A DNA stretch of 64,000 bases from a virus: positions 1 to 64,000 of the IMG/VR virus record IMGVR_UViG_3300010885_020282; one strand, given 5' to 3'. This document shows positions 1 to 64,000 of the stretch, piece by piece. Made by a program: the position numbers and the translations under genes. The notes below the pieces were generated by a model. The model saw nothing but the letters and a program-made list of their open reading frames with translations. It was not told the DNA's origin and did no database searches. Positions within the stretch are counted from its first letter, which is position 1. Every line of letters begins with the position of its first letter.

Positions 1-1053
1 AATGTATGGGCAGTAGAATGCGGCTGCGTCAGCTTCTGAAGAACCTTTGTAACCAACCAACACAGGTGTTGAGTCAGATGCATAAGAGTCAACGAACACA
101 CGCATAGCGCCGTTCAATGTACCAACGAACTTGGTGTTTGTAGGTGCTTCGAAAGTACCTTCTGTTGTGCGAGCAAACGCAGAAGTAGTTGCAGATTGCA
201 ACACTGTCAAGCTAGCAGGAGAAACAACAGCCCAGTTACCAGCGCCACGACGTGTGCGTTGAGCGATCAAGTTAGCAACACGGTTAACTAGAACTGCCAA
301 AGCGGCATGTTCGTCACCAACGAATGTAGCTGTACCTGAAACGGTAGCTTGGTTGTATGTGAACTCAGTTTGAGCCAGTGAGCGCAATGACAAGAGAATC
401 TCTTGGTCAATCTCAGCTGTGATCTCTTGAGCCAATGCTGCCATGATTTCGGCTTCTACGTCGATACCATGCATAGCTTGTGCGTCTTGAGCAGCTTCAA
501 ATGTCCAACGAGCTTGCAACTTACGTGTTTTAGCTTCAACAGCTTGCTTCAAGATTTGAACAGAGATCTGACGACCGCCGTTGCCTTCCATGGTAGCTGT
601 TGGGCTACCAGCATAACCTTGAGCGGCAGTTTGTGTAGTGGCAGCGTTATCAGCACCGCGAGCGCCTGCAGAGTATGCAACAGCGATCTTGAATGGTGAC
701 AATGCTTCTTCACCAGCAACTACAGAAGTAGCGGCTGCTGTTTGGTCAGTCATTGTTGATGCATAACGCACACGCAGAGTGTGAATCTGACCAACTGGGC
801 CAGTCATTGGCTGAACACCAACGATTTCGTTAGCAATAACTGTGGGCATCACACGTCGAATCACGGGAAGAATCACGCGGTTTAGTGTAGCGATGTTACC
901 AGATACTGTAGAGCCAGCAGATGCGTTCTCTTTCAAGTACTTGCGAGTGTTTTCTAAAATAACACTCATTGAGTTGCGACGATTGCCTTTAAGGCCTTCC
1001 ATAAGGGCTTCTTTGGTCTCGTCCCAACGGCTTTCTAATAGTTCTTGTGACAT
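1..1053 (-). CDS. 23: Major capsid protein gp23 (3' end outside window)
   Basis: This is the T4-type major capsid protein, which forms the hexamers of the prohead shell and is cleaved at its N-terminus by the gp21 protease during maturation. The reading frame is open from the ATG at 1053 to the left edge, giving 351 residues; T4 gp23 has 521, so the C-terminal third is missing. Recognisable parts are the N-terminal region starting MSQELLESRWDETKEAL, the segment YSAGARGADNAAT near residues 130-145, and the helix containing AMHGIDVEAEIMAALAQEI near residues 205-225. A strong Shine-Dalgarno sequence (AGAGGAGA) stands 5-6 bases before the ATG. It is the last gene of the 20-67-68-21-22-23 head cassette and follows the gp22 stop by 24 bases. 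Identity is sure from sequence and order. Confidence 0.95.
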   Translation of the reverse strand, partial: MSQELLESRWDETKEALMEGLKGNRRNSMSVILENTRKYLKENASAGSTVSGNIATLNRVILPVIRRVMPTVIANEIVGVQPMTGPVGQIHTLRVRYASTMTDQTAAATSVVAGEEALSPFKIAVAYSAGARGADNAATTQTAAQGYAGSPTATMEGNGGRQISVQILKQAVEAKTRKLQARWTFEAAQDAQAMHGIDVEAEIMAALAQEITAEIDQEILLSLRSLAQTEFTYNQATVSGTATFVGDEHAALAVLVNRVANLIAQRTRRGAGNWAVVSPASLTVLQSATTSAFARTTEGTFEAPTNTKFVGTLNGAMRVFVDSYASDSTPVLVGYKGSSEADAAAFYCPYI

Positions 1054-1073
1054 TTAAGTCTCCTCTGTTACTA

Positions 1074-1082
1074 TATTTTATA
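1074..1082 (-). promoter_or_regulatory. Possible late promoter for the major capsid gene
   Basis: The minus strand reads TATAAAATA, the T4-type late element with one extra A, overlapping the end of gp22. It lies 20 bases before the gp23 ATG and would leave a short leader containing the AGAGGAGA ribosome site. T4 gene 23 also has its own late promoter. The imperfect match keeps confidence moderate. Confidence 0.4.
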
Positions 1083-2166
1083 GACCAGCCAGGCGTTTGA
1101 TGTCAATCACATTACTGCGATCTTCTTCTTGCGCGGCTGGCACGGTTTTATCACCAGTTACAACACTTACGCTTTCACTAATTACCTTGCGGGCTCTTGG
1201 TGAGGCATCAGCGAGTACAGCTGGTAGATACTTCTCGTATGCGTTTTTCAGACGAGACGTCTGTACGCTCTCTAAGAGATCTTTCATAACAACTTGCTTT
1301 TCTCTGTTTAATGGAGATAGCAATTCTTCCATGACCGCACTGCGTTCATTGGAATCTTGTATACGACGGATTTCTTGATCTTTAGACTCCACAAGGGTTT
1401 TGGCCTTCTGGACGATCTTGGTGGCTTCACTTAGTTTTTGATCTTTACTAGCTAGTGCTTGTTTCAATTCACGCACAACTTTGTTTTCACTTAGGTGTGT
1501 GTGGTTAAATTCAGCGGCATAAGCTTCAAAAATCTTACGTCCAAAGTTGTTCTCGCGAGCAACTTGGATGTCTTCTTTAAGCTGAGTGAGTTCTTGCTTG
1601 AGATGGCCGGTAACAGCCTTGTTCATTCTCTCAGCACTTTCTTTAACAAAACGTGCTTTGAGATTTTCTAGTTTGTTTCGGGCTTCGCTTACCAAACGAA
1701 CTTTAGTTTCCACTAAGTCACGCTTGTCTTGAGCAAATTCCTGGATCTCTTCCGCAAGTGCTCGCACAACAAATTTCTCTAATTTAGAGAGACTTTCGTT
1801 GTGTTGCTTGCGGTCTTTACGCAGTTCGCCAATTTCTTCAGCCAATTTAGTAACCATGAAGTCATTAAATTTTGTAGATGATTCTTTCATCTTGGCTTGG
1901 AACTTAACGCGATCTTCAGCAAGAGATTGTTTTTCAGCAGTCACTTGTTGAATTTCGGCGGTGAGACCTTCTGTTACCATGCGATCTAGGGCTTCCACCA
2001 TTGTTGATTTGTCATGCTCGTATCGTTGTGCAAACTCTTCGCGGAGTTCTGCACGGACTTGTTCACGAGCTTCGTTTAGCTTTGATTCCCACGCTTCGTT
2101 GAGTTCACGGCTAACATCTTCGTTGATTAGTCCAGAGTCGAGCAGGGGTTTAATAGCATCAAACAT
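1078..2166 (-). CDS. 22: Prohead core scaffolding protein gp22
   Basis: Predicted main scaffold of the prohead core, around which gp23 assembles and which gp21 later degrades. The 362-residue product is almost entirely charged heptad-type helix from about residue 20 to 330 (segments such as EEFAQRYEHDKSTMVEALDR and LAEEIGELRKDRKQHNESLS), with a short disordered C-terminus ending in DIKRLAGL. T4 gp22 is 269 residues, so this version is about a third longer, probably extra coiled coil. It lies between the gp21 protease and the capsid gene exactly as in T4. The ATG has a good Shine-Dalgarno AAGGAGA about 8 bases upstream. Assignment rests on coiled-coil character, the N-terminal resemblance to T4-like gp22 proteins and gene order. 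Confidence 0.88.
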   Translation of the reverse strand: MFDAIKPLLDSGLINEDVSRELNEAWESKLNEAREQVRAELREEFAQRYEHDKSTMVEALDRMVTEGLTAEIQQVTAEKQSLAEDRVKFQAKMKESSTKFNDFMVTKLAEEIGELRKDRKQHNESLSKLEKFVVRALAEEIQEFAQDKRDLVETKVRLVSEARNKLENLKARFVKESAERMNKAVTGHLKQELTQLKEDIQVARENNFGRKIFEAYAAEFNHTHLSENKVVRELKQALASKDQKLSEATKIVQKAKTLVESKDQEIRRIQDSNERSAVMEELLSPLNREKQVVMKDLLESVQTSRLKNAYEKYLPAVLADASPRARKVISESVSVVTGDKTVPAAQEEDRSNVIDIKRLAGL

Positions 2167-2178
2167 GCCTGGTTCTCC

Positions 2179-2805
2179 TTAGATTTTGAGATCCTTGATG
2201 AGCTTCATTACTTCACTCTTCAAGTATCTCTGTACTTTGTTGTCTTTGCCAGCATCTCGCGCCATCTCAAAAACCTTGTGACCATGTTTCATGTTCATCA
2301 AACCTTCGTAGATAGCTTTGGGATATGCATTTGGCGCACTGGGTTGGGCAACAATGTCGACAGTGACTATTTCAAAATCACTGACGTGTCCATTAGCGTC
2401 GTTCACGTTTCCGGAACCACGACTTGAAACTCCTAGTTTCACACCCGATTCCAACATGGTTTTTACCAGTTGGCCCATGGGGGTGGGTAGAATCTTTAAC
2501 TTACCATAACCGTTGGGACCGTCCATCCACATGTTCATAATGAGGTGGCTCACTCGGTCTAGATTAATTTTGAGGTCATCCGGGTGATCAACTTCGCCCA
2601 TGACTGAATAACCTTCTATAATTTGTTCGTTTAGTGTTGCCACTGCACGTTCAATTTCATTCACAGGGTACACACGTTCGTTGGCGTTTTTGACACCGCC
2701 TTGAATGCAGATGCCCTTCATAAAGAGGTCCTTACCTTCACCAGAGCCTTCGACAATCATGCCAGCCTGGTTAAAGGTAAGATTTTCTCTAAGGTAAAGA
2801 GCCAT
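2179..2805 (-). CDS. 21: Prohead core protease gp21
   Basis: This is the serine-type maturation protease of the T4 prohead, which removes the scaffold and the N-terminus of the capsid protein before DNA packaging. The 208-residue length matches T4 gp21 (212). The fold is the herpesvirus-assemblin/U9-type protease: the catalytic histidine is expected at His74 in GEVDHPDD, and the nucleophile in the conserved GVSSRGSG segment (Ser127 or Ser128). A following acidic region (VSDFEIVTVDIVAQPSAPNA) matches the family. It is 12 bases upstream of gp22 and follows the acidic core protein by 13 bases, all on the same strand. Expression as zymogen inside the core is known for T4; nothing here argues otherwise. 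Confidence 0.93.
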   Translation of the reverse strand: MALYLRENLTFNQAGMIVEGSGEGKDLFMKGICIQGGVKNANERVYPVNEIERAVATLNEQIIEGYSVMGEVDHPDDLKINLDRVSHLIMNMWMDGPNGYGKLKILPTPMGQLVKTMLESGVKLGVSSRGSGNVNDANGHVSDFEIVTVDIVAQPSAPNAYPKAIYEGLMNMKHGHKVFEMARDAGKDNKVQRYLKSEVMKLIKDLKI

Positions 2806-2818
2806 TTACCTGTAGTCC

Positions 2819-3631
2819 TTAGTGTGTAACAGACTTAGTGTTAACGCCAGTAGCTTGTGCCAAGTGTGGCTTGGTAGCTGGGCTTAACTTTACACTGCCT
2901 TGAGCGGGAGTGTTTTGCACTTTACCGATCAATTCTTTTGTAGTTGGGGCTGGACGTCCATTACCGCCGTCACCTGTGGCATGCACTGGCTTGGCCATTG
3001 CACCACGTGCACCGCTGTTGGCAGCTACTGGGCTTTTGCTAGCAACACTAGGGTTGCTGGGTTTAGCAACTGTTTTCAAAGTGATATTTTCGTTGAACAT
3101 GCCTTCAGTTTCAAACTCATCGTCTGCAACTTCCACATCAGTCATTTCGTCACCAAATTCGTCACCTGATACTTCATCTTCACCGGGCATGTCGCCGTGG
3201 TCTTCGCCGGCTTCGTTACCCATTAGGTCTTCAAATTCAGCCATTAATTCATCTAGCTTGTCTTCTAGATCAACAACACGGTCTTCTAGACCGCCTTCGT
3301 CGTGTGCATCTTCAATATCGTGAGTTAGGTCAGCACCGGCTTCTTCTGCACCGTCATCAAATTCAGCATCAGACTCTTCTTCTTCTGACATGCCTTGTTC
3401 TTCAGTTTCTACATCATCGATTAAATCGTCTGATTGATCGCCGCCGAGCATGCCTTCTTCGATTGATTCTTCTCCCTCTTCGGTAGCTTCCTCAATTGAT
3501 TCTTCTTCCTCTTCCATCATTGTTTCATAAATGGCGCGGCTTTTTTCTACTACTATTTCGTGGAATAGTTCTTTGGCTTTTGCTTCTTCGTCGTTGATCA
3601 CGTATTCGATCAATTGTTCAAATTTGTTCAT
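2819..3631 (-). CDS. Acidic prohead core protein (gp68 position)
   Basis: A 270-residue, extremely acidic protein with long Glu/Asp runs between residues 40 and 180, a short helical N-terminus (MNKFEQLIEYVINDEEAKAK) and a basic, Ala/Thr/Pro-rich C-terminus. Similar proteins stand at this place in cyanophage- and pelagiphage-type T4-like genomes and are taken to be prohead core components; T4 gp68 (141 residues) occupies the same slot. The start is set at the ATG at 3631 because GGAGGG stands 4 bases before it; a TTG four codons earlier would lie inside that ribosome site. A late promoter motif is about 34 bases upstream. The internal-core role is inferred from position and composition; homology to T4 gp68 itself is not visible. 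Confidence 0.7.
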   Translation of the reverse strand: MNKFEQLIEYVINDEEAKAKELFHEIVVEKSRAIYETMMEEEEESIEEATEEGEESIEEGMLGGDQSDDLIDDVETEEQGMSEEEESDAEFDDGAEEAGADLTHDIEDAHDEGGLEDRVVDLEDKLDELMAEFEDLMGNEAGEDHGDMPGEDEVSGDEFGDEMTDVEVADDEFETEGMFNENITLKTVAKPSNPSVASKSPVAANSGARGAMAKPVHATGDGGNGRPAPTTKELIGKVQNTPAQGSVKLSPATKPHLAQATGVNTKSVTH

Positions 3632-3664
3632 GAGTCCCTCCAATGTAAATGGCTCTGTATAGTC

Positions 3665-3672
3665 TATTTACA
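3665..3672 (-). promoter_or_regulatory. Late promoter (TGTAAATA)
   Basis: The minus strand carries TGTAAATA, matching the NNTAAATA motif found in other gene gaps of this window and close to T4 TATAAATA. With T4 spacing transcription would start near 3659, giving a 28-base leader with the GGAGGG site of the acidic core gene. It would drive the 68-like, 21, 22 and 23 genes. Confidence 0.6.
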
Positions 3673-3716
3673 GATAATGCAAATAAACATGTGTTTAATG
3701 GAGATTTTTTAAGTTT

Positions 3717-3737
3717 TTTTGACAGTTTTTGTCAAAA
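3717..3737 (-). terminator. AT-rich hairpin directly after the gp67-like stop codon
   Basis: TTTTGACA and TGTCAAAA pair perfectly (8 bp) around a 5-base loop, and the arm abuts the stop codon at 3738. On the minus strand the hairpin is followed by AAACTT and A-rich sequence, not a T-run, so it may be a weak terminator, an RNA-processing site or an mRNA stabiliser rather than a standard intrinsic terminator. Confidence 0.4.
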
Positions 3738-3956
3738 TCATGCCATTGGCTGGGCTGGAGGTGCATATTGACGTTGCACTCGTTCTATTCTATCTTTAAA
3801 CTCAACTTGACGAACATCGTTGAGTTGTCTCATCTTGTTTATTTGCTTGAGGGTGAGTTTTGTCTTGCGCAGGTCACCGAGTTGTGGTTGACTATTGTCT
3901 TGCGACAAATCTTGGTAGGCAGACTTTTCCCGTTGGTATAGTTCAAGCAAAATCAT
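3738..3956 (-). CDS. Small prohead core protein (gp67 position)
   Basis: A 72-residue, charged, probably helical protein (MILLELYQREKSAYQDLSQD at the N-terminus; RQVEFKDRIERVQRQYAPP near the end). T4 has the 80-residue prohead core protein gp67 at exactly this point between gp20 and gp68, and cyanophage-type genomes keep a similarly small gene here. No ribosome-binding site precedes the ATG. Instead a perfect TATAAATA ends five bases before it, which with T4 spacing puts the transcription start on the A of the ATG. The stop codon of gp20 lies inside that motif. The role is inferred from position only. Confidence 0.6.
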   Translation of the reverse strand: MILLELYQREKSAYQDLSQDNSQPQLGDLRKTKLTLKQINKMRQLNDVRQVEFKDRIERVQRQYAPPAQPMA

Positions 3957-3961
3957 ATTGT

Positions 3962-3969
3962 TATTTATA
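3962..3969 (-). promoter_or_regulatory. Late promoter (TATAAATA) embedding the gp20 stop codon
   Basis: A perfect T4 late-promoter element on the minus strand. The TAA stop of gp20 (3965-3967) is part of the motif, and the next gene's ATG begins at 3956, the position expected for +1 if the motif spans -13 to -6 as in T4. The predicted message would be leaderless. Confidence 0.7.
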
Positions 3970-5752
3970 CAGTTGGGGCAGCGCCTGCGGCTGGCGGTGC
4001 AGCCGAACCTGCGGCTGGTTGAGCGCCAGGCGCCATTTGACCCGGTGCACCAAAGCCTGCTGTAGCATCACCTATGTTGGTCATATCTTGTCCGGTAGTG
4101 ATATCACTTTCAAGATCAGCTGGGGTAATTCCCACACCTCGCAAGTCAGAACCTTGAGCATCCGGCGCTTTAACATCAGCACGTTCTTCATCCCATAGTT
4201 CTTCGTTTTCACGAATCTCATCTTCTGTCAATCCTAGATATCGCTTGAGCAAGAAACGTTTGCTCAAGTAAGGAACTTGTTCTAAACTGGTAAATGTACT
4301 AACACGATCTTTGTCTAACTCTGCTTCGCGATAGCTGGCAAAGTTTTGTGGTTCATTGAACATGATATCAAACAAACCGCTATCAATGTTAAATCCGCGC
4401 CAGCGCATGAACATTTTAAATTCGTCGTCAAGCTTTTGCATGATCAAACGCTGTAAACGTTCGCAGTACTGGTTAAAGCGATATTCTTGTATTAGTGCAG
4501 TACCCACACGTCCGTCGTTCATGGGTCGATCTGAGTCGTCTGGGCCTGTGGGCAAGTAACTACTAGGCACACGCAAGCCACGGCACATTTTGTTGTTAAA
4601 ATACTTTAAGTCGTCAATTTCGCCTAGATTTGATCCGCCCGCAAGCGTGTCAACACTTGATCCACGACCGTCTGCTGTTTGTGGGAAAAAGTAATCTTCG
4701 TTAATAGATAGTGGATTATAACTACTATCCATGATGTTTTGCCCACCGCCTGTGTTACTTGGAATTCTACGCTGGTGAATTTCGTTTTTGACACGTTCAA
4801 CAAACTGCATGGCCATGTGCGAAGGCATGTTGCCCACGTCAATTTTAAACACTCTACGCTCAGGTGCACGTGCCACACGATAGATCAGTACAGCATCTTC
4901 TAGCAGTTCTTTTTGCTTGAATACTTTAAAAATAGTCTCTAATATGCTATTGCCAAACGGCCAATAGTAGTCCAATCCTTCAGTTAAACTCAAGTGAATC
5001 ACATGTTTTGCATCCAGAACAGACTCGTTCATAGCGGCAGCAAAACGGCTTTGGCCTGCACCGGCGCCGCCAGCACCTGCATTTGGCGCTGTGTAATTGT
5101 TTGGTGCTACCCATCCTGCACTAGCTGGATTTGATTGAAAATCTGTTGTGGTCTTGGCAGCCATTGTCAAGTTTTGAAAGTTAGGGTTGATGTCACGAAT
5201 CACATACTGCTCGGGACGCTTGCCTTCGCTTTCGTTTACAATGACCCTGGCCACCTTGGTCATGTCAACCCAGTACATTTCAAATGTTTCGGGATCGCGC
5301 ACAAACACTTGATCTCCGTACTTGATGGTATTACGGAAAATACGGAAAATACGTTGATCTAATTTGTTAAGTTTTGTCCACTGCTGTAACTGTTGTTTGA
5401 TAATTCGAACTTCGTTGTCAGTGGGCGTTTCGTTATACTTGACTTGAAATGGCACGTTTTCGTCATTGCGCATTTGGGTGCTGAATTCAGCTAGGATATC
5501 CAGACATGCGTTGATTTCGCTGTCCATGTCCATTTGTTCGTACTGATTGTAACGTTCAACTCGATTGGGATGTCCAGTATAGACTTCGGGCAATCTGCTG
5601 GCATAGTTACGATACACTATATCAGCATGTGCATTAGCACTTGCACGGCCGTCGTTTCGACTGTATCCCGGCATGCCATCAGAATCACGTCCAGAAAGCG
5701 GGCTTAGTTGGCCGCCGGTGTTTGCAACTTTAAAATATTTTTTCCATGCCAT
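3965..5752 (-). CDS. 20: Portal vertex protein gp20
   Basis: The dodecameric portal at the capsid vertex through which DNA is packaged and to which neck and tail attach; it also nucleates prohead assembly on the inner membrane in T4. At 595 residues it is longer than T4 gp20 (524); the excess is mostly a Gly/Ala/Pro-rich C-terminal tail (about 550-595) and a Gly/Ala-rich insertion near 225-240. Conserved T4-like portal segments include the opening MAWKKYFKVANTGGQLSPL, the region EQMDMDSEINACLDILAEF near residues 72-92 and CRGLRVPSSYLPTGPDDS near 390. It is 15 bases downstream of the tape-measure-like gene and runs into the late promoter of the gp67-like gene. Confidence 0.95.
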   Translation of the reverse strand: MAWKKYFKVANTGGQLSPLSGRDSDGMPGYSRNDGRASANAHADIVYRNYASRLPEVYTGHPNRVERYNQYEQMDMDSEINACLDILAEFSTQMRNDENVPFQVKYNETPTDNEVRIIKQQLQQWTKLNKLDQRIFRIFRNTIKYGDQVFVRDPETFEMYWVDMTKVARVIVNESEGKRPEQYVIRDINPNFQNLTMAAKTTTDFQSNPASAGWVAPNNYTAPNAGAGGAGAGQSRFAAAMNESVLDAKHVIHLSLTEGLDYYWPFGNSILETIFKVFKQKELLEDAVLIYRVARAPERRVFKIDVGNMPSHMAMQFVERVKNEIHQRRIPSNTGGGQNIMDSSYNPLSINEDYFFPQTADGRGSSVDTLAGGSNLGEIDDLKYFNNKMCRGLRVPSSYLPTGPDDSDRPMNDGRVGTALIQEYRFNQYCERLQRLIMQKLDDEFKMFMRWRGFNIDSGLFDIMFNEPQNFASYREAELDKDRVSTFTSLEQVPYLSKRFLLKRYLGLTEDEIRENEELWDEERADVKAPDAQGSDLRGVGITPADLESDITTGQDMTNIGDATAGFGAPGQMAPGAQPAAGSAAPPAAGAAPTV

Positions 5753-5767
5753 AGTTGTATACTTATG

Positions 5768-8700
5768 TTATGCAGTTGATACTTGTAACAATCGAGATGT
5801 TGTGCTGTTGTTAGATCTTTGCAAGTTGACCAGATCTGACAGCAATGCTAGCATTTGAGGATCACCTGTGGTGTTAGTTGATGTTGGGCGATTGTTGAGA
5901 TCTAGTATGGCAGTACGTATGGCTTGCACAAGATCAGTGTTGTTGTCTTGTGGGGTAACATCAGTTTTGAGTTGCTCAACTAATCTAGATAGCGGCGAGT
6001 CTGCTTTGCCTAGTACTTCTGCAAAATTAACAGCACTAACTCGTTCAATTATTTTAGCAAGTCCCGAGTTCTCTCTAGCAAGTGCTTCTGAAAAATTAAC
6101 TGTTACTGGTATTGTTTTACCATCGGGCAAGGGAACAAATGCTTCATTTTTACCAGCTTCGGCGGCTCTAACCAAAGTGCCATTATTGCTAGAATTAATA
6201 ACCCCACCGTACTTGGCTTCGATTGCGCTGAGAAACTCACCTCTTCCCACTAGTGATCGATTGTTGCCAACACCTTGATATGTGCTCTTGCCCGACGAAT
6301 TAGGCAATGCGGCCCATACTCCTGCAAGCCTATCAGCAAATGCATCTTTACTCATGCGACCTGCTTTGTAGTCTTGATATCCGCTTTGATTCAATAGTGC
6401 GCGACCTAATTTGTCTTGAGTCATTGCATCAAATCGATCCTCTGGGCTCACAACACCCTGTGCCAGCAATCCATTAAGAGTCTTTTGTATGATTTGATAT
6501 TTGCCAGCGGCGCTGCCTTGCCCTTGTGCCACACGTTGCGCTTGAAATTGCAATACCTCAGCTACTGTCATTTCAGACAGTGGTGCGTTGGCTCCGCCTA
6601 CCATTTTGTTGTAGTCACCACCGCTTTCGTACTTGGCAATAAAATCCAAAATCTTTTGTTCGCTAGCTGGCAATCCCGATGTTGGAGTTGCCATACCCGC
6701 AGACGATGCCGATGGACCTTGTGCTGACGATGCTTGGCTACCAGCTATGCCACCGTACAATCCACCAGCAATAGCACCAACTGCGGCGCCAATACCGGTA
6801 CCAATACCTGGAACCACACTACCAATTGCGGCGCCAGTGGCTGCACCACCAACTGCACCCATTGCGGCACCACCAGCTACTCCCGGACCACTTGATCCAA
6901 CTGTGGTTTTGCCGCCAGGTGTTCCCAGTGTACCGGGTGCAACTTTTGCTGGTACACCAGTTATACCTTCAACAAATTCTGCAAACCCTTTCATGGCCTT
7001 GGTAGTGGGGCTGACACCGTACTTGACTAAATTTTGCAAACTATCTCTAGTGTTCATTTGCTCTCGACGCAATTCAACCTGGGTACCAACCAAGCCATCA
7101 GCACCTTTTTGTTGACCTTTTTGTGCTTCTTCAATGTCCTTGGCGCTCTTGGTTAGATCTTGATTGGCTCTAGCACCTAGATTTGCGGCTTCAACAAAGT
7201 TGCCAAAGCCCGATGATGCCACAGCACCAGCTTGCCCTAGACTGTTAAATCTTGTGGCAAATTCCTTGCCTGCCTTGTTAGATGCATCGTAGGCCTTTGT
7301 TGCGTCCATTGCACCACTGGCTAAGCCTTCAACAACACCAGTTGCGCTACCAATTGTTTGGAAGAACTTAACACCAGCTGGGCTAGTAAGTAGGCCTGAA
7401 GCTGATTCAGCATAACCTTGTGCCAGTTCTGGTGCTTGTTTGGCCAGTATTGCATAATAGCGTTCCATTTGATCGGCGGCTGCAACCTGTCGTTCATCAC
7501 CCGATGCTCGCATGGCTTCTGTTTTGGCACGGAACGCCTCGACTGATCTTGCTTTGTTAATGGACTGTTCCATCTCAGAACGTTGTACGCCAGTTAACTT
7601 GGTTAACCCGTCCATCTCTTTGAGATAGGCTGCGGCTCCTACTTGTAGTTGTGTTTGTGTTTTGTTTTGTGTTTGGCCCACACGAGCTTGCAAACCAACA
7701 TATGATGCTAGGCCTTCGTTGATGTCTTCAACTTTCATGCCCATGTTCATCAAGCTTTGACCTATTGGTCCTCGAGTTACGCCTTCGCCAAATTCAACAA
7801 AGTCTTTTCGACCTTGCATTACAGAACCCGACAACAATGCCAAGTCGGTTGAAGATTTAGATATTAAATCTGAGAATGCCTTGAGTCCTACTTCGTCGAG
7901 CCCGTATCCTAGCCGTTGCGCTGACGCACCAAGCCCAAGCAAGCCATCTGCTGAACTGGCGCCAACTTTGGATAATTCTTGATAGGTATTGAACAGTCGG
8001 TCGCTCATCTCCGCGGCCGCTTCGGCATAGTCTCCTACTGCTTTAAGTCCGGTACCGGCTGCAAATGCGCCAATACCCAGTGCCTGGAATCCAGGGATAA
8101 GTGCAACAATGCCACCTAGCACTTGTGCCGCTGTGCCTAGACCTTGTGCAAATGTATTAACCGACTTGGCGGCAACTGCGGCGCCTTGTTTGCCTTGATA
8201 GATTGCCTTGCTGTATTCACCAAAGCTCTTGGCAAGAGCCCCGGCACCATCGGCTAGTAATCTAAATCCCATGTTTGCGGCAACACTGGTGCCGCCTAGA
8301 TTTTCAAATTTTTCTCTAAGTACCGCAGTACCAGTTACACCGCGACTGTATTCGTTGATAAGATCGCCGGCTGTTTTTATTTCTTTTTGCTTGGATGCAT
8401 TTTCTCTACGTTTGGTTGCAGTAGTTACTTGTTCGTTGAACTTTTCTGAGGCGGCTAATTCTTTGTTGTATTTTGCCAGTTCATCTGCACTCATGGCCGC
8501 ACGTTTTTGTGCTTCAGCTAGCTCGTCATCTTGTTTCTTTTTTTCCTTGACTGAGTCTTCTTGTTGTTTGGTTGCAGCTTCTTGTTGCTCAGTTAGCTTT
8601 TTGGTTGCTTCTGTTGCATCATCTATTTCTTTGGTGAACTTGGCGATTTCAAGATTTTCTTTGGTTTTGCTTTTGGTATTTGCATCCAGCTTAGCCGATA

Positions 8701-8842
8701 GCTTTGCTATTGCCATGACTATTTTGTCACTGCCGTTATCAGTGTTGGATTTAGTCGACGGAGTAGAGGACAGGCTCTTTAATGCCGGCACCAACTCCTG
8801 CAACTGTCGAACTAGATTGTCAATATCAAATTGATCTGCCAT
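5768..8842 (-). CDS. Tape-measure-like tail protein with lysozyme-like domain
   Basis: A 1024-residue protein with the build of a tail tape measure. It has a charged coiled-coil N-terminus (about 40-165), a hydrophobic stretch at about 235-270, a long helical middle, and a glycine-zipper region at about 650-700 with repeated GxxxG. A peptidoglycan-hydrolase-like domain follows at about 730-890. That domain begins FIAKYESGGDY, whose Glu near 739 is the likely catalytic acid, and continues through GSAAGKYQII, a layout shared with lambda-R-type transglycosylases and related phage lysozymes. A Ser/Asn-rich tail closes the protein. T4 gp29, the tape measure, is only 590 residues and lacks such a domain. 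The ATG at 8842 has a late promoter motif 34 bases upstream. Tape measure is inferred from architecture and from lack of a better candidate here; a separate virion lysozyme role is possible. Confidence 0.72.
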   Translation of the reverse strand: MADQFDIDNLVRQLQELVPALKSLSSTPSTKSNTDNGSDKIVMAIAKLSAKLDANTKSKTKENLEIAKFTKEIDDATEATKKLTEQQEAATKQQEDSVKEKKKQDDELAEAQKRAAMSADELAKYNKELAASEKFNEQVTTATKRRENASKQKEIKTAGDLINEYSRGVTGTAVLREKFENLGGTSVAANMGFRLLADGAGALAKSFGEYSKAIYQGKQGAAVAAKSVNTFAQGLGTAAQVLGGIVALIPGFQALGIGAFAAGTGLKAVGDYAEAAAEMSDRLFNTYQELSKVGASSADGLLGLGASAQRLGYGLDEVGLKAFSDLISKSSTDLALLSGSVMQGRKDFVEFGEGVTRGPIGQSLMNMGMKVEDINEGLASYVGLQARVGQTQNKTQTQLQVGAAAYLKEMDGLTKLTGVQRSEMEQSINKARSVEAFRAKTEAMRASGDERQVAAADQMERYYAILAKQAPELAQGYAESASGLLTSPAGVKFFQTIGSATGVVEGLASGAMDATKAYDASNKAGKEFATRFNSLGQAGAVASSGFGNFVEAANLGARANQDLTKSAKDIEEAQKGQQKGADGLVGTQVELRREQMNTRDSLQNLVKYGVSPTTKAMKGFAEFVEGITGVPAKVAPGTLGTPGGKTTVGSSGPGVAGGAAMGAVGGAATGAAIGSVVPGIGTGIGAAVGAIAGGLYGGIAGSQASSAQGPSASSAGMATPTSGLPASEQKILDFIAKYESGGDYNKMVGGANAPLSEMTVAEVLQFQAQRVAQGQGSAAGKYQIIQKTLNGLLAQGVVSPEDRFDAMTQDKLGRALLNQSGYQDYKAGRMSKDAFADRLAGVWAALPNSSGKSTYQGVGNNRSLVGRGEFLSAIEAKYGGVINSSNNGTLVRAAEAGKNEAFVPLPDGKTIPVTVNFSEALARENSGLAKIIERVSAVNFAEVLGKADSPLSRLVEQLKTDVTPQDNNTDLVQAIRTAILDLNNRPTSTNTTGDPQMLALLSDLVNLQRSNNSTTSRLLQVSTA

Positions 8843-8855
8843 GGTAATATACGCC

Positions 8856-8863
8856 TATAAATA
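8856..8863 (+). promoter_or_regulatory. Late promoter (TATAAATA) for gp26 operon
   Basis: A perfect late element 33 bases before the gp26 ATG. T4 spacing predicts +1 near 8869, leaving a 28-base leader that contains AAAAGGA. It faces a second late element on the other strand 12 bases away. Confidence 0.75.
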
Positions 8864-8875
8864 TTGCTAACACCA

Positions 8876-8883
8876 TATTTACC
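8876..8883 (-). promoter_or_regulatory. Late promoter (GGTAAATA) for the tape-measure-like gene
   Basis: The minus strand reads GGTAAATA; predicted +1 near 8870, 28 bases before the ATG at 8842. Its transcript would begin on essentially the same base pair as the opposite gp26 transcript, so each polymerase would run over the other promoter. Confidence 0.6.
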
Positions 8884-8896
8884 GAAAAGGAATCAC

Positions 8897-9733
8897 ATGG
8901 ATTCAAACCCCTTACAGAAATATTTCCGGCAACCTGCAATTTACGTCCGGTTGCCCAGCCAAGGTAAGTTTTACCCACAAGGCACATTAGACATGCCGCC
9001 CAACGGCGAATTACCAGTTTTACCAATGACTACCTTGGACGAAATCACTTATCGCACCCCAGATGCCTTGTTCAATGGCTCTGCTGTGACCAATGTGATT
9101 GAAAGCTGTGTGCCCAACATTAAATCTGCATGGGCTATGCCCAGTTTAGATATTGATACTGTACTAGTAGCTATACGTATTGCCACTTACGGACACGAAC
9201 TGGATGTTTCAACCACTTGCCCGGCTTGCAATACCGAAGCCGATTACGGGGTAGATCTACGTGTGGTAATGGATCAGATATCTGCGCCAGACTACAATAA
9301 AACCATGACTATAGGTGATCTGGAAATTTATTTTAAACCCATGACATATCAGCAAATGAACGAAAACAGCATGATTCAGTTCCAAGAACAAAAAATGTTG
9401 CAAATGCTAGAAGCTGCCGAAAATGACGAAGACGCTAGGAGACAACAACTAGGCGAAGTTTTAAAGAAAATTACCGAAATAACCACTCAAGCACTGGCAC
9501 AAAATATTGCCATGATTCGCACACCACAAGCACAAGTAATTGACCCTGTGTATATTGCCGAGTGGTTAAGTGAGAGTGATCGTGCTACCTTTGCCAAAAT
9601 ACGAGATCACATTGTGGCAATCAAACAACAAGGCGAACTTCAACCCTTGGGTGTTCAGTGCGGCAATTGTAATCACGAATACCGCCAGGCATTTACACTA
9701 GATATGTCAAATTTTTTCGAAGTCGCCTCCTAA
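8897..9733 (+). CDS. 26: Baseplate hub protein gp26
   Basis: Belongs to the T4 gp26-type baseplate protein family, needed for assembly of the central hub of the baseplate. The 278-residue product has the family's N-terminus (FRQPAIYVRLPSQGKFY, then LPVLPMTTLDEITYRTPDAL) and two CxxC pairs, C108/C111 in TTCPACN and C255/C258 in QCGNCNHEY, which would form a zinc ribbon; T4 gp26 is 208 residues. The start is placed at the ATG at 8897, 5-6 bases after AAAAGGA; a TTG 11 codons upstream is in frame but has no ribosome site. It heads a plus-strand run of six tightly spaced genes and is divergent from the tape-measure-like gene. Confidence 0.85.
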   Translation: MDSNPLQKYFRQPAIYVRLPSQGKFYPQGTLDMPPNGELPVLPMTTLDEITYRTPDALFNGSAVTNVIESCVPNIKSAWAMPSLDIDTVLVAIRIATYGHELDVSTTCPACNTEADYGVDLRVVMDQISAPDYNKTMTIGDLEIYFKPMTYQQMNENSMIQFQEQKMLQMLEAAENDEDARRQQLGEVLKKITEITTQALAQNIAMIRTPQAQVIDPVYIAEWLSESDRATFAKIRDHIVAIKQQGELQPLGVQCGNCNHEYRQAFTLDMSNFFEVAS

Positions 9734-9756
9734 TTCTTGACTCGGAAAAAATTGCA

Positions 9757-9948
9757 TTGCAAATCGAGCGCATGGAGAAGGAGGCTGCTTCTATCAAAAC
9801 AGAAGCTCTCAAGATGTGTTGGTACATGCGTGGCGGAATATCATTTGAAGAAATCATGCACATGAGTAACGCAGAGCGTGACTTGATTGGTACCATAGTA
9901 AAAGAAAACTTAGATACTACAAAGAAAACAGGATTAGCATTTTTCTAA
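9757..9948 (+). CDS. Small conserved protein after gp26 (possible baseplate assembly factor)
   Basis: About 58-63 residues with a helical, charged N-terminus and the distinctive segment KMCWYMRGGISFEEIM near residues 19-34, ending KKTGLAFF. Short proteins with a CWYMRGG-type segment follow gp26 in other T4-like phages; T4 places the hub assembly catalyst gp51 in this neighbourhood, but I cannot show homology to it. The start is uncertain. The frame is open back into gp26 and offers TTG at 9757 and ATG at 9772, neither with a convincing ribosome site, so translation may be coupled to gp26, which stops 23 bases upstream. The gene overlaps the next by one base (TAATG). Confidence 0.6.
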   Translation: MQIERMEKEAASIKTEALKMCWYMRGGISFEEIMHMSNAERDLIGTIVKENLDTTKKTGLAFF

Positions 9949-10451
9949 TGGACATAGAAAAAGTCAAACAAGATATCGAGCATTGGATTGTAAACTTTGT
10001 GGAAGTTCCTCATCCGTCGCTAGGCGGATTTCCACCTTGTCCTTATGCACGGTCAGCACGGCTAAAGCAAAGCTACGAAGTTTTCATTGGCAGCGATCCT
10101 TACTTTGATCTCAAGAATCGTGCTAGACACGGCATGGGCAACAAGGAAGTAATTGTATATGCTTATGATCCTGTAGAATGGCCACATGAGCTATTTGCTG
10201 CCAGTTTAGATCATGCTAACCGAGACTTTTTGTTGGCTGCTGATCTGTTAACACTAGAAGATCACCCCGATGATGTTGAAATAGTCAACGGTATCTGCAT
10301 GAATCAAGGCACTTATGCACTTGCTTTGGTGCAGAGCCTTAGCGATCTTGATGCCAAAGCAAAGCTTATGGCACGAAAAGGATTTTACGATTCATGGCCA
10401 GAAGATTATCTAACAGACTTGTTCCAGCATAGACAGGACCCTCGTTTATGA
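9948..10451 (+). CDS. Unknown protein with FPPCPYAR motif
   Basis: A 167-residue soluble protein of unknown function. The most conserved-looking part is near residues 18-38, VPHPSLGGFPPCPYARSAR, with a single Cys in a Pro-rich loop followed by an Arg; then a mixed alpha/beta region with HPDDVEIVNG at about 105-114 and a helical C-terminus. A motif of this kind (PHPxLGxFPPCPYA) recalls small bacterial proteins of the DUF1415 type, but I cannot confirm membership. It overlaps the upstream gene by one base and the downstream gene by four (ATGA), so it is probably translated with them. No signal peptide or membrane segment is seen. Confidence 0.7.
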   Translation: MDIEKVKQDIEHWIVNFVEVPHPSLGGFPPCPYARSARLKQSYEVFIGSDPYFDLKNRARHGMGNKEVIVYAYDPVEWPHELFAASLDHANRDFLLAADLLTLEDHPDDVEIVNGICMNQGTYALALVQSLSDLDAKAKLMARKGFYDSWPEDYLTDLFQHRQDPRL

Positions 10452-10879
10452 CTTATCAGTTTGCTAGAATCAACTTGGAAAAAACCACTTATCAACCCAC
10501 TGTGGATTGGTACTATATCACCAAACCCGATGTTGCTGAACTACAAGACATTTACCGAACGTATTGCATCTACAAACACTTTGCCAGTGTGATGCCGTTG
10601 TTTGACAGCCAGTTCACAGAACCCGGTATAGACCTTATTGGCTACAGAGATCAGGGAGAACTGGTAGCGTTTTCCATGATGAAACGTTACGATGACAAAA
10701 ATTTATTAGCCGCACAATTTGCTTGGAACTATCGTAAACCTAAACTACGTTTGGGTATCTCAAGTTTACAAACAGAATGTGCAATCTACAGAGAGCGTGG
10801 ATTCCAGTACTTGTACCTGGATCAAGCGCACCTGTACAAACAGGACCTTGAAGGTTTTGAAATACTAGGACCACTATAA
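10448..10879 (+). CDS. GNAT-like acyltransferase domain protein
   Basis: A 143-residue protein whose C-terminal two thirds read like a small N-acyltransferase (GNAT fold). A beta-hairpin, IDLIGYRDQGELVAFSMMKR, is followed by AAQFAWNYRKPKLRLGISSL and then ECAIYRERGFQYLYLDQAHL. This resembles the C-terminal half of arginyl/leucyl-tRNA-protein transferases and related GNAT enzymes, where a comparable F-W/D-Y...P.L..G.....E...A...G...Y.YLG pattern forms the acyl-acceptor side. The first 30 residues are short and unrecognised. It starts within the stop of the preceding gene (ATGA) and is followed after one base by the next. Substrate is unknown; a role in modifying a phage or host protein is only a guess. 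Confidence 0.65.
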   Translation: MTYQFARINLEKTTYQPTVDWYYITKPDVAELQDIYRTYCIYKHFASVMPLFDSQFTEPGIDLIGYRDQGELVAFSMMKRYDDKNLLAAQFAWNYRKPKLRLGISSLQTECAIYRERGFQYLYLDQAHLYKQDLEGFEILGPL

Positions 10880-10880
10880 C

Positions 10881-11219
10881 ATGGCAGACATTTACACAAT
10901 TTGGGCAGACAAAGAAGGCGACATCTCAGACTTAGACTGGGTCAACGGCATGAAAAGTTTCTTTGAACATTTGAAATTTGAAGGCAAGCTGGAAGACTAT
11001 CGCATCACTAGATGCAAGATGGGATTCCGTTCAATTGCAGACATGCCAGAATGGATGATACTCATGGAGTTCCGGGACATGGCTCAGATGGATCTAGCAT
11101 TCAAACGTGTTGCACCTCTCGCAGGTGAACTAGAAGCCAAACACAAATCATTCAATCAATTTGTTTCAGGCACAATACAACATGCATTGTTCCGTGATTG
11201 GCCTGATACGTTTGTATAA
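10881..11219 (+). CDS. Small alpha/beta protein of unknown function
   Basis: 112 residues beginning MADIYTIWADKEGDISDLDW and containing DYRITRCKMGFRSIADMPEW and MILMEFRDMAQMDLAFKR. The alternation of strands and helices in this length suggests a ferredoxin-like or dimeric alpha-beta barrel fold, and similar small proteins are encoded by proteobacteria without a known role. The ATG follows the previous stop by one base and the gene overlaps the next by one base (TAATG), so it belongs to the gp26 transcription unit. No catalytic motif can be pointed out. It may have been acquired from a host, but base composition does not stand out by eye. Confidence 0.65.
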   Translation: MADIYTIWADKEGDISDLDWVNGMKSFFEHLKFEGKLEDYRITRCKMGFRSIADMPEWMILMEFRDMAQMDLAFKRVAPLAGELEAKHKSFNQFVSGTIQHALFRDWPDTFV

Positions 11220-12283
11220 TGCAACCCATATGCGTGGTTAGTTCGTCCCCGGTTGGATGCACATTCCTTGACTGGAGTTTGCATTTTCTTTCAGGACAAG
11301 ATCAATACTACCATGTTGAACAGCAACAGTGGAGGCCTTTGTCACAATCGCCCCTGAGCAAACTCAATGCACACGGGCATGCTAAAAATCACCCCAATGG
11401 CTTAGATATCACACGTATTTTTGCCATGTCCATTGAGCTTGAACAACAAAAAGCAGATAACCATGACAAACTGTTTTCATTTTATTCCGCGCCTATGACC
11501 ATGCGAATAGCATCCAAGAGAGCAGGAGCAAATAGTTTTAATGAGTTTAGTGACCCAACTACATTAGCACGAGCCCAATCTCTTATCAAGCAGGACTTTG
11601 TTGATATGATACAGCATTGCTTAGATACCAATATCAATGTAGTGTATGTGCAACCGGATAATACTGCAATAACTGCACAGTGGAGATTCCGCAACGATAA
11701 TCGATTGTTTAACAATGGGCTAACTGCTACCCCAGACGAACAACAACAAGAATTTCAAAATGCGTTTTTTAGCAAAAGCCAAACTAGCTGGGCAAGTCAA
11801 GGATTAACAGAAGTATGGGATCAACGAGAACGCATAGCATTGGATTTTAGGCCGTTTGATACAGACAAGTTTTTGCTTGATCAGGATGTTGGGTTTAATA
11901 AACCACACCAACGTATTAGTAGTTTAGATTTGTGGATAAACACAGAGGAAACAACACTAGGGGCGTTGCAACAACTTGGATTACCAATTAACACCCAGAG
12001 ACGCCAGGCCTGGCAATTGATTGCACAACAATGGCAAAAGATGCATTTGCAAAATATCAAATTCTATCATGAAATTGATCATATAGTAAAAGCCATTGTC
12101 AATGGTTGGTATTACAATATAGGCGATCTTGAATTAATACAAGAAGCAATCATACAGCATTGTTTGATTTACAAACACAATCTCAATTTAAAAACGTGGG
12201 GATTATCAAAGTTTCCACGCAACACACAAGACTTACATGTGTTATTGGAAGATAACATTCATACAGTACCAGTTATCTATTAA
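11219..12283 (+). CDS. Unknown protein, weakly sulfotransferase-like N-terminus
   Basis: A 354-residue protein that I do not recognise with certainty. The N-terminus, PICVVSSSPVGCTFLDWSLH, is a hydrophobic strand followed by a small-residue loop and helix, as in the PAPS-binding P-loop of sulfotransferases, but the usual basic residue in the loop is missing. The rest is rich in Gln/Asn/His and predicted mostly helical, with a central acidic-basic region and a helical C-terminus. It is the last gene of the gp26 unit, overlapping its neighbour by one base, and ends one base before a perfect hairpin. An enzyme acting on a nucleotide-activated donor is possible; a structural role is not excluded. 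Confidence 0.6.
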   Translation: MQPICVVSSSPVGCTFLDWSLHFLSGQDQYYHVEQQQWRPLSQSPLSKLNAHGHAKNHPNGLDITRIFAMSIELEQQKADNHDKLFSFYSAPMTMRIASKRAGANSFNEFSDPTTLARAQSLIKQDFVDMIQHCLDTNINVVYVQPDNTAITAQWRFRNDNRLFNNGLTATPDEQQQEFQNAFFSKSQTSWASQGLTEVWDQRERIALDFRPFDTDKFLLDQDVGFNKPHQRISSLDLWINTEETTLGALQQLGLPINTQRRQAWQLIAQQWQKMHLQNIKFYHEIDHIVKAIVNGWYYNIGDLELIQEAIIQHCLIYKHNLNLKTWGLSKFPRNTQDLHVLLEDNIHTVPVIY

Positions 12284-12302
12284 AGATGTACTTCGTACAT
12301 CT
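12284..12302 (+). terminator. Perfect hairpin abutting the end of the gp26 unit
   Basis: AGATGTAC and GTACATCT form an 8-bp stem around a TTC loop, directly after the TAA at 12281-12283. The following bases (TGTTCTT) are only moderately T-rich, so termination may be partial. The near-palindrome could also act on the other strand. Confidence 0.5.
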
Positions 12303-12705
12303 GTTCTTCGCTTACGCTCGAACTGTTTCTTGACTTCAGTATCATCTAGATTCTTTGGTCATACTTGCCCGTTGCCGGGCAAGATCTGACATCATCCGAG
12401 TTCGAACAGTCATCTAGTATTAGAGAATTTGTCTTTCTTAGAAGTACAACTGTGAGTGGAATTGTACTTGTTACAAAGACAGCAGAGGCGGTTGTGCGGT
12501 ACCTCTTATCTCAGCCTTGTCTCACAACGGAGCGCAGTTGATCCCATACTAGCGAAATCACTTGCGGACGGGTTGTATCTATTTCACAGAGCCCGAATCA
12601 TTTAGCCTAAGTTAGCTTGTCCTTTGACGCCCAAGTCTGAATATGGTATCTCACATATCCTCAATGGGGTTGGGTCATGTCACCCAACACAGTGTCTATT
12701 AGAAA
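12303..12705. ncRNA. Gene-free, highly structured region (candidate RNA)
   Basis: About 400 bases with no convincing protein gene between convergent units, but dense in inverted repeats. These are an 8-bp GC-rich stem with tetraloop at 12364-12383 and a composite hairpin at 12431-12480 (GTCTTT/AAAGAC outside, AAGTACAA/TTGTACTT inside). There are also AGAGG/CCTCT at 12484-12506, GTTGTG/CACAAC at 12491-12528 crossing the previous pair, CGGG/CCCG at 12569-12595, and GTTGGGT/ACCCAAC at 12669-12688. The crossing pairs would allow a pseudoknot. Either strand could be the functional one. It may be a structured RNA, a set of transcription-end elements, or the remnant of one. No tRNA cloverleaf or intron-like exon break was found. 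Confidence 0.4.
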
Positions 12706-13134
12706 TTAAATTTTGTTTAAAATGTGACTGCCATGCACACGTACTTGTATGTGGCCGTTGTAATAATCTGTTGACTCTAATACTTTTCTTGCAAATTGTT
12801 CACGAGCCTCAATGTAACTACATTCTGACTTGCTTTTGCAATAGTAAAGTATTTCTCTGGAGAAGTTTTCGGTGCCTAATTGTTCAGTGTCTTTGGTTAG
12901 CTCAGGGCTTGAGCCCCAATACTCTCGCCAGTCTGAATCGACTTTTGATCGTATTTTCTTTTTCTTCTTCGTGCCGTTCTTTTGTTTTACAGTTTTGTAA
13001 GTTGTTTTTGAGAACTTAGCTAGTTTTTTGCCTATGTACTTGCGACCAGATAGATTATTTGTGATTAAGTAAACAAAGCCCACACATTCATCGGGTAGAG
13101 TCTCCACTGGGGTGTTTTGAAAATACCATGTCAT
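12706..13134 (-). CDS. GIY-YIG family nuclease
   Basis: A 142-residue single-domain GIY-YIG endonuclease-like protein. The GIY element appears as GFVY (residues 19-22) and YIG at 33-35 in SGRKYIGKKLAKF; then come a lysine-rich loop (about 50-65), DSDWREYWGSSPEL, FSREILYYCKSKSECSYIEA and a C-terminal YYNGHIQVRVHGSHI. Very similar small proteins are common in cyanophage- and pelagiphage-type T4-like genomes and are usually annotated as putative nucleases. The lack of a second DNA-recognition domain argues against a classical homing enzyme such as T4 SegA or I-TevI. It lies 56 bases downstream of the radical SAM gene and may have its own promoter. The flanking genes are intact, so it does not sit in a split gene. 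Confidence 0.8.
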   Translation of the reverse strand: MTWYFQNTPVETLPDECVGFVYLITNNLSGRKYIGKKLAKFSKTTYKTVKQKNGTKKKKKIRSKVDSDWREYWGSSPELTKDTEQLGTENFSREILYYCKSKSECSYIEAREQFARKVLESTDYYNGHIQVRVHGSHILNKI

Positions 13135-13160
13135 GCTGTGTGTTTTTGTTTTGCATTGTA

Positions 13161-13188
13161 GTTATAGTGTAGTTGCCTGTGTGGTAAA
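13161..13188 (-). promoter_or_regulatory. Possible sigma70-type promoter before the GIY-YIG gene
   Basis: On the minus strand TTTACC (13188-13183) and TATAAC (13166-13161) are separated by 16 bases, about 27 bases before the GIY-YIG ATG. The match to host-type consensus is only fair. Confidence 0.35.
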
Positions 13189-13190
13189 AT

Positions 13191-14210
13191 TTACCATTCT
13201 GTTGTGTGATCAGCATCAGACAAACGTGCGGGTGTACATTTGGTCTGACATTCTAAGCTGTCGAAGCGCAGAAAATCTGTGCTCCAGAACGGATCTTGTA
13301 AAATTTCGTTGAATGTTCGGTGATTGAGATTGAATTGAGATTCTGCCAGTTGATGCCAGTTTGAGTTGTGTTCGTAACGATTGGCAGTCCAACAGCAAGG
13401 GTAAAATTCTCCCCGACTGTTTAAAAACACGCCTTTGTTGCCTATCATACAGATGCCCGAATAGTTGCCTAATTGTGTTGCTCGTTTTTGAAATTCAATT
13501 CGAAGTTCCTGTCCCGGCCTGACTTTTGAGGTCAAGGCAGTTACCACACGTTCATATCTGTGTGCAGACGCCACTAATGCAGAGTCAGAGGGTTCTAGTA
13601 AATCTCTAGTGCCATAGGCACTGGGGTATTTACTACCAAATTTTGTGGATTTTGTTAGCTGAAAACAGTCAAAATTTTGTTCTTTTGCTAGAGTTTTCAT
13701 GTGCTCTAACTGGTGCTGATTGAAGTTAAATGCAATTGAATCGCACACTCTATAAGTGGCAGAGTTGTGTGTAAAAAATTCCTGTATGCCTTGCTGTATT
13801 GATTGCCAGTTGGAATTAACACGGTATTTTTCATTGCTGGCTTGATCCCAGCCATCTAGACTCCAGTGTATTTCGTCTCGATTTGTCAATATGCCTGCTA
13901 GTGACTGCCACCACTGTGGCGTTTTATAGCTGCCGTTTGTTATGATCACAAGTTCTATGCTTGGGCTTGTTTGTTTAAGCCACTCGCAAATTTCTAAAAA
14001 TTCTCGACAGTATATGGGGTCGCCGTCGTTGCCGCAAAATGTAATTTTGCGTATTTGTTGAACAACATCAGCACCCAGTTGATGCTTAAAAAATGCCAAG
14101 GATAGTTGTCGATTTAACAAACTTTCAGGAACCTCAGCACGTGGGCACCTGGGGCACTTTAGTGTGCAGATGCTCGATAACTCAACGTGCCAATGGTCCC
14201 ACTTGATCAT
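13191..14210 (-). CDS. Radical SAM protein with SPASM-like C-terminus
   Basis: A 339-residue radical SAM enzyme. The [4Fe-4S]-binding CxxxCxxC is at C15, C19 and C22 (SSICTLKCPRCP), followed by a glycine-rich SAM-contact segment TFCGNDGDPIYC near 57-68 and a TIM-barrel-like core with WSLDGWDQ. The C-terminal third has CMIGNKGVFL, FYPCCWTAN and LECQTKC, a cysteine pattern expected for an auxiliary SPASM/twitch cluster. It overlaps gp46 by four bases (ATGA) and is therefore the last gene of the gp55-gp47-gp46 unit. The substrate is unknown; related enzymes modify peptides, sugars or cofactors. Its domain order differs from the five radical SAM proteins at 54.9-62.9 kb, which carry their extra cysteines at the N-terminus. 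Confidence 0.85.
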   Translation of the reverse strand: MIKWDHWHVELSSICTLKCPRCPRAEVPESLLNRQLSLAFFKHQLGADVVQQIRKITFCGNDGDPIYCREFLEICEWLKQTSPSIELVIITNGSYKTPQWWQSLAGILTNRDEIHWSLDGWDQASNEKYRVNSNWQSIQQGIQEFFTHNSATYRVCDSIAFNFNQHQLEHMKTLAKEQNFDCFQLTKSTKFGSKYPSAYGTRDLLEPSDSALVASAHRYERVVTALTSKVRPGQELRIEFQKRATQLGNYSGICMIGNKGVFLNSRGEFYPCCWTANRYEHNSNWHQLAESQFNLNHRTFNEILQDPFWSTDFLRFDSLECQTKCTPARLSDADHTTEW

Positions 14211-15970
14211 GCTAGATCTACATCCGTGTTATAACTTGTAAAGCCGTTTTCTTTGACCACACGTAAAATATTTTCAACTCGTCCAGCAAGCTCGTCTCGA
14301 TGGCTCACAAGCCAAATAGATTTGTGTCGTTCGCGACTCATTTTCTTTAGCAAGGCCAAGCTGTTCTCAACGCCAGACGCATCCATGCCTGAATCTACCA
14401 ACTCGTCAATAAACAGCACGTTAATGGGATAATATAAACTTTCCCACACATCACGGAATGCCCATGACATTGACAGGATCAGCCGATTGCGTTCACCACG
14501 TGATAAGTTATCAAAATCCAAATCTCGACCCAGTTCACTAATTTCAACCGACAAGTCATTTTGAAATATCACTTGATGTGGCAAACCAATACGATCCAAG
14601 TAGTGTGTGAGCCTGTTGTTGAGATAACTTAAATTCTGTTCAATAATTTTCTTGCGAATGAAACTATCTTTGTTGGTCAGCAACTTTAACAAGAAATCTT
14701 GATGCTCTTGTGTACGTGTTAGATCGTTTAGTGTGTCATAGCTGACAACTTGCAATGCTTGACCTTGCATGTCTACAATTTGTTCACTGTAGGGATCAGT
14801 TTCGGCTTCTCGAGTTGTTAAATCTCTGCGCAAAGTTTCTAGACTGTTGCGGTGATTCAGTGCATCTTCTAAACAGTCATAGAACACAGTGGGTGCAACT
14901 CCTAGTGCACCCAATTCAATCAGCACCGCTTCATGTTCGGCTCGTTGCGTGTCGTTGGCCAACAGTTGTAGTGCAGTTTCTTGTAGAGTTTTTTGTCTTT
15001 CGGCTTTTACAACATCAAGGCTGTTGTCGTGAATTTCAGTTCCGCATGCAAAACACTTGTGATCGGCCATCTGCTCTAGATCTTTTTTCAACTGTTCGCA
15101 AGTTTTGTTTAGCTTGACATCATCAGCGGTAATTTGTCGTATCCACTTGTTGGCATCGTCAATTGATTTTTTCTTGACGTGGAACACTTCTAGATCTCGG
15201 TGCGACTGTATTTCGGAATCAATATCAATGTGCTCTAGACTACTGATAGCTGACCTCAATTGATCACAATCTTCGCTTTGTTTCTTGAGCCACATGGTTT
15301 GTCGTTTACGCAAACTTTCAATTTGTTCTTCGATGCGTTTGTTGGCTTCTTGTACTGCTCGGATGCGCATTTCTTCTTGTGCAATACTATCCTTTGTGAG
15401 CCGGTTGATCTCTTTGATTCGATCAGCACGTTCACTTAACAAAGTAATCCCCAACAACTGCTCAATAATCACACGTTGGTCATTTGCCTTGAGACTTAAA
15501 AAAGGTTCAGTATAAGTGTTTAAGGCCAACACATGCTTGAACATGTCGTGTGTCATGCCCAAGGTACGTTCAATTGCATCTTGTGTTTCTCGACTGTCGC
15601 CTTGTGCGTCATCAGTTGCAGTTTGTTCTTCACTGTTGACATAAAATTTAAGTACATTGGGTTTGCGTCCACGTTCTACCCTAAACTCGCGACCATTAAC
15701 AGCAAACTCCAAACTAACCAACATATTTTTGCCATTGGTTTTGTTTATGAGATTGTCTTTTTTGATGTTGGTCAATGCTTGTCCGTACAAGGCATAACTT
15801 AGTGCATTGATGATTGTGGTCTTGCCAGTACCATTGCGTGACCCGTCCCCGCCAAGATCGAGATTTTCCCCTAGTACCAAGGTCAAGTCTCGACGATCAA
15901 AGTCAATGGCTTGTGTGGCATTGCCTACACTCATGAAGTTTTTAACAGTTAAGTCTCGAATATGGATCAT
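14207..15970 (-). CDS. 46: Recombination endonuclease subunit gp46 (Rad50/SbcC-like)
   Basis: ATPase partner of gp47 in the Mre11-Rad50-type complex that resects DNA ends for recombination-dependent replication and degrades host DNA. The 587 residues (T4 gp46 560) show a Walker A GSRNGTGKTT at 43-52, coiled-coil arms at about 180-300 and 325-450 joined by a zinc hook C306-F-A-C309 (KCFACGTEI), the ABC signature LSRGE at 489-493 and Walker B INVLFIDE at 516-523. It overlaps the upstream 251-residue gene and the downstream radical SAM gene by four bases each. In T4, 46 and 47 are close neighbours; here two unrelated genes separate them, although all are translationally linked. Confidence 0.95.
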   Translation of the reverse strand: MIHIRDLTVKNFMSVGNATQAIDFDRRDLTLVLGENLDLGGDGSRNGTGKTTIINALSYALYGQALTNIKKDNLINKTNGKNMLVSLEFAVNGREFRVERGRKPNVLKFYVNSEEQTATDDAQGDSRETQDAIERTLGMTHDMFKHVLALNTYTEPFLSLKANDQRVIIEQLLGITLLSERADRIKEINRLTKDSIAQEEMRIRAVQEANKRIEEQIESLRKRQTMWLKKQSEDCDQLRSAISSLEHIDIDSEIQSHRDLEVFHVKKKSIDDANKWIRQITADDVKLNKTCEQLKKDLEQMADHKCFACGTEIHDNSLDVVKAERQKTLQETALQLLANDTQRAEHEAVLIELGALGVAPTVFYDCLEDALNHRNSLETLRRDLTTREAETDPYSEQIVDMQGQALQVVSYDTLNDLTRTQEHQDFLLKLLTNKDSFIRKKIIEQNLSYLNNRLTHYLDRIGLPHQVIFQNDLSVEISELGRDLDFDNLSRGERNRLILSMSWAFRDVWESLYYPINVLFIDELVDSGMDASGVENSLALLKKMSRERHKSIWLVSHRDELAGRVENILRVVKENGFTSYNTDVDLA

Positions 15971-16722
15971 GCAGGTTTATTTGGTAATGATTCTTGGTAA
16001 TGCTTATACAGCATAGTCTCAACGGCAGCAAGCTCACGCTCAGATCGCCAGGGCAAATTTAAATATGGCATAATGAATTGTTTGATAAAATCATAATGTA
16101 TCAACGGAATAGGCTGGGTAATCCCCAAATCTAAATCGCTAAATTTGCTGTGGTATCTAAAGTCATGCATTCCTTTGAAAGGAGTGTGCCAACTCCAGTT
16201 AATGTCGTTTGCAACATTGTGTTCTAGATACAAACTATCCCATGTTAGCATAAATCGATAATTGACTTGATGTTGGTTAATCAACAGTTTAGCATAGTCA
16301 ATAAACAATTGCGACCTTAATTGGTGCTGAGACAATGAGATATATGTTCTATGATAATCTTGCACTTTGGTAACTTTTGAACTGCTTGACAACCAAAAAT
16401 CATGATTTTTTAATTTTACAACATTGTCATGATATACTGGATCACTTGATATAACCTCCTGCCACGCTTGGTTGGATGCATCCAGTACTAGATCCAATCG
16501 GTTGGGTATAGTCCACTGTAGCAATACTGCATCCGATGATGCAATATGTTGTTTCAGTACATTGACCAAATACTCGTTACCGGCACCGTATCTAGAAAAG
16601 TCACAGACTGTGAGATCATGAGTCATCAACTCGATAATTTTTGGCCACTTATAGTATGTTGGATACCAGTTGGGTACCGCAACACTGTCGCCAAATCCAT
16701 CTGCTAATGTCAACAAGTTCAC
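15967..16722 (-). CDS. SGNH-hydrolase-like protein of unknown function
   Basis: A 251-residue protein with weak SGNH/GDSL-type features: ADGFGDSVAVPNW at 7-19, with a GDS at 11-13 in the nucleophile position, and SRYGAGNEYLVNVL at 43-56, followed by the hydrophobic strand AVLLQWTIPNR. The same order (nucleophile loop, then GAGNxY, then a strand ending in W) is seen in the protein at 53230-53931. The C-terminal Asp-x-x-His of SGNH enzymes is not clear here, so it may be inactive, divergent or another fold. It sits between an unknown gene and gp46 with four-base overlaps on both sides. A role with the nearby radical SAM enzyme is suggested only by linkage. Confidence 0.6.
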   Translation of the reverse strand: MNLLTLADGFGDSVAVPNWYPTYYKWPKIIELMTHDLTVCDFSRYGAGNEYLVNVLKQHIASSDAVLLQWTIPNRLDLVLDASNQAWQEVISSDPVYHDNVVKLKNHDFWLSSSSKVTKVQDYHRTYISLSQHQLRSQLFIDYAKLLINQHQVNYRFMLTWDSLYLEHNVANDINWSWHTPFKGMHDFRYHSKFSDLDLGITQPIPLIHYDFIKQFIMPYLNLPWRSERELAAVETMLYKHYQESLPNKPA

Positions 16723-17519
16723 TTTATTAAATCTCGTATTTGATCAGTATTGGTAAAAAAATCAGCAAAGTCGTTATGTGGGACTTCAATTTTGTATCGC
16801 AACCAAATATAATAATATATCACAGCCTGAGTCCAGATGTCTGTGATGTGTGTTAGATCTTCTGAGTACTTGGTTACTAAAGATGATACAACTCTATCGG
16901 CAATCCTAACTGGGTCAAAATATCTAGCATTTGACTTGCGCCAATCAAACCACAGATCATGACAGTGTTCTATTTTTGCAACAGCATTTACTGCACTAAA
17001 AAATTCGTCATAGTCATCGTACAGTTCTTCTATATACAATGCATTATCATCTTCGGACTTCCATGCACTCCTGAGGTCATGGTCTCGCAAAAATAAAAAA
17101 TATTTTTCTCGTTGTGCCCAGGGCATGTTTGTCCCCCAGTCATCAACTGGCAACTGATTCTCAATACTGCTACCCATGGCTTTCTCAATCATGGTACGAG
17201 CAACTATTGGCCAACTACGATCAGAATAGCAGATCTTCACAAGAGTTGAATCGGGGAAAGTAAGTTTAAACTGTTCAGACTCGTTGTTGATGCCATTGTC
17301 AATTAACACACAATAGTTTTTATCGGCAAGGAATTCAATTCCGCCTGGCCAGCAATCGTGCAAATATTTAGGAACTACTAAATCAAGATTGTGACTGTTT
17401 CCGTTGGTGGAGAATGCTAGATGATTTTTTGGTCTAACAAAGCTTTTGCCGTGCAATGTTAATACAGCATTGATAAAGTGGCCGAACCCGCCCGACGGAT
17501 ACCAAACACAATAAATCAT
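16719..17519 (-). CDS. Unknown protein between gp47 and the SGNH-like gene
   Basis: A 266-residue protein beginning MIYCVWYPSGGFGHFINAVL, a strand, a Gly-rich loop and a helix, which recalls a nucleotide- or PAPS-binding start as in sulfotransferase- or glycosyltransferase-like proteins but is not diagnostic. Other visible features are an aromatic, acidic central segment (ALYIEELYDDYDEFFSAV) and HITDIWTQAVIYYYIWLRY near 215-245, which is aromatic enough to suggest a hydrophobic helix packed in the core. It overlaps gp47 and the next gene by four bases (ATGA at both ends). I do not recognise the family. Its tight insertion into a recombination operon implies co-expression with gp46/gp47 early to middle in infection. 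Confidence 0.6.
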   Translation of the reverse strand: MIYCVWYPSGGFGHFINAVLTLHGKSFVRPKNHLAFSTNGNSHNLDLVVPKYLHDCWPGGIEFLADKNYCVLIDNGINNESEQFKLTFPDSTLVKICYSDRSWPIVARTMIEKAMGSSIENQLPVDDWGTNMPWAQREKYFLFLRDHDLRSAWKSEDDNALYIEELYDDYDEFFSAVNAVAKIEHCHDLWFDWRKSNARYFDPVRIADRVVSSLVTKYSEDLTHITDIWTQAVIYYYIWLRYKIEVPHNDFADFFTNTDQIRDLIK

Positions 17520-18532
17520 AAGCTTTGATAAATTTGCAACAATAGTTTGGGATCGTACATTTTGCTGTCGATTTTGGTGATCTGATCAGTTACAATTTGA
17601 TCCACTGATTCAAATTTAACTTCGCCAGGCGCCAGATCTTCTTCCAAGGAACTGCGTTTGTTGGGCATCAAGGCCATTTCACGAAGTTTGTATTGCTGTA
17701 TAAATGTTTCTTTGATGAAGTTGGCTTCTTCGTAACTGATTTCGATATCCAGTTGCACTCGAACATTCATGTTGGGCTTGAGTAATTCACTACCACGATC
17801 AATCATGGTACTTAGATCCCATACATTGTACATGGGCTGACCAGGCCAGGCATGGAACTCGGGCTCTTGTCCCCATTCCAGTATCATAACACCTCGGTCA
17901 CCGTCGCCTGCATCAGCATAGTTGTGTGGAAAGCAGTTGCCAATATAGGTGATATTCTTTTTGGTTTGCCTTTTGTGGAAGTGACCGGAAAACACATGTT
18001 CAAAGCCATGAAAGTCTTCTCTGCGTACTTCACCATGATCCGGCATTTCTACCATGGCATTCATCAAATATCCGGGCAGTTCAAAATGCCCAAACATGTA
18101 CTTGCCTTTTAGTTTGGGGATACGTTTGTGGTCATCGCCGCAGAGCCAAGGAGCAATGACAACATCACCACTAGTAAACCAATCGTTACATATCTGTACG
18201 TTGGGGAGATGCTTTGCCCACTCCACGCTTTGTATATCACGCTTATCTCTGTAATACAGATCGTGATTCCCAGGGATAAAATACACAGATGAAAAGTTGT
18301 CATTTAAATGTTCCAGTGCTTGAAGGCTGTAGTTTAATGTAACAATGTTGATGTTGGCACGTGTGTTGTGCCAGTCACCCAAAAACATCGCAGTCTCGCA
18401 CCCCTCTTCTCGAGCTTTGGCAGTGGCCCATTTGACAAAGGTCAAACAGTCATCGTTGTGCAATTGACTGTTTGACTTGAGACCAAAGTGGATGTCGGTA
18501 AAGACTGCGGCTTTTTTAAATAGATTACTCAT
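17516..18532 (-). CDS. 47: Recombination endonuclease subunit gp47 (Mre11/SbcD-like)
   Basis: Nuclease subunit that works with gp46 in DNA end resection and phage recombination. Its 338 residues match T4 gp47 (339). Metallophosphoesterase motifs are in order: FTDIHFG (residues 11-17), FLGDWHN near 49-55, IPGNHD near 84-89, and FSGHFHK in the middle of the chain. The C-terminal part would cap the active site and contact gp46. It begins 12 bases after gp55 and overlaps the following 266-residue gene by four bases, so translation of the accessory genes and gp46 probably depends on it. Confidence 0.95.
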   Translation of the reverse strand: MSNLFKKAAVFTDIHFGLKSNSQLHNDDCLTFVKWATAKAREEGCETAMFLGDWHNTRANINIVTLNYSLQALEHLNDNFSSVYFIPGNHDLYYRDKRDIQSVEWAKHLPNVQICNDWFTSGDVVIAPWLCGDDHKRIPKLKGKYMFGHFELPGYLMNAMVEMPDHGEVRREDFHGFEHVFSGHFHKRQTKKNITYIGNCFPHNYADAGDGDRGVMILEWGQEPEFHAWPGQPMYNVWDLSTMIDRGSELLKPNMNVRVQLDIEISYEEANFIKETFIQQYKLREMALMPNKRSSLEEDLAPGEVKFESVDQIVTDQITKIDSKMYDPKLLLQIYQSL

Positions 18533-18544
18533 CCCTGTAGTATA

Positions 18545-19441
18545 CTACTCATCGAGGCTAGACACAACCGGACCGGACAATGCAGCCATGTTTTTTCCGG
18601 CATTCTGGCGAGTCCAGCTGGGGTTTAGGCCGTTCATTTCCAAAATGTCATCACGGATGTTTTGATTTTTCTTTTCAATGTTTAGGATACGAGTAAAGCT
18701 ATTAGTGATAGCGGCAGTATAATACGCAAAAGGGTTCTGCGATTTTGACTCGTCAAATTGCAATCCGATTTGACTGAGTTGTAGCAAGGCTTGTCCTCGC
18801 ATTTCTTCGTTGTAGGTGTATCCACGCCAGTTGCTCCTTGTTGCATATCTCTCGCATAATTTCATAAACATCATGGCCAGCTTGCGAGTCATCTGTCCAT
18901 GGTCACGACTGTATTCTCCAGTTTCTAAATCACCTTTCCAGTGGCTTTTGCCCACAAGGTACGGTACCTTGTGATCTGTAACACGATAGTGCCAAAACGG
19001 AGGAAAGTTTACTCGAACATGTACTGGATCTAAAATAGGTTCATCTATGAGATCTGCTAATGGATCCTCTTCTATGGGCTCGTCAAACACAAGAATTTCT
19101 TGAAGCTTTTTCTTTTTTACAGCAGTTTTGGGTACTTTTTTTGGCGCCATGGGGATGTGTTCCCATGTCATGACTCTAAAAACTATATCAGTATTGGGAA
19201 TATTTTTTTCATTGACTTCGACTCCTGACTCTTTAGTAAGTCTTGCCGCACGATTTCGGCGTGCTTCGGCCACGGTCTTTTGATTTATTTTGCTAACGCT
19301 GGGTAAAATAATATCATACTGATGATCTGTTACAGGATCTAGGTAGCTACAATATGCATTTTTACTAAGGTGAATCTCTTTTAAGATATCTCGATTGTTG
19401 AGATAGTTGACTTTTGCTGGGGGTTTTGGTAGTAATGACAT
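18545..19441 (-). CDS. 55: Late-transcription sigma factor gp55
   Basis: The T4-type late sigma factor that directs host RNA polymerase to TATAAATA-like promoters, several of which lie in this window. The conserved sigma region is at about 145-290, with YNEEMRGQALLQLSQIGLQF, FAYYTAAITNSFTRILNIEK and DILEMNGLNPSWTRQN. The protein is 298 residues against 185 in T4. About 120-140 extra N-terminal residues include a Lys-rich stretch (KKVPKTAVKKKKLQEIL) and an acidic patch, with no family I can name. AGGAGA stands about 11 bases before the ATG at 19441, rather far. A consensus-like sigma70 promoter upstream fits early or middle expression. First gene of the gp47/gp46 unit. Confidence 0.93.
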   Translation of the reverse strand: MSLLPKPPAKVNYLNNRDILKEIHLSKNAYCSYLDPVTDHQYDIILPSVSKINQKTVAEARRNRAARLTKESGVEVNEKNIPNTDIVFRVMTWEHIPMAPKKVPKTAVKKKKLQEILVFDEPIEEDPLADLIDEPILDPVHVRVNFPPFWHYRVTDHKVPYLVGKSHWKGDLETGEYSRDHGQMTRKLAMMFMKLCERYATRSNWRGYTYNEEMRGQALLQLSQIGLQFDESKSQNPFAYYTAAITNSFTRILNIEKKNQNIRDDILEMNGLNPSWTRQNAGKNMAALSGPVVSSLDE

Positions 19442-19469
19442 TTGATGCCGTGTCTCCTAAGTTGTACTT

Positions 19470-19497
19470 ATTGTAGCATAATCGCAACAGTTGTCAA
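19470..19497 (-). promoter_or_regulatory. Sigma70-type promoter for the gp55-gp47-gp46 unit
   Basis: The minus strand has TTGACA (19497-19492) and TACAAT (19475-19470) with a 16-base spacer, 29 bases before the gp55 ATG. This is the best host-type promoter in the window and fits expression before late promoters become active. Confidence 0.75.
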
Positions 19498-19529
19498 CCT
19501 TTTTCTTAATATATGCCGTTTATTTTCTA

Positions 19530-19537
19530 GGTAAATA
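19530..19537 (+). promoter_or_regulatory. Late promoter (GGTAAATA) for the baseplate module
   Basis: GGTAAATA ends 19 bases before the ATG at 19557; predicted +1 near 19543. It faces away from the gp55 promoter and would start the long plus-strand structural operon. Confidence 0.6.
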
Positions 19538-19556
19538 TTACAAAGGTACACAACAC

Positions 19557-22500
19557 ATGGGTGACGATTTTTTCAGTAGCTTTAGCTATAGCTATGGCAC
19601 ATACAATTCCAGCACTGGCTTTAACTCAATAGGCGGTTCAGGTTATGCTGGACAAAATGTCACATTTCAAGGCACCACTGCGTCGGGATTTGATGGATTT
19701 ACGTCAAATCCATTTATTACCAGCTCAACAACATCGGGATTTACCCAAGATCAATCCATTGTGGGCACAGCAAATTACCAAATTGGAGTTGACTATACCA
19801 ACAATGCTGTCAGCGGATTTGCCAACCCCAATACTGGAGGTGCCCAGTCACTGACCTTGGATAACACGTATTATAACATTCAGGCTGGATCTGACGCATA
19901 CCTAACAACGCAGTTCAACACCCTGGGCTCTATTGCTGAAATTCAAACATTGACTGCCACAGTGATTGCCAACACACAAGGTGTCGATGACACATATATT
20001 ATTTCAGACATAGTTGACGACACCATATTGACTAGAGCTGATGATGGAGTTTCGCTTGCTGTGCCGCTATCGGTTAATCAATTTAACGTACAAATCAAAA
20101 CAGCAGAATCAACCACGGTTGCTGACAGCACTAGTTCGGGGTTGTCAACAACCACACAACAACAACTGGATCTAGCACTGGAGACTGAATTTTCATTCCT
20201 TGTAGGTTCTTTTCCTAACTTGGCCACTGCCGCTGGACGTATCCTAGCAATTCAAAATGCAAACCAGGCAGGTAATCTACTAGAAGCTGATGGAAACGGA
20301 TTTACACTAACCACTCAAGAGCGTAGAGAATTAGAAAAGGTTGTTGATTTTGGACTGAATGTTGCAATTACCACAAGAGATACCCTGAATCAAGCACAGG
20401 ATGTAATTGATAGTGTGAGAAATATATCAATTAGTGATTCAGGCTTGTTGACATTTACAGAAGCCAAGAAAGCATTGATCAACGATTTTTATGATGGACT
20501 TACTGTAGAACAAAAATCCATAATAAACAACTCTGGAATAGGAACGACATTTAATAATCTCATAGGTGATGTTAACAATTCTGGACAATCAATTATAGGA
20601 ATATCAAACCTAGGTCTAGTACCTTACACTGTGGCCAACGACACATTGGGATTAGACACCACGCAACGTATCACTGATGCCCTGGTTGCACAATACATCA
20701 GTCAAAATGGCAGCATAACCGAAGAACAAATTCAAGCCATTGAAACTTTGGTACTGACACAAAACGCAATCAACACACAAGATCTTGTGGCGGGCAACAT
20801 TGGTGTAGCAGAGACAGAAATAAACATTAACTTAATCAGGAAGGTCAGCACTGATGCAGTAACAGATACGACCTTGCCCGATGCAAATCAGGGCGACATT
20901 GCGATTCAAACTGTGGAAGTTACAGCTAACACCAGCGTTTCAAAAGCCATTAGAGCGTCACTGGGACTAGACTATCAGGGACCCATTGTTGAAAAGTTAA
21001 TTGACAAAGCTATCAATCTAGCATTGAATCAAATACCCGGATATAGCGAGATTAACAGTGTAATTGGTACAGCAAACAAAATTGTAAAAATTGGCGATAT
21101 TGCAACCAATGTTGACTTGTCGCCAGCAGAGACCGCACTAGCCCTGGCAAAACTTTTTGTACCACAAATAAATTTAGTTGTTACTGGCTATAATCTTGTT
21201 ACTGGCGGAGGAGCTGGTGGTGGTGGTGGAGTTGAAGCTCTTGAACCTATCCCAGTAAGCATCACAGACCCACAAGCCGGTGGCGGTGGTGAAGAAGAAA
21301 TACCACCAGGTGACATTGATTATGGGCCAGTGGCAGTCAGTACTGAAGCTGATCCACTGGCTGCTACTACCACTGCAACAACTGCAGAAACTGATACAGC
21401 GGCTTTCCAGGATGCTAATTTAACATCAATAAAATCTATAGGTACTTTTGTTGCTGTGTACAATGTGGAAACTGGCACATACGATGTTTATGATCTTAGC
21501 ACCAATGAAGTAGTTGCATCGGGATTTACGCAAGCGCAAGCAACTGAATACGCTGACGCATTAAACGTTGGCGATGAGTATGAGGCATTACTGGTACAAA
21601 CTAGAGCAGATGCAGAAGCAAGACTCAACGAAACTCCAGCCGATGTAACTTCGGCACAAGATCCTAGCTTGTACCCACATGGTTTGCCTTATGACGATGA
21701 CGGCAACTTGATGCCTGGTTGGGCGCTAGACGAAAACAACAATCCGGTGTGGGTTGGTGGTGATTACGTTGAGCCCGCAACAGCACAATCAGCAGCCAAT
21801 AGTTTCTCATTAGCGTCTCAAATACAAACTCTAAAGAATAATGCTAATGCACAAGCTACTCGAGAAGTTCAACGAGGGCAGGCAGCGCAAGGCGACTGGC
21901 GAGTAAAACTGCGTCTAGCTGAAGGTGCAGATTATTTGTACCGCGACCCAAAAATTAACGAAACTGGTCTATTGTGGCCATTGTATATTACTAATGGTGT
22001 GGTATTTCCGTACACGCCTACCATCAACACAGTTTATGCTGCCAACTACAGCAGTTATGATTTAACACATTCAAATTATCGAGGATATTTTTATCAAAAC
22101 AGTTACGTTGATGAAATTAACATTACTGCTACGTTCACTGCGCAAGACACTAGCGAAGCCAATTATTTGTTGGCAGTAATACACTTTTTCCGATCAGCTA
22201 CAAAAATGTTTTATGGGCAAGACGCCAATCGAGGACAGCCACCGCCCTTGGTGTTTTTGCAAGGACTTGGAGAATTCCAATTCAATTTGCACCCATGCGT
22301 GATACGTAGTTTTAACTACAATTTGCCAGGTGATGTTGATTATATTCGAGCCAGAGTGGCCAATGTTAATGGAACTAATTTGCTATCTCGTCGAGATCGT
22401 GCTTCAACCCCGTCTGGAACTAGTTGGCTCAGCAATATTCGTCTTGGTGCGGCCGGGCTCAATCTTGGCGGCTTAACGCCACCGCCAGCGCCACCTACTC

Positions 22501-22646
22501 TAGGAACTACTAGCCCCACGTATGTTCCAACTAAATTAGATGCAACCATAACATTATTGCCGATTCAAACTCGCAATCAGGTCAGCAAACAATTCAGTCT
22601 TAAACAATACGCAAATGGTGACTTACTCAAAGGAGGATTCTGGTAA
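19557..22646 (+). CDS. 48: Baseplate tail-tube cap, gp48-like, with long N-terminal extension
   Basis: A 1029-residue structural protein. Residues about 775-930 contain a block typical of gp48-type tube-cap proteins of cyanophage-like phages: GDWRVKLRLAEGADYLYRDP, YAANYSSYDLTHSNYRGYFY, ANYLLAVIHFFRSATKMFYG and YNLPGDVDYIRARVANVN. The preceding 750 residues are Thr/Ser/Asn/Gln-rich, mostly without a recognisable fold, with helical stretches and a Gly-rich linker near 545-590. T4 gp48 is only about 360 residues. The start is set at the ATG at 19557 because AAAGGT and a late promoter precede it; an upstream in-frame TTG at 19491 lies inside the divergent promoter region. It overlaps gp53 by one base. 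Confidence 0.68.
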   Translation: MGDDFFSSFSYSYGTYNSSTGFNSIGGSGYAGQNVTFQGTTASGFDGFTSNPFITSSTTSGFTQDQSIVGTANYQIGVDYTNNAVSGFANPNTGGAQSLTLDNTYYNIQAGSDAYLTTQFNTLGSIAEIQTLTATVIANTQGVDDTYIISDIVDDTILTRADDGVSLAVPLSVNQFNVQIKTAESTTVADSTSSGLSTTTQQQLDLALETEFSFLVGSFPNLATAAGRILAIQNANQAGNLLEADGNGFTLTTQERRELEKVVDFGLNVAITTRDTLNQAQDVIDSVRNISISDSGLLTFTEAKKALINDFYDGLTVEQKSIINNSGIGTTFNNLIGDVNNSGQSIIGISNLGLVPYTVANDTLGLDTTQRITDALVAQYISQNGSITEEQIQAIETLVLTQNAINTQDLVAGNIGVAETEININLIRKVSTDAVTDTTLPDANQGDIAIQTVEVTANTSVSKAIRASLGLDYQGPIVEKLIDKAINLALNQIPGYSEINSVIGTANKIVKIGDIATNVDLSPAETALALAKLFVPQINLVVTGYNLVTGGGAGGGGGVEALEPIPVSITDPQAGGGGEEEIPPGDIDYGPVAVSTEADPLAATTTATTAETDTAAFQDANLTSIKSIGTFVAVYNVETGTYDVYDLSTNEVVASGFTQAQATEYADALNVGDEYEALLVQTRADAEARLNETPADVTSAQDPSLYPHGLPYDDDGNLMPGWALDENNNPVWVGGDYVEPATAQSAANSFSLASQIQTLKNNANAQATREVQRGQAAQGDWRVKLRLAEGADYLYRDPKINETGLLWPLYITNGVVFPYTPTINTVYAANYSSYDLTHSNYRGYFYQNSYVDEINITATFTAQDTSEANYLLAVIHFFRSATKMFYGQDANRGQPPPLVFLQGLGEFQFNLHPCVIRSFNYNLPGDVDYIRARVANVNGTNLLSRRDRASTPSGTSWLSNIRLGAAGLNLGGLTPPPAPPTLGTTSPTYVPTKLDATITLLPIQTRNQVSKQFSLKQYANGDLLKGGFW

Positions 22647-22945
22647 TGTCTAATTATACTAGCACCAGTCCTTATTTTACTACTCAATACACTCAATTTT
22701 ATCTTGACGTAATGACCAACCGGCCAATCCCAAGAGAGAGTGATGATGTATATTTTAAATTAAATCAAACATATCAGTATAGACCTGACTTGTTGGCCTT
22801 TGACCTTTACCAGCAACCCGGACTTTGGTGGGTATTTTATCAACGCAACCCTAACACATTAACAGCACCGCCCTGGGATTTTGAAGCTGGGGTTCAGATT
22901 TATTTGCCTAAAATCAGTACGTTGCGCACCGCCCTAGGGTTTTAA
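22646..22945 (+). CDS. 53: Baseplate wedge protein gp53
   Basis: A 99-residue wedge subunit similar to the N-terminal part of T4 gp53 (196 residues). The diagnostic run is YQYRPDLLAFDLYQQPGLWW, then VFYQRNPNTLTAPPWDFEAG and VQIYLPK near the end, as in the small baseplate proteins that bridge wedge and hub. Compared with T4, the C-terminal half is missing, as also in other marine T4-like phages. The ATG overlaps the stop of the gp48-like gene (TAATG), and the next gene begins three bases after its stop, so the three are probably translated together. Confidence 0.85.
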   Translation: MSNYTSTSPYFTTQYTQFYLDVMTNRPIPRESDDVYFKLNQTYQYRPDLLAFDLYQQPGLWWVFYQRNPNTLTAPPWDFEAGVQIYLPKISTLRTALGF

Positions 22946-22948
22946 TAG

Positions 22949-25900
22949 ATGGCAACCATTCAAAGTCTAGAAGCAGAACGCCAACTGTTGTTGAGTCGCC
23001 GAGAAGTCCTGGCAGCGCGATACCAATCTGGCGACGAATCAGTATTACCGGCTATTCAACAAATTAACGAGCAGTTGAGAGCAGTTGTACTCGCAATAGA
23101 AGAACTGCAAAGCGCAGGGCCTGTGGTCAGCACTGGACAAACTGTTGCACTGGCACAGGCAGCTCGAGATGATGGTGCCAATACACAAAACCCACAACCC
23201 ACTCCCGAAAATGCAACCGGCAATGCTACTACAACGCCAACGAATGCTCAAAAATTTGAACCAAATTTAACTGTTGGCACAGACGGCCGCATACGCACCG
23301 GTAGTCAAACACAAGCTGTGCCCTCACCAACTGCAGCCAGTCCAATTCCGGCATTAGAAAACAGAAATGGACAGTTTAGTAATGAGATGGAATCTCAAAA
23401 CGAAGTATTCACTGCTCCAAACACAATTGGGGTTGCAACTGCCAGTGACGACGGAACCACAGAAGGTATTATAAATGCTGGCGCAATTCCTGGAGCCACT
23501 ACAAATGCTACTCCCGGCGGCAGTAACTCTATTGTTACTCTTGCTAACAATACTGCCCGCCCGATTATACCACAGCCCAATGTATTGGACAGTTTAGCAA
23601 ATTACACTTATACTGTTAGTATCTATCTCATGAGCCCCGAAGACTATCAACGTTTAATGACTTCAGGGAAAAAATTTATACCTGGCTATCAACTGTTGAT
23701 GCAAAGTGCAGGTGCTCCACAACAATCAGGAATACAAGCTCAAAGTTTTGGTGATGAAGAGCCTGGCGGAGTTAGTATAACACAAGGAAGAAATCAATTC
23801 TTTCCTTTAGACTATTACCTCGACGACCTAGAAGTCAAGAGTATAATTGCAGGCAAAGGCACAGGTGGTGCACACAATGTAGCTGAGTTAAAGTTCAGAA
23901 TAATTGAACCAAACGGCATAACCCTATTGAACAATCTGTATAAAGCAACTGATCAATACATCAATCGTGGCGGAGGTGCCAGTAAAACTACAGCCAATGG
24001 CAACTATTCTGCACAAAACTATCTTATGGTAATACGTTTTTATGGGTATGACTCACAGGGCAATGCTGTAATTACCCCATCAACTGCTGACCCTGACGGT
24101 CGCAGTGATAGCCGCGCCATAATAGAAAAGTTTATACCATTTCAATTCACAGCAATTAAATTCCGCATAGCCAACAAACTTACGGAGTATCAATGTGAAG
24201 CAGTGTGTCCCCAAAACGTAATTGGCACTGGCCAAGGCCGCGGCGTAATTCCTTACAACATTGAAATTACTGGAACAACGTTGCAAAACTTGTTTAATGG
24301 AAACATTGTTTTCAGCAAGCCTGGTGCAAGCACAGCACCGGACAAGGCCACGGCAGCACCTAATCCAACACTCAATAGCGGATTAACACAGGCGCTTAAT
24401 TTGTTTCAAGCAGAACAAGTTACCAGCGGCACATACGACATTGCAGATCGATACAAAGTGGTTATCAGCCATCCTGAAATTGCCAACGCCAGTATTGTGC
24501 CACCTGGTGCAACCAACAGGTTAAACACCCCTTTGGTTAATGCCACAACCGCGGCACAAGCCAAGGATGGCAATAAACAAAGTGTACAAAATAATGCCAA
24601 AACATTCAGTGCCACTGCTGGCATGAGCATAGTGCAATTTTTAGAAATGGCTGTGCGTAGTAGTGATTATATTTTTAAGCAACAGACAAAAATAAAAACA
24701 ACAGACCAATTTGGTAAAGAAGTAGATATTCCAACTGGTACTGCTGGGCAAGCATTTGCCTGGTATCGAATTGGAGTTGAATCAAAACCCATTGGCACAA
24801 AACAAGACCCCAAGCGAAATGATTTTGCTTATGAAATTACATATGAAATTGCACCTTACGGAATCAACGATATCAAGAGTGAGTATTTCCCCAAAGGCAA
24901 ATTTCGCGGTGCTCAAAAAAAATACAACTACTGGTTTACAGGCGAAAACACTTCGGTGATAAACTTTGAGCAAGACTTTAACTATTTGTATTACGTCACT
25001 GTCAACAGTAGACAAAATCCCAAGTCCACAAGTGACTATCGGCAGACGGAATACTATCATGAACAAGAGAAACGAGTGTTTTCACCAAGTAGTGGAGCCA
25101 GTGCTCAAGGCACAGACGGCCCTGAAATTGAACCCAGCGCCAACGCCGCTGACTATCTGTACAGCCCTGGTGATCAAGGCAGAATAAAACTTACCATTGT
25201 GGGCGACCCTTCTTGGATACAACAAGGAGAAATATGGAAAGGTGTGCGCAGTACCAAGGCCACAGACTCAAATCAAACTGATGTTTATTTTGATGCGTTT
25301 TTAAAAGACGGTACCATAAACTTTGATGCACGGGAAGCCTTGTTTGAACTCACATTCAACAAACCAGCTGATTACAATTTACAAACTGGAGTGATGCAAG
25401 TTACTGGTGCAAATGTTACCACACAAACATACATTTACAAAGCTACTACTGTGATGAGCAATTTTAGGCAAGGCAAATTTACTCAAGATCTTGAAGGTGT
25501 GTTATTGATATTTCCAGATGCATCGGCAGCCAAAGCAGCCGCAGCCACTTCAGGAAGCGCATCAACTACTGCTACTGAAACCAATCAGTCAGCGGCCGAG
25601 ACTGCACGCCTGGAAAGATTAAATGCAGCCGCGGCACAAAGCGGATTAAAAACTGGAACTCCGGTTGCTACTACATCTGTAACAGGTACCCAACCAACCA
25701 GTTCGTTGGCTAAAGGTACCAATCAACTATTAAATCCTGTAACACCCCCAACAGTGACAGATTCCCAATTGATAGGAACACCAGCATACAATCAAGCCAG
25801 ACGAAACGGCAGTACTCCACAAGAGGCATTGGCCATTGCAAGATCAGCATCAGCATCGGGTACCAACAATTATGCAGGCACAGCATTACCTGGCATTAGA

Positions 25901-25951
25901 ACCAATGCCAACACAGGTATAGTAAAAGACGACAGCGGCGTAGGCCAATAA
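22949..25951 (+). CDS. Baseplate structural protein between gp53 and gp5
   Basis: A 1000-residue protein with three parts. The N-terminus (1-60) is a charged helix (LEAERQLLLSRREVLAARYQ); residues about 60-210 are Thr/Asn/Pro-rich and disordered. A large globular middle (about 210-860) has YTYTVSIYLMSPEDYQRLM, DYYLDDLEVKSIIAGKG, ELKFRIIEPNGITLLNNLY and YEIAPYGINDIKSEYFPKGK. A Ser/Thr/Ala-rich low-complexity tail of about 140 residues follows. Proteins with this middle domain precede gp5 in cyanophage-type genomes and are counted as virion structural. Position next to the spike suggests a hub component comparable to T4 gp27, but I cannot demonstrate homology. Ribosome-binding signals are weak; coupling to gp53 is likely. 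Confidence 0.7.
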   Translation: MATIQSLEAERQLLLSRREVLAARYQSGDESVLPAIQQINEQLRAVVLAIEELQSAGPVVSTGQTVALAQAARDDGANTQNPQPTPENATGNATTTPTNAQKFEPNLTVGTDGRIRTGSQTQAVPSPTAASPIPALENRNGQFSNEMESQNEVFTAPNTIGVATASDDGTTEGIINAGAIPGATTNATPGGSNSIVTLANNTARPIIPQPNVLDSLANYTYTVSIYLMSPEDYQRLMTSGKKFIPGYQLLMQSAGAPQQSGIQAQSFGDEEPGGVSITQGRNQFFPLDYYLDDLEVKSIIAGKGTGGAHNVAELKFRIIEPNGITLLNNLYKATDQYINRGGGASKTTANGNYSAQNYLMVIRFYGYDSQGNAVITPSTADPDGRSDSRAIIEKFIPFQFTAIKFRIANKLTEYQCEAVCPQNVIGTGQGRGVIPYNIEITGTTLQNLFNGNIVFSKPGASTAPDKATAAPNPTLNSGLTQALNLFQAEQVTSGTYDIADRYKVVISHPEIANASIVPPGATNRLNTPLVNATTAAQAKDGNKQSVQNNAKTFSATAGMSIVQFLEMAVRSSDYIFKQQTKIKTTDQFGKEVDIPTGTAGQAFAWYRIGVESKPIGTKQDPKRNDFAYEITYEIAPYGINDIKSEYFPKGKFRGAQKKYNYWFTGENTSVINFEQDFNYLYYVTVNSRQNPKSTSDYRQTEYYHEQEKRVFSPSSGASAQGTDGPEIEPSANAADYLYSPGDQGRIKLTIVGDPSWIQQGEIWKGVRSTKATDSNQTDVYFDAFLKDGTINFDAREALFELTFNKPADYNLQTGVMQVTGANVTTQTYIYKATTVMSNFRQGKFTQDLEGVLLIFPDASAAKAAAATSGSASTTATETNQSAAETARLERLNAAAAQSGLKTGTPVATTSVTGTQPTSSLAKGTNQLLNPVTPPTVTDSQLIGTPAYNQARRNGSTPQEALAIARSASASGTNNYAGTALPGIRTNANTGIVKDDSGVGQ

Positions 25952-25969
25952 ACAAAAGAGAGATGATAG

Positions 25970-28768
25970 ATGGATAATATTCAACGCAGTAAAGGTCGTA
26001 GCACAAATTACAAATTTGATCGTGGCGGCATGCCTACGGAATTTGGCCCGTTTATTGGAGTTGTTAAAAATAATATTGATGCGGCACGTAGCGGTAGGCT
26101 ACAAGTTTACATTGAACAATTTGCAGGCAAAAACCCGAACGATAAAAATTTATGGCGTACGGTGATGTACGTTCCACCATTCTACGGGGTTACTCCTAGA
26201 AACAACGCCACCACTAGTGCAGGAGCCGGCAATTATAAAGGCAATCAGCAAAGTTATGGCATGTGGTTTACCCCTCCTGACATTGGAGTCAAAGTCATTT
26301 GCTTTTTTGTAGAAGGTGATCCCAATCAAGGCTATTACATTGGATGTGTCCCCGAGCCCGGTGTGTCACACATGATCCCTGCTGTGGGTGCCACAAGCAA
26401 ATACGTGGCCAAGAACGCACAACAAACTGCTGAAATTGCTGCCTCCGGCGGCACACAGATGCCTGTTGTAGAAATCAATAACGAAAATCCTGCCACTTAC
26501 GAAAACCCTAGATTTGTTTCGCAACCAAAACCCATACACGATTATGTGTATGCCATCATGTATAACCAAGGTTTGTTGGGCGATAACATACGTGGCCCTA
26601 TATCATCTAGCTCACAACGTGAAAGTCCTAGTTCAGTATTTGGTATGAGCACACCCGGCCGCCCAATTTATCAAGGCGGGTTAACCGAAAAAGACATCAA
26701 AGAAAAACTAGATGCAGGCACAGTTAAGTTATCCGACATCAAAGTAGAAGGACGTCGCGGTGGTCATAGTATTGTCATGGATGACGGAGACTTGAGAGGC
26801 CGAGACGATCTTATACGTATTCGAACAGCCAAAGGACACCAAATTACCATGAGTGATGAGGCTGACTGTTTTTACTTTGTTACAGCCAATGGTCAAACCT
26901 GGATTGAACTAGGCAGTGAAGGCACGGTGGATGTTTTTAGTACCAACAGCGTGAATGTGCGAAGTTTGGGAGAGATCAATCTTCAAGCGGATAAAAATAT
27001 CAATATCAATGCCGGTGAAAATCTAAATATACGAGCCAAAAATATACAAATTGAAAGTCAGGAAACTACAAAAATCAGTAGTTCCAAAGATTTTACTTTG
27101 TATAGCAAAACCAAATTGGGGTTGTTAAGTGATGGCACACTTGCTTTACAAAGCAATAGTGGAGGATGGAAAACATCAGGTGGGCTCGGCTTCAAGGCCA
27201 GCCGAATTGATCTTAACGGTGGTCCAGCACCAGACTCAGTTGATGCGCCCAAGCCTATACAGGCCTACAAACTGGATGATACCAAGTTGGTAGCTGGTAA
27301 AGGTTGGCAAGTTGAATCAGGCACATTGGATACAATCGTGCCTCGAGCACCTACACATGAACCATATCCTTATCACAACAAAGGAGTTGCAATACAAGTC
27401 GACGTGTCTGCACAATCATCAACAGCGCCAACACCAGCAGTACAAAGTACATTGACTTCAGTTGCTGCCTTGCCAGTAACAACACCTTCTGCAGCCACTG
27501 GATTGGTCAACACAGCCACAGCGTCTGTCACAAACGTACAAGCCGCATTAACAACTGCTACTGGTAGCCCACCCGGGGTCGCTGCCGGCATCAATGCCGC
27601 GGCAGTACTAGCAACACCAATTGCAGATGTCAAAATTGGCAGCCTAAGCACAGCTCAGGTCACTGGGTTGTTGGCACAAACAAAATCGGCCGTGGGGCAA
27701 GCATCGGGCGTTATATCAGTTGACAAAGGTATTGGACAATTTGGCCTCAGTGCTGACAAATTGGAAGCTGCTGGATTGTTAAAACAAGGCACAGTATCTG
27801 CAATGAAGGCGGGTCCTGCACCAATACCAACAGCCGCTGACATAGCGTTGGCACAAAAAATTGTGTCACAAGGTGGCTCTATGACACCACAACAGGTAGC
27901 AATGGGCAACAAGATTAATGCAATGCTTGCATCGCCCACAGTATGGACCGGACAAAGTGGGTGTTATGGCCTAACATCATTGTTGGGCAATGACAAATTA
28001 CAAAGCAATGTACAACAAAACTTGATGGTGTCCAGCCTGGCAGGCCTAAAATCATCTGGTATAGCAACAGGAACAGAATCGCCACAACAATTTAGCGGGT
28101 TGTTGCAGGCTGCAACAAACATAGGTGTTGGCCCATTGGCTACTGTTGTTAAAGGTATAGCATCAGCTGACGTTAAATCAGCTGTATCGGCTACAATAAA
28201 AGGCGCTCAGTTTGCTACAAAATTTGTTGATGATAAAATTGGACAGTTTGCTGGGTTTGCTAAAACAGCAACATCTGCCACAAACACAGTGGATCGAACC
28301 GTGCTAGATCAACAAGTTAAAAATTCTCTTGGTGATACCAAAATACCTGTACCAGAATTTAAACCAGTAGTGCGAGTATCTGACAGTCCGTCTTCACTAG
28401 ATGCCCCAAGACAACAACTTTCCACAGCATTTGACAAAGCCAATGTATGGCTTGCTGAAATTCAAACAGCAGAAGAAGCCATCTATCGACAGTATGTTAT
28501 ACTAGACAATAAAGCAGTGGTAACTCAAGCAGAAATTGATGCTATAGCATCACAAGCATCATCTGCATTGACCAAGTATGATAGAGAAAAATCAACTTAT
28601 GTTGCTCCGTTAACTACTCTAGCGACCACTGTTCCGGCTGATTTAACCGAAGAAGCACAGACTTATGTTGACACACTAAATCGTTATATTCGATTGGTAT
28701 TGGGCATAGCAGAAGCTATTAAATTGCTCAAAGCTTCACTGGAACTACGTGCTAAGAATTCCGTATAA
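25970..28768 (+). CDS. 5: Baseplate central spike gp5 (lysozyme domain absent)
   Basis: The trimeric needle at the tip of the tail tube. Residues about 15-125 form the gp5/VgrG-type OB domain (FGPFIGVVKNNIDAARSGRL, then FTPPDIGVKVICFFVEGDPN). Residues about 260-410 form a beta-prism/helix with RTAKGHQITMSDEAD, LQADKNININAGENLNIRAK and short repeated V/I-x-S/N turns. The following about 500 residues are Ala/Thr/Ser-rich and end in a helical segment, much longer than in T4 (575 total against 932 here). No lysozyme domain with ExxxDxxxxxT is seen between OB and prism, where T4 gp5 has one. AAAAGAGAG precedes the ATG. The stop codon lies inside the late promoter of gp25. Confidence 0.88.
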   Translation: MDNIQRSKGRSTNYKFDRGGMPTEFGPFIGVVKNNIDAARSGRLQVYIEQFAGKNPNDKNLWRTVMYVPPFYGVTPRNNATTSAGAGNYKGNQQSYGMWFTPPDIGVKVICFFVEGDPNQGYYIGCVPEPGVSHMIPAVGATSKYVAKNAQQTAEIAASGGTQMPVVEINNENPATYENPRFVSQPKPIHDYVYAIMYNQGLLGDNIRGPISSSSQRESPSSVFGMSTPGRPIYQGGLTEKDIKEKLDAGTVKLSDIKVEGRRGGHSIVMDDGDLRGRDDLIRIRTAKGHQITMSDEADCFYFVTANGQTWIELGSEGTVDVFSTNSVNVRSLGEINLQADKNININAGENLNIRAKNIQIESQETTKISSSKDFTLYSKTKLGLLSDGTLALQSNSGGWKTSGGLGFKASRIDLNGGPAPDSVDAPKPIQAYKLDDTKLVAGKGWQVESGTLDTIVPRAPTHEPYPYHNKGVAIQVDVSAQSSTAPTPAVQSTLTSVAALPVTTPSAATGLVNTATASVTNVQAALTTATGSPPGVAAGINAAAVLATPIADVKIGSLSTAQVTGLLAQTKSAVGQASGVISVDKGIGQFGLSADKLEAAGLLKQGTVSAMKAGPAPIPTAADIALAQKIVSQGGSMTPQQVAMGNKINAMLASPTVWTGQSGCYGLTSLLGNDKLQSNVQQNLMVSSLAGLKSSGIATGTESPQQFSGLLQAATNIGVGPLATVVKGIASADVKSAVSATIKGAQFATKFVDDKIGQFAGFAKTATSATNTVDRTVLDQQVKNSLGDTKIPVPEFKPVVRVSDSPSSLDAPRQQLSTAFDKANVWLAEIQTAEEAIYRQYVILDNKAVVTQAEIDAIASQASSALTKYDREKSTYVAPLTTLATTVPADLTEEAQTYVDTLNRYIRLVLGIAEAIKLLKASLELRAKNSV

Positions 28769-28771
28769 ATA
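28764..28771 (+). promoter_or_regulatory. Late promoter (TATAAATA) embedding the gp5 stop codon
   Basis: A perfect late element; the gp5 TAA (28766-28768) is part of it and the gp25 ATG begins at 28777, exactly the +1 position in T4 spacing. The same geometry occurs on the minus strand at 3962-3969. Confidence 0.7.
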
Positions 28772-28776
28772 TTATC

Positions 28777-29151
28777 ATGCCAACATTTATCGGATATAAC
28801 ACCATTAATCAGTACAAAAAATTTACACTAACTGATTTTGAGTTAGTTAAGAGAGACCTGTCCAACGCCCTTAACATACAACAAGGCGAGCTCCCCGGTC
28901 GCCCTGGATATGGCACCACTATTTGGAGCTATGTGTTTGAAAGCCAAACCCCAGACACAGTGGCATCAATCCTGGCAGAGATACAGCGTGTAGCCGGAGG
29001 TGACCCAAGAATTTACATTTCAAGTTCAGAAGTATACCCACAAGAAAATGGCATGCTAATAGAAGTACAAGTACAAATGGTGTCAAGCTCTACTGCTGAA
29101 CGCTTGAGTATATTTTTCGATCAAGAGAGTCGCCGAGCAAGCTTTATCTAA
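28777..29151 (+). CDS. 25: Baseplate wedge protein gp25
   Basis: Wedge subunit of the gp25/TssE family that, with gp6 and gp53, forms the inner baseplate ring and nucleates sheath assembly. The 124 residues (T4 132) contain LTDFELVKRDLSNALNIQQG, PGRPGYGTTIWSYVFES and the C-terminal EIQRVAGGDPRI, with the usual EPR-like turn replaced by GDPR. It has no Shine-Dalgarno sequence: the bases before ATG belong to a TATAAATA late promoter. It may therefore be read from a leaderless mRNA or by coupling to gp5 from longer transcripts. The gp6 promoter follows in the 47-base gap downstream. Confidence 0.9.
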   Translation: MPTFIGYNTINQYKKFTLTDFELVKRDLSNALNIQQGELPGRPGYGTTIWSYVFESQTPDTVASILAEIQRVAGGDPRIYISSSEVYPQENGMLIEVQVQMVSSSTAERLSIFFDQESRRASFI

Positions 29152-29172
29152 AACGGCGCACTTTATTTGAAT

Positions 29173-29180
29173 GGTAAATA
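29173..29180 (+). promoter_or_regulatory. Late promoter (GGTAAATA) for gp6
   Basis: GGTAAATA in the gap between gp25 and gp6, 18 bases before the ATG at 29199; predicted +1 near 29186. Confidence 0.55.
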
Positions 29181-29198
29181 CTCAAACAGTGAGTAGAC

Positions 29199-32100
29199 AT
29201 GGCAAAAACAGCAAGACAAACAGCAATTTTTGGTGTAGAGGATTGGCAAAGACTCTACCAAACCTATCGCGAAGCCGATTTTCAAAGTTATGACTTTGAA
29301 ACATTACGCAAGAGTTTCGTAGATTATCTGCGTCTCTACTATCCTGAAACATTTAACGATTACATTGAATCAAGTGAATTCATTGCCTTGCTTGACGTCA
29401 TGGCATTTATGGGTCAAGCTCTGGCCTTCCGCAATGATCTTAATTCTCGAGAAAACTTTTTAGACACAGCCGAAAGACGCGACAGCGTGGTTCGTTTGGC
29501 AAATTTAGTTAGCTATACTCCAAAGCGTAACACAGCGGCTCAGGGATTTATTAAAGTAGTGTCTGTATCTACCACTGAAAGTGTTCAAGATTACAATGGT
29601 ATTAATCTTGCCAACTCTACAATTGACTGGGATGATCCTACCAATCCCAGTTGGTTTGAACAATTTACTACTATCATTAATGCTGCCTTGGTTGACAGTC
29701 AAAAGTTTGGCCGCCCTGGCAACAGCAAAACTATCCTTGGTGTGGGCACAGCTGACTATACTATCAATCTCATACCTGGGTTTTTACCTATAGTTCCTTA
29801 CACTTCTACTGTCGATGGCATCAACATGCCATTTGAGATTGTAAGCTCAACAACACTGGGTCGTGATTATGTTTATGAACCTGCTCCACGACCTGGCAGT
29901 GCGTTTAACATCATGTATCGTAATGATGGCGAAGGGTTTGGCAGCAACAATACAGGATTTTTCTTTTTGTTCAAGCAAGGTGTACTGCAAGACCAAGACT
30001 TTAACTTGGCTGAAGCAATCCCCAATCAAACTGTAAACATCAACATTGAAGGTTGTAACGAAGAAGATCATTGGTTGTACAAACTTGATGAGCTAGGCAG
30101 TGTTGCTACTCAGTGGCAATATGTAGAAAATATTTTTGCTGGTGCAGTTGAGCAGTTGGCGCCTAATCAACGCACACTATACTCTATTACTAGTAGAGCA
30201 AACGATCAAATTACCTTGACATTTGGAGATGGTATATTTTCCAGTGTACCAGTTGGCACATTCCGAACTTATGTTCGAGCATCTAATGGACTTGATTATG
30301 TTATCAATCCTGAAGAAATGCAAAATATCACAGTGCCTATTAGCTATACAAGCCGAAGTGGGCGCATTGAAACATTGACTTTTATTTGTAGTGTTACTAC
30401 TCCAGTTACCAACGCACAAGCACGAGAAAGCATTGCTGAAATCAAGCAACGTGCCCCGGCAAGGTACTACACACAAAATCGCATGGTCAACGGTGAAGAT
30501 TATAATAATTTTCCGTTTACCAAGTTTAATTCTATTATCAAATCCAAGGCAGTGGCACGTAGCGTAATTGGCACCAGCCGATATATTGATCTTACTGATG
30601 TAACTGGCAAATACTCAAGCACTAATATTTTTGCAAGCGATGGCGCAATCTATCGCGAAAACGTGTTTCCTAGTTTTGAATTTGACTGGGTCACTAGCAA
30701 TGATATCGTAGACGTTATCCTCAATAGTGTAGAACCACTAGTTGGTAGTCGAAGCATGTTGCAATTCTATTACGATAACTATCCTCGCCCATCACTTACA
30801 GTATTAAACGCTGGGTGGAGCCAGGCCACTAATTTAGTTAACGAAACTACAGGATACTTCTACCAAAACAATGCATCATCTCCGTTGCCAATTGGATCAT
30901 ATACTAACAACAATGCTCAGTACGTTACTGTGGGCAGTTTAGTAAAATTTATTAGCCCACCTGGCTACTTCTTTGATGCTAACAATCGTCTCAAGGCAGG
31001 TACACCAGTACGTGCAGATGAAAAAACAGTAATTTGGGCCACGGTAACTGCTGTAGTACTTGAAGGTACATCCCAGGGTGTTGGTAATTTACCCAACGGT
31101 GTTGGGCCTGTTACCCTTAACAATTTTGTGCCAACCGGAGCATTAGCTGATGTTGTGATACCCAAACTCATCAGTGACTTGCCACAATCCCTTGAGCAGG
31201 CCATGGTTCAGCAAGCTGAACTTTATCGAGATTTTGGTATTGGTTATAATAATCTCACATCAACTTGGTATCTTATTACCAGTACTAACTTGGCACAAGA
31301 TGCGCCGTTTAGCCGTGCCTATGCACAAACTACATCGGGTACAAATCAAGATGCATCTTGGTTGGTACAGTTTATCACAAACGGCCAAAACTATGTTGTT
31401 ACGTCTCGTGGTCTTGATTATAAATTTGGTAGTGTATTACAAACCCGTTTCTTCTACAGCGGAGAAGAAGTAGTTTACGATAGTAAAACAGGGCAAGTGG
31501 TTAACGATTTTATTAAAGTTTTAAAAACAAACGCAAGACCTGACAGCAATCTGCCTTTGCCCAGCGACATATTAACCGATATCATTGGGCAACCTATCCA
31601 GGGTGACGGGTTTGTTAATGACTATGAAGTTATTGTAAGTTTTGCAGACTCAGATGGCGATGGTCAAGCTGATGATCCTGACTTCTTTAGAGTCATTGTT
31701 GGGCCAATACCAACAACCCCTAGTGCATCATCACCATATGTGTTTTTCAAACAAGAAACCGACTTTGATAATTTAGAGCGTTATCTATTGGTGGAGCCAG
31801 GTACAGTTAATGCAACTCTAGCTACATTAGATGATATTGAATTAGTAAAATCAGAATACATTGATGGACAAGTTTTTTATGCATACCAGTCTGGCTATTT
31901 CTATGAATTGGTGGTCACAGTAGTCAACGGCACTGTGTTGCGCAACTTAGTAATACGTACAGATTACCAAGTCAAAGTTGGACGTGGCTCACTGGGATTC
32001 CAATATCGACACAATAGTGCTCTTACAAATGTAATTGATCCTGGAGCAACGAATATCATTGACTTGTATCTAGTGACCAACAGTTACTATACTGCGTATC

Positions 32101-32708
32101 AAGATTACATTAAAGACACAACTGGTACTGTGGCCGAGCCAGCCCCTCCGACTATATCAGAACTCAGCACCGCATACTCTCAACTTAACGATTATAAAAT
32201 GGTTAGTGATAACATTGTCATGAACTCAGTTGTGTTTAAACCACTGTTTGGCGCCAAGGCTCCATCAGCACTGCAAGCCACAATCAAGGTTGTGCGAGCA
32301 CCGAACACAGTAGCATCAGACAGCGAGATCAAAAGCCAAATGATAGCTAAAATTAATGATTATTTTACAATTGATAAGTGGGACTTTGGTACTAACTTTT
32401 TCTTCTCTGAGTTGGCAGCTTACTTGCACCAACAACTGGGATCTATTGTGAGTTCTGTGGTACTTGTTCCATTGAACCCGCTAAAATCTTTTGGCGACTT
32501 ATACGAAATACGGTCAGCGCCAAATGAAATATTTGTTAGTGCCGCTACAGTAGCAGATATTGAAGTTATAGATGCGCTGACACAAAGTAATATTCGCAGT
32601 CAAACATCTGTGTCAGGGCTTTACCCTGTTACAAGTATTGGAGCCACTGGTTCCACTATCGGACAAACCGGTATTGCACCTTTGACTACAAGCGGGAGTA
32701 GCACTTAA
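29199..32708 (+). CDS. 6: Baseplate wedge protein gp6
   Basis: Large wedge subunit that dimerises to form the continuous inner ring of the baseplate. The N-terminus is strongly family-like: YREADFQSYDFETLRKSFVD, SSEFIALLDVMAFMGQALAF and RRDSVVRLANLVSYTPKR. The middle includes LTFGDGIFSSVPVGTFRTYV (the gpJ-like core). It is 1169 residues against 660 in T4, the excess lying in beta-rich insertions between about 480 and 1000. One insertion holds a possible calcium-binding loop ADSDGDGQADDPD near residue 817. The C-terminal KINDYFTIDKWDFGTNFFFS again matches gp6/gpJ-type proteins. It overlaps the next gene by one base (TAATG). Confidence 0.9.
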   Translation: MAKTARQTAIFGVEDWQRLYQTYREADFQSYDFETLRKSFVDYLRLYYPETFNDYIESSEFIALLDVMAFMGQALAFRNDLNSRENFLDTAERRDSVVRLANLVSYTPKRNTAAQGFIKVVSVSTTESVQDYNGINLANSTIDWDDPTNPSWFEQFTTIINAALVDSQKFGRPGNSKTILGVGTADYTINLIPGFLPIVPYTSTVDGINMPFEIVSSTTLGRDYVYEPAPRPGSAFNIMYRNDGEGFGSNNTGFFFLFKQGVLQDQDFNLAEAIPNQTVNINIEGCNEEDHWLYKLDELGSVATQWQYVENIFAGAVEQLAPNQRTLYSITSRANDQITLTFGDGIFSSVPVGTFRTYVRASNGLDYVINPEEMQNITVPISYTSRSGRIETLTFICSVTTPVTNAQARESIAEIKQRAPARYYTQNRMVNGEDYNNFPFTKFNSIIKSKAVARSVIGTSRYIDLTDVTGKYSSTNIFASDGAIYRENVFPSFEFDWVTSNDIVDVILNSVEPLVGSRSMLQFYYDNYPRPSLTVLNAGWSQATNLVNETTGYFYQNNASSPLPIGSYTNNNAQYVTVGSLVKFISPPGYFFDANNRLKAGTPVRADEKTVIWATVTAVVLEGTSQGVGNLPNGVGPVTLNNFVPTGALADVVIPKLISDLPQSLEQAMVQQAELYRDFGIGYNNLTSTWYLITSTNLAQDAPFSRAYAQTTSGTNQDASWLVQFITNGQNYVVTSRGLDYKFGSVLQTRFFYSGEEVVYDSKTGQVVNDFIKVLKTNARPDSNLPLPSDILTDIIGQPIQGDGFVNDYEVIVSFADSDGDGQADDPDFFRVIVGPIPTTPSASSPYVFFKQETDFDNLERYLLVEPGTVNATLATLDDIELVKSEYIDGQVFYAYQSGYFYELVVTVVNGTVLRNLVIRTDYQVKVGRGSLGFQYRHNSALTNVIDPGATNIIDLYLVTNSYYTAYQDYIKDTTGTVAEPAPPTISELSTAYSQLNDYKMVSDNIVMNSVVFKPLFGAKAPSALQATIKVVRAPNTVASDSEIKSQMIAKINDYFTIDKWDFGTNFFFSELAAYLHQQLGSIVSSVVLVPLNPLKSFGDLYEIRSAPNEIFVSAATVADIEVIDALTQSNIRSQTSVSGLYPVTSIGATGSTIGQTGIAPLTTSGSST

Positions 32709-35700
32709 TGGCATTGAATAGAACCGTAAATTTATTACCTGAAATTTTTCGTACTGATACTAATCGCAAATTTTTAGCGGCAACATTAGATCAACTTACT
32801 CAGGAACCCAATCTTAAAAAGACACAAGGTTATGTGGGCCGCAGGGTCGGACCAGGCGTTAACCCAGCTGATAATTATGTAGTAGAGTCAACTGCTGTAC
32901 GAACCGACTATCAACTTGAGCCGGGTGTGGTATTTTTAAAACCCAACACAGGCACAGCCGAAGATGCAATCACGTATCCTGGCATGATTGATTCTTTGGC
33001 ATTGCAAAACGCCAAGACAAACAAACAAGATCGATTGTGGGAAAGCGAATATTATTCCTGGGACCCATTTTGCGATCTAGATAAGTTTACCAACTATAGC
33101 CAGTACTATTGGTTGCCTGGCGGCCCTGACTCAGTCAATGTATCTTCAACAGACATTCCGTTGACTGATGATTTTGTAGTCACTCGCAACGTACTTGATT
33201 ACACTTTTTCTGGCGTACCGGGCAAGAACCCCATAGTATATTTGGCACGTGGCGGTACTTATAATTTTACTACCAACCAAGCCGGCTATGCATTTTGGAT
33301 ACAGTCAGCTCCGGGTATTACCGGCACACTGCCACCTACTCCCAACATCAGCAGTAGAGCTGTATTGGGTGTGGTTAACAATGGTTCAGAGACTGGAGTC
33401 ACTACATTTTATGTGCCCGCAAAAACTGCACAAGATTTTTATTATACGTTACCTACTCTAACATCAGTTGACTTAGTTTCTGATCTTCAATTCAGTCAAA
33501 TCAACAACATTCGATTGTCTGCATTTTTAGAACAATACCCCACTGGCATTGACGGAGAGTCTCAGCTTGATGGCAAGACTTTGATTTTTAGTAATACTAT
33601 TCAAGATGCAGCTCAGGGTGGCTGGCAAATTATCACTGATAGCAGTGTCACCAACATTACCTCACAAAGCCAACGCTATAGCGTGTGGACAGTTAGATAT
33701 GTGTATGATAGCGGACTTGATCCCTTGATTACTTTGTCTAGTACTGCCACGGTACCAAACCTCACTAAGTTTAGCATACTATACGGAGCCACATATAGTG
33801 TTACTCAGTGGTATAAAGATTCATCAGGTTATTTTGAGCAAGTTCCTTTGCTAAGTGCTGTTCAAGATGTGCTGTATTACCAAGACGGTTCTAATCCAGA
33901 GATTCGCGGAGAAATTCGATTAATTGATTTTCAAAATGTAGAACCAATTGACATTAATGACATAGTCGGTGCAAAAAATTACACATCTCCAAACGGGGTC
34001 GTGTTCACTAACGGACTCAAGGTTCAATTCCGTGGGCCGACTGTGCCAGCCCAATTTGAAAATCTTGAATACTATGTTGAAGGTGTAGGCACAGGCCCCG
34101 GCGGACAGTACCGTGTAGGATTTATTGACGGTGAAGCATACTTTGGGATGTACCATTTGGTTAACAATCAAAAGGTAACTGGGACAGCATCTGACACTAC
34201 ATTCCAACAATACATTTACGATACAGTTGAGGAAAGCCTTGCCAACATAGGCGCCGGAACACCCTTGGGAGCACCACTTCCACAAGTATCAGTGCCTGGA
34301 GCAGATCTCGGCAACGGCATTAGACTAGTACCAGTGGACAGTCTTGTTACACCTGAGACGTACACCAAAAATGAATTAATACCATATGACAGTTTGGCAT
34401 ATGATGTGGGCCCGTATGACGATAGTTTAAATTCTCCATTGATACAAGATTATATCACTCAAAATCGTTCTAGCAGTGATAGAAACGCCTGGAGTCGTAG
34501 TAATCGCTGGTTCCATATTGATGTTATTAATTACACGTCTGAGCTTAACAACATTACTCCGGTAATAAACAATGCTCAGCGAGCAAGTCGACCTATTATT
34601 GAATTTCGTGCCAATCTAAGACTTTGGAACATGGGCACATTGGCCAAAGACCCTGTTAATATTATTGACTTTACTGAAACAGATGCCCTTAGTAATATCA
34701 ATGGTCAAACTGGGTATGGCATTGATGGATATACATTTTTAAGCGGCACTCGAGTTATTTTTGCTGCCGACCTAGATGCCCAGGTTAGAAATCGCATATA
34801 TGAAGTAACATTCATTGATCCTGACAACAGCGGCAAGTTGATAATTGATCTTGTACCGGCGTATGATAGTGATTTACAATTGTCACAAACAGTGGTATGT
34901 CTAAACGGGGCAACTTTGCAAGGTATATCATTTTGGTTTGATGGTGTAACATGGCAACGAGCGCAAGAAAAAACCAATGTCAACCAACCGCCTTTGTTTG
35001 ATGTGTACGACATTCAAGGACGAAGTTTTGGTGATAGAACAGCCTACCCAAGTAGTTCATTTGAAGGTTGTCGATTGTTTGGTTATGCAGAGGGCATGAC
35101 CTCAACAGTCGACGCGGTGTTGGGGCTGTCGTTGAAATATCTCAACATCAACAACGTAGGTGATATTGTATTCCAAAATTATTTGTACTCAGATAATTTT
35201 ATCTATGTTACTAATAATATCAGTACCGAGGTTCCAGTAAGCACAGGGTTTGTACGACAATACATTGATCGAGTTACATTTAGCAACCAAATTGGTTGGC
35301 AAACTGCCGCCGCAACCAGCCGCAGCCGTCAAGTGTTTAGATTTGTTGCCAATGGTTCTCCGTTGGTGCTTGACGTGCCAGTTGACCAAGCACAATTACT
35401 TCCTGCAGTACAAGTCTTTATTGGCAGTTCATTTATTGACCCAGGACAATACTCTGTTGTAGTGTTGGGCAACAACACAACAATCACATTTAGTACACAG
35501 CCTGTTGTGGGATCAATAATTGAAGTTTTGGCCACATCAAACCAAGCAAGCTCAGTTGCATTTTACGAAATTCCTATTAATCTTGAAAACAATGCACAAA
35601 ATGGAAACAGTACTAGTTTTACACTTGGTACAATTCGTACACACTATGAAACAATTGCACAGAACTTAAAACTTTTAACTGGTCCTATCAACGGGGCTAA

Positions 35701-38700
35701 TAACTCTCGTGACCTTGGAGATATAATTCCATACGGCACAAATATTATTCAAAATTCATCTCCATTGTTGTTGGCTGGTGTATTTTTGCGTAGACAACAA
35801 TATGAGTTGTTTAACTCTTTGAACTTTAACAGTCAAGAATATACCAAATACAAAGCATTGCTCTTGGACTTGGCAGCACGGGGTAATTTTATTAACTCGA
35901 CACCTACACAAGTACTAGACACTATCACCCAGGAAATAGCACTCACACGTAACGAATCATTCCCATTCTTCTGGACTGATATGTTGCCCGCAGGCGAAAC
36001 CTACACAGATCTAAGTTATACAGTTACTCCAATTACAACAGGAACATTTGATACCACCGCAGTTTATGATCTAACATCATCAAACTATCAAGCAGTACTG
36101 GTATACTTAAACGGAAATATTTTAACTCTAAATCGCGACTACACAGTGCCAGTTGACACAGCAACAGTGTTTGTGTCAGTTCCGTTAGCAGTAGGCGATG
36201 TAGTTACTATTCGTGAATATGCTACCACTTACGGAAGTTTTGTTCCTAATACTCCCACCAAAATGGGATTGTACCCAGCTTGGCAACCCAAGATGTATCT
36301 TGACGAAACATACCTTACTCCCACAATGGTTATTCAAGGCCACGATGGTAGTATCACAGTTGCATTTGATGATGTTCGAGATGCGGTGTTGTTAGAGTTT
36401 GAAACTCGAATATACAACAATCTCAAAATACACAGTCGTATACCTCTTACTGTAGCTGATGTTGTACCTGGCCAGTTCCGTGACACAAACTATACGCTGA
36501 CAGAAATCAACAATATTTTAACCCCGGACTTTTTGAGCTGGATTGGGTGGAACAAACTTGATTATGTGGCACAAGACTATGTGGCGGGTAACCCTTTTAC
36601 ATACAACTACAGTCAAAGCGGCAATAAATTAAACCAGCAACCACTACTGGGCGCCTGGCGCGGTATCTATAACTATTTTTATGATACCATGACACCAAAC
36701 ACAACCCCTTGGGAAATGTTGGGGTTCACTGAAGAGCCGGACTGGTGGCAAGACTATTATGGTCCAGCACCATATACATCTGGTAACTTGGTGTTGTGGC
36801 AAGACCTTGAAGCAGGGTTTATTGCAGATCCAAACAATCCACGATTTGCTCCCGAGTATGCAAGACCAGGATTGACACAGGTAATTCCTAGTGGGTCACA
36901 AGGAGAACTATTACCGCCTACTGAATCAGTTGTGGGCAACTATGATACCACAAGCTTCCGACGTAGTTGGGTGTTTGGTGACGACGGCCCTGTTGAAAGT
37001 ACCTGGAAGACTAGCAGTGCTTGGCCATTCTCTGTGATGCGGTTATTGGCATTGACCAAACCTGCAGAATTTTTCAGCTTGTTTGTTGATCGAGATCGTT
37101 ATGTGTATGATACAACACTAAATCAATATTTGTGGGATCAACGCTATCGTTTAACTCCAGAAAACATTGCCCCTCTTAACGGGTCAAAAGTAAGTCGTGC
37201 CAGTTACATGAACTGGATCATTGATTATAATAGACAGCGTGGTGTTGACAGTTCTGTTGATCTTGCGGTGCAACTAAATGCGCTGGATGTAAGGCTGTGT
37301 TGGCGCATGTCGGCATTCTCAGACAAGCGATACCTTAAAATTTACACTGAACGCAGTACATTGGGCGGCACCAACGCTAGCTTGTTGTTGCCAGACGAAA
37401 GTTATCAATTACTGTTATATCAAAATCCTCCATTTAACAAGATAACTTACAGTTCAGTTGTCGTGCAAGTAGTCGACGGAGGCTGGGCGGTGTACGGGTA
37501 TAATAATTCAGCCGCCTACTTTGAAATTTTAGCATCAAAACCCAATGGTCTTTCTGTTACAATTAGTGCAGGCGGAAGTGCTGAACGTGTTCCTGTAGAA
37601 TACACCAACACAATAGTACAGGTACCTTATGGGTATGTGTTTACAAACCGATCTGCTGTGTGCGACTTTTTGTACAGCTATGGCGAATTATTAACCCAAC
37701 GCGGCCTAGAGTTTGAAGGAATAGAAAACGGCTACATAATGAACTGGCAACAAATGGCCCAGGAATTTTTGTACTGGAGTAATCAAGGATGGCAAACTGG
37801 AACTAGTATCATCAACCTCAATCCAGGCGCCACAAGCATTAGTGTAACTCAACCAGGTGCTGTTGTGGAAAGTATTTTCCCACCACGACTGGATAGTGTT
37901 GTTCTCAATCAAAATCGAACTGCAATACCTCCAGCTGAGTTGGTGATTGATCGCTTGGAAAATACATTTAAAATTACCAGTGTCAACTCTAATACCATAA
38001 ACTTTTTAAATTTACGATTTACTGCATATGAACACTTGATGGTACTGGACAATCGTAGTATTTTTGCTGATTTACTTTATGATCCAATAACTGGTGCCCG
38101 CCAAAGTCGAGTGTTGGTAGCAGGATGGCTAAGTGGCGATTGGAACGGCACAGTTAATGCCCCGGGCTTTGTGCTCAATCAAGACAACATTCGAGAATGG
38201 GTACCAAACCGCAAGTACTCCAAGGGCGAGATCGTATTGTTTAAAGACCAGTATTGGTCTGCCAATAGCATTGTACAGCCATCTGCTACATTTGATTTCA
38301 ATGCATGGATCAAGAGCGATTACAATGAAATACAACAAGGGTTATTGCCCAATGCCGCTAATGTCAGCGACCAACTGGCACAATCATACAGCGTATACGA
38401 CGCTAATCTCGAAACCGAGATTGATTTATTCAGTTACGGATTGATTGGATTCCGGCCGCGCCAGTACATGCAGGCTCTAAATCTTGATGATGTAAGTCAA
38501 GTACAGTTGTACCAGCAATTCCTTGGCAGCAAAGGCACACGCCCAAGTTTAGAAATATTTTCATATGCAGACCTTGGCAAGGAAACAGCACAGTATAACA
38601 TCTATGAATACTGGGCAATACTTCGTAGCACCTACGGAGCAAATGCCAACAGAAGTTATTTTGACTTGTTATTAAATGCTTCTAAATTAATTAGTGATCC

Positions 38701-41700
38701 AGCACTGGTGCAAATTATCAATCCAGGCACCACAAGTCAAGCAGATCAGACAGTATTTGTTCAAGATATATTAAAGAGCAATTACAAGATTACATCTCCT
38801 AACATACTGCCTACTACTCTAGTAGTTCCAGATAATGCTCTGCCTACTGCAGGATATGTAGACTTGGAAGACGTAGACATTACAGTATTTGATTTAAGCA
38901 ACAATGCTACATTAAATTCTCAATTAGACAATATTGGTGTGGCTACTACTATCTGGGTAGCTCGTGTTAACACATACGATTGGGCAATATATCGTAGCGA
39001 AAAGGTGCCAGGTGCCATTGTATCAGTTGAAGACAATCTCAACAACAATAGCATAGTTACTTTTAATCAAGCTCACGGCTTGACTGCTGGAGACACTGTA
39101 ATCATTAAGTATTTTTCTGATGCCATCAATGGTGCTTATCAAGTATTAAGTGTTCCTTCTATCTACACTATAATTGTTGACTATGCATTTACCGGATTTC
39201 AAACCACTGAAGTTGGTAACGGTTTTGCATTTACACTTCAGCCATGTCGAGTACATCAACCATCGGACATAAAATTACTGCCATATGCAAATGAATTGCT
39301 TCCTGGATCACGTGCCTGGGTTGATGACAATTCGTTTGGTCGTTGGACAGTTTTAGAAAAAACTGATCCATTTGTTCAAGCTGAAACTTTAACTCCGTTC
39401 ACACCAGTCACTGGCAGTCGCTATGGTTCAAGCATTGCGCAAGGACTGTTAAACGTAAGTGCACTAGTCGGGGCACCGGGATACAATCCTGCTAATCAAG
39501 CAATTGTACCGGGTGCGGTGTATGTATATGTTAAAACAGACCAAGATGTATATGATCAAAATACTGTTTTGACATTGAATGCAACAAACGCATCCGGGTA
39601 TGGCAACTCAATGGACATTGGTAACAAGAGCTGGGCCATAGTAGGAGCAAGTGATAGTAACTACGGACAAGGATATGCCGCAACAATATATGTTGCACCG
39701 GGCACCAGTGTGTTTGAACAGCGACAGTTGCTAATATCGCCCACACGAAAATTTGACGGTGGCGAATTTGGATACTCGGTGACCATGAGTCTTGACGAGC
39801 ACTGGATATACGTTAGTTCTCCAGGGCATAATGAAGTGCATGCCTATGCTCGCACAGAAGTACAACAACAATTTGTTGACTACATCACAGACGGCGTAAC
39901 TGCAACGTACAATTGGAGTGATAGCATCCTTATTGATTACACCAAGCCAGGACAATTGTCTGTTAGATTAGAAGACCGCTTGTTATCGTACCCAGGTGAT
40001 TATCTAGTTAATTCAACTAATATTGTGTTAAATTCTGCTCCAGTTGCAGGACAACAATTATCCATCAATAGAAATTTCGTAGTACAACTAGATCAAAAAT
40101 TCATGACTGGAGTTGTGGCAACTGGCGGCAGTGGCAGTGGCGCAACATTTACAGTAAACAACGTTCGTGGAGTTTATACAGTAAATCTTGACAATGGCGG
40201 AACAGGGTATACTGCAGGCAACACATTAACAATACTAGGTACTGATGTCGAGACTCAGGACTCACCTGCCAGCAATCCTGCAAATAATATAACAATCACA
40301 GTTGACACAGTTGACGGCAGTGGAACAATTCTTAGTATTGTTGATCCAGTAAACGGCCAAGGCGTTAGGACTCAAGACCATTTTGACTTAACTGATTATC
40401 TTGCCACAGCAGTTGACATTTACTCGTTTACAGTAACAGTTAACGACGTGCTAATGCGCCCAGAGATAGATTATGATTTCAATAGTGACAGTAGTTTTAT
40501 TGATCCAATGATCCTGGTGTTTACCACACCTCCGCCACCTGGCGCAAGAATTATAGTCAATAGCTCAACTTATTTCAGTTATGTGGCCACACTGCCCACA
40601 GACGGACTAGGGTTGACCGTTGGTGATCGATTTGGACACTCTATCAGCTGTAACTCAACTGGTAGTCATGTCACGGTCGGAACCCCCAATATCAACAATG
40701 ATTCTGGACGTGCATTTGTGTTTGATCGCAATATCCAGCAATTTATAGTAAGTGATGCTACACAAACTGAATACTATACTGAACAAAGTCTCGAGACCCC
40801 GGGGTCAGTCATGGTGTCGTTAAACGGCACATACTTGTTGCCCACCGCACTTAATTTCAATAGTGGATTTGAGGTTGATGTTAGCAATCCATCTAACCAA
40901 TTTGTTAATATAACTGCCACATTGAATGTGGGGGATGTGATTGAAGTATCAACTAATCAATTTACACTGTTAGAAGTTGTTGACTCAGTTGATGCATCTA
41001 GCGAAGCTCAATTTGGATACAAAGTTGATCAGTGCATAAACGATTGTAGTTGGTATGTGTCAGCCCCGTTTGATTCGTCTATTTTGACAGGCGCTGGCCG
41101 AGTTGAGTTCTGGCAGAATCAGAGCCGTGTGTATGGTACTACAACTTCCACAGTTGCAAACCCAACATTGACAACAGGCGATTTTATTCGTATTGACAAC
41201 ATGTTTGTGGCTATAGATGGTACCACAGTGGCTGATTTTGTAGATAGTGTCAATTCAGCTAATATTCCCAATGTTGTTGCTTCCTTGACTTCTAATTTGA
41301 CGCTAGAAGCCGATGGAACATCCAAAGTATATGACATTGGTAACATTTATGCAGCCGCAGGCACCATAGACGAAACTATCGTATATGTTGATAATGTGTT
41401 ACAGACGTACAACACTGATTATGTGTACAACAATACCACACAGCAAATTACATTTACTAATGCACCATTTAATACTGCTGAAATTTTGATTGTGTCTGGC
41501 CGCATGACAATTAGTGTTAAAAATTATGATGCTAGTACACCAGGTAACAGACTGCAAGTGTTGCCCGGAACTGGCACATTGTTTGACGATGTGGGATTCA
41601 ACACTTACATACACGAACAAACCATTGTCAGCCCAGTGCCGCAAGTCGAAGCACACTTTGGCCAAGGATTGTTTATCAGTGATGATACCACAACATTGTT

Positions 41701-44700
41701 AGTGGGTGCACCCAATGGCAGCATGATTCGTGCTACTACATTTGACCTAGACCAAACAAGATTTGATTCAGACAGCACAAACTTTGCTGACCCAACTCCC
41801 AATAGTGGTGCTGTGTATTCGTTTGACTCTTTGCCATCAAATAATCCAACTGCATCTAACCCTCTACAGTTTGTGTTTGGACAACAATTTGTTAATAACA
41901 ATGTTCAATCCAAAGATCAGTTTGGGTATGCAGTTGACCTATCAACTGGATTGTTGTTGATTGGTTCTCCAGGTACTGATTTTAACAATGACAGCCAGAC
42001 TGATTTTGGCCAAGTGATACAATATCACAATCTTGAAAATCTTCCAGCCTGGCAAGTGATACGATTGCAACAGCCATTTGTTGATGTAAACTTGTTGGAT
42101 ACTGTGTTTATCTATGACAACACCACTAGTCAGCCACTTGAATACTTTGATTATTTTGATCCTTTGCAAGGCCGAATACTTGGTGCAGTAAGACAAAATA
42201 TCAATTATATTGGAGCAGTGGATCCTGCCGCATACAATACTGGCGCTTTGAACAACTATGGCGTGCGGTGGGCAGAGGAGTATGTGGGACAAATATGGTG
42301 GGATACCAACAACGTTCGATTCATTGACCCACACCAGTCACAACAAACCACACGTGGCCCTGAACCTGATATTGTTTATGCAAGCCGTCGATGGGGACAA
42401 GTGTTCCCCGGAAGCTCAGTTGATGTTTATCAATGGATTGTCAGCTCAGTACCGCCGATTGACTATACTGGCCCCGGAACTCCCAAAGATACCACTAGTT
42501 ATACGGTGTTAACATCACTGGACTCACAGGGATTTTTAACCACTCAGTATTATTTCTGGGCCTCAGGTCTAACCACAGTAGCTACATCGTCTAACAAGAC
42601 TTTGAGTATTACTTCACTGGCAAGATATATTGAAAATCCTCGCAGTAGTGGCATTCCTTACATTGCGCCTATAACCTCTAGCACAGTAGCAATCTACAAT
42701 GGTTTATCCTATATAAATTCGCTAGACTCGGTATTGCATATCGAGTACGACAAGCAAGCCACAGATGATGCTGTGCACGTTGAATATCAATTGATTGCAC
42801 AAGACCGTCCAGAATCGTTCTTAAATGCTACGTTATACAGAAAATTATTGGACAGTTTGTCAGGCGAAGACACTGCCGGCAATGCAGTTCCTGACCCGTT
42901 CTTGACACCTACAGAACAATACGGCATACAATTCCGTCCTCGTCAGAGCATGGTTATGAATCGTTTCTTGGCGTTGAAAAACTATATTACACAAACTAAT
43001 ACAGTGTTGGCGCAGTCCCCAATAGCCGAAACACGACAATTCAATTTGCTCAACAGCTCAGAACCTGAACCAAGTTCAGCATCAGGTGCATGGAACAAAC
43101 GTGTGGCCAATCAAGAAGAACTTAGCTATCAAGATTTGTTAGCAGTTCCACTGGGTTACAAATACCTTGTGGCAAGTGACAGTACACAAAATGGTCTTTG
43201 GACCATTTACGAAGTACAAGCTAGCATACTACCTGGTGTGCGTGACCTAGGTCTTGTACGGGTACAAAATTACGATACTCGACGTTATTGGAACTATATC
43301 AATTGGTACAGCCCTACATATAACCAGTACCAAAGAATTCTACTTGAAGTACCAAATAGATCTAGCCTAGACACACTTACAGTGCCAGTGGGTAGTGCTG
43401 TGCGTGTGACTGCTAATTCAATTAACAAGTGGGAAATTTATTTGTTAACAGCAACTGGTTGGATACGAGTTGGATTACAAGATGGCACGATTGAATTGTC
43501 ATCTGTGATTTGGGACTACACCGCTGGAAGATTTGGATTTGACAGCGAAGTGTTTGATGCACAATATTATGATCAAGCACCTATAATTGAGACTCGACAA
43601 ATCATCAAAGCCATTAACGAAGAATTGTTTATTGGAGATCTGTTAATCGAACGTAATCGATTGTTGGTGTTGATGTTCAATTACATTCTCAGCGAACAAT
43701 TGGCTCCTGTCTGGTTGACTAAAACTAGTTTGATTGATGTTGACCATACCATTCGTGAATTGCTGCCATACCCAATATACCGCGCAGACAATCAAGACTT
43801 TGTGCTCAATTATATCAATGAAGTCAAGCCATATCATGTGCAAATCCGTGAGTTTAATCTTAAATATCGCGGATCAGATCAGTACTTTGGTTCATTGACT
43901 GACTTTGATTTGCCTGCGTATTATGATAATGCAAGAGACATGTTTATTAGTCCAGTGTTGGATAACACAGGTACACTCAGCACCACAAGTAGCTTGCCCA
44001 GTAGTGATCCAATTTGGTATACTTTCCCTTGGAATCAGTGGTATCAAAACTATCTACTATCAATTCAATCAGTTGTAATCTATGCTCCTGGTTCAGGCTA
44101 TACAGAACCACCGATCGTTATAGTTACAGGTGATTGCATACAACCTGCAGTTATGACTGCACAAATTAACACTGCTGGTGAGGTTGTAGGCATTACCATA
44201 GTTGATCCAGGCCAAGGCTATAGTACCACTGCTGTAATCACACTAGATAGCAGTACTGGTACTGGTGCAGAAGTATATGCAGTCATGGGCAATAACATGA
44301 TTCGCAGTATCGCAACCACCATCAAGTATGATCGTTATCAATACAGCACCACAATACTGACATGGGAACCCAATGTCAGCTACAATGCCGGACAGCAAGT
44401 TCGCTATGCTGATCGAGTATGGTCAGCAAATGCCAACAATACAACATCAGTTGAATTTGATTCTTCACAATGGACGCTGGTTCCTGCAGGTGATCTAAGC
44501 GGTGTTGATCGTACCATGGGATACTATGTACCTACTGTAAACCAGCCGGGACTAGATCTTGGACTATTGATCAGTGGAGTTGACTACCCTGGAGTACAAG
44601 TGTCTGCGCCAGGATTTGATCAGAATGCTGGATTTGATGTTGGCAATTTTGACATGACTCCGTATGACAATATTTCAATCAGTGCTGAGGGATTTGTAAC

Positions 44701-46861
44701 ATACGATCCTGCTATACTGGATGCAATATATGCAAGCAACTTTGTTGACCCATACTTGGGCACTCGACCAACGGATGTTAATGTAGACGGCGGCGCATTT
44801 GTTGACACGTATGAAAGTCATGCACCCGAAGAACTTGTACCAGGCATCACATACGATACATTAGACTTGCGAGTTTTTACTACCCCTGGTGCAGATTGGG
44901 CTGGAGACGGACACGGATTCCCGCTACGCGAACGTAATTTTGTTTACAACTCGTTGGTGCCTAATTTGGATTTTTCTGGATTGTTGTACAATCCTGTCAC
45001 CATCGAAGTTTATAATCAAACAACCGGAGTTAATTTAAATCTTGGAGTTGATTACGTAGTTGACTGGGTAAACTATGTGGTTACAATTACATCACCTATT
45101 GTGAATGGCAATGTGTTAACTGTAGTTGCTTATGCACTTGGTGGCGGCAATCAATTGTTCACTCAAACTTATGTTGGAGATGTAGTTGGAGATGCATTAA
45201 TTGTGCCAATGACTGAATCGTTGGTTACTGACGCTGTGGTATTCGTCAATGGATTTCAATACACTGATTTTACATTCACTTCTGTTCCACCAAGTGGCTA
45301 TACCTTGATTGAGTTTGCAACAACATTTACAGATCAAGATCGTGTGAGCGTGATTTTGTTTGGGGGCGATACTGCAACCAACAGTTGGAGTTTGCCAGTT
45401 ACTCAATACATTGTTAGTGACGGTAGTCTGACATATAATTTGACCAACAGCTTACAAGGTACTAACCCCATCAACGTTATAGTCAATAAAAATGGCATAA
45501 GAGCAATTCCTTCAGAAACATCTGAATCAATTGGAACCGGATTCCAAACAGTATTCCCGTTGCCCGATGGCCGACTGTACGACTTGGATCTTGTGTCTGA
45601 CAATGATGTTGCAGTTTTTGTTAATGATGTTCAACTGATATTGGGTGTGGGATTTACTGTGCAACCACCAGGTACAGTGCCTCGATCAGTTGTGCTGGCT
45701 AGCGCACCACCGCCAGTTTCTAGAGTTCTTGTTAGTGTAAGGACTAGAGCACAGTATTGGATTGTCAACAATCAAATTACGTTTATACCTTCACAGGGAT
45801 TCATTCCCACAGTTGGGGACATTATTTCTGTAACAACATGGAATAACACCAATCAGCAAAACATTCTAACTCAAGTGTTTGCTGGACCTGAAACATCTGG
45901 TACAGTAATAACACAACCGTACGATTCAACTGTTTACGATGAAGGCGCTGCCGCAAACGCACCTGGATCTTACGACTACTCAGAAGGTATATTGATACAA
46001 AATAACCGATTTAATGTTGGAAGATTAATTACTGATCCTGAACGGTTGGTTGTAACTCTCAATGGACGTTATTTGTTTAACAATCAAGGGTATACTGTGT
46101 CGGACACCTATGTGCTGTTAACTGGCCCAATAATTAATGCTGCCTCCATTGTTGTTATCACAAGCTTTGCTAATGATGTTGTGCCAGACTCAATGGCGTT
46201 CCGGATATTCCAAGACATGCGTGGACAGCAATATACCTATCGCATTACCCATGAAACCAGTACAGAACTAGTTGCACCACTGCTGGCTTCTGATGATGTG
46301 GTTTATGTAGCTGACGCATCTGTGCTGGGAGAACCTGAACTTGCGTATGGCATTTTTGGTATTATTACTATCAATGGAGAGCGTATTACCTATCGTGATC
46401 GTGACACAGTTCTCAATACTGTAAGCGGATTACGTCGTGGTACAGCAGGTACTGGAGCAGCTGACCACGCCATCGGCGCCCCAGTATATGACATGAGCCG
46501 TGGCAATTTATTACCAGCTCAGTACCAGAATTACACACAGGCACAAAACTTCTTGGCAAACGGCAGTACTACTACATTCGTGGCCACTGATATTTCAGTA
46601 GCAGATGTTGACTCTACTGAGCGTTTAGAGGCTGTTTTGGTGTATGTAGGCGGAACATTGCAAACTGATGGCTATACTATTGGTTCAGCTGACCCATTAA
46701 CTGTGGTGTTTACTACCGCGCCTGAGTCAGGTTATCAGGTGTCAATACAGGTCAATCGTGGGGTAACTTGGTACGCACCCGGAACCAGCACTCCTAGCAA
46801 TGGTGTTCCTTTACAACAAACCAACACCGTGGCTGCAAGATTCCTGAGAGGTGTTATTTGA
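32708..46861 (+). CDS. Giant baseplate/virion structural protein (gp7 position)
   Basis: One uninterrupted 4717-residue reading frame. The slot between gp6 and a gp8-like gene is that of wedge protein gp7 in T4 (1032 residues). The N-terminus (NLLPEIFRTDTNRKFLAATL, then YVGRRVGPG) and C-terminus (ELAYGIFGIITINGERITYR, TVSGLRRGTAGTGAADH) match giant structural proteins of cyanophage-like phages. In between are more than ten copies of a 60-80-residue beta module of the form vxVNGxxLxxxxDYxV...ItFxxAPxxGdxI, for example near residues 890, 1130, 2420, 2570, 2900, 4120 and 4680. Two segments, WVPNRKYSKGEIVLFKDQYW (about 1830) and WEPNVSYNAGQQVRYADRVW (about 3885), look like CBM5/12-type binding motifs. 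Seven FG-GAP-like repeats lie at 2236-3100. It probably extends from the baseplate toward the host. Confidence 0.8.
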   Translation: MALNRTVNLLPEIFRTDTNRKFLAATLDQLTQEPNLKKTQGYVGRRVGPGVNPADNYVVESTAVRTDYQLEPGVVFLKPNTGTAEDAITYPGMIDSLALQNAKTNKQDRLWESEYYSWDPFCDLDKFTNYSQYYWLPGGPDSVNVSSTDIPLTDDFVVTRNVLDYTFSGVPGKNPIVYLARGGTYNFTTNQAGYAFWIQSAPGITGTLPPTPNISSRAVLGVVNNGSETGVTTFYVPAKTAQDFYYTLPTLTSVDLVSDLQFSQINNIRLSAFLEQYPTGIDGESQLDGKTLIFSNTIQDAAQGGWQIITDSSVTNITSQSQRYSVWTVRYVYDSGLDPLITLSSTATVPNLTKFSILYGATYSVTQWYKDSSGYFEQVPLLSAVQDVLYYQDGSNPEIRGEIRLIDFQNVEPIDINDIVGAKNYTSPNGVVFTNGLKVQFRGPTVPAQFENLEYYVEGVGTGPGGQYRVGFIDGEAYFGMYHLVNNQKVTGTASDTTFQQYIYDTVEESLANIGAGTPLGAPLPQVSVPGADLGNGIRLVPVDSLVTPETYTKNELIPYDSLAYDVGPYDDSLNSPLIQDYITQNRSSSDRNAWSRSNRWFHIDVINYTSELNNITPVINNAQRASRPIIEFRANLRLWNMGTLAKDPVNIIDFTETDALSNINGQTGYGIDGYTFLSGTRVIFAADLDAQVRNRIYEVTFIDPDNSGKLIIDLVPAYDSDLQLSQTVVCLNGATLQGISFWFDGVTWQRAQEKTNVNQPPLFDVYDIQGRSFGDRTAYPSSSFEGCRLFGYAEGMTSTVDAVLGLSLKYLNINNVGDIVFQNYLYSDNFIYVTNNISTEVPVSTGFVRQYIDRVTFSNQIGWQTAAATSRSRQVFRFVANGSPLVLDVPVDQAQLLPAVQVFIGSSFIDPGQYSVVVLGNNTTITFSTQPVVGSIIEVLATSNQASSVAFYEIPINLENNAQNGNSTSFTLGTIRTHYETIAQNLKLLTGPINGANNSRDLGDIIPYGTNIIQNSSPLLLAGVFLRRQQYELFNSLNFNSQEYTKYKALLLDLAARGNFINSTPTQVLDTITQEIALTRNESFPFFWTDMLPAGETYTDLSYTVTPITTGTFDTTAVYDLTSSNYQAVLVYLNGNILTLNRDYTVPVDTATVFVSVPLAVGDVVTIREYATTYGSFVPNTPTKMGLYPAWQPKMYLDETYLTPTMVIQGHDGSITVAFDDVRDAVLLEFETRIYNNLKIHSRIPLTVADVVPGQFRDTNYTLTEINNILTPDFLSWIGWNKLDYVAQDYVAGNPFTYNYSQSGNKLNQQPLLGAWRGIYNYFYDTMTPNTTPWEMLGFTEEPDWWQDYYGPAPYTSGNLVLWQDLEAGFIADPNNPRFAPEYARPGLTQVIPSGSQGELLPPTESVVGNYDTTSFRRSWVFGDDGPVESTWKTSSAWPFSVMRLLALTKPAEFFSLFVDRDRYVYDTTLNQYLWDQRYRLTPENIAPLNGSKVSRASYMNWIIDYNRQRGVDSSVDLAVQLNALDVRLCWRMSAFSDKRYLKIYTERSTLGGTNASLLLPDESYQLLLYQNPPFNKITYSSVVVQVVDGGWAVYGYNNSAAYFEILASKPNGLSVTISAGGSAERVPVEYTNTIVQVPYGYVFTNRSAVCDFLYSYGELLTQRGLEFEGIENGYIMNWQQMAQEFLYWSNQGWQTGTSIINLNPGATSISVTQPGAVVESIFPPRLDSVVLNQNRTAIPPAELVIDRLENTFKITSVNSNTINFLNLRFTAYEHLMVLDNRSIFADLLYDPITGARQSRVLVAGWLSGDWNGTVNAPGFVLNQDNIREWVPNRKYSKGEIVLFKDQYWSANSIVQPSATFDFNAWIKSDYNEIQQGLLPNAANVSDQLAQSYSVYDANLETEIDLFSYGLIGFRPRQYMQALNLDDVSQVQLYQQFLGSKGTRPSLEIFSYADLGKETAQYNIYEYWAILRSTYGANANRSYFDLLLNASKLISDPALVQIINPGTTSQADQTVFVQDILKSNYKITSPNILPTTLVVPDNALPTAGYVDLEDVDITVFDLSNNATLNSQLDNIGVATTIWVARVNTYDWAIYRSEKVPGAIVSVEDNLNNNSIVTFNQAHGLTAGDTVIIKYFSDAINGAYQVLSVPSIYTIIVDYAFTGFQTTEVGNGFAFTLQPCRVHQPSDIKLLPYANELLPGSRAWVDDNSFGRWTVLEKTDPFVQAETLTPFTPVTGSRYGSSIAQGLLNVSALVGAPGYNPANQAIVPGAVYVYVKTDQDVYDQNTVLTLNATNASGYGNSMDIGNKSWAIVGASDSNYGQGYAATIYVAPGTSVFEQRQLLISPTRKFDGGEFGYSVTMSLDEHWIYVSSPGHNEVHAYARTEVQQQFVDYITDGVTATYNWSDSILIDYTKPGQLSVRLEDRLLSYPGDYLVNSTNIVLNSAPVAGQQLSINRNFVVQLDQKFMTGVVATGGSGSGATFTVNNVRGVYTVNLDNGGTGYTAGNTLTILGTDVETQDSPASNPANNITITVDTVDGSGTILSIVDPVNGQGVRTQDHFDLTDYLATAVDIYSFTVTVNDVLMRPEIDYDFNSDSSFIDPMILVFTTPPPPGARIIVNSSTYFSYVATLPTDGLGLTVGDRFGHSISCNSTGSHVTVGTPNINNDSGRAFVFDRNIQQFIVSDATQTEYYTEQSLETPGSVMVSLNGTYLLPTALNFNSGFEVDVSNPSNQFVNITATLNVGDVIEVSTNQFTLLEVVDSVDASSEAQFGYKVDQCINDCSWYVSAPFDSSILTGAGRVEFWQNQSRVYGTTTSTVANPTLTTGDFIRIDNMFVAIDGTTVADFVDSVNSANIPNVVASLTSNLTLEADGTSKVYDIGNIYAAAGTIDETIVYVDNVLQTYNTDYVYNNTTQQITFTNAPFNTAEILIVSGRMTISVKNYDASTPGNRLQVLPGTGTLFDDVGFNTYIHEQTIVSPVPQVEAHFGQGLFISDDTTTLLVGAPNGSMIRATTFDLDQTRFDSDSTNFADPTPNSGAVYSFDSLPSNNPTASNPLQFVFGQQFVNNNVQSKDQFGYAVDLSTGLLLIGSPGTDFNNDSQTDFGQVIQYHNLENLPAWQVIRLQQPFVDVNLLDTVFIYDNTTSQPLEYFDYFDPLQGRILGAVRQNINYIGAVDPAAYNTGALNNYGVRWAEEYVGQIWWDTNNVRFIDPHQSQQTTRGPEPDIVYASRRWGQVFPGSSVDVYQWIVSSVPPIDYTGPGTPKDTTSYTVLTSLDSQGFLTTQYYFWASGLTTVATSSNKTLSITSLARYIENPRSSGIPYIAPITSSTVAIYNGLSYINSLDSVLHIEYDKQATDDAVHVEYQLIAQDRPESFLNATLYRKLLDSLSGEDTAGNAVPDPFLTPTEQYGIQFRPRQSMVMNRFLALKNYITQTNTVLAQSPIAETRQFNLLNSSEPEPSSASGAWNKRVANQEELSYQDLLAVPLGYKYLVASDSTQNGLWTIYEVQASILPGVRDLGLVRVQNYDTRRYWNYINWYSPTYNQYQRILLEVPNRSSLDTLTVPVGSAVRVTANSINKWEIYLLTATGWIRVGLQDGTIELSSVIWDYTAGRFGFDSEVFDAQYYDQAPIIETRQIIKAINEELFIGDLLIERNRLLVLMFNYILSEQLAPVWLTKTSLIDVDHTIRELLPYPIYRADNQDFVLNYINEVKPYHVQIREFNLKYRGSDQYFGSLTDFDLPAYYDNARDMFISPVLDNTGTLSTTSSLPSSDPIWYTFPWNQWYQNYLLSIQSVVIYAPGSGYTEPPIVIVTGDCIQPAVMTAQINTAGEVVGITIVDPGQGYSTTAVITLDSSTGTGAEVYAVMGNNMIRSIATTIKYDRYQYSTTILTWEPNVSYNAGQQVRYADRVWSANANNTTSVEFDSSQWTLVPAGDLSGVDRTMGYYVPTVNQPGLDLGLLISGVDYPGVQVSAPGFDQNAGFDVGNFDMTPYDNISISAEGFVTYDPAILDAIYASNFVDPYLGTRPTDVNVDGGAFVDTYESHAPEELVPGITYDTLDLRVFTTPGADWAGDGHGFPLRERNFVYNSLVPNLDFSGLLYNPVTIEVYNQTTGVNLNLGVDYVVDWVNYVVTITSPIVNGNVLTVVAYALGGGNQLFTQTYVGDVVGDALIVPMTESLVTDAVVFVNGFQYTDFTFTSVPPSGYTLIEFATTFTDQDRVSVILFGGDTATNSWSLPVTQYIVSDGSLTYNLTNSLQGTNPINVIVNKNGIRAIPSETSESIGTGFQTVFPLPDGRLYDLDLVSDNDVAVFVNDVQLILGVGFTVQPPGTVPRSVVLASAPPPVSRVLVSVRTRAQYWIVNNQITFIPSQGFIPTVGDIISVTTWNNTNQQNILTQVFAGPETSGTVITQPYDSTVYDEGAAANAPGSYDYSEGILIQNNRFNVGRLITDPERLVVTLNGRYLFNNQGYTVSDTYVLLTGPIINAASIVVITSFANDVVPDSMAFRIFQDMRGQQYTYRITHETSTELVAPLLASDDVVYVADASVLGEPELAYGIFGIITINGERITYRDRDTVLNTVSGLRRGTAGTGAADHAIGAPVYDMSRGNLLPAQYQNYTQAQNFLANGSTTTFVATDISVADVDSTERLEAVLVYVGGTLQTDGYTIGSADPLTVVFTTAPESGYQVSIQVNRGVTWYAPGTSTPSNGVPLQQTNTVAARFLRGVI
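39413..42035 (+). repeat. Seven FG-GAP-like repeats within the giant protein
   Basis: Seven related segments follow the pattern FGxSVxxSxDxxxxxVGxPG...GxVYVY at protein residues near 2239 (SRYGSSIAQG), 2297 (SGYGNSMDIG), 2351 (GEFGYSVTMS), 2639 (DRFGHSISCN), 2766 (AQFGYKVDQC), 2981 (AHFGQGLFIS) and 3069 (DQFGYAVDLS). The last is followed by DFNNDSQTDFG, like the calcium loop of FG-GAP repeats. Seven copies suit a closed beta-propeller. Long beta-module insertions separate blades 3, 4, 5 and 6. Confidence 0.6.
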
Positions 46862-46869
46862 CATAAATA
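46862..46869 (+). promoter_or_regulatory. Late promoter (CATAAATA)
   Basis: CATAAATA begins directly after the giant gene's TGA stop and ends 7 bases before the next ATG; T4 spacing gives +1 near 46875, a two-base leader with no ribosome site. Confidence 0.6.
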
Positions 46870-46876
46870 TTTTACT

Positions 46877-47026
46877 ATGACAGACAATAAACAAACCTCA
46901 CCGCCTACTACAAATGTTGCACCAAAGTCGCATAAACCTGACGATGCGGGCAACATAGTAATCAGCGGGTTTGTGCGTATTAGTGACCCAGAAACAAAAG
47001 AAACTATCCTTGAGGTACGAGAATAA
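46877..47026 (+). CDS. 49-residue protein resembling the start of the next gene product
   Basis: A small gene encoding 49 residues, MTDNKQTSPPTTNVAPKS... followed by DAGNIVISGFVRISDPETKE and ending LEVRE. Its second half, GFVRISDPETKET, aligns with residues 10-22 of the following protein, GFLRIYDPNNQET, so it could be a partial duplication or a small partner with the same beta hairpin. It has no Shine-Dalgarno sequence and starts just after a late promoter, while its stop overlaps the next ATG by one base (TAATG). Support comes from fit between promoter and next gene and from the similarity; a virion role is inferred. Confidence 0.6.
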   Translation: MTDNKQTSPPTTNVAPKSHKPDDAGNIVISGFVRISDPETKETILEVRE

Positions 47027-47628
47027 TGTTAACTATCCCAGTGGCTGTGCAAGGATTCCTGCGCATTTATGACCCCAACAACCAAGAAACATTTGTTGAA
47101 AAACAAAATGCGATCCATTACGAAAACATGAGTATTGCGTTGGCTCAGAGTATTGCTGATAAAAATATCGGATACATCTATGCCATGGCATTTGGGAATG
47201 GTGGATCTAGCGTGGATCCCACAGGAGTTATTACGTATTTGCCCCCAAACACAACAGGACAAAACGCAGATTTATACAATCAAACCTATATCAAAGTAGT
47301 AGACGGAAATTCAGCTGCCAATACTGACCCTACTCGCAATAACTTAACAGTGTTGCACACATCGGGGCAAGTTTATACAGATGTTCTAGTAACTTGTTTG
47401 TTGGACTACGGCGAGCCGCCCGGACAACAAGCATTTGATAATAGTACAAATTTTAACGGTGAGTATGTGTTTGACGAACTGGGACTTAAAGCTTGGGAAG
47501 GATCATCTTCTGATCTCATTCTTTTAACTCATGTAATATTCCATCCTGTACAAAAAAGTTTGAATCGACAGATTCAAATAGATTATACAGTTAGAATTCA
47601 AACGCTAACCAACCTTAGCGTGGCATAA
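47026..47628 (+). CDS. Virion structural protein in gp8 position
   Basis: A 200-residue beta-rich protein with IPVAVQGFLRIYDPNNQETF, NAIHYENMSIALAQSIADKN, AMAFGNGGSSVDPTGVITYL and a C-terminal LTHVIFHPVQKSLNRQIQID. Proteins with these segments follow the giant structural gene in cyanophage-type genomes and are treated as structural, sometimes as gp8-type wedge proteins. T4 gp8 is 334 residues and no direct homology is visible, so the symbol is left empty. It overlaps the 49-residue gene by one base. The stop codon lies within a CATAAATA motif, so its end doubles as a promoter element for the fibre gene downstream. Confidence 0.7.
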   Translation: MLTIPVAVQGFLRIYDPNNQETFVEKQNAIHYENMSIALAQSIADKNIGYIYAMAFGNGGSSVDPTGVITYLPPNTTGQNADLYNQTYIKVVDGNSAANTDPTRNNLTVLHTSGQVYTDVLVTCLLDYGEPPGQQAFDNSTNFNGEYVFDELGLKAWEGSSSDLILLTHVIFHPVQKSLNRQIQIDYTVRIQTLTNLSVA

Positions 47629-47631
47629 ATA
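47624..47631 (+). promoter_or_regulatory. Late promoter copy 1 before the fibre gene (CATAAATA)
   Basis: CATAAATA containing the TAA stop (47626-47628) of the gp8-position gene; predicted +1 near 47637. A second copy follows 25 bases downstream. Confidence 0.5.
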
Positions 47632-47648
47632 TCTATATATAAAATGCC

Positions 47649-47656
47649 CATAAATA
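47649..47656 (+). promoter_or_regulatory. Late promoter copy 2 before the fibre gene (CATAAATA)
   Basis: Second CATAAATA, 24 bases before the ATG at 47681 and followed by an ACGGAG ribosome site. Tandem late elements suggest strong or buffered expression of the fibre genes. Confidence 0.65.
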
Positions 47657-47680
47657 AGGTAGACACGGAGTAAACAACAC

Positions 47681-49042
47681 ATGGCATATACCATTAATTT
47701 AACGGATGGCAGTATATTTGCAACAATTGCAGATGGTACCATCAACACAAGCTCTAGCATGATCCTAGTAGGTAAAAACTATGCTGGATATGGTGAGTTT
47801 TTAGACGAAAACTTTATACACTTGCTGGAGAACGGTGCTAATAATACCGCACCGAGTGCTCCGTTAACTGGCCAACTTTGGTGGGATAAAACCAACAATG
47901 TTATGAAAGTTTACAACGGTAGTACTTTCAAGGTTATATCAGCAAGTACAGCGTCTGCTAGTGCACCTAGTTCAAACGTAGCAGGCGACTTATGGTTTGA
48001 CACAGTTAATCAACAGCTAAAAGTCTACAATGGCAGCGCCTGGATCTTGGTTGGCCCTGCATCAACATCTGGCCAAGGCACATCTGGTGCAATTGTTACA
48101 ACTCTAGTAGACAATCTCAGTAACGACCACATTGTAATTCAATTATGGACCAATGATGTCATAGTTGGTATCATATCTAAAGACTTACCAGCATGGACTC
48201 CTGTTCCTTCTATCACAGGATTTGCTACAATTAGCCCGGGCTTCCAACTTAGTTCAACAGTTTCTGGTGCATACTTCCAAGGTACTGCTACCAATGCACT
48301 GGCCTTAGGCGGCGCAAATGCATCAACATTTTTGAGAGCCAACACAAACGTTACAACATCCGGCACGTTTGGTATTTTAAACAACGGTGGTCTCACAGTT
48401 GGAGAAAACCAAGATGGTAAACTACTGGTTAACGGGGTTAATTCCACAGTGAGTTTACAAAATCAAACAGCAGACGCTAATATCAGTATCATTGTCAATG
48501 ACGGTGGCGTACAAACCACAGCATTGTCTGTTAATGGCGCAACATCTCAAACAGGTGTGTTGGGCCTAACAAACTTAAATGCTAATGGCATTGGAAACTT
48601 GGGATCAAACTCAAGCTATTTTAACACAGTTTTTGCCACAGCAACCACAGCTCTATATGCTGACGTTGCAGAACGATTTGAAGCAGACGAACTGCTAGCA
48701 CCCGGGACAGTGGTTGAACTAGGCGGTGCAAAAGAAATTACTCGTGCTACTCAAGCACTCAGCGACACTGTATTTGGTGTTATCAGTACACGCCCAGCAT
48801 ATACCATGAACGGTGGCGCTGGCGATGACAATACACATCCTAGAGTGGCCATGACTGGGCGTGTACCGGTACAAGTTACTGGTAATATTAACAAAGGTGA
48901 CCGGTTGGTAGCAGCCGGCGATGGGCTAGCCCGTGCCGCACAACCCGGTGAAGCTACAGCATTTAATGTTATTGGTCGTTCACTCGAAACCAAGCATGCT
49001 AGTGGTAAACATGTGGTTGAAGCTATCGTAACAATTAAATAA
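47681..49042 (+). CDS. Tail fibre-like protein with C-terminal self-chaperone-like domain
   Basis: A 453-residue fibre-type protein. The N-terminal part has two copies of a G-x-LWxDxxNxxxKVYNGSxxW/F module (near residues 64-90, GQLWWDKTNNVMKVYNGS, and 100-125, GDLWFDTVNQQLKVYNGS), common in phage fibre proteins. The middle is Ser/Thr/Asn-rich beta structure. The C-terminal about 130 residues begin YADVAERFEADELLAPGTVV and contain VFGVISTRPAY and MTGRVPVQVTGNINKGDRLV, a domain often found at the end of phage fibres and related to assembly or intramolecular-chaperone domains. Two late promoters and a good ribosome site precede it. A host-binding role is likely but not shown. Confidence 0.75.
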   Translation: MAYTINLTDGSIFATIADGTINTSSSMILVGKNYAGYGEFLDENFIHLLENGANNTAPSAPLTGQLWWDKTNNVMKVYNGSTFKVISASTASASAPSSNVAGDLWFDTVNQQLKVYNGSAWILVGPASTSGQGTSGAIVTTLVDNLSNDHIVIQLWTNDVIVGIISKDLPAWTPVPSITGFATISPGFQLSSTVSGAYFQGTATNALALGGANASTFLRANTNVTTSGTFGILNNGGLTVGENQDGKLLVNGVNSTVSLQNQTADANISIIVNDGGVQTTALSVNGATSQTGVLGLTNLNANGIGNLGSNSSYFNTVFATATTALYADVAERFEADELLAPGTVVELGGAKEITRATQALSDTVFGVISTRPAYTMNGGAGDDNTHPRVAMTGRVPVQVTGNINKGDRLVAAGDGLARAAQPGEATAFNVIGRSLETKHASGKHVVEAIVTIK

Positions 49043-49057
49043 CAAGGAAGAATTAAC

Positions 49058-50056
49058 ATGACTTATTCACTAGGTGGCTTAATACAAGCAACAGACTATA
49101 ATGGTTTTGCAGCCAACACCGCAGGTGCCAATGTCAACGATATCTGGGCAACAGGTGCAACTGATAAAGGTTACGGCCAAAGTGCCTTGGCCACGGTATC
49201 AGCAGCCGGTACAGTCACAGCCACTCAGTGGGCTGGACTAGTTAACAACATTAGCAGTATGGCCAGTCACACTGGCACCAGTATCACAGCTCGTAGTGCA
49301 CCAACAGCAGGCAACACAATCAATATCCTGGCAGCTCTAAACACTGACCTAACCAATATCACAACCAACCGCGGAAACGCGGCAGCATCTGGTACTGAGT
49401 ATGGTACGTTTTCGGGTACTACTAGTCAAACTTCTGCTGTGGGATCTGGTACTGCTGCCTGGACCATTACATTCACACACACTGTGACTTTTGCTAGTGC
49501 CAATGCATTAAGATACTTCTTTAATGCTGGCGGTATTGTGCGCCTCAAATATGGCAAAAGCTCAACTGGAACCGACAATGATCCAGATTGGAACACCTTT
49601 GCCGGGCTGTGCGGGTCAATTAATTTGACAGGTCGTGTAAACGCTACCACCAACACAATTGCCGGCCAGGCCTACACCGGAACCACCCGTCTTGGTGGTG
49701 GTGGCGGTACACAAACTACTTTGGCCACAACCACAGGATGGTACAATTTAACTGGATCACCTACAACAATATTCCAGTTAAACAACGCTACAGCACCATA
49801 TTCGGGTGAATATATTCGTACCACAGCCACAGCAACATCCAGCACAGTATTGACCTTGGTCACCACCTGGGTCAGTGATGGTAGTTCAGGAGCTGGTACA
49901 TCAGCTAATATTACAGGTGGTACAGCAACCTCAAGTCCAAGCACCACAATCTCAGGCACAGCACCTACTACATTATGCACCTACTTGCCACCTAGTTCAA
50001 CATACTTGACCACTGCCGCTTGGGGCACACCTACTATTGCTGCCTCAGTAGCATAA
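49058..50056 (+). CDS. Virion structural/fibre protein, Thr/Ala/Gly-rich
   Basis: A 332-residue, low-charge, Thr/Ala/Ser/Gly-rich protein starting MTYSLGGLIQATDYNGFAAN. The central VTFASANALRYFFNAGGIVR and later NDPDWNTFAGLCGSINL are recognisable from structural proteins encoded beside fibres in cyanophage- and pelagiphage-type genomes. The rest resembles beta-sandwich or fibre-tip sequence, with many Thr-Thr and Gly-Gly pairs. AAGGAAGAA precedes the ATG, 15 bases after the previous stop. It is the last gene before a strong terminator and closes the late structural operon. Exact location in the virion is unknown. Confidence 0.7.
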   Translation: MTYSLGGLIQATDYNGFAANTAGANVNDIWATGATDKGYGQSALATVSAAGTVTATQWAGLVNNISSMASHTGTSITARSAPTAGNTINILAALNTDLTNITTNRGNAAASGTEYGTFSGTTSQTSAVGSGTAAWTITFTHTVTFASANALRYFFNAGGIVRLKYGKSSTGTDNDPDWNTFAGLCGSINLTGRVNATTNTIAGQAYTGTTRLGGGGGTQTTLATTTGWYNLTGSPTTIFQLNNATAPYSGEYIRTTATATSSTVLTLVTTWVSDGSSGAGTSANITGGTATSSPSTTISGTAPTTLCTYLPPSSTYLTTAAWGTPTIAASVA

Positions 50057-50076
50057 TCTGGCAACATAGTACATGA

Positions 50077-50103
50077 AAAGGGCCTGCGGGCCCTTTACCT
50101 TTT
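50077..50103 (+). terminator. Intrinsic terminator closing the structural operon
   Basis: AAAGGGCC and GGCCCTTT pair around a TGCG loop, followed by ACC and a TTTT run. This is the clearest Rho-independent terminator in the window, 20 bases after the stop at 50056. Confidence 0.88.
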
Positions 50104-50122
50104 GTAAATATTGCTGTATAAT
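50094..50122 (+). promoter_or_regulatory. Possible sigma70-type promoter of the rSAM/glycosyltransferase operon
   Basis: TTTACC (50094-50099), 17 bases, TATAAT (50117-50122). The -35 element overlaps the end of the terminator stem; +1 would fall at about 50129, on an ATG. It competes with the late motif at 50103. Confidence 0.4.
50103..50110 (+). promoter_or_regulatory. Late promoter (TGTAAATA) of the rSAM/glycosyltransferase operon
   Basis: TGTAAATA begins within the terminator T-run; predicted +1 near 50116, giving a leader of 7-13 bases depending on which ATG is used. Confidence 0.55.
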
Positions 50123-50128
50123 ATGAAC

Positions 50129-50437
50129 ATGAATACTGATGCTTTAATTATCCACGCACGGGCTAGATTTGATCATGAAACGGCACGTCGCGTTTTAAAA
50201 GAAAAATACCAAGCCCGAATGTTGTTTGCCTACAATGGCGGTATGTGGCAGGCTGGTCCTGAACTATTAACGTTACTGCAAGCTGTGCCAGTTGAAGATG
50301 ATGTAGTGTTGCTGGATCTATATGACAATCCTGTAAAAATCAATCCTGCGGAATTGCAGTATCTAGCTCTTGGACGTTGGCAAGAACAAATGAACGCCTG
50401 GCTAGTTGAGCATGATGAAATGAGTCGTAAACGATGA
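50129..50437 (+). CDS. Small protein of unknown function, first gene of the operon
   Basis: About 102-104 residues, starting MNTDALIIHARARFDHETAR (ATG at 50129) or two residues earlier (ATG at 50123); neither has a ribosome site, and the leader would be very short. Visible segments are LKEKYQARMLFAYNGGMWQA, ELLTLLQAVPVEDDVVLLDL and RWQEQMNAWLVEHDEM, a compact alpha/beta protein with a helical C-terminus. Similar small proteins appear in other T4-like aquatic phages without known function. It overlaps the following glycosyltransferase-like gene by four bases (ATGA). As leading gene of the operon it could be a regulator, partner or substrate protein, but nothing visible decides this. Confidence 0.65.
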   Translation: MNTDALIIHARARFDHETARRVLKEKYQARMLFAYNGGMWQAGPELLTLLQAVPVEDDVVLLDLYDNPVKINPAELQYLALGRWQEQMNAWLVEHDEMSRKR

Positions 50438-51240
50438 CCACTGGCGCACTAATACTTGCCTTCAACAATGAAGAAACAGATTATGTAGCCATGGCATCAT
50501 GGAGTGCTAGAAACATACGTCGGCATCTTGGAATCCCAACCTCAATTATAACTGACTGTGTTGATGCTGCCAAGCTTGTTGATTTTGATCACGTGATATC
50601 AGCCAATTCACAAACTGGCGGTACACGCTATTTTGAAGATTATGACCGAACAGTGACCTGGCATAATGCTGGCCGCACTGATGTATACAATTTAACACCA
50701 TATGATCAAACATTGGTGCTAGATGCTGATTATGTTGTGGCCTGTAATGATTTGAAAACAGTGTTAAATGCAACACAGGATTTTATGTGCCACCGGCATG
50801 CACTTGACTTGACAACAGGAACTCTGTTTACTAACCTTAACCAATTTGGTGATTATAATTTTCCCATGTGGTGGGCCACAGTCATAATGTTCCGTAAAAG
50901 TAATACAGCACAATACATTTTTGATTCAATGCAAATGGTACGTGCTAACTGGCAGCACTATCGAGACTTGTACGGAATTAGACAAAGTAACTATCGAAAC
51001 GACTATGCACTCAGCATTGCATTGGGTGTTGTGAGCGGGCACACACTACAAGTTGATAATATTCCTTGGCCACTGTACAGCCTTGTGCCCAGTGTGGGAT
51101 TATCAAGAGTGCACGAAGACTCGTATCAGATACAGTACACAGATTCACAAAACCGACTCAAACAAATGACTTTTAGTGGTTTAGATTTTCACGCCATGGG
51201 CAAAAAACATCTGGAGGCTGTAATTGCCAGTACTAGCTGA
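50434..51240 (+). CDS. GT-A-fold glycosyltransferase-like protein
   Basis: A 268-residue protein with the start of a nucleotide-diphospho-sugar transferase: strand GALILAFNNEE, helix with SARNIRRHLG, strand IPTSIITD, then LTPYDQTLVLDADYVVACND containing a DAD (residues 97-99), the DxD that binds metal and the sugar-nucleotide phosphates in GT-A enzymes. WWATVIMFRKS and the SVGLSRVHEDSYQIQY region follow as in GT8/GT24-like folds. It lacks membrane segments. Four-base overlap with the previous gene. Donor and acceptor are unknown; the neighbours suggest a common pathway with the SGNH-like and radical SAM proteins. Such genes in phages often modify DNA, virion glycoproteins or host surface sugars. 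Confidence 0.75.
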   Translation: MTTGALILAFNNEETDYVAMASWSARNIRRHLGIPTSIITDCVDAAKLVDFDHVISANSQTGGTRYFEDYDRTVTWHNAGRTDVYNLTPYDQTLVLDADYVVACNDLKTVLNATQDFMCHRHALDLTTGTLFTNLNQFGDYNFPMWWATVIMFRKSNTAQYIFDSMQMVRANWQHYRDLYGIRQSNYRNDYALSIALGVVSGHTLQVDNIPWPLYSLVPSVGLSRVHEDSYQIQYTDSQNRLKQMTFSGLDFHAMGKKHLEAVIASTS

Positions 51241-51988
51241 ACGTGGGTACGTAATTCCTGCTATCGATACTGAAGATGTTGATTATCTGTCCTGTGCAAT
51301 AAAACTAGCACAGTCTATACGTCAATGGCATCCTGATGCTGATATATCTGTGTTGACTGTGCGTAGGTGTAGTGATTCTGTTTTCAATCATGTGATACCT
51401 TTACCACATGGTGACCTAGGTGGCTACGCAAATGACTGGCAAGTGTTTGCTGCCAGCCCTTATAGACAAACTATCAAGCTTGAAGCAGACATGTTGATAG
51501 CCAGCCCCATTGATCACTGGTGGACCATGTTTGAACATCGGGATGTGGTTGTTAGTACAGGATGTAGAGATTTTTATGATCAACCTGCAACCACAAGACG
51601 TTATCGTAAATTTATCGATGATAACCAGTTACCAGATGTTTATAATGCCATTACCTATTGGAGATTGAGTGCAACTGCACGAGATTTTTTTAACCTAGTG
51701 CGTAGCATTTTTGAAAATTGGGATGAATACAAACAACTGGTAAAGTTTCCTGAAGACACTCCCAGCACAGATTTTGTGTATGCCATGGCAGCACAGATCA
51801 TAGGTCCAGAATTGATCACCATGCCGTTTGCTAGTTACCCACGTATAGTACACATGAAGCGACATATTATTGGAACGCAAACAGAAGATTGGACTCAAGA
51901 ACTGGTATGGGAACAAGACCCATTGCGAATACAAACTGTGGCACAATGGGGTGCATTTCATTACAACATAAAGGATTGGCTATCATGA
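51224..51988 (+). CDS. Second GT-A-like protein (EAD instead of DxD)
   Basis: A 254-residue relative of the previous class: GYVIPAIDTEDVDYLSCAIK, helix LAQSIRQWHPDAD, strand ISVLTV, then YRQTIKLEADMLIASPIDHW, where EAD (87-89) stands at the DxD position. DFVYAMAAQIIGPELITMPF and a conserved YPRIVHMKRH follow. The start is a TTG at 51224, inside the upstream gene, chosen because GGAGG lies six bases before it and no ATG or GTG fits nearby. The altered DxD may still bind metal, or the enzyme may be metal-independent or inactive. It overlaps its downstream neighbour by four bases. Confidence 0.72.
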   Translation: MPVLAERGYVIPAIDTEDVDYLSCAIKLAQSIRQWHPDADISVLTVRRCSDSVFNHVIPLPHGDLGGYANDWQVFAASPYRQTIKLEADMLIASPIDHWWTMFEHRDVVVSTGCRDFYDQPATTRRYRKFIDDNQLPDVYNAITYWRLSATARDFFNLVRSIFENWDEYKQLVKFPEDTPSTDFVYAMAAQIIGPELITMPFASYPRIVHMKRHIIGTQTEDWTQELVWEQDPLRIQTVAQWGAFHYNIKDWLS

Positions 51989-52317
51989 TGACTGAACAAG
52001 AGTTTTGGGATATTTTACATGATGCTCCGCCCCCCAACCCTGTATTCTTTAGGTTATATTATGACGAATTAGGGACTCCGGTAACTTATACCATGGAAGA
52101 TCTACCTGGTAACTATATAGAGATTGACGCAGCCACATTTGCTTTGAGTCCAGTTAATGTGCGTGTGCGCAATAATCAGTTGATAGAAATTGTTACCATG
52201 CGTTCACAAAAACTTGTACCCGGCCAAGCTGGTAACAAATGCCATCCCCGCGATGTTGCTGTGATTGTAACAACTGATACCAGCACACTATGGAAGAAAA
52301 AAGTCTATGAAAGTTGA
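51985..52317 (+). CDS. Small conserved phage protein of unknown function
   Basis: 110 residues, starting at ATG 51985 within the stop of the previous gene (ATGA). Visible segments are MTEQEFWDILHDAPPPNPVF, FRLYYDELGTPVTYTMEDLP and GNYIEIDAATFALSPVNVRV, then basic and ending KKKVYES. The order helix, strands, PGNYIEID turn suggests a small beta-rich domain. Comparable short proteins occur in other aquatic T4-like phages with no function assigned. It sits between two glycosyltransferase-like genes and overlaps the downstream one by 11 bases. It is one of only two products in the operon small enough to be a peptide substrate, but it has no Cys-rich core or leader-like boundary. Confidence 0.65.
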   Translation: MMTEQEFWDILHDAPPPNPVFFRLYYDELGTPVTYTMEDLPGNYIEIDAATFALSPVNVRVRNNQLIEIVTMRSQKLVPGQAGNKCHPRDVAVIVTTDTSTLWKKKVYES

Positions 52318-53230
52318 CATTGCAGATCTAGACTGCATTTATTTGAGTTACGATGAACCAGCTAGGGAAGAGTTTTGGGTCAAGATTCGCAACATGATTC
52401 CTTGGGCACAACGTGTGGATGGTGTCAAGGGTAGTGATGCCGCACACAAAGCGGCAGCAGCCGCAAGTGACACTGAAAGATTTATTTTAATCGACGGAGA
52501 TAACTTACCTGATCCTGCGTTCTTTAACCAAACACTCAACTTTGCCACAGCAGATCACGAGCAAGCAGTTTTTCGTTGGAGAGCACGTAATCACATCAAT
52601 GGACTCATGTACGGTAATGGTGGCCTAAGTTCGTGGACACGTACATTTGTAAACTCGATGCGCACACACGAAGCTACCGATGGGCGGGACGAAACAGTGG
52701 TAGAGTTTTGTTTTGACCCACTATACTGGGCCATGCATGATTGTTACTCTACTACATATCCCAATGGATCTCCCAAACACGCCTGGCGTGCTGGTTTCCG
52801 TGAAGGTGTCAAGATGTGTCTAGACCGTGGGCGCAAGCCTAGCACCGCTGAGTTTAGACAACGTGTGCATCAGCGCAACCTAGACAATCTAACTGTGTGG
52901 CAAAATGTTGGCTTGGATGTTGACCAGGGAGCCTGGGCCATTGCTGGTGCTAGAATGGGCACGTACAAAACAATGCTGACAGACTGGGATTTTCGTGAAG
53001 TGCAATGGTTTGATGCACTAGAAGCAATCTGGGAATCAATCAAGTCAACTGACCCTGCTGAGATTATTCAACAGTACTCTGGTCCGTTGCAAACTCAATT
53101 GGATCTGCCAACAGCAATAATGATGCCTGATCAGAGTCAATTCTTTAAACATCATTATCGCAGTAATTGGCACAATCTCGGCGTTATGACAAGAGAGATC
53201 GATGTAATAAGAAAGCAAGAGGGTTGGTGA
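52307..53230 (+). CDS. Glycosyltransferase-like protein with DGD motif
   Basis: A 307-residue protein with DLDCIYLSYDEPAREEFWVK at the N-terminus, PWAQRVDGVKGSDAAHKAA and TERFILIDGDNLPDPAFF, where DGD (63-65) would be the metal/nucleotide-sugar-binding DxD of a GT-A-like fold. NHINGLMYGNGGLSSW and FDPLYWAMHDCYSTTYPNGS lie in the middle and a helical region with AWRAGFREGVKMCLDRG follows. Similar proteins are found in cyanophage-like genomes as putative glycosyltransferases. The ATG at 52307 lies 11 bases inside the previous gene; the stop overlaps the SGNH-like gene by one base. Substrates are unknown. Confidence 0.7.
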   Translation: MKVDIADLDCIYLSYDEPAREEFWVKIRNMIPWAQRVDGVKGSDAAHKAAAAASDTERFILIDGDNLPDPAFFNQTLNFATADHEQAVFRWRARNHINGLMYGNGGLSSWTRTFVNSMRTHEATDGRDETVVEFCFDPLYWAMHDCYSTTYPNGSPKHAWRAGFREGVKMCLDRGRKPSTAEFRQRVHQRNLDNLTVWQNVGLDVDQGAWAIAGARMGTYKTMLTDWDFREVQWFDALEAIWESIKSTDPAEIIQQYSGPLQTQLDLPTAIMMPDQSQFFKHHYRSNWHNLGVMTREIDVIRKQEGW

Positions 53231-53931
53231 TGCGTTTATTGGTCAATGGATGTAGTTTTAGTCGTGGTCCCATTGCCTGGCCCAATCACGTGGCTCGTTT
53301 GTTAAATGCAGATCTTGTTAACCTAGCACAGTCGGGTGCAGGCAACAACTACATTGCCCAAACAACACAAGCAGAGCTTGCACGATGCGACTATGATCTT
53401 GTGCTGGTTATGTGGAGCGGGCTAGAACGCATTGATATACAAGTGGAGCGCATAGAAGATTTTGATCAAACACTGTGCACTAGCTTGTATCAAAGCAGTC
53501 AAAACGACTGGGCTGAAAAAATAGTAGAACCTGTAAACGATCAAGACTGTGTACAAAAAGACTGGGTGTTTGGTGTAGGATATTTGAATGGTGATCGATT
53601 CCTAACAAGCAATGGGCTGTTTACTAAACAATACATGTACCAGTCATTGAGCCAGCACACACAACGTAGCATGTATCACATGATCAGTTTGCAGAGTTAT
53701 TGCAAATCTCGTGGCATACCGTTTGTGGCAACATTCTATCAAAACTATGTGACTGAGTTTGATCATTTCCCTACACTAAAAGCTCAGTTAGACTGGAACA
53801 ATATCTATAATCAAGTCAACTTGTTTGATCTTGTCAAGCAAACAAAGGACTTTGATACAGATGGGCTACACCCTGGTGCAACGGCATATGAACGCTGGGC
53901 TGTTAATTTATATAATTTTATTTCAAAATGA
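53230..53931 (+). CDS. SGNH-hydrolase-like protein
   Basis: A 233-residue protein with the SGNH/GDSL order: nucleophile loop LVNGCSFSRG with Ser9 (GCS in place of GDS), QSGAGNNYIAQTT supplying the Gly and Asn of blocks II/III (36-40), strand YDLVLVMWSGLERIDI, and near the C-terminus DTDGLHPGATAYERWA with Asp211 and His214 of the catalytic dyad. Enzymes of this family remove or transfer acetyl or acyl groups on sugars and lipids. The ATG at 53230 overlaps the previous stop (TGATG); an in-frame start 21 codons earlier lies inside the upstream gene. It overlaps the next gene by four bases. A role in trimming or acylating a glycan made by the neighbouring glycosyltransferases is plausible. Confidence 0.75.
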   Translation: MRLLVNGCSFSRGPIAWPNHVARLLNADLVNLAQSGAGNNYIAQTTQAELARCDYDLVLVMWSGLERIDIQVERIEDFDQTLCTSLYQSSQNDWAEKIVEPVNDQDCVQKDWVFGVGYLNGDRFLTSNGLFTKQYMYQSLSQHTQRSMYHMISLQSYCKSRGIPFVATFYQNYVTEFDHFPTLKAQLDWNNIYNQVNLFDLVKQTKDFDTDGLHPGATAYERWAVNLYNFISK

Positions 53932-54905
53932 TCACACTACCAAACATAGATGGAAAAATTTGGAATCTTGAACAAAAGATTGTTGACATAATAGATTGTG
54001 TAATAAATCAACAGTCCTTGACTATTAGTCTAAACAACGAAGGGCCCGACGCTGCCGAGCTGGGCTTGTATTCTTTGTTAGACGCTATTTGTAGACAATA
54101 CAATTACCCTAAACAAAATATACATATCTTAACTTGTAATCAGTTAGAATATCATCATGAGTATTGTATAGAAAAACAATCACCTCTGTATGTGTCTGAA
54201 TCACAGCAATTTGCACTAAAGCACCAATTCCCAACAAAAACATTCGGTGACAGCTTCAAACACTTTGGTTTGTTTATAGGTCGCAGTAATTGGTTACGAT
54301 TATGGCTTGCTAGTTATATGTACAATTGTCACCGAAATCAAACAAAGATGACTTTTCACTACGATCCTAAACTGGACTTTCATCAGGATCACCTGGGCTT
54401 AGACGATCTAATCAGATTTAAATCAGACTTAATACAGGATCTAAATCCAATGCAATTGATTTCTGATTCCCCAATAGTAGATCAAACTGTAGAAACATAC
54501 CCTATACTAACACCGGCACATTTTAATATAAGCAAAGTATACCATTCTTTCTTTTTAGAAATAGTATGCGAAACGTACAGCCGTGGCGCTAGTTTTTACC
54601 CCACTGAAAAAATCTGGCGCCCAATCATCAACCGCACCCCTTTTATTGTTCAGGGTCCTCAGAATTATACCAACAACCTGCATCGTTTAGGGTTTAAAAC
54701 TTTTAGTAACTGGTTTGATGAAAGTCATGGCCAAGATGATTACAGTTATCAACCCGTGGGTATTTGTACTACATTGAATCAATTGGCTGCATATTCAACA
54801 GAAGAGTTAGAGGGCATATATATTGACATGACTGATACATTAGAACACAACTATCAAGTCTTGATGGAATTAACTGACAAAAAGATAGTAGAGATTTTTA
54901 AATGA
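53928..54905 (+). CDS. Glycosyltransferase-like protein with TEK...PFI C-terminal domain
   Basis: A 325-residue protein, unrecognised N-terminal half (residues 1-190), followed by a C-terminal domain about 200-300: FFLEIVCETYSRGASFYPTE, KIWRPIINRTPFIVQGPQNY and LHRLGFKTFSNWFDESHG. The pattern E-t...TEKi..P.....PFIv......Y...L..LGFKTF....DES is shared with the protein at 56271-57422 and recalls the donor-binding region of GT10-type fucosyltransferases (TEK..da...g.vPI). This suggests a GT-B-like enzyme, but the similarity is by eye. Overlaps both neighbours by four bases (ATGA), so it is embedded between the SGNH-like and the first radical SAM gene. Confidence 0.6.
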   Translation: MITLPNIDGKIWNLEQKIVDIIDCVINQQSLTISLNNEGPDAAELGLYSLLDAICRQYNYPKQNIHILTCNQLEYHHEYCIEKQSPLYVSESQQFALKHQFPTKTFGDSFKHFGLFIGRSNWLRLWLASYMYNCHRNQTKMTFHYDPKLDFHQDHLGLDDLIRFKSDLIQDLNPMQLISDSPIVDQTVETYPILTPAHFNISKVYHSFFLEIVCETYSRGASFYPTEKIWRPIINRTPFIVQGPQNYTNNLHRLGFKTFSNWFDESHGQDDYSYQPVGICTTLNQLAAYSTEELEGIYIDMTDTLEHNYQVLMELTDKKIVEIFK

Positions 54906-56296
54906 GCCAGGACAATGAAACACTAACCAACAAAAGCAACTTCATGGGATCTGCCGAGCAAATGAAAGACTCCCTGGGTCCTGCTCTTTGCCTGGCTAAA
55001 TGGAAGCAAGTGAGTCTACACTTGCCTACTGGGCTCAACAACTCGTGTTACCATCCTCCCTTGCAATCAATTCCAGTGGAGGGATTGGCAGATAACCCTG
55101 GACAGTTGCACAACACTCCGCACAAAAAAGCACAACGTGTGTTAATGCTAAAGAATGAACGCCCTGCAGAATGCCAGTACTGTTGGAACATGGAAGACCT
55201 AGGCGAAATGAGTGACCGGCATTATCGTTCAGGTGAACCCTGGGCCGCAGTTGACCTAGAAAAAATTCGTAACAGCACAGGACTCGAAGATGACATTATC
55301 CCCAGTTACGTGGAAGTTAATTTTAATCATGCTTGTAATCTTAAATGTAGTTATTGCTCACCTCAGTTTAGTTCAAGTTGGCAAGACGAAGTGGAAAGAC
55401 ACGGAGCATACCCCACCCATCGCCCTCATAATGCTCCTGAGCACTTTAGTGGTAATCGCAGACCTATTCCTGCTAGGGCCGATAACCCTTATGTAGATGC
55501 TTTCTGGGCTTGGTGGCCCACCTTGTACCCACAACTAAAACATTTTCGCATGACCGGCGGCGAACCACTAATGGATCGAAACACCTATCGAGTGTTTGAC
55601 TATGTGTTGGCCTTGCCCAAACCCGATTTGCATTTAAATGTAACCAGTAACTTTAGCGTAGAAGATGTGTTGTTTGAAAAGTACCTGGGCTATGTCAAAC
55701 AGCTATGTGACACCAATATTGAACACTTCATGCAGTATGTGAGCCTTGACACAGGTAATTTTTTACAAGCCGAATACATACGGCATGGTCTCAACGGCGC
55801 AAGATTAATTGACAATGTGTTGCGTTACCTAGATGAAGTTCCTGCAAGAAACAGTTTGACATTTATTGTTACTATGAACAATCTCTCTGTAACAGGATTC
55901 CAAAGTTTGATGGAATGGATACTTGTGCTAAGAACTACATTTAGCGACACCTATCAACGTGTGTGGTTTGATACCCCTGTATTACGTGCACCCTCTTGGC
56001 AAAGCCTGCAAATCTTGCCTGAAAGTTATGCTGTCATGTTAGAACGCACAGCTGATTGGATGCAAGAGCGTGTTACTGCAGGATTGCACGGCTTTAAAGA
56101 TTATGAAGTGCAACGTTTGCGGAGAGACATCGCCTGGATGCGAGAAGGACAAAAGCTTGATAATATTCAAAACAAAGCAGACTTTTATCGTTTCTTTAGC
56201 GAGCACGATCGTAGACGAGATACAGACTTCTTGCAAACTTTTCCTGAAATGAAGTCCTGGTGGACAGAATGTGAAGCGCATGCTCGGCAATCGTAA
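54902..56296 (+). CDS. Radical SAM protein 1 with N-terminal twitch-type domain
   Basis: A 464-residue member of the twitch-domain radical SAM group seen in phages. Auxiliary-cluster cysteines come first: C30 (LGPALCLAKW), C49 (NNSCYHPP) and the pair C91/C94 (ECQYCWNMED). The radical SAM motif is C145-x3-C149-x2-C152 (NHACNLKCSYC), followed by the SAM-binding RMTGGEPLM and a barrel with YVSLDTGN. The C-terminal 90 residues are helical and end in DTDFLQTFPEMKSWW, shared with the paralogue at 57419. It uses an ATGA overlap with the previous gene. These enzymes generate a 5'-deoxyadenosyl radical; the substrate could be a peptide, a sugar or a nucleotide. The HPP motif after C49 also occurs in the 57419 paralogue. 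Confidence 0.85.
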   Translation: MSQDNETLTNKSNFMGSAEQMKDSLGPALCLAKWKQVSLHLPTGLNNSCYHPPLQSIPVEGLADNPGQLHNTPHKKAQRVLMLKNERPAECQYCWNMEDLGEMSDRHYRSGEPWAAVDLEKIRNSTGLEDDIIPSYVEVNFNHACNLKCSYCSPQFSSSWQDEVERHGAYPTHRPHNAPEHFSGNRRPIPARADNPYVDAFWAWWPTLYPQLKHFRMTGGEPLMDRNTYRVFDYVLALPKPDLHLNVTSNFSVEDVLFEKYLGYVKQLCDTNIEHFMQYVSLDTGNFLQAEYIRHGLNGARLIDNVLRYLDEVPARNSLTFIVTMNNLSVTGFQSLMEWILVLRTTFSDTYQRVWFDTPVLRAPSWQSLQILPESYAVMLERTADWMQERVTAGLHGFKDYEVQRLRRDIAWMREGQKLDNIQNKADFYRFFSEHDRRRDTDFLQTFPEMKSWWTECEAHARQS

Positions 56297-57422
56297 ACTA
56301 ATACTAGACAGATTTTGTGAAGTATACTTGTTATTAAAACCCTGGGTAGATGAAATATTTTGGGATTTCTCCACAGTAGATCCTGAACCCGGTGCAATAT
56401 ACATGATTGGACGACAGCAACTGATCAACAATCGTGAAAAATTTCGGGACATGGCCGCTAGCGGATTATACACAATGGTGTTTAACAACAGTGCCGAAGG
56501 ATCGTGGACATTAGAAAGTCAAATAAAACAACTCAAACTTGAAGAACTAGCACTGGATAAAAGGATATTGTTTGTAGGCGGTGCACCAATTAACCTAGAC
56601 TTTGCGTGTTTATCACATGAGCACTTTTTGGCCAGCATACTGGACTACGATGAAAACGTTGCTGTGCAATCTCATACCGATGACATATTCTCCAAGCATG
56701 ACAAGCCATATAAGTTCTTATTTTTAAATGGTCGTGCCAGACCGCATAGGAAATATCTGTACGAACGATTCAAAAGAAATGGTACACTAGACCATGCTTT
56801 ATGGACCATGTTGGATGCCAAGCCTACTGTGGTTAGAACATTTGATTTATACGAGAACGACACAAATGTCATGGCCACACCAACACCATTGCAACGCTTG
56901 CCAGACCACTACGAAGTAGACAGATATCGTGATCCCACGTTTGGGCCAATTGTGCTGGATCAATCCAACATAAAACAAGAATTATTTAGAAATGAATGGG
57001 GTGATATTTACCTTGCACCCGAACCATATGTGGACACATATTTTAGTCTGGTTACAGAAACAGTATGTGCAGAAAGTACATACAGTTTTAGAACAGAAAA
57101 AATAGCTAAACCACTTGTCATGGGTCACCCATTTATTGTGGCATCAACGCCGGGGTTTTATCAAGACTTACACACCCTAGGATTTAAAACATTTGCCGGT
57201 ATCATTGATGAAAGTTTTGATTCAATTGACAACGCTCAACTTAGAATGGATCGAATTGTGGACATTGTAACAGATTTATGTCAGCAAGACCTTGCGAGTT
57301 TCCTTCGGGCGTGTTATAATGTATGTAAATACAATCAGCAACATCTTGTGGAAATTCAAGCAAAAGATCGAAAAGAATTTCCTGATCGTTTCTCCCAATT
57401 TATAAATCAATACATTCAATGA
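56271..57422 (+). CDS. Unknown protein sharing the TEK...PFI domain
   Basis: About 380 residues, starting at GTG 56271 or ATG 56280; both are in frame, inside the upstream gene, with no strong ribosome site. The middle has DKPYKFLFLNGRARPHRKYL, a segment typical of uncharacterised cyanophage proteins with possible glycosyltransferase folds. The C-terminus contains TVCAESTYSFRTEKIAKPLV, GHPFIVASTPGFYQDLHTLG and FKTFAGIIDESFD, the same domain as in the protein at 53928-54905. The two may be paralogous transferases acting on different acceptors. It lies between two radical SAM genes and overlaps the next by four bases (ATGA). Confidence 0.6.
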   Translation: MKRMLGNRKLILDRFCEVYLLLKPWVDEIFWDFSTVDPEPGAIYMIGRQQLINNREKFRDMAASGLYTMVFNNSAEGSWTLESQIKQLKLEELALDKRILFVGGAPINLDFACLSHEHFLASILDYDENVAVQSHTDDIFSKHDKPYKFLFLNGRARPHRKYLYERFKRNGTLDHALWTMLDAKPTVVRTFDLYENDTNVMATPTPLQRLPDHYEVDRYRDPTFGPIVLDQSNIKQELFRNEWGDIYLAPEPYVDTYFSLVTETVCAESTYSFRTEKIAKPLVMGHPFIVASTPGFYQDLHTLGFKTFAGIIDESFDSIDNAQLRMDRIVDIVTDLCQQDLASFLRACYNVCKYNQQHLVEIQAKDRKEFPDRFSQFINQYIQ

Positions 57423-58750
57423 ATGATCTAGAATTCCGTACTACAGTATTGGACCCACTTAGCGATAGTTTTTGTGCAGCCAAATGGTACAATGCAACCA
57501 TTTGGTTGGGCAGTGGCATGACCACCAGTTGCCATCATCCCCCGGCCCATTTAGTCGACAAAGATAAAGTCGGTGCTAACCCTAGGCTGTTGCACAACAC
57601 TGATCAAAAGAAAGACGATCGCAGAAAGATGCTCACAGGCGAACGACCTGCAGGCTGCGAATACTGTTGGAAAATTGAAGACATGGGTCGCGATGCCATC
57701 AGTGACCGTGTGTATAAAAGTAAAATTTATCCTATCCACGCATTAAAGGAAGCATATGAAACACCTGTTGAACAAGATGTCAACTTACGTACCTTGGAAA
57801 TTGCTTTTGACCGTACTTGCCAGTTTGCTTGTAGCTACTGCAATCCTGCTTTTAGTAGCACATGGGTTCGAGATATACGAAACAACGGCGCTTACAAGGG
57901 CTTGGTTAGCGATGGCAGGAATCATTTTACTCATGATCACGCTGCCGCTCAACTTTACAAATTCGGAGAAAGAAATCCCTACGTGGACGCATTCTTTGCC
58001 TGGTGGGAAAGCGACCTCCATAGAACACTCCAAGAGCTTAGAATAACCGGTGGTGAGCCACTGATGTCAGGATATACCTGGAAACTGATTGATTGGTTCA
58101 AAGAAAACCAAGGCAAGTCAACCACACGACTTGCTATCAACAGCAATCTTGGTACTGATGTAGATGTTGATAGACTGCTATCCAGTATTGACGGAATGGC
58201 AATAGATCTTTACACGTCAAATGAAGCTGTGGGAGTCCAAGCCGAATACATACGTGATGGACTTGTGTGGCAAGACTGGGTTGACAATGTTGAACGTTTG
58301 TTAGCAAGCAAAAAGTTCCGTGGCATACACGTCATGTGCACAATCAATGCTTTGTGCTTGGACACCTTGGATCAACTGCTAGAGTGCATAATGGAATGGA
58401 AATCCAAACACGGTCGTGACGCTATCAGTTTTACACTCAATATTTTGCGTTTTCCTAGCTTTCAGTCCCCCTTGGTGTTGCCCAATACAACACGCATGAT
58501 TTACCGGCAAAGACTAATCACATGGTTAGAACACTACCACAATTCAATATTCTTACATGAGCATGAGCTCAATCATGTTCAACGACTAGTAGATTACCTA
58601 GACGTAGTAAAGACCCCGCACAGTGAAGCATTTGAAATGCCCAAACTCCTAAATGATTTTAAACAGTTCTATACACAGTACGATACTCGGCGTAGCAAGA
58701 ACTTTGTAAAAACATTTCCAGCATTAACTGATTGGTACAACACCTTATGA
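57419..58750 (+). CDS. Radical SAM protein 2 with N-terminal twitch-type domain
   Basis: A 443-residue paralogue of the 54902 protein. It has the same layout: C19 (SFCAAKW), C38 in TSCHHPPAH, C80/C83 (GCEYCWKIED), then the radical SAM cysteines C134, C138 and C141 (DRTCQFACSYCNPAF), followed by RITGGEPLM. The segment NPYVDAFFAWW matches the first paralogue's NPYVDAFWAWW, and both end in a helical DTRRSKNFVKTFPAL-type tail. Differences are concentrated in the barrel's second half, suggesting distinct substrates. Four-base overlaps join it to both neighbours. A duplication of the radical SAM gene with the transferase gene between the copies seems likely. Confidence 0.85.
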   Translation: MNDLEFRTTVLDPLSDSFCAAKWYNATIWLGSGMTTSCHHPPAHLVDKDKVGANPRLLHNTDQKKDDRRKMLTGERPAGCEYCWKIEDMGRDAISDRVYKSKIYPIHALKEAYETPVEQDVNLRTLEIAFDRTCQFACSYCNPAFSSTWVRDIRNNGAYKGLVSDGRNHFTHDHAAAQLYKFGERNPYVDAFFAWWESDLHRTLQELRITGGEPLMSGYTWKLIDWFKENQGKSTTRLAINSNLGTDVDVDRLLSSIDGMAIDLYTSNEAVGVQAEYIRDGLVWQDWVDNVERLLASKKFRGIHVMCTINALCLDTLDQLLECIMEWKSKHGRDAISFTLNILRFPSFQSPLVLPNTTRMIYRQRLITWLEHYHNSIFLHEHELNHVQRLVDYLDVVKTPHSEAFEMPKLLNDFKQFYTQYDTRRSKNFVKTFPALTDWYNTL

Positions 58751-60444
58751 ACTTTGATCAAGCACTAGACGCATGCCGTCGAGAATTTGATATTGTTGCT
58801 GAAATTGATTTAGCAAAATGGGGCACAGATTATGCTCAAGGCCAACAATGGTTGGAAACGATTTTGCGAGAGATTCGTCGCGATGTATTTGCGCCCCAAG
58901 AACTCATTGTGTTATTACATCGACAAGATTTTTTCACTCCTGATAGTCGAGTTGGGCTGATCTTAAAGAACCTACAAGTACTGCTCAACGAAGTAGATAT
59001 CAGCAATTATTTTGTACGTGTGCTCTCCAGCGATCCCAACATTGATCAAACTCGCTTGTGGTTGTTGTCAAACAGTACCGACACTGTGCCTCTGACCATT
59101 GATGCAGTTGATGACCAGTTTGATGCAGTAGAGTTAACACACCACCCGGCTAGCTTAAAAGAAACGTATCAATACGGCAGTAGCAATCCTTTAAAAATTA
59201 ATATACAAGACTTGTCCTTGCGCGAGCGTGAATTACTCACAGAATCAAAAACGTTTTGCATGTATCCTTGGATTCATTTACACGCATTTCCCACGGGTGA
59301 TGCACATCCTTGTTGCTACAGCGAAATGTCTCATCAGATTGGACACACAAAAGAAAATACCCTAGCCGAAATATGGAATGATCAGCCCATGCGTGATTTG
59401 CGCATACGCATGCTCAACAACGAGACTAGTGGTGCGTGTAAGAAATGTTATGAACAAGAAGCCAACGGGTTTTTTAGTGGACGACAAAGCGCCAACAAAC
59501 ATCACGGGCATCATGTTCAACGTGCGTTGGCTACGCATGATAACGGGCACCTAGATCAATTTGAAATGACATACTGGGATATTCGTTTCAGTAATCTTTG
59601 TAATTTAAGTTGCCGCAGTTGCGGGCATATTTTTAGTTCAAGTTGGTACAAAGATCAAAGCCAATTGGCCGGGCCCGAATGGGCGCAACGACATCAAGTA
59701 TTAAACTTTGCCGGGCGTACTCAAACTGATATCTGGGAACAACTGGTGCCGCACCTGGATTACGTGGAACAAATTTACTTTGCTGGTGGTGAGCCCTTGA
59801 TGATGGACGAGCATTATCGTATTCTTGAAGAGCTTGAACGTCGTGGCCGCTTTGATGTTAGATTAATCTACAACACCAACTTCACACAAGTACGACTCAA
59901 AGATCGCATGGTATTTGATTATTGGAAACGATTCGACAGCGTTAGTGTGGGCGCCAGTTTAGATGACATGGGGCCACGTGGCGAATACGTTCGAAAAGGC
60001 ACACGCTGGGCCACAGTTGAAGCCAATCGTGAAAGAATGATGCAGGAATGTCCACGTGTGGACTTTTATATTAGTCCCACACTTAGCATTTTAAACGCTT
60101 GGAGCCTGCCAGACTTTCATCGCAATTGGGTTGAACAAGGCTTTATCCGTGCACAAGATTTAAATGTCAACATACTGCAAGACCCTGTGCACTATAGAAT
60201 TGATATTGCACCCAGTGAATACAAAGCACGTTTAACTGAAAAGTATCAACAACACATTGAATGGCTACGCCCACAAGACGCTCTGGCCCGTGCCACGGTG
60301 GGGTTTGAAAGTGCTGTTACACTCATGAATAGCACAGACAATACTCATTTTATCGATACGTTTTGGCGCAAAACACACGAGCTTGACAGTATTAGAAACG
60401 AATCTTGGTCCGACATCATACCCGAATTAAAGGCACTATTATGA
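58747..60444 (+). CDS. Radical SAM protein 3 with an extra N-terminal domain
   Basis: 565 residues from the ATG at 58747 (ATGA overlap with the previous stop). The first about 165 residues form an additional domain (CRREFDIVAEIDLAKWGTDY, ELIVLLHRQDFFTPDSRVG, ISNYFVRVLSSDPNIDQTRL) that is not present in the other radical SAM proteins and that I do not recognise. Then come the twitch-type cysteines C171 (FCMYPWIHLH), C189/C190 (HPCCYSE) and C231/C234 (CKKCYEQE), and radical SAM C285, C289, C292 (NLCNLSCRSCGH) with FAGGEPLM. The arrangement CxxPW...PCC...CxxCW/Y is that of the twitch radical SAM family. The fused domain may bind the substrate or a partner. Confidence 0.83.
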   Translation: MNFDQALDACRREFDIVAEIDLAKWGTDYAQGQQWLETILREIRRDVFAPQELIVLLHRQDFFTPDSRVGLILKNLQVLLNEVDISNYFVRVLSSDPNIDQTRLWLLSNSTDTVPLTIDAVDDQFDAVELTHHPASLKETYQYGSSNPLKINIQDLSLRERELLTESKTFCMYPWIHLHAFPTGDAHPCCYSEMSHQIGHTKENTLAEIWNDQPMRDLRIRMLNNETSGACKKCYEQEANGFFSGRQSANKHHGHHVQRALATHDNGHLDQFEMTYWDIRFSNLCNLSCRSCGHIFSSSWYKDQSQLAGPEWAQRHQVLNFAGRTQTDIWEQLVPHLDYVEQIYFAGGEPLMMDEHYRILEELERRGRFDVRLIYNTNFTQVRLKDRMVFDYWKRFDSVSVGASLDDMGPRGEYVRKGTRWATVEANRERMMQECPRVDFYISPTLSILNAWSLPDFHRNWVEQGFIRAQDLNVNILQDPVHYRIDIAPSEYKARLTEKYQQHIEWLRPQDALARATVGFESAVTLMNSTDNTHFIDTFWRKTHELDSIRNESWSDIIPELKALL

Positions 60445-61655
60445 ATATTCCACACGATCAATTCTGCGTACTGCCCTGGGTTAGTCTAGAAGCCTCGCCT
60501 ATTGGTACTGTGCGTCCGTGTTGTCTAGCCGACGATGAGATTGTAGATGACACAGGCAATAAATTTGTATTAGCCACAGCTGACTTCTCTAACATACAAA
60601 ACAGCAGTCACATGCGCCAATTGCGTGAACAGTTTTTGCGTGGAGAAAAACCACAGACTTGCCGCAAGTGTTGGAATGAAGAAAGTGCAGGGCGCACTAG
60701 CAAACGTATGCACACCCTAGATCGACTCAAGCACATGTTGCCAGATCAAGACTGGACTGTAGATGCCAAGCCACTAATGTTTTTGGATTTGAAACTGGGC
60801 AACATCTGCAACTTGAAATGTCGCATTTGTGGATCTTGGTCCAGCTCACAATTTGCCGCAGAGGAAATCAGTTTTACTCGCCCCGAGCAACGCAAGCAAA
60901 GTCATGCATATCAAATGTTAAGAGCCGGTGCCTGGCCACAAGACAACACACAGTTTTGGAATCAAATTGATGAATCATTAAATGACATACGCTATATTGA
61001 ATTCACTGGTGGTGAGCCATTCATGATTCGTGAACACTTTGTGATGTTACAAGGCATTGTAGACCGTGGCATTGCAGGCAACGTAGAAATACATTACAAC
61101 ACAAATGGTACAATTTATCCTGAAGAAGCTGAAGAGATCTGGAAGCATTTCAAAACAGTAGAAATTGCATTCAGTATTGACGACCTAGGAGATCGATTTG
61201 AATACCAACGTACTAATGCCAAATGGCCCGAAGTGCAAGAAAACATCGAAAAGTTTTTTAAACTAAAAAGATACCTACCAAGTATTATACAATTACAAGT
61301 GTGTACGACTGTGAATATTTTCAACGTTCGATACATAGATCAAGTAGCGCAATGGTTAGATGGCAGACCTTTTAATTTTGTATACTGGAACATGATGCAT
61401 GATGCTTGGTATTTCAGTATTGCCAACTTACCCGGTCCAGCCAAACAAGCAATCCAAGAGCATTTGAATTCAGCTGACATACCCCAAAAATATCAAGCAG
61501 AATTTCAACGCATTATAGAATTCATGACTCGAGGCCCAGACAGCAGTGGAGAAGTCTTACTGAGAGAAATTGCCAATCTAGACCGGCGCCGAGAACAAAA
61601 TCTCAACATAGCCATGCCTGAACTGGCTAAAATGTTGAACTACGTTGGACCATGA
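60441..61655 (+). CDS. Radical SAM protein 4, twitch domain type
   Basis: 404 residues from the ATG at 60441, overlapping the previous stop (ATGA). It is the plainest member of the set: C9 in FCVLPWVSLE, C27/C28 in RPCCLAD, C74/C77 in TCRKCWNEES, radical SAM C123, C127 and C130 (NICNLKCRICGS), then IEFTGGEPFM and a barrel strand EIHYNTNGT. EIAFSIDDLGDRFEYQRTNA lies in the position where the barrel binds substrate in related enzymes. The C-terminus is helical. This arrangement of single C, CC, CxxC and CxxxCxxC agrees with the twitch-domain radical SAM family; the substrate is not known. Confidence 0.86.
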   Translation: MNIPHDQFCVLPWVSLEASPIGTVRPCCLADDEIVDDTGNKFVLATADFSNIQNSSHMRQLREQFLRGEKPQTCRKCWNEESAGRTSKRMHTLDRLKHMLPDQDWTVDAKPLMFLDLKLGNICNLKCRICGSWSSSQFAAEEISFTRPEQRKQSHAYQMLRAGAWPQDNTQFWNQIDESLNDIRYIEFTGGEPFMIREHFVMLQGIVDRGIAGNVEIHYNTNGTIYPEEAEEIWKHFKTVEIAFSIDDLGDRFEYQRTNAKWPEVQENIEKFFKLKRYLPSIIQLQVCTTVNIFNVRYIDQVAQWLDGRPFNFVYWNMMHDAWYFSIANLPGPAKQAIQEHLNSADIPQKYQAEFQRIIEFMTRGPDSSGEVLLREIANLDRRREQNLNIAMPELAKMLNYVGP

Positions 61656-62941
61656 CCGCTCCCAAAACACTATGCCTAGCGCCTTGGACGCATACATATC
61701 TATCGCCTCAAACCGAGCGCAGGATGTGTTGTGCATCTAGAGAGCCTGCACAAAGTTTTCGACAATACATAGATACTAGTGCAGGTACCGGCGAATATCA
61801 ACCAGTTAGTCTAGAACAGCACTGGAATAGTGATCACATGCGTGATGTACGACAGCGCATGATAGCTGGCGAAACTCTGCCAGAATGTGATGTATGCAAT
61901 AGCAAACTGTTGAATACTGCTGTGTACAGAGACTATTTCAACCAGTTGTTTGCACACAAACTAGACGAAGTTTATACATCTACAGATGCAACAGGTGCAA
62001 CTACAATGAAACCTGTGAGTTGGGACTATCGGTTTAGCAATCTCTGCAACTTCAAGTGTCGCATGTGCGGTGACATGTTGTCAAGCTCTTGGGAAACTGA
62101 ACAACGACAGCATGGCATGGTAGACCTTGACAATCCCAAAAACAACTGGATGATTCCTGAAGTTCGCAAAACTATTAGCCAATTTCAAGACACTCAGATT
62201 GAACAAGAATTCTCAGATGCTGTGGAACAACATCGTGTTGAGGAAGTGTACTGGGTAGGTGGTGAGCCATTGATGTACGAACAACATTGGCGTTACATGA
62301 GACGCATAGTTGAACTAGGTGACGGGCCTCGGGTGTATGCAAGATACAATACCAATCTTTCTAGAGTTGATTATCGTGGCGTTAATCTATATCGAGATAT
62401 TCTGGCTAATGTTCGCGATTGGCAGATTTGTGCCAGTCTTGACGGAACAGGGGTAATAGGAGAATACATCAGAACCGGACTTGACTATGACGAATTTTGT
62501 AGTAACTTTGAACAAGGTCTAACCTATCAACGTAGCCGGAGACAAATGCGCCTAGACTTTACACTCACACTGCCAGGCATGTTTGAAGTTGGCGCCATAC
62601 AGCAACTGGCAACTCGGTATGATGTAGACATTTTGGCCAAAGTAGTGTTCTCTTTTAGTCCAGACATTGTCATGAGTCCATTAGCGTTACCACGTGAGTT
62701 ATTGGAGCCCTGGATTGACGAGCTGGTGTCTTGTAGCACTGGCGCTGTTCAAGATGTGCTAACACAACTAAAACTACGACCCACATTTGCAGAACAATGG
62801 CCAGATCAATATCAAGCAGGGCTTGCAAAAGGCAAAGCTCGTGTGTTAAAATTAGAAAGCATACGCACAGCCTCTACTTCAATGGCTGAAATATTGAGCC
62901 AAAGGCCGGCAATAAAGAAATGGTGGGATCAAATTGATTGA
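61652..62941 (+). CDS. Radical SAM protein 5, twitch domain type
   Basis: 429 residues; ATGA overlap with the previous gene. Cysteines follow the same order: C8 (TLCLAPWTHT), C26/C27 (RMCCASRE), C79/C82 (ECDVCNSK), then radical SAM C132, C136, C139 (NLCNFKCRMCGDM) and WVGGEPLM. The Trp of the usual CxxCW is replaced by Asn. The RFSNLCN and SSSWE surroundings resemble radical SAM 3, so numbers 3 and 5 are probably the closer pair. The C-terminus is helical and basic. The final enzyme of the tandem set; the next gene starts eight bases before its end from a TTG. Confidence 0.85.
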   Translation: MTAPKTLCLAPWTHTYLSPQTERRMCCASREPAQSFRQYIDTSAGTGEYQPVSLEQHWNSDHMRDVRQRMIAGETLPECDVCNSKLLNTAVYRDYFNQLFAHKLDEVYTSTDATGATTMKPVSWDYRFSNLCNFKCRMCGDMLSSSWETEQRQHGMVDLDNPKNNWMIPEVRKTISQFQDTQIEQEFSDAVEQHRVEEVYWVGGEPLMYEQHWRYMRRIVELGDGPRVYARYNTNLSRVDYRGVNLYRDILANVRDWQICASLDGTGVIGEYIRTGLDYDEFCSNFEQGLTYQRSRRQMRLDFTLTLPGMFEVGAIQQLATRYDVDILAKVVFSFSPDIVMSPLALPRELLEPWIDELVSCSTGAVQDVLTQLKLRPTFAEQWPDQYQAGLAKGKARVLKLESIRTASTSMAEILSQRPAIKKWWDQID

Positions 62942-63965
62942 AATAGATTTACGCAGTGAACAAGGTCACCTGCACACAGTGTACGTCAACGTACATGACA
63001 ACAGTCTAAGTCAAAAGTGGTTGGCTGCATTGAATCACCTAATCGAGCACAACTACCATCTAGAAAAAAATTACTGCTGGTTTGGCTTTCCTGGTAATTC
63101 TAGAAATCCCGAATACTTGTGTACGCAGATAAACCGCAGTATCAAGGCAATCAATGCCGCAGGACTAGGTTATACTATCAATGATTGGTTTAGTCCTGCC
63201 AATACAATAGCTTCAGATGATGGAATTGATCATGCACACATGAATGACTTGCACAGATACTTTGAAGACCTGCAAGGAGTAAGTGGTGCACTGAGTCCCT
63301 ATTACCAGGCAGCTGATGCTGAAACACGCTGGCACATACGACAGTTGAACTTGTTGTGTCATGAGCATGAAAGTTTGATACTAAGCATACGCAAAGCAAA
63401 CACAGCCCCAGATTGGCAACGACCCAGCCAACTCATGTGTTGGTTAAATGCTCCACGGTTTGCACTAGATGCTGAGGATTATGAATTGTTTGGTGTAGAC
63501 ACAATCAGTCGTGATCTTGGAGGGGTTTATCTGGGTGTAAACAAAGCTGTGGGTAAACACCATTGGGAAGTGTTCAACGATGAAGGCCGGGACAGTCGCA
63601 TTGCAGAACTAACTACCAGCACACTTAAATCGCAAACAGAAGCAGCCGGGGATTTTGATATAGAGTGGGGACAAAGTCCTGCAGGGCACGACTGGCAAGA
63701 ATCTAAACTGACAGACTTTCGCACTTGGCTAACAGCAAACGGGTTTGATCCCAAGGACCCAAGGCTAACAATTGGGCACCCGCAAGTGGCACAAGTTGAT
63801 TTGGATCGTAGTTTTGGTACAAACAATCATCGCGACATATGGAACTGCTTAAATACACACCTAGACGTGGCAGCTATACGCACAGAAACTGCCAGTGCTG
63901 AATACAATTATCGCTGGAGCGATGCAGATTTTGTTCAGCGTCAGATTGACATCATCAAAGGATAA
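62934..63965 (+). CDS. Unknown protein downstream of the radical SAM genes
   Basis: A 343-residue protein, from a TTG at 62934 (no ATG near; overlap eight bases). It opens IEIDLRSEQGHLHTVYVNVH and contains LIEHNYHLEKNYCWFGFPGN, an acidic central part HAHMNDLHRYFEDLQGVSGA, LILSIRKANTAPDWQRP and a C-terminal GFDPKDPRLTIGHPQVAQVD. Several His and Asp residues cluster (HAHMNDLH, LLCHEHES), which could bind metal, but no family can be named from sight. Proteins of this kind occur in other T4-like aquatic phages. It is encoded in the same operon and may act on the same substrate as the radical SAM enzymes. Confidence 0.65.
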   Translation: MIEIDLRSEQGHLHTVYVNVHDNSLSQKWLAALNHLIEHNYHLEKNYCWFGFPGNSRNPEYLCTQINRSIKAINAAGLGYTINDWFSPANTIASDDGIDHAHMNDLHRYFEDLQGVSGALSPYYQAADAETRWHIRQLNLLCHEHESLILSIRKANTAPDWQRPSQLMCWLNAPRFALDAEDYELFGVDTISRDLGGVYLGVNKAVGKHHWEVFNDEGRDSRIAELTTSTLKSQTEAAGDFDIEWGQSPAGHDWQESKLTDFRTWLTANGFDPKDPRLTIGHPQVAQVDLDRSFGTNNHRDIWNCLNTHLDVAAIRTETASAEYNYRWSDADFVQRQIDIIKG

Positions 63966-63969
63966 CACC

Positions 63970-64000
63970 ATGCAATGGATACGCAATTTAATCAATCGGA
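63970..64000 (+). CDS. Start of a further gene, cut by the right edge
   Basis: ATG at 63970, four bases after the previous stop, opens a frame (MQWIRNLINR) that runs to the edge. Only ten residues are visible, so nothing can be said of function; spacing suggests it belongs to the same operon. Confidence 0.4.
   Translation, partial: MQWIRNLINR

Follow-up and report, generated by a model that had tools for sequence, protein, structure and literature searches.

A conserved phage operon with five twitch-type radical SAM enzymes that probably builds and tailors an unusual sugar modification

The Campylobacter T4-like phages CP220/CPt10 carry 11/12 radical SAM (rSAM) genes, including a five-rSAM cluster (PMC2853527), and a 183 kb T4-like environmental genome, TARA_ERS488813_N000010, has 12, together with grx and paaD (PMC5332604). 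A further precedent is provided by the glycosyltransferase (GT) and rSAM regions of pelagimyophages, the authors favouring O-chain alteration for those rich in GT8 (PMC7029224). The locus described here is a run of 14 open reading frames within the window, a 64,000-nucleotide stretch corresponding to positions 1-64000 of a 74,675-bp IMG/VR virus record (Table 1). The first-pass annotation had found its number of rSAM genes remarkable; the block does contain five, but the claim is softened by CP220/CPt10 (PMC2853527) and by the TARA genome, another T4-like phage whose many rSAM genes come with genes for Fe-S support (PMC5332604).

The CP220 cluster is similar in content, since a glycine amidinotransferase gene and two genes of sugar-transferase fold share one run with its five rSAM genes, near baseplate genes (PMC2853527). 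However, its rSAM proteins score no more than 31 bits with NF033640, the NCBIfam model for twitch domain-containing radical SAM proteins (curated cut-off, 170 bits), its two transferases align with neither GTa nor GTb, and CPT_0082 does not align with GTc. Since neither the rSAM subfamily nor the transferases belong to the same families, it was rejected as a homologue of the block. The isolated Vibrio phage K566/K567 (OZ196521) encodes N_Twi_rSAM proteins, two of them over the cut-off, from genes that alternate with GT genes (two GT8 and one GT4-like), and is an independent link between N_Twi_rSAM and sugar transfer. Its rSAM proteins share only about 22-24% identity with those of the window, its GTs have no demonstrable homology to GTb, and hhalign of one candidate for Y in this phage returned nothing. 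Neither GTc nor Y had a protein match by tblastn in 50,697 phage records, K566 included, and on this protein-level evidence the block appears not to be carried by any phage in that public collection. The jumbo phages of PMC12619734 were set aside, the abstract showing them to be another lineage.

Table 1. Features of the locus, in window coordinates; the last two lie beyond the window, in the same record.
Feature	Position	Strand	Evidence or remark
Sixth rSAM	13191-14210	-	weaker match; outside the block, same window
FIB1, virion/fibre-like protein	47681..49042	+	PHROG virion-structural matches; upstream of module in relatives too
FIB2, Ser/Thr-rich fibre-like protein	49058..50056	+	homologues in 53 loci; alignment
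Terminator hairpin AAAGGGCCTGCGGGCCCTTT	50077..50096	+	8-bp stem, T-rich tail; after upstream fibre-like gene
Sigma70-type promoter TTTACC-17-TATAAT	50094..50122	+	immediately 5' of X1; TATAAT at 50117-50122
X1, first module gene	50129..50437	+	~100 aa
GTa, GT-A-like	50434..51240	+	homologous to GTb (hhalign 99%)
GTb, GT-A-like	51224..51988	+	GTa homologue; phrog_1903 (unknown function)
c0	51985..52317	+	~110 aa; conserved between GTb and GTc
GTc, GT-A fold (predicted)	52307..53230	+	highly conserved; mean column identity 64%
SGNH/GDSL-like hydrolase, accessory	53227..53931	+	sub-threshold Pfam GDSL/DUF6071
FTa, accessory	53928..54905	+	shared C-terminal domain
rS1, N_Twi_rSAM	54902..56296	+	NF033640 291.7 bits
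FTb, accessory	56271..57422	+	shared C-terminal domain
rS2, N_Twi_rSAM	57419..58750	+	NF033640 287.6 bits
rS3, N_Twi_rSAM	58747..60444	+	NF033640 400.1 bits, residues 166-563; ~165-aa N-terminal extension
rS4, N_Twi_rSAM	60441..61655	+	NF033640 338.3 bits
rS5, N_Twi_rSAM	61652..62941	+	NF033640 280.2 bits
Y, core protein after rS5	62934..63965	+	AF2 pLDDT 90
Carbamoyltransferase	64068-65555	+	Carbam_trans_N 120.4, Carbam_trans_C 163.3 bits
Peptidase S11, periplasmic-type	65552-66304	+	same run, after carbamoyltransferase

All 14 reading frames lie on the + strand, from the ATG of X1 at 50129 to 63965, and neighbours overlap throughout: nine junctions show a 4-bp overlap (ATGA-type), the other four overlaps of 8, 11, 17 and 26 bp, these lengths varying with the choice of start. 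Hence the run of 14 and the upper limit of 26 proposed earlier both hold, but the minimum overlap is 4 bases rather than 1, the ATG of rS3 at 58747 giving an overlap of 4 with rS2. The terminator and fresh promoter that had been noticed ahead of the block are both present. The window's own promoter scores 10 of 12 on direct inspection of the DNA upstream of X1, and is rated low by the conservation scoring, owing to the start choice used there. Among relatives, many loci have TTTACT or TTGACA, a 17-nt spacer and TATAAT before X1, with the -10 box ending 5-7 nt upstream of the gene; the two-box score across loci was 8.53, whereas base-shuffled sequences gave 6.22 and, over 200 shuffles, never exceeded 6.95, and a subset of loci are without such a promoter. 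This sigma70-type promoter, together with the terminator after the fibre genes, argues that the block is not simply co-transcribed with virion genes. T4-type late control of the block was considered and dropped, as TATAAATA occurs at chance level within the window.

The profile search confirmed the five twitch-type rSAM genes, each scoring above the NF033640 cut-off along the whole model. The CxxxCxxC motif and additional N-terminal cysteines previously seen in rS1-rS5 are likewise both present and both kept in relatives: the former occurs in 406/406 rSAM proteins from the window and related loci, its columns being ~100% conserved in each clade, while the latter number four in rS1 and rS2 and five in rS3-5, and are at least 99% conserved. 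A FastTree phylogeny of 209 rSAM proteins, for which the program flagged long branches, splits off rS4 and rS5 each by a single branch; rS1, rS2 and rS3 are likewise separate, save for extra copies in other slots. That each enzyme has its own clade and retains every cluster cysteine speaks for five different reactions, each of them conserved. A role in anti-phage defence was rejected, the only indications being weak matches to viperin (20-33 bits) that come from the common rSAM core.

The survey of related phages found that the block recurs in a fixed order in 80 IMG/VR loci, although these are the matches of a scan anchored on rS3 and include several near-copies, which means that they cannot be counted as independent. 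Both rS1 and rS2 are present in 72/72 loci that have 8.5 kb or more of upstream DNA, alongside GTc (68), GTb (62), GTa (55), c0 (52) and X1 (47); rS4, rS5 and Y are present in 56/56 loci with at least 6 kb downstream, 45 of which have the carbamoyltransferase. The core order is inverted in 0 of 80 loci, and the 17 that depart from it do so through additional rSAM copies or through copies given a different label. In an independent, portal-anchored sample, a single Y occurs in 12/17 records; the eight records that reach 190 kb all have it, and the five that lack it are 57-92 kb long and may be fragments. Seventeen larger records (99-353 kb) have 6-21 N_Twi_rSAM matches each, and in related records of 148-353 kb the number of N_Twi_rSAM genes is 7-21. 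The window's record contains T4-like portal, tail, baseplate and gp55-like sigma-factor families and is itself probably a fragment, since its nearest relatives by portal are found on contigs of up to 353 kb. The carriers of the module are T4-like phages, uncultured and very large, that make up one family.

That the genes constitute one co-expressed pathway, as had been suggested, is therefore well supported by fixed order, near-universal co-occurrence in the 80 loci, tight overlaps and a start promoter in many loci. An improbable alternative is that they are unrelated auxiliary metabolic genes that boost host metabolism and have no single product, as was proposed for CP220/CPt10 (PMC2853527). 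The inserted genes do differ between loci, but this is difficult to reconcile with five paralogues, GTc and Y sharing one invariant order in 80 loci, or with the recovery of Y and many N_Twi_rSAM genes from the portal anchor too.

The probable role of the block is to build an unusual sugar modification and to tailor it chemically. The description of three GT-A-like proteins holds for GTc by its predicted fold, but only weakly for GTa and GTb. The AF2 model of GTc (pLDDT 89) has as its best Foldseek match the PBCV-1 capsid glycosyltransferase (2p6w; prob 1.00, E=1.8e-4), with SunS also among the best matches, and TM scores to GT-A structures of only 0.31-0.47; the modelled fold is thus nearest to enzymes glycosylating proteins or peptides. 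For GTa and GTb, comparison with Pfam and PDB gave no significant match to any known GT, GTa by itself having no match in either and GTb matching glycogenin only at E=0.78. The label fucosyltransferase-like given to FTa and FTb is unsupported by sequence, as 0/44 members of this family match any GT family in Pfam and none has a credible PDB match. As an observation on these families, the weak GT support for GTa and GTb, and its absence by sequence for the FT-like genes, count against the glycan-pathway reading. The suggestion that the block makes or alters a glycan or other modification is nevertheless plausible given the GT-A model of GTc, the homology of GTa and GTb, the sugar and tailoring enzymes and K566, leaving its acceptor aside.

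These further enzymes vary between loci. The SGNH/GDSL-like gene is rare in relatives (4 loci), and an aminotransferase family also accompanies the module. The + strand run extends past 63965, beyond the end of the window, through the carbamoyltransferase and peptidase; it is followed by an opposite-strand set of an amidinotransferase, two further FT-like proteins and an epimerase, which adjoin the + strand gene GTbig, a homologue of GTc over its C-terminal part (hhalign 99.5%). Glucosylation of DNA by T4-like phages, and the ability of carbamoyltransferases to use modified bases as substrates, would both suit a hypermodification of phage DNA bases by glycosylation, carbamoylation and radical tailoring. 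This is very improbable: the carbamoyltransferase, a relative of NovN/GdmN/TobZ, is closest to antibiotic-type O-carbamoyltransferases, and PF00303 (thymidylate synthase/hydroxymethylase) is absent from 14/16 related records, including several of 316-353 kb, meaning the usual hydroxymethyl handle is missing from those records.

Support genes lie in or beside the block of some relatives, as expected if the rSAM enzymes turn over at high flux: MetK in 12 loci (a match of 430.8 bits), an MTA/SAH nucleosidase-like gene in 18 and a SUF/PaaD-like Fe-S gene in 9, with all 12 MetK and all 9 PaaD loci falling within the 18. None of the three was found among the examined reading frames of the window's record, which is a fragment. 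Among 16 larger records, the nucleosidase fold occurs in 5/16; that MetK (6/16) and the Fe-S protein (2/16) are each confined to a minority counts against the glycan-pathway reading. One formulation makes the block a dedicated five-step radical assembly line for a radical-modified glycan on virion proteins, a core feature of a lineage of jumbo T4-like phages, some of which would have their own SAM synthetase, by-product nucleosidase and Fe-S protein, and gives it Y as a partner with a new fold; in this complete form it is rather unlikely to be correct.

The model of Y has no solved-structure match in the PDB (best E=0.08); in BFVD it matches ten proteins at E<=0.001, all uncharacterised, of which one of 768 aa may be an rSAM-Y fusion. 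Beyond phages, Y occurs in 18/291 genomes sampled from the Bacteriovoracaceae phylum, mostly alone, and no viral relative came up when the bacterial Y was used as the query. These stand-alone relatives count against the glycan-pathway reading. They also led to the rejection of Y as an obligate rSAM partner, the single bacterial pair found being in one Bacteriovoracaceae MAG (L090). That pair is unaccompanied by GTs and, as SPASM/twitch rSAM enzymes often act on peptides, is consistent with a RiPP-like system, in which they would act directly on a peptide or protein (c0, X1 or a fibre), Y would be the recognition partner and the GTs would follow. The membership of the small, conserved c0 and X1 in the core fits this, as does a PqqD-like gene adjoining N_Twi_rSAM in the same bacterial genome (L102). 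Yet c0 and X1 appear folded, with no evident conserved core-peptide or leader pattern, the phage core has no RRE/PqqD-like family and Y has no known fold, making this explanation distinctly unlikely.

No membrane segment was found in any core family, which implies that the core encodes no exporter. We tentatively favour a soluble glycan-building and radical-tailoring pathway, for which a virion protein is the most likely acceptor, while regarding the reading as a whole as falling somewhat short of an even chance. In this scheme, an unusual glycan would be assembled in the cytoplasm by a phage-encoded soluble core, with sugars transferred by GTa, GTb and GTc, and the choice of sugars and decorations set by the variable enzymes (epimerase, aminotransferase, GDP-mannose dehydratase-like, carbamoyltransferase and amidinotransferase). 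Each rSAM enzyme, with a SAM-cleaving and an N-terminal auxiliary cluster (both predicted), would abstract a C-H hydrogen at one position, leaving a sugar dehydrogenated, epimerised or deoxygenated, or the glycosylated residue modified, and Y would act at the last step or as a common partner. The acceptor could be the product of a fibre gene directly upstream: FIB1 has homologues in 46/80 loci, and FIB2 is a candidate acceptor of the modification, the link of the fibres to the pathway being one of adjacency only. This, and the separation of the block from the fibre genes by a terminator and a sigma70-type promoter, count against the reading.

The modification might instead be directed at the host surface, with the GTs acting on host lipid-linked intermediates, host flippases exporting the product, and LPS or another glycan being altered during infection, for example to exclude rival phages. 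The host-type sigma70 promoter of many loci suggests expression apart from the late virion genes, a periplasmic-type peptidase S11 lies within the same run, a Bacteriovoracaceae genome (L102), read by eye, has N_Twi_rSAM genes close to ABC genes that resemble polysaccharide exporters, and O-chain alteration is the function favoured for the GT8-rich pelagimyophage regions (PMC7029224). Conversely, no core family is a flippase, polymerase, ligase or membrane protein, GTc most resembles protein- or peptide-glycosylating enzymes, and the conserved upstream neighbours are fibre genes, so we consider this alternative somewhat unlikely. Hence a virion-protein acceptor is favoured over the host surface, the substrate and reaction order, like the acceptor, being what we infer from the locus.

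As rSAM enzymes need SAM, Fe-S clusters and reductant, five distinct ones kept by an obligate virus in an invariant order imply a product worth their cost. The module gives a way into the question of why so many glycan and rSAM genes are present in large environmental phages of T4-like type, and takes N_Twi_rSAM from scattered matches to a defined five-enzyme set with conserved partners, whereby its function becomes testable. Clusters similar in spirit are already known, with CP220/CPt10, the TARA genome and pelagimyophages as precedents, and no description of five fixed paralogous rSAM clades in one phage operon was present in the literature found. NF033640 itself models a subfamily tied to no reaction, and rS1-rS5 represent five fixed clades within it.

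The promoter immediately before the module lies very close to the ATG of X1, its first gene, so that the transcript would be nearly leaderless, an arrangement kept in many relatives. Upstream of the fibre genes lies an ORF of 4717 aa, residues 1-1400 of which matched no Pfam family. A sixth radical SAM gene, whose product has weak N_Twi_rSAM likeness (42 bits), adjoins a RecN/SMC-like AAA gene. GTbig has repeated FDFSWHPD...FGTQWQ...GGP units ahead of a GTc-like C-terminal part.

Coordinates of the individual features
Feature	Position	Strand
Sixth radical SAM gene	window 13191-14210	-
4717-aa ORF	window 32708-46861	
Promoter through ATG of X1	window 50094-50131	
GTbig	L007:9607-11814	+

In a Rickettsiales bin, contig C6 of G003 (loci L104 and L105) carries X1-GTa-GTb-GTc homologues, then many rSAM-like genes; this contig looks like misbinned phage. 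A Bacteriovoracaceae contig (locus L102) combines an N_Twi_rSAM gene with a PqqD-like gene, a carbamoyltransferase gene and polysaccharide-type ABC exporter genes.
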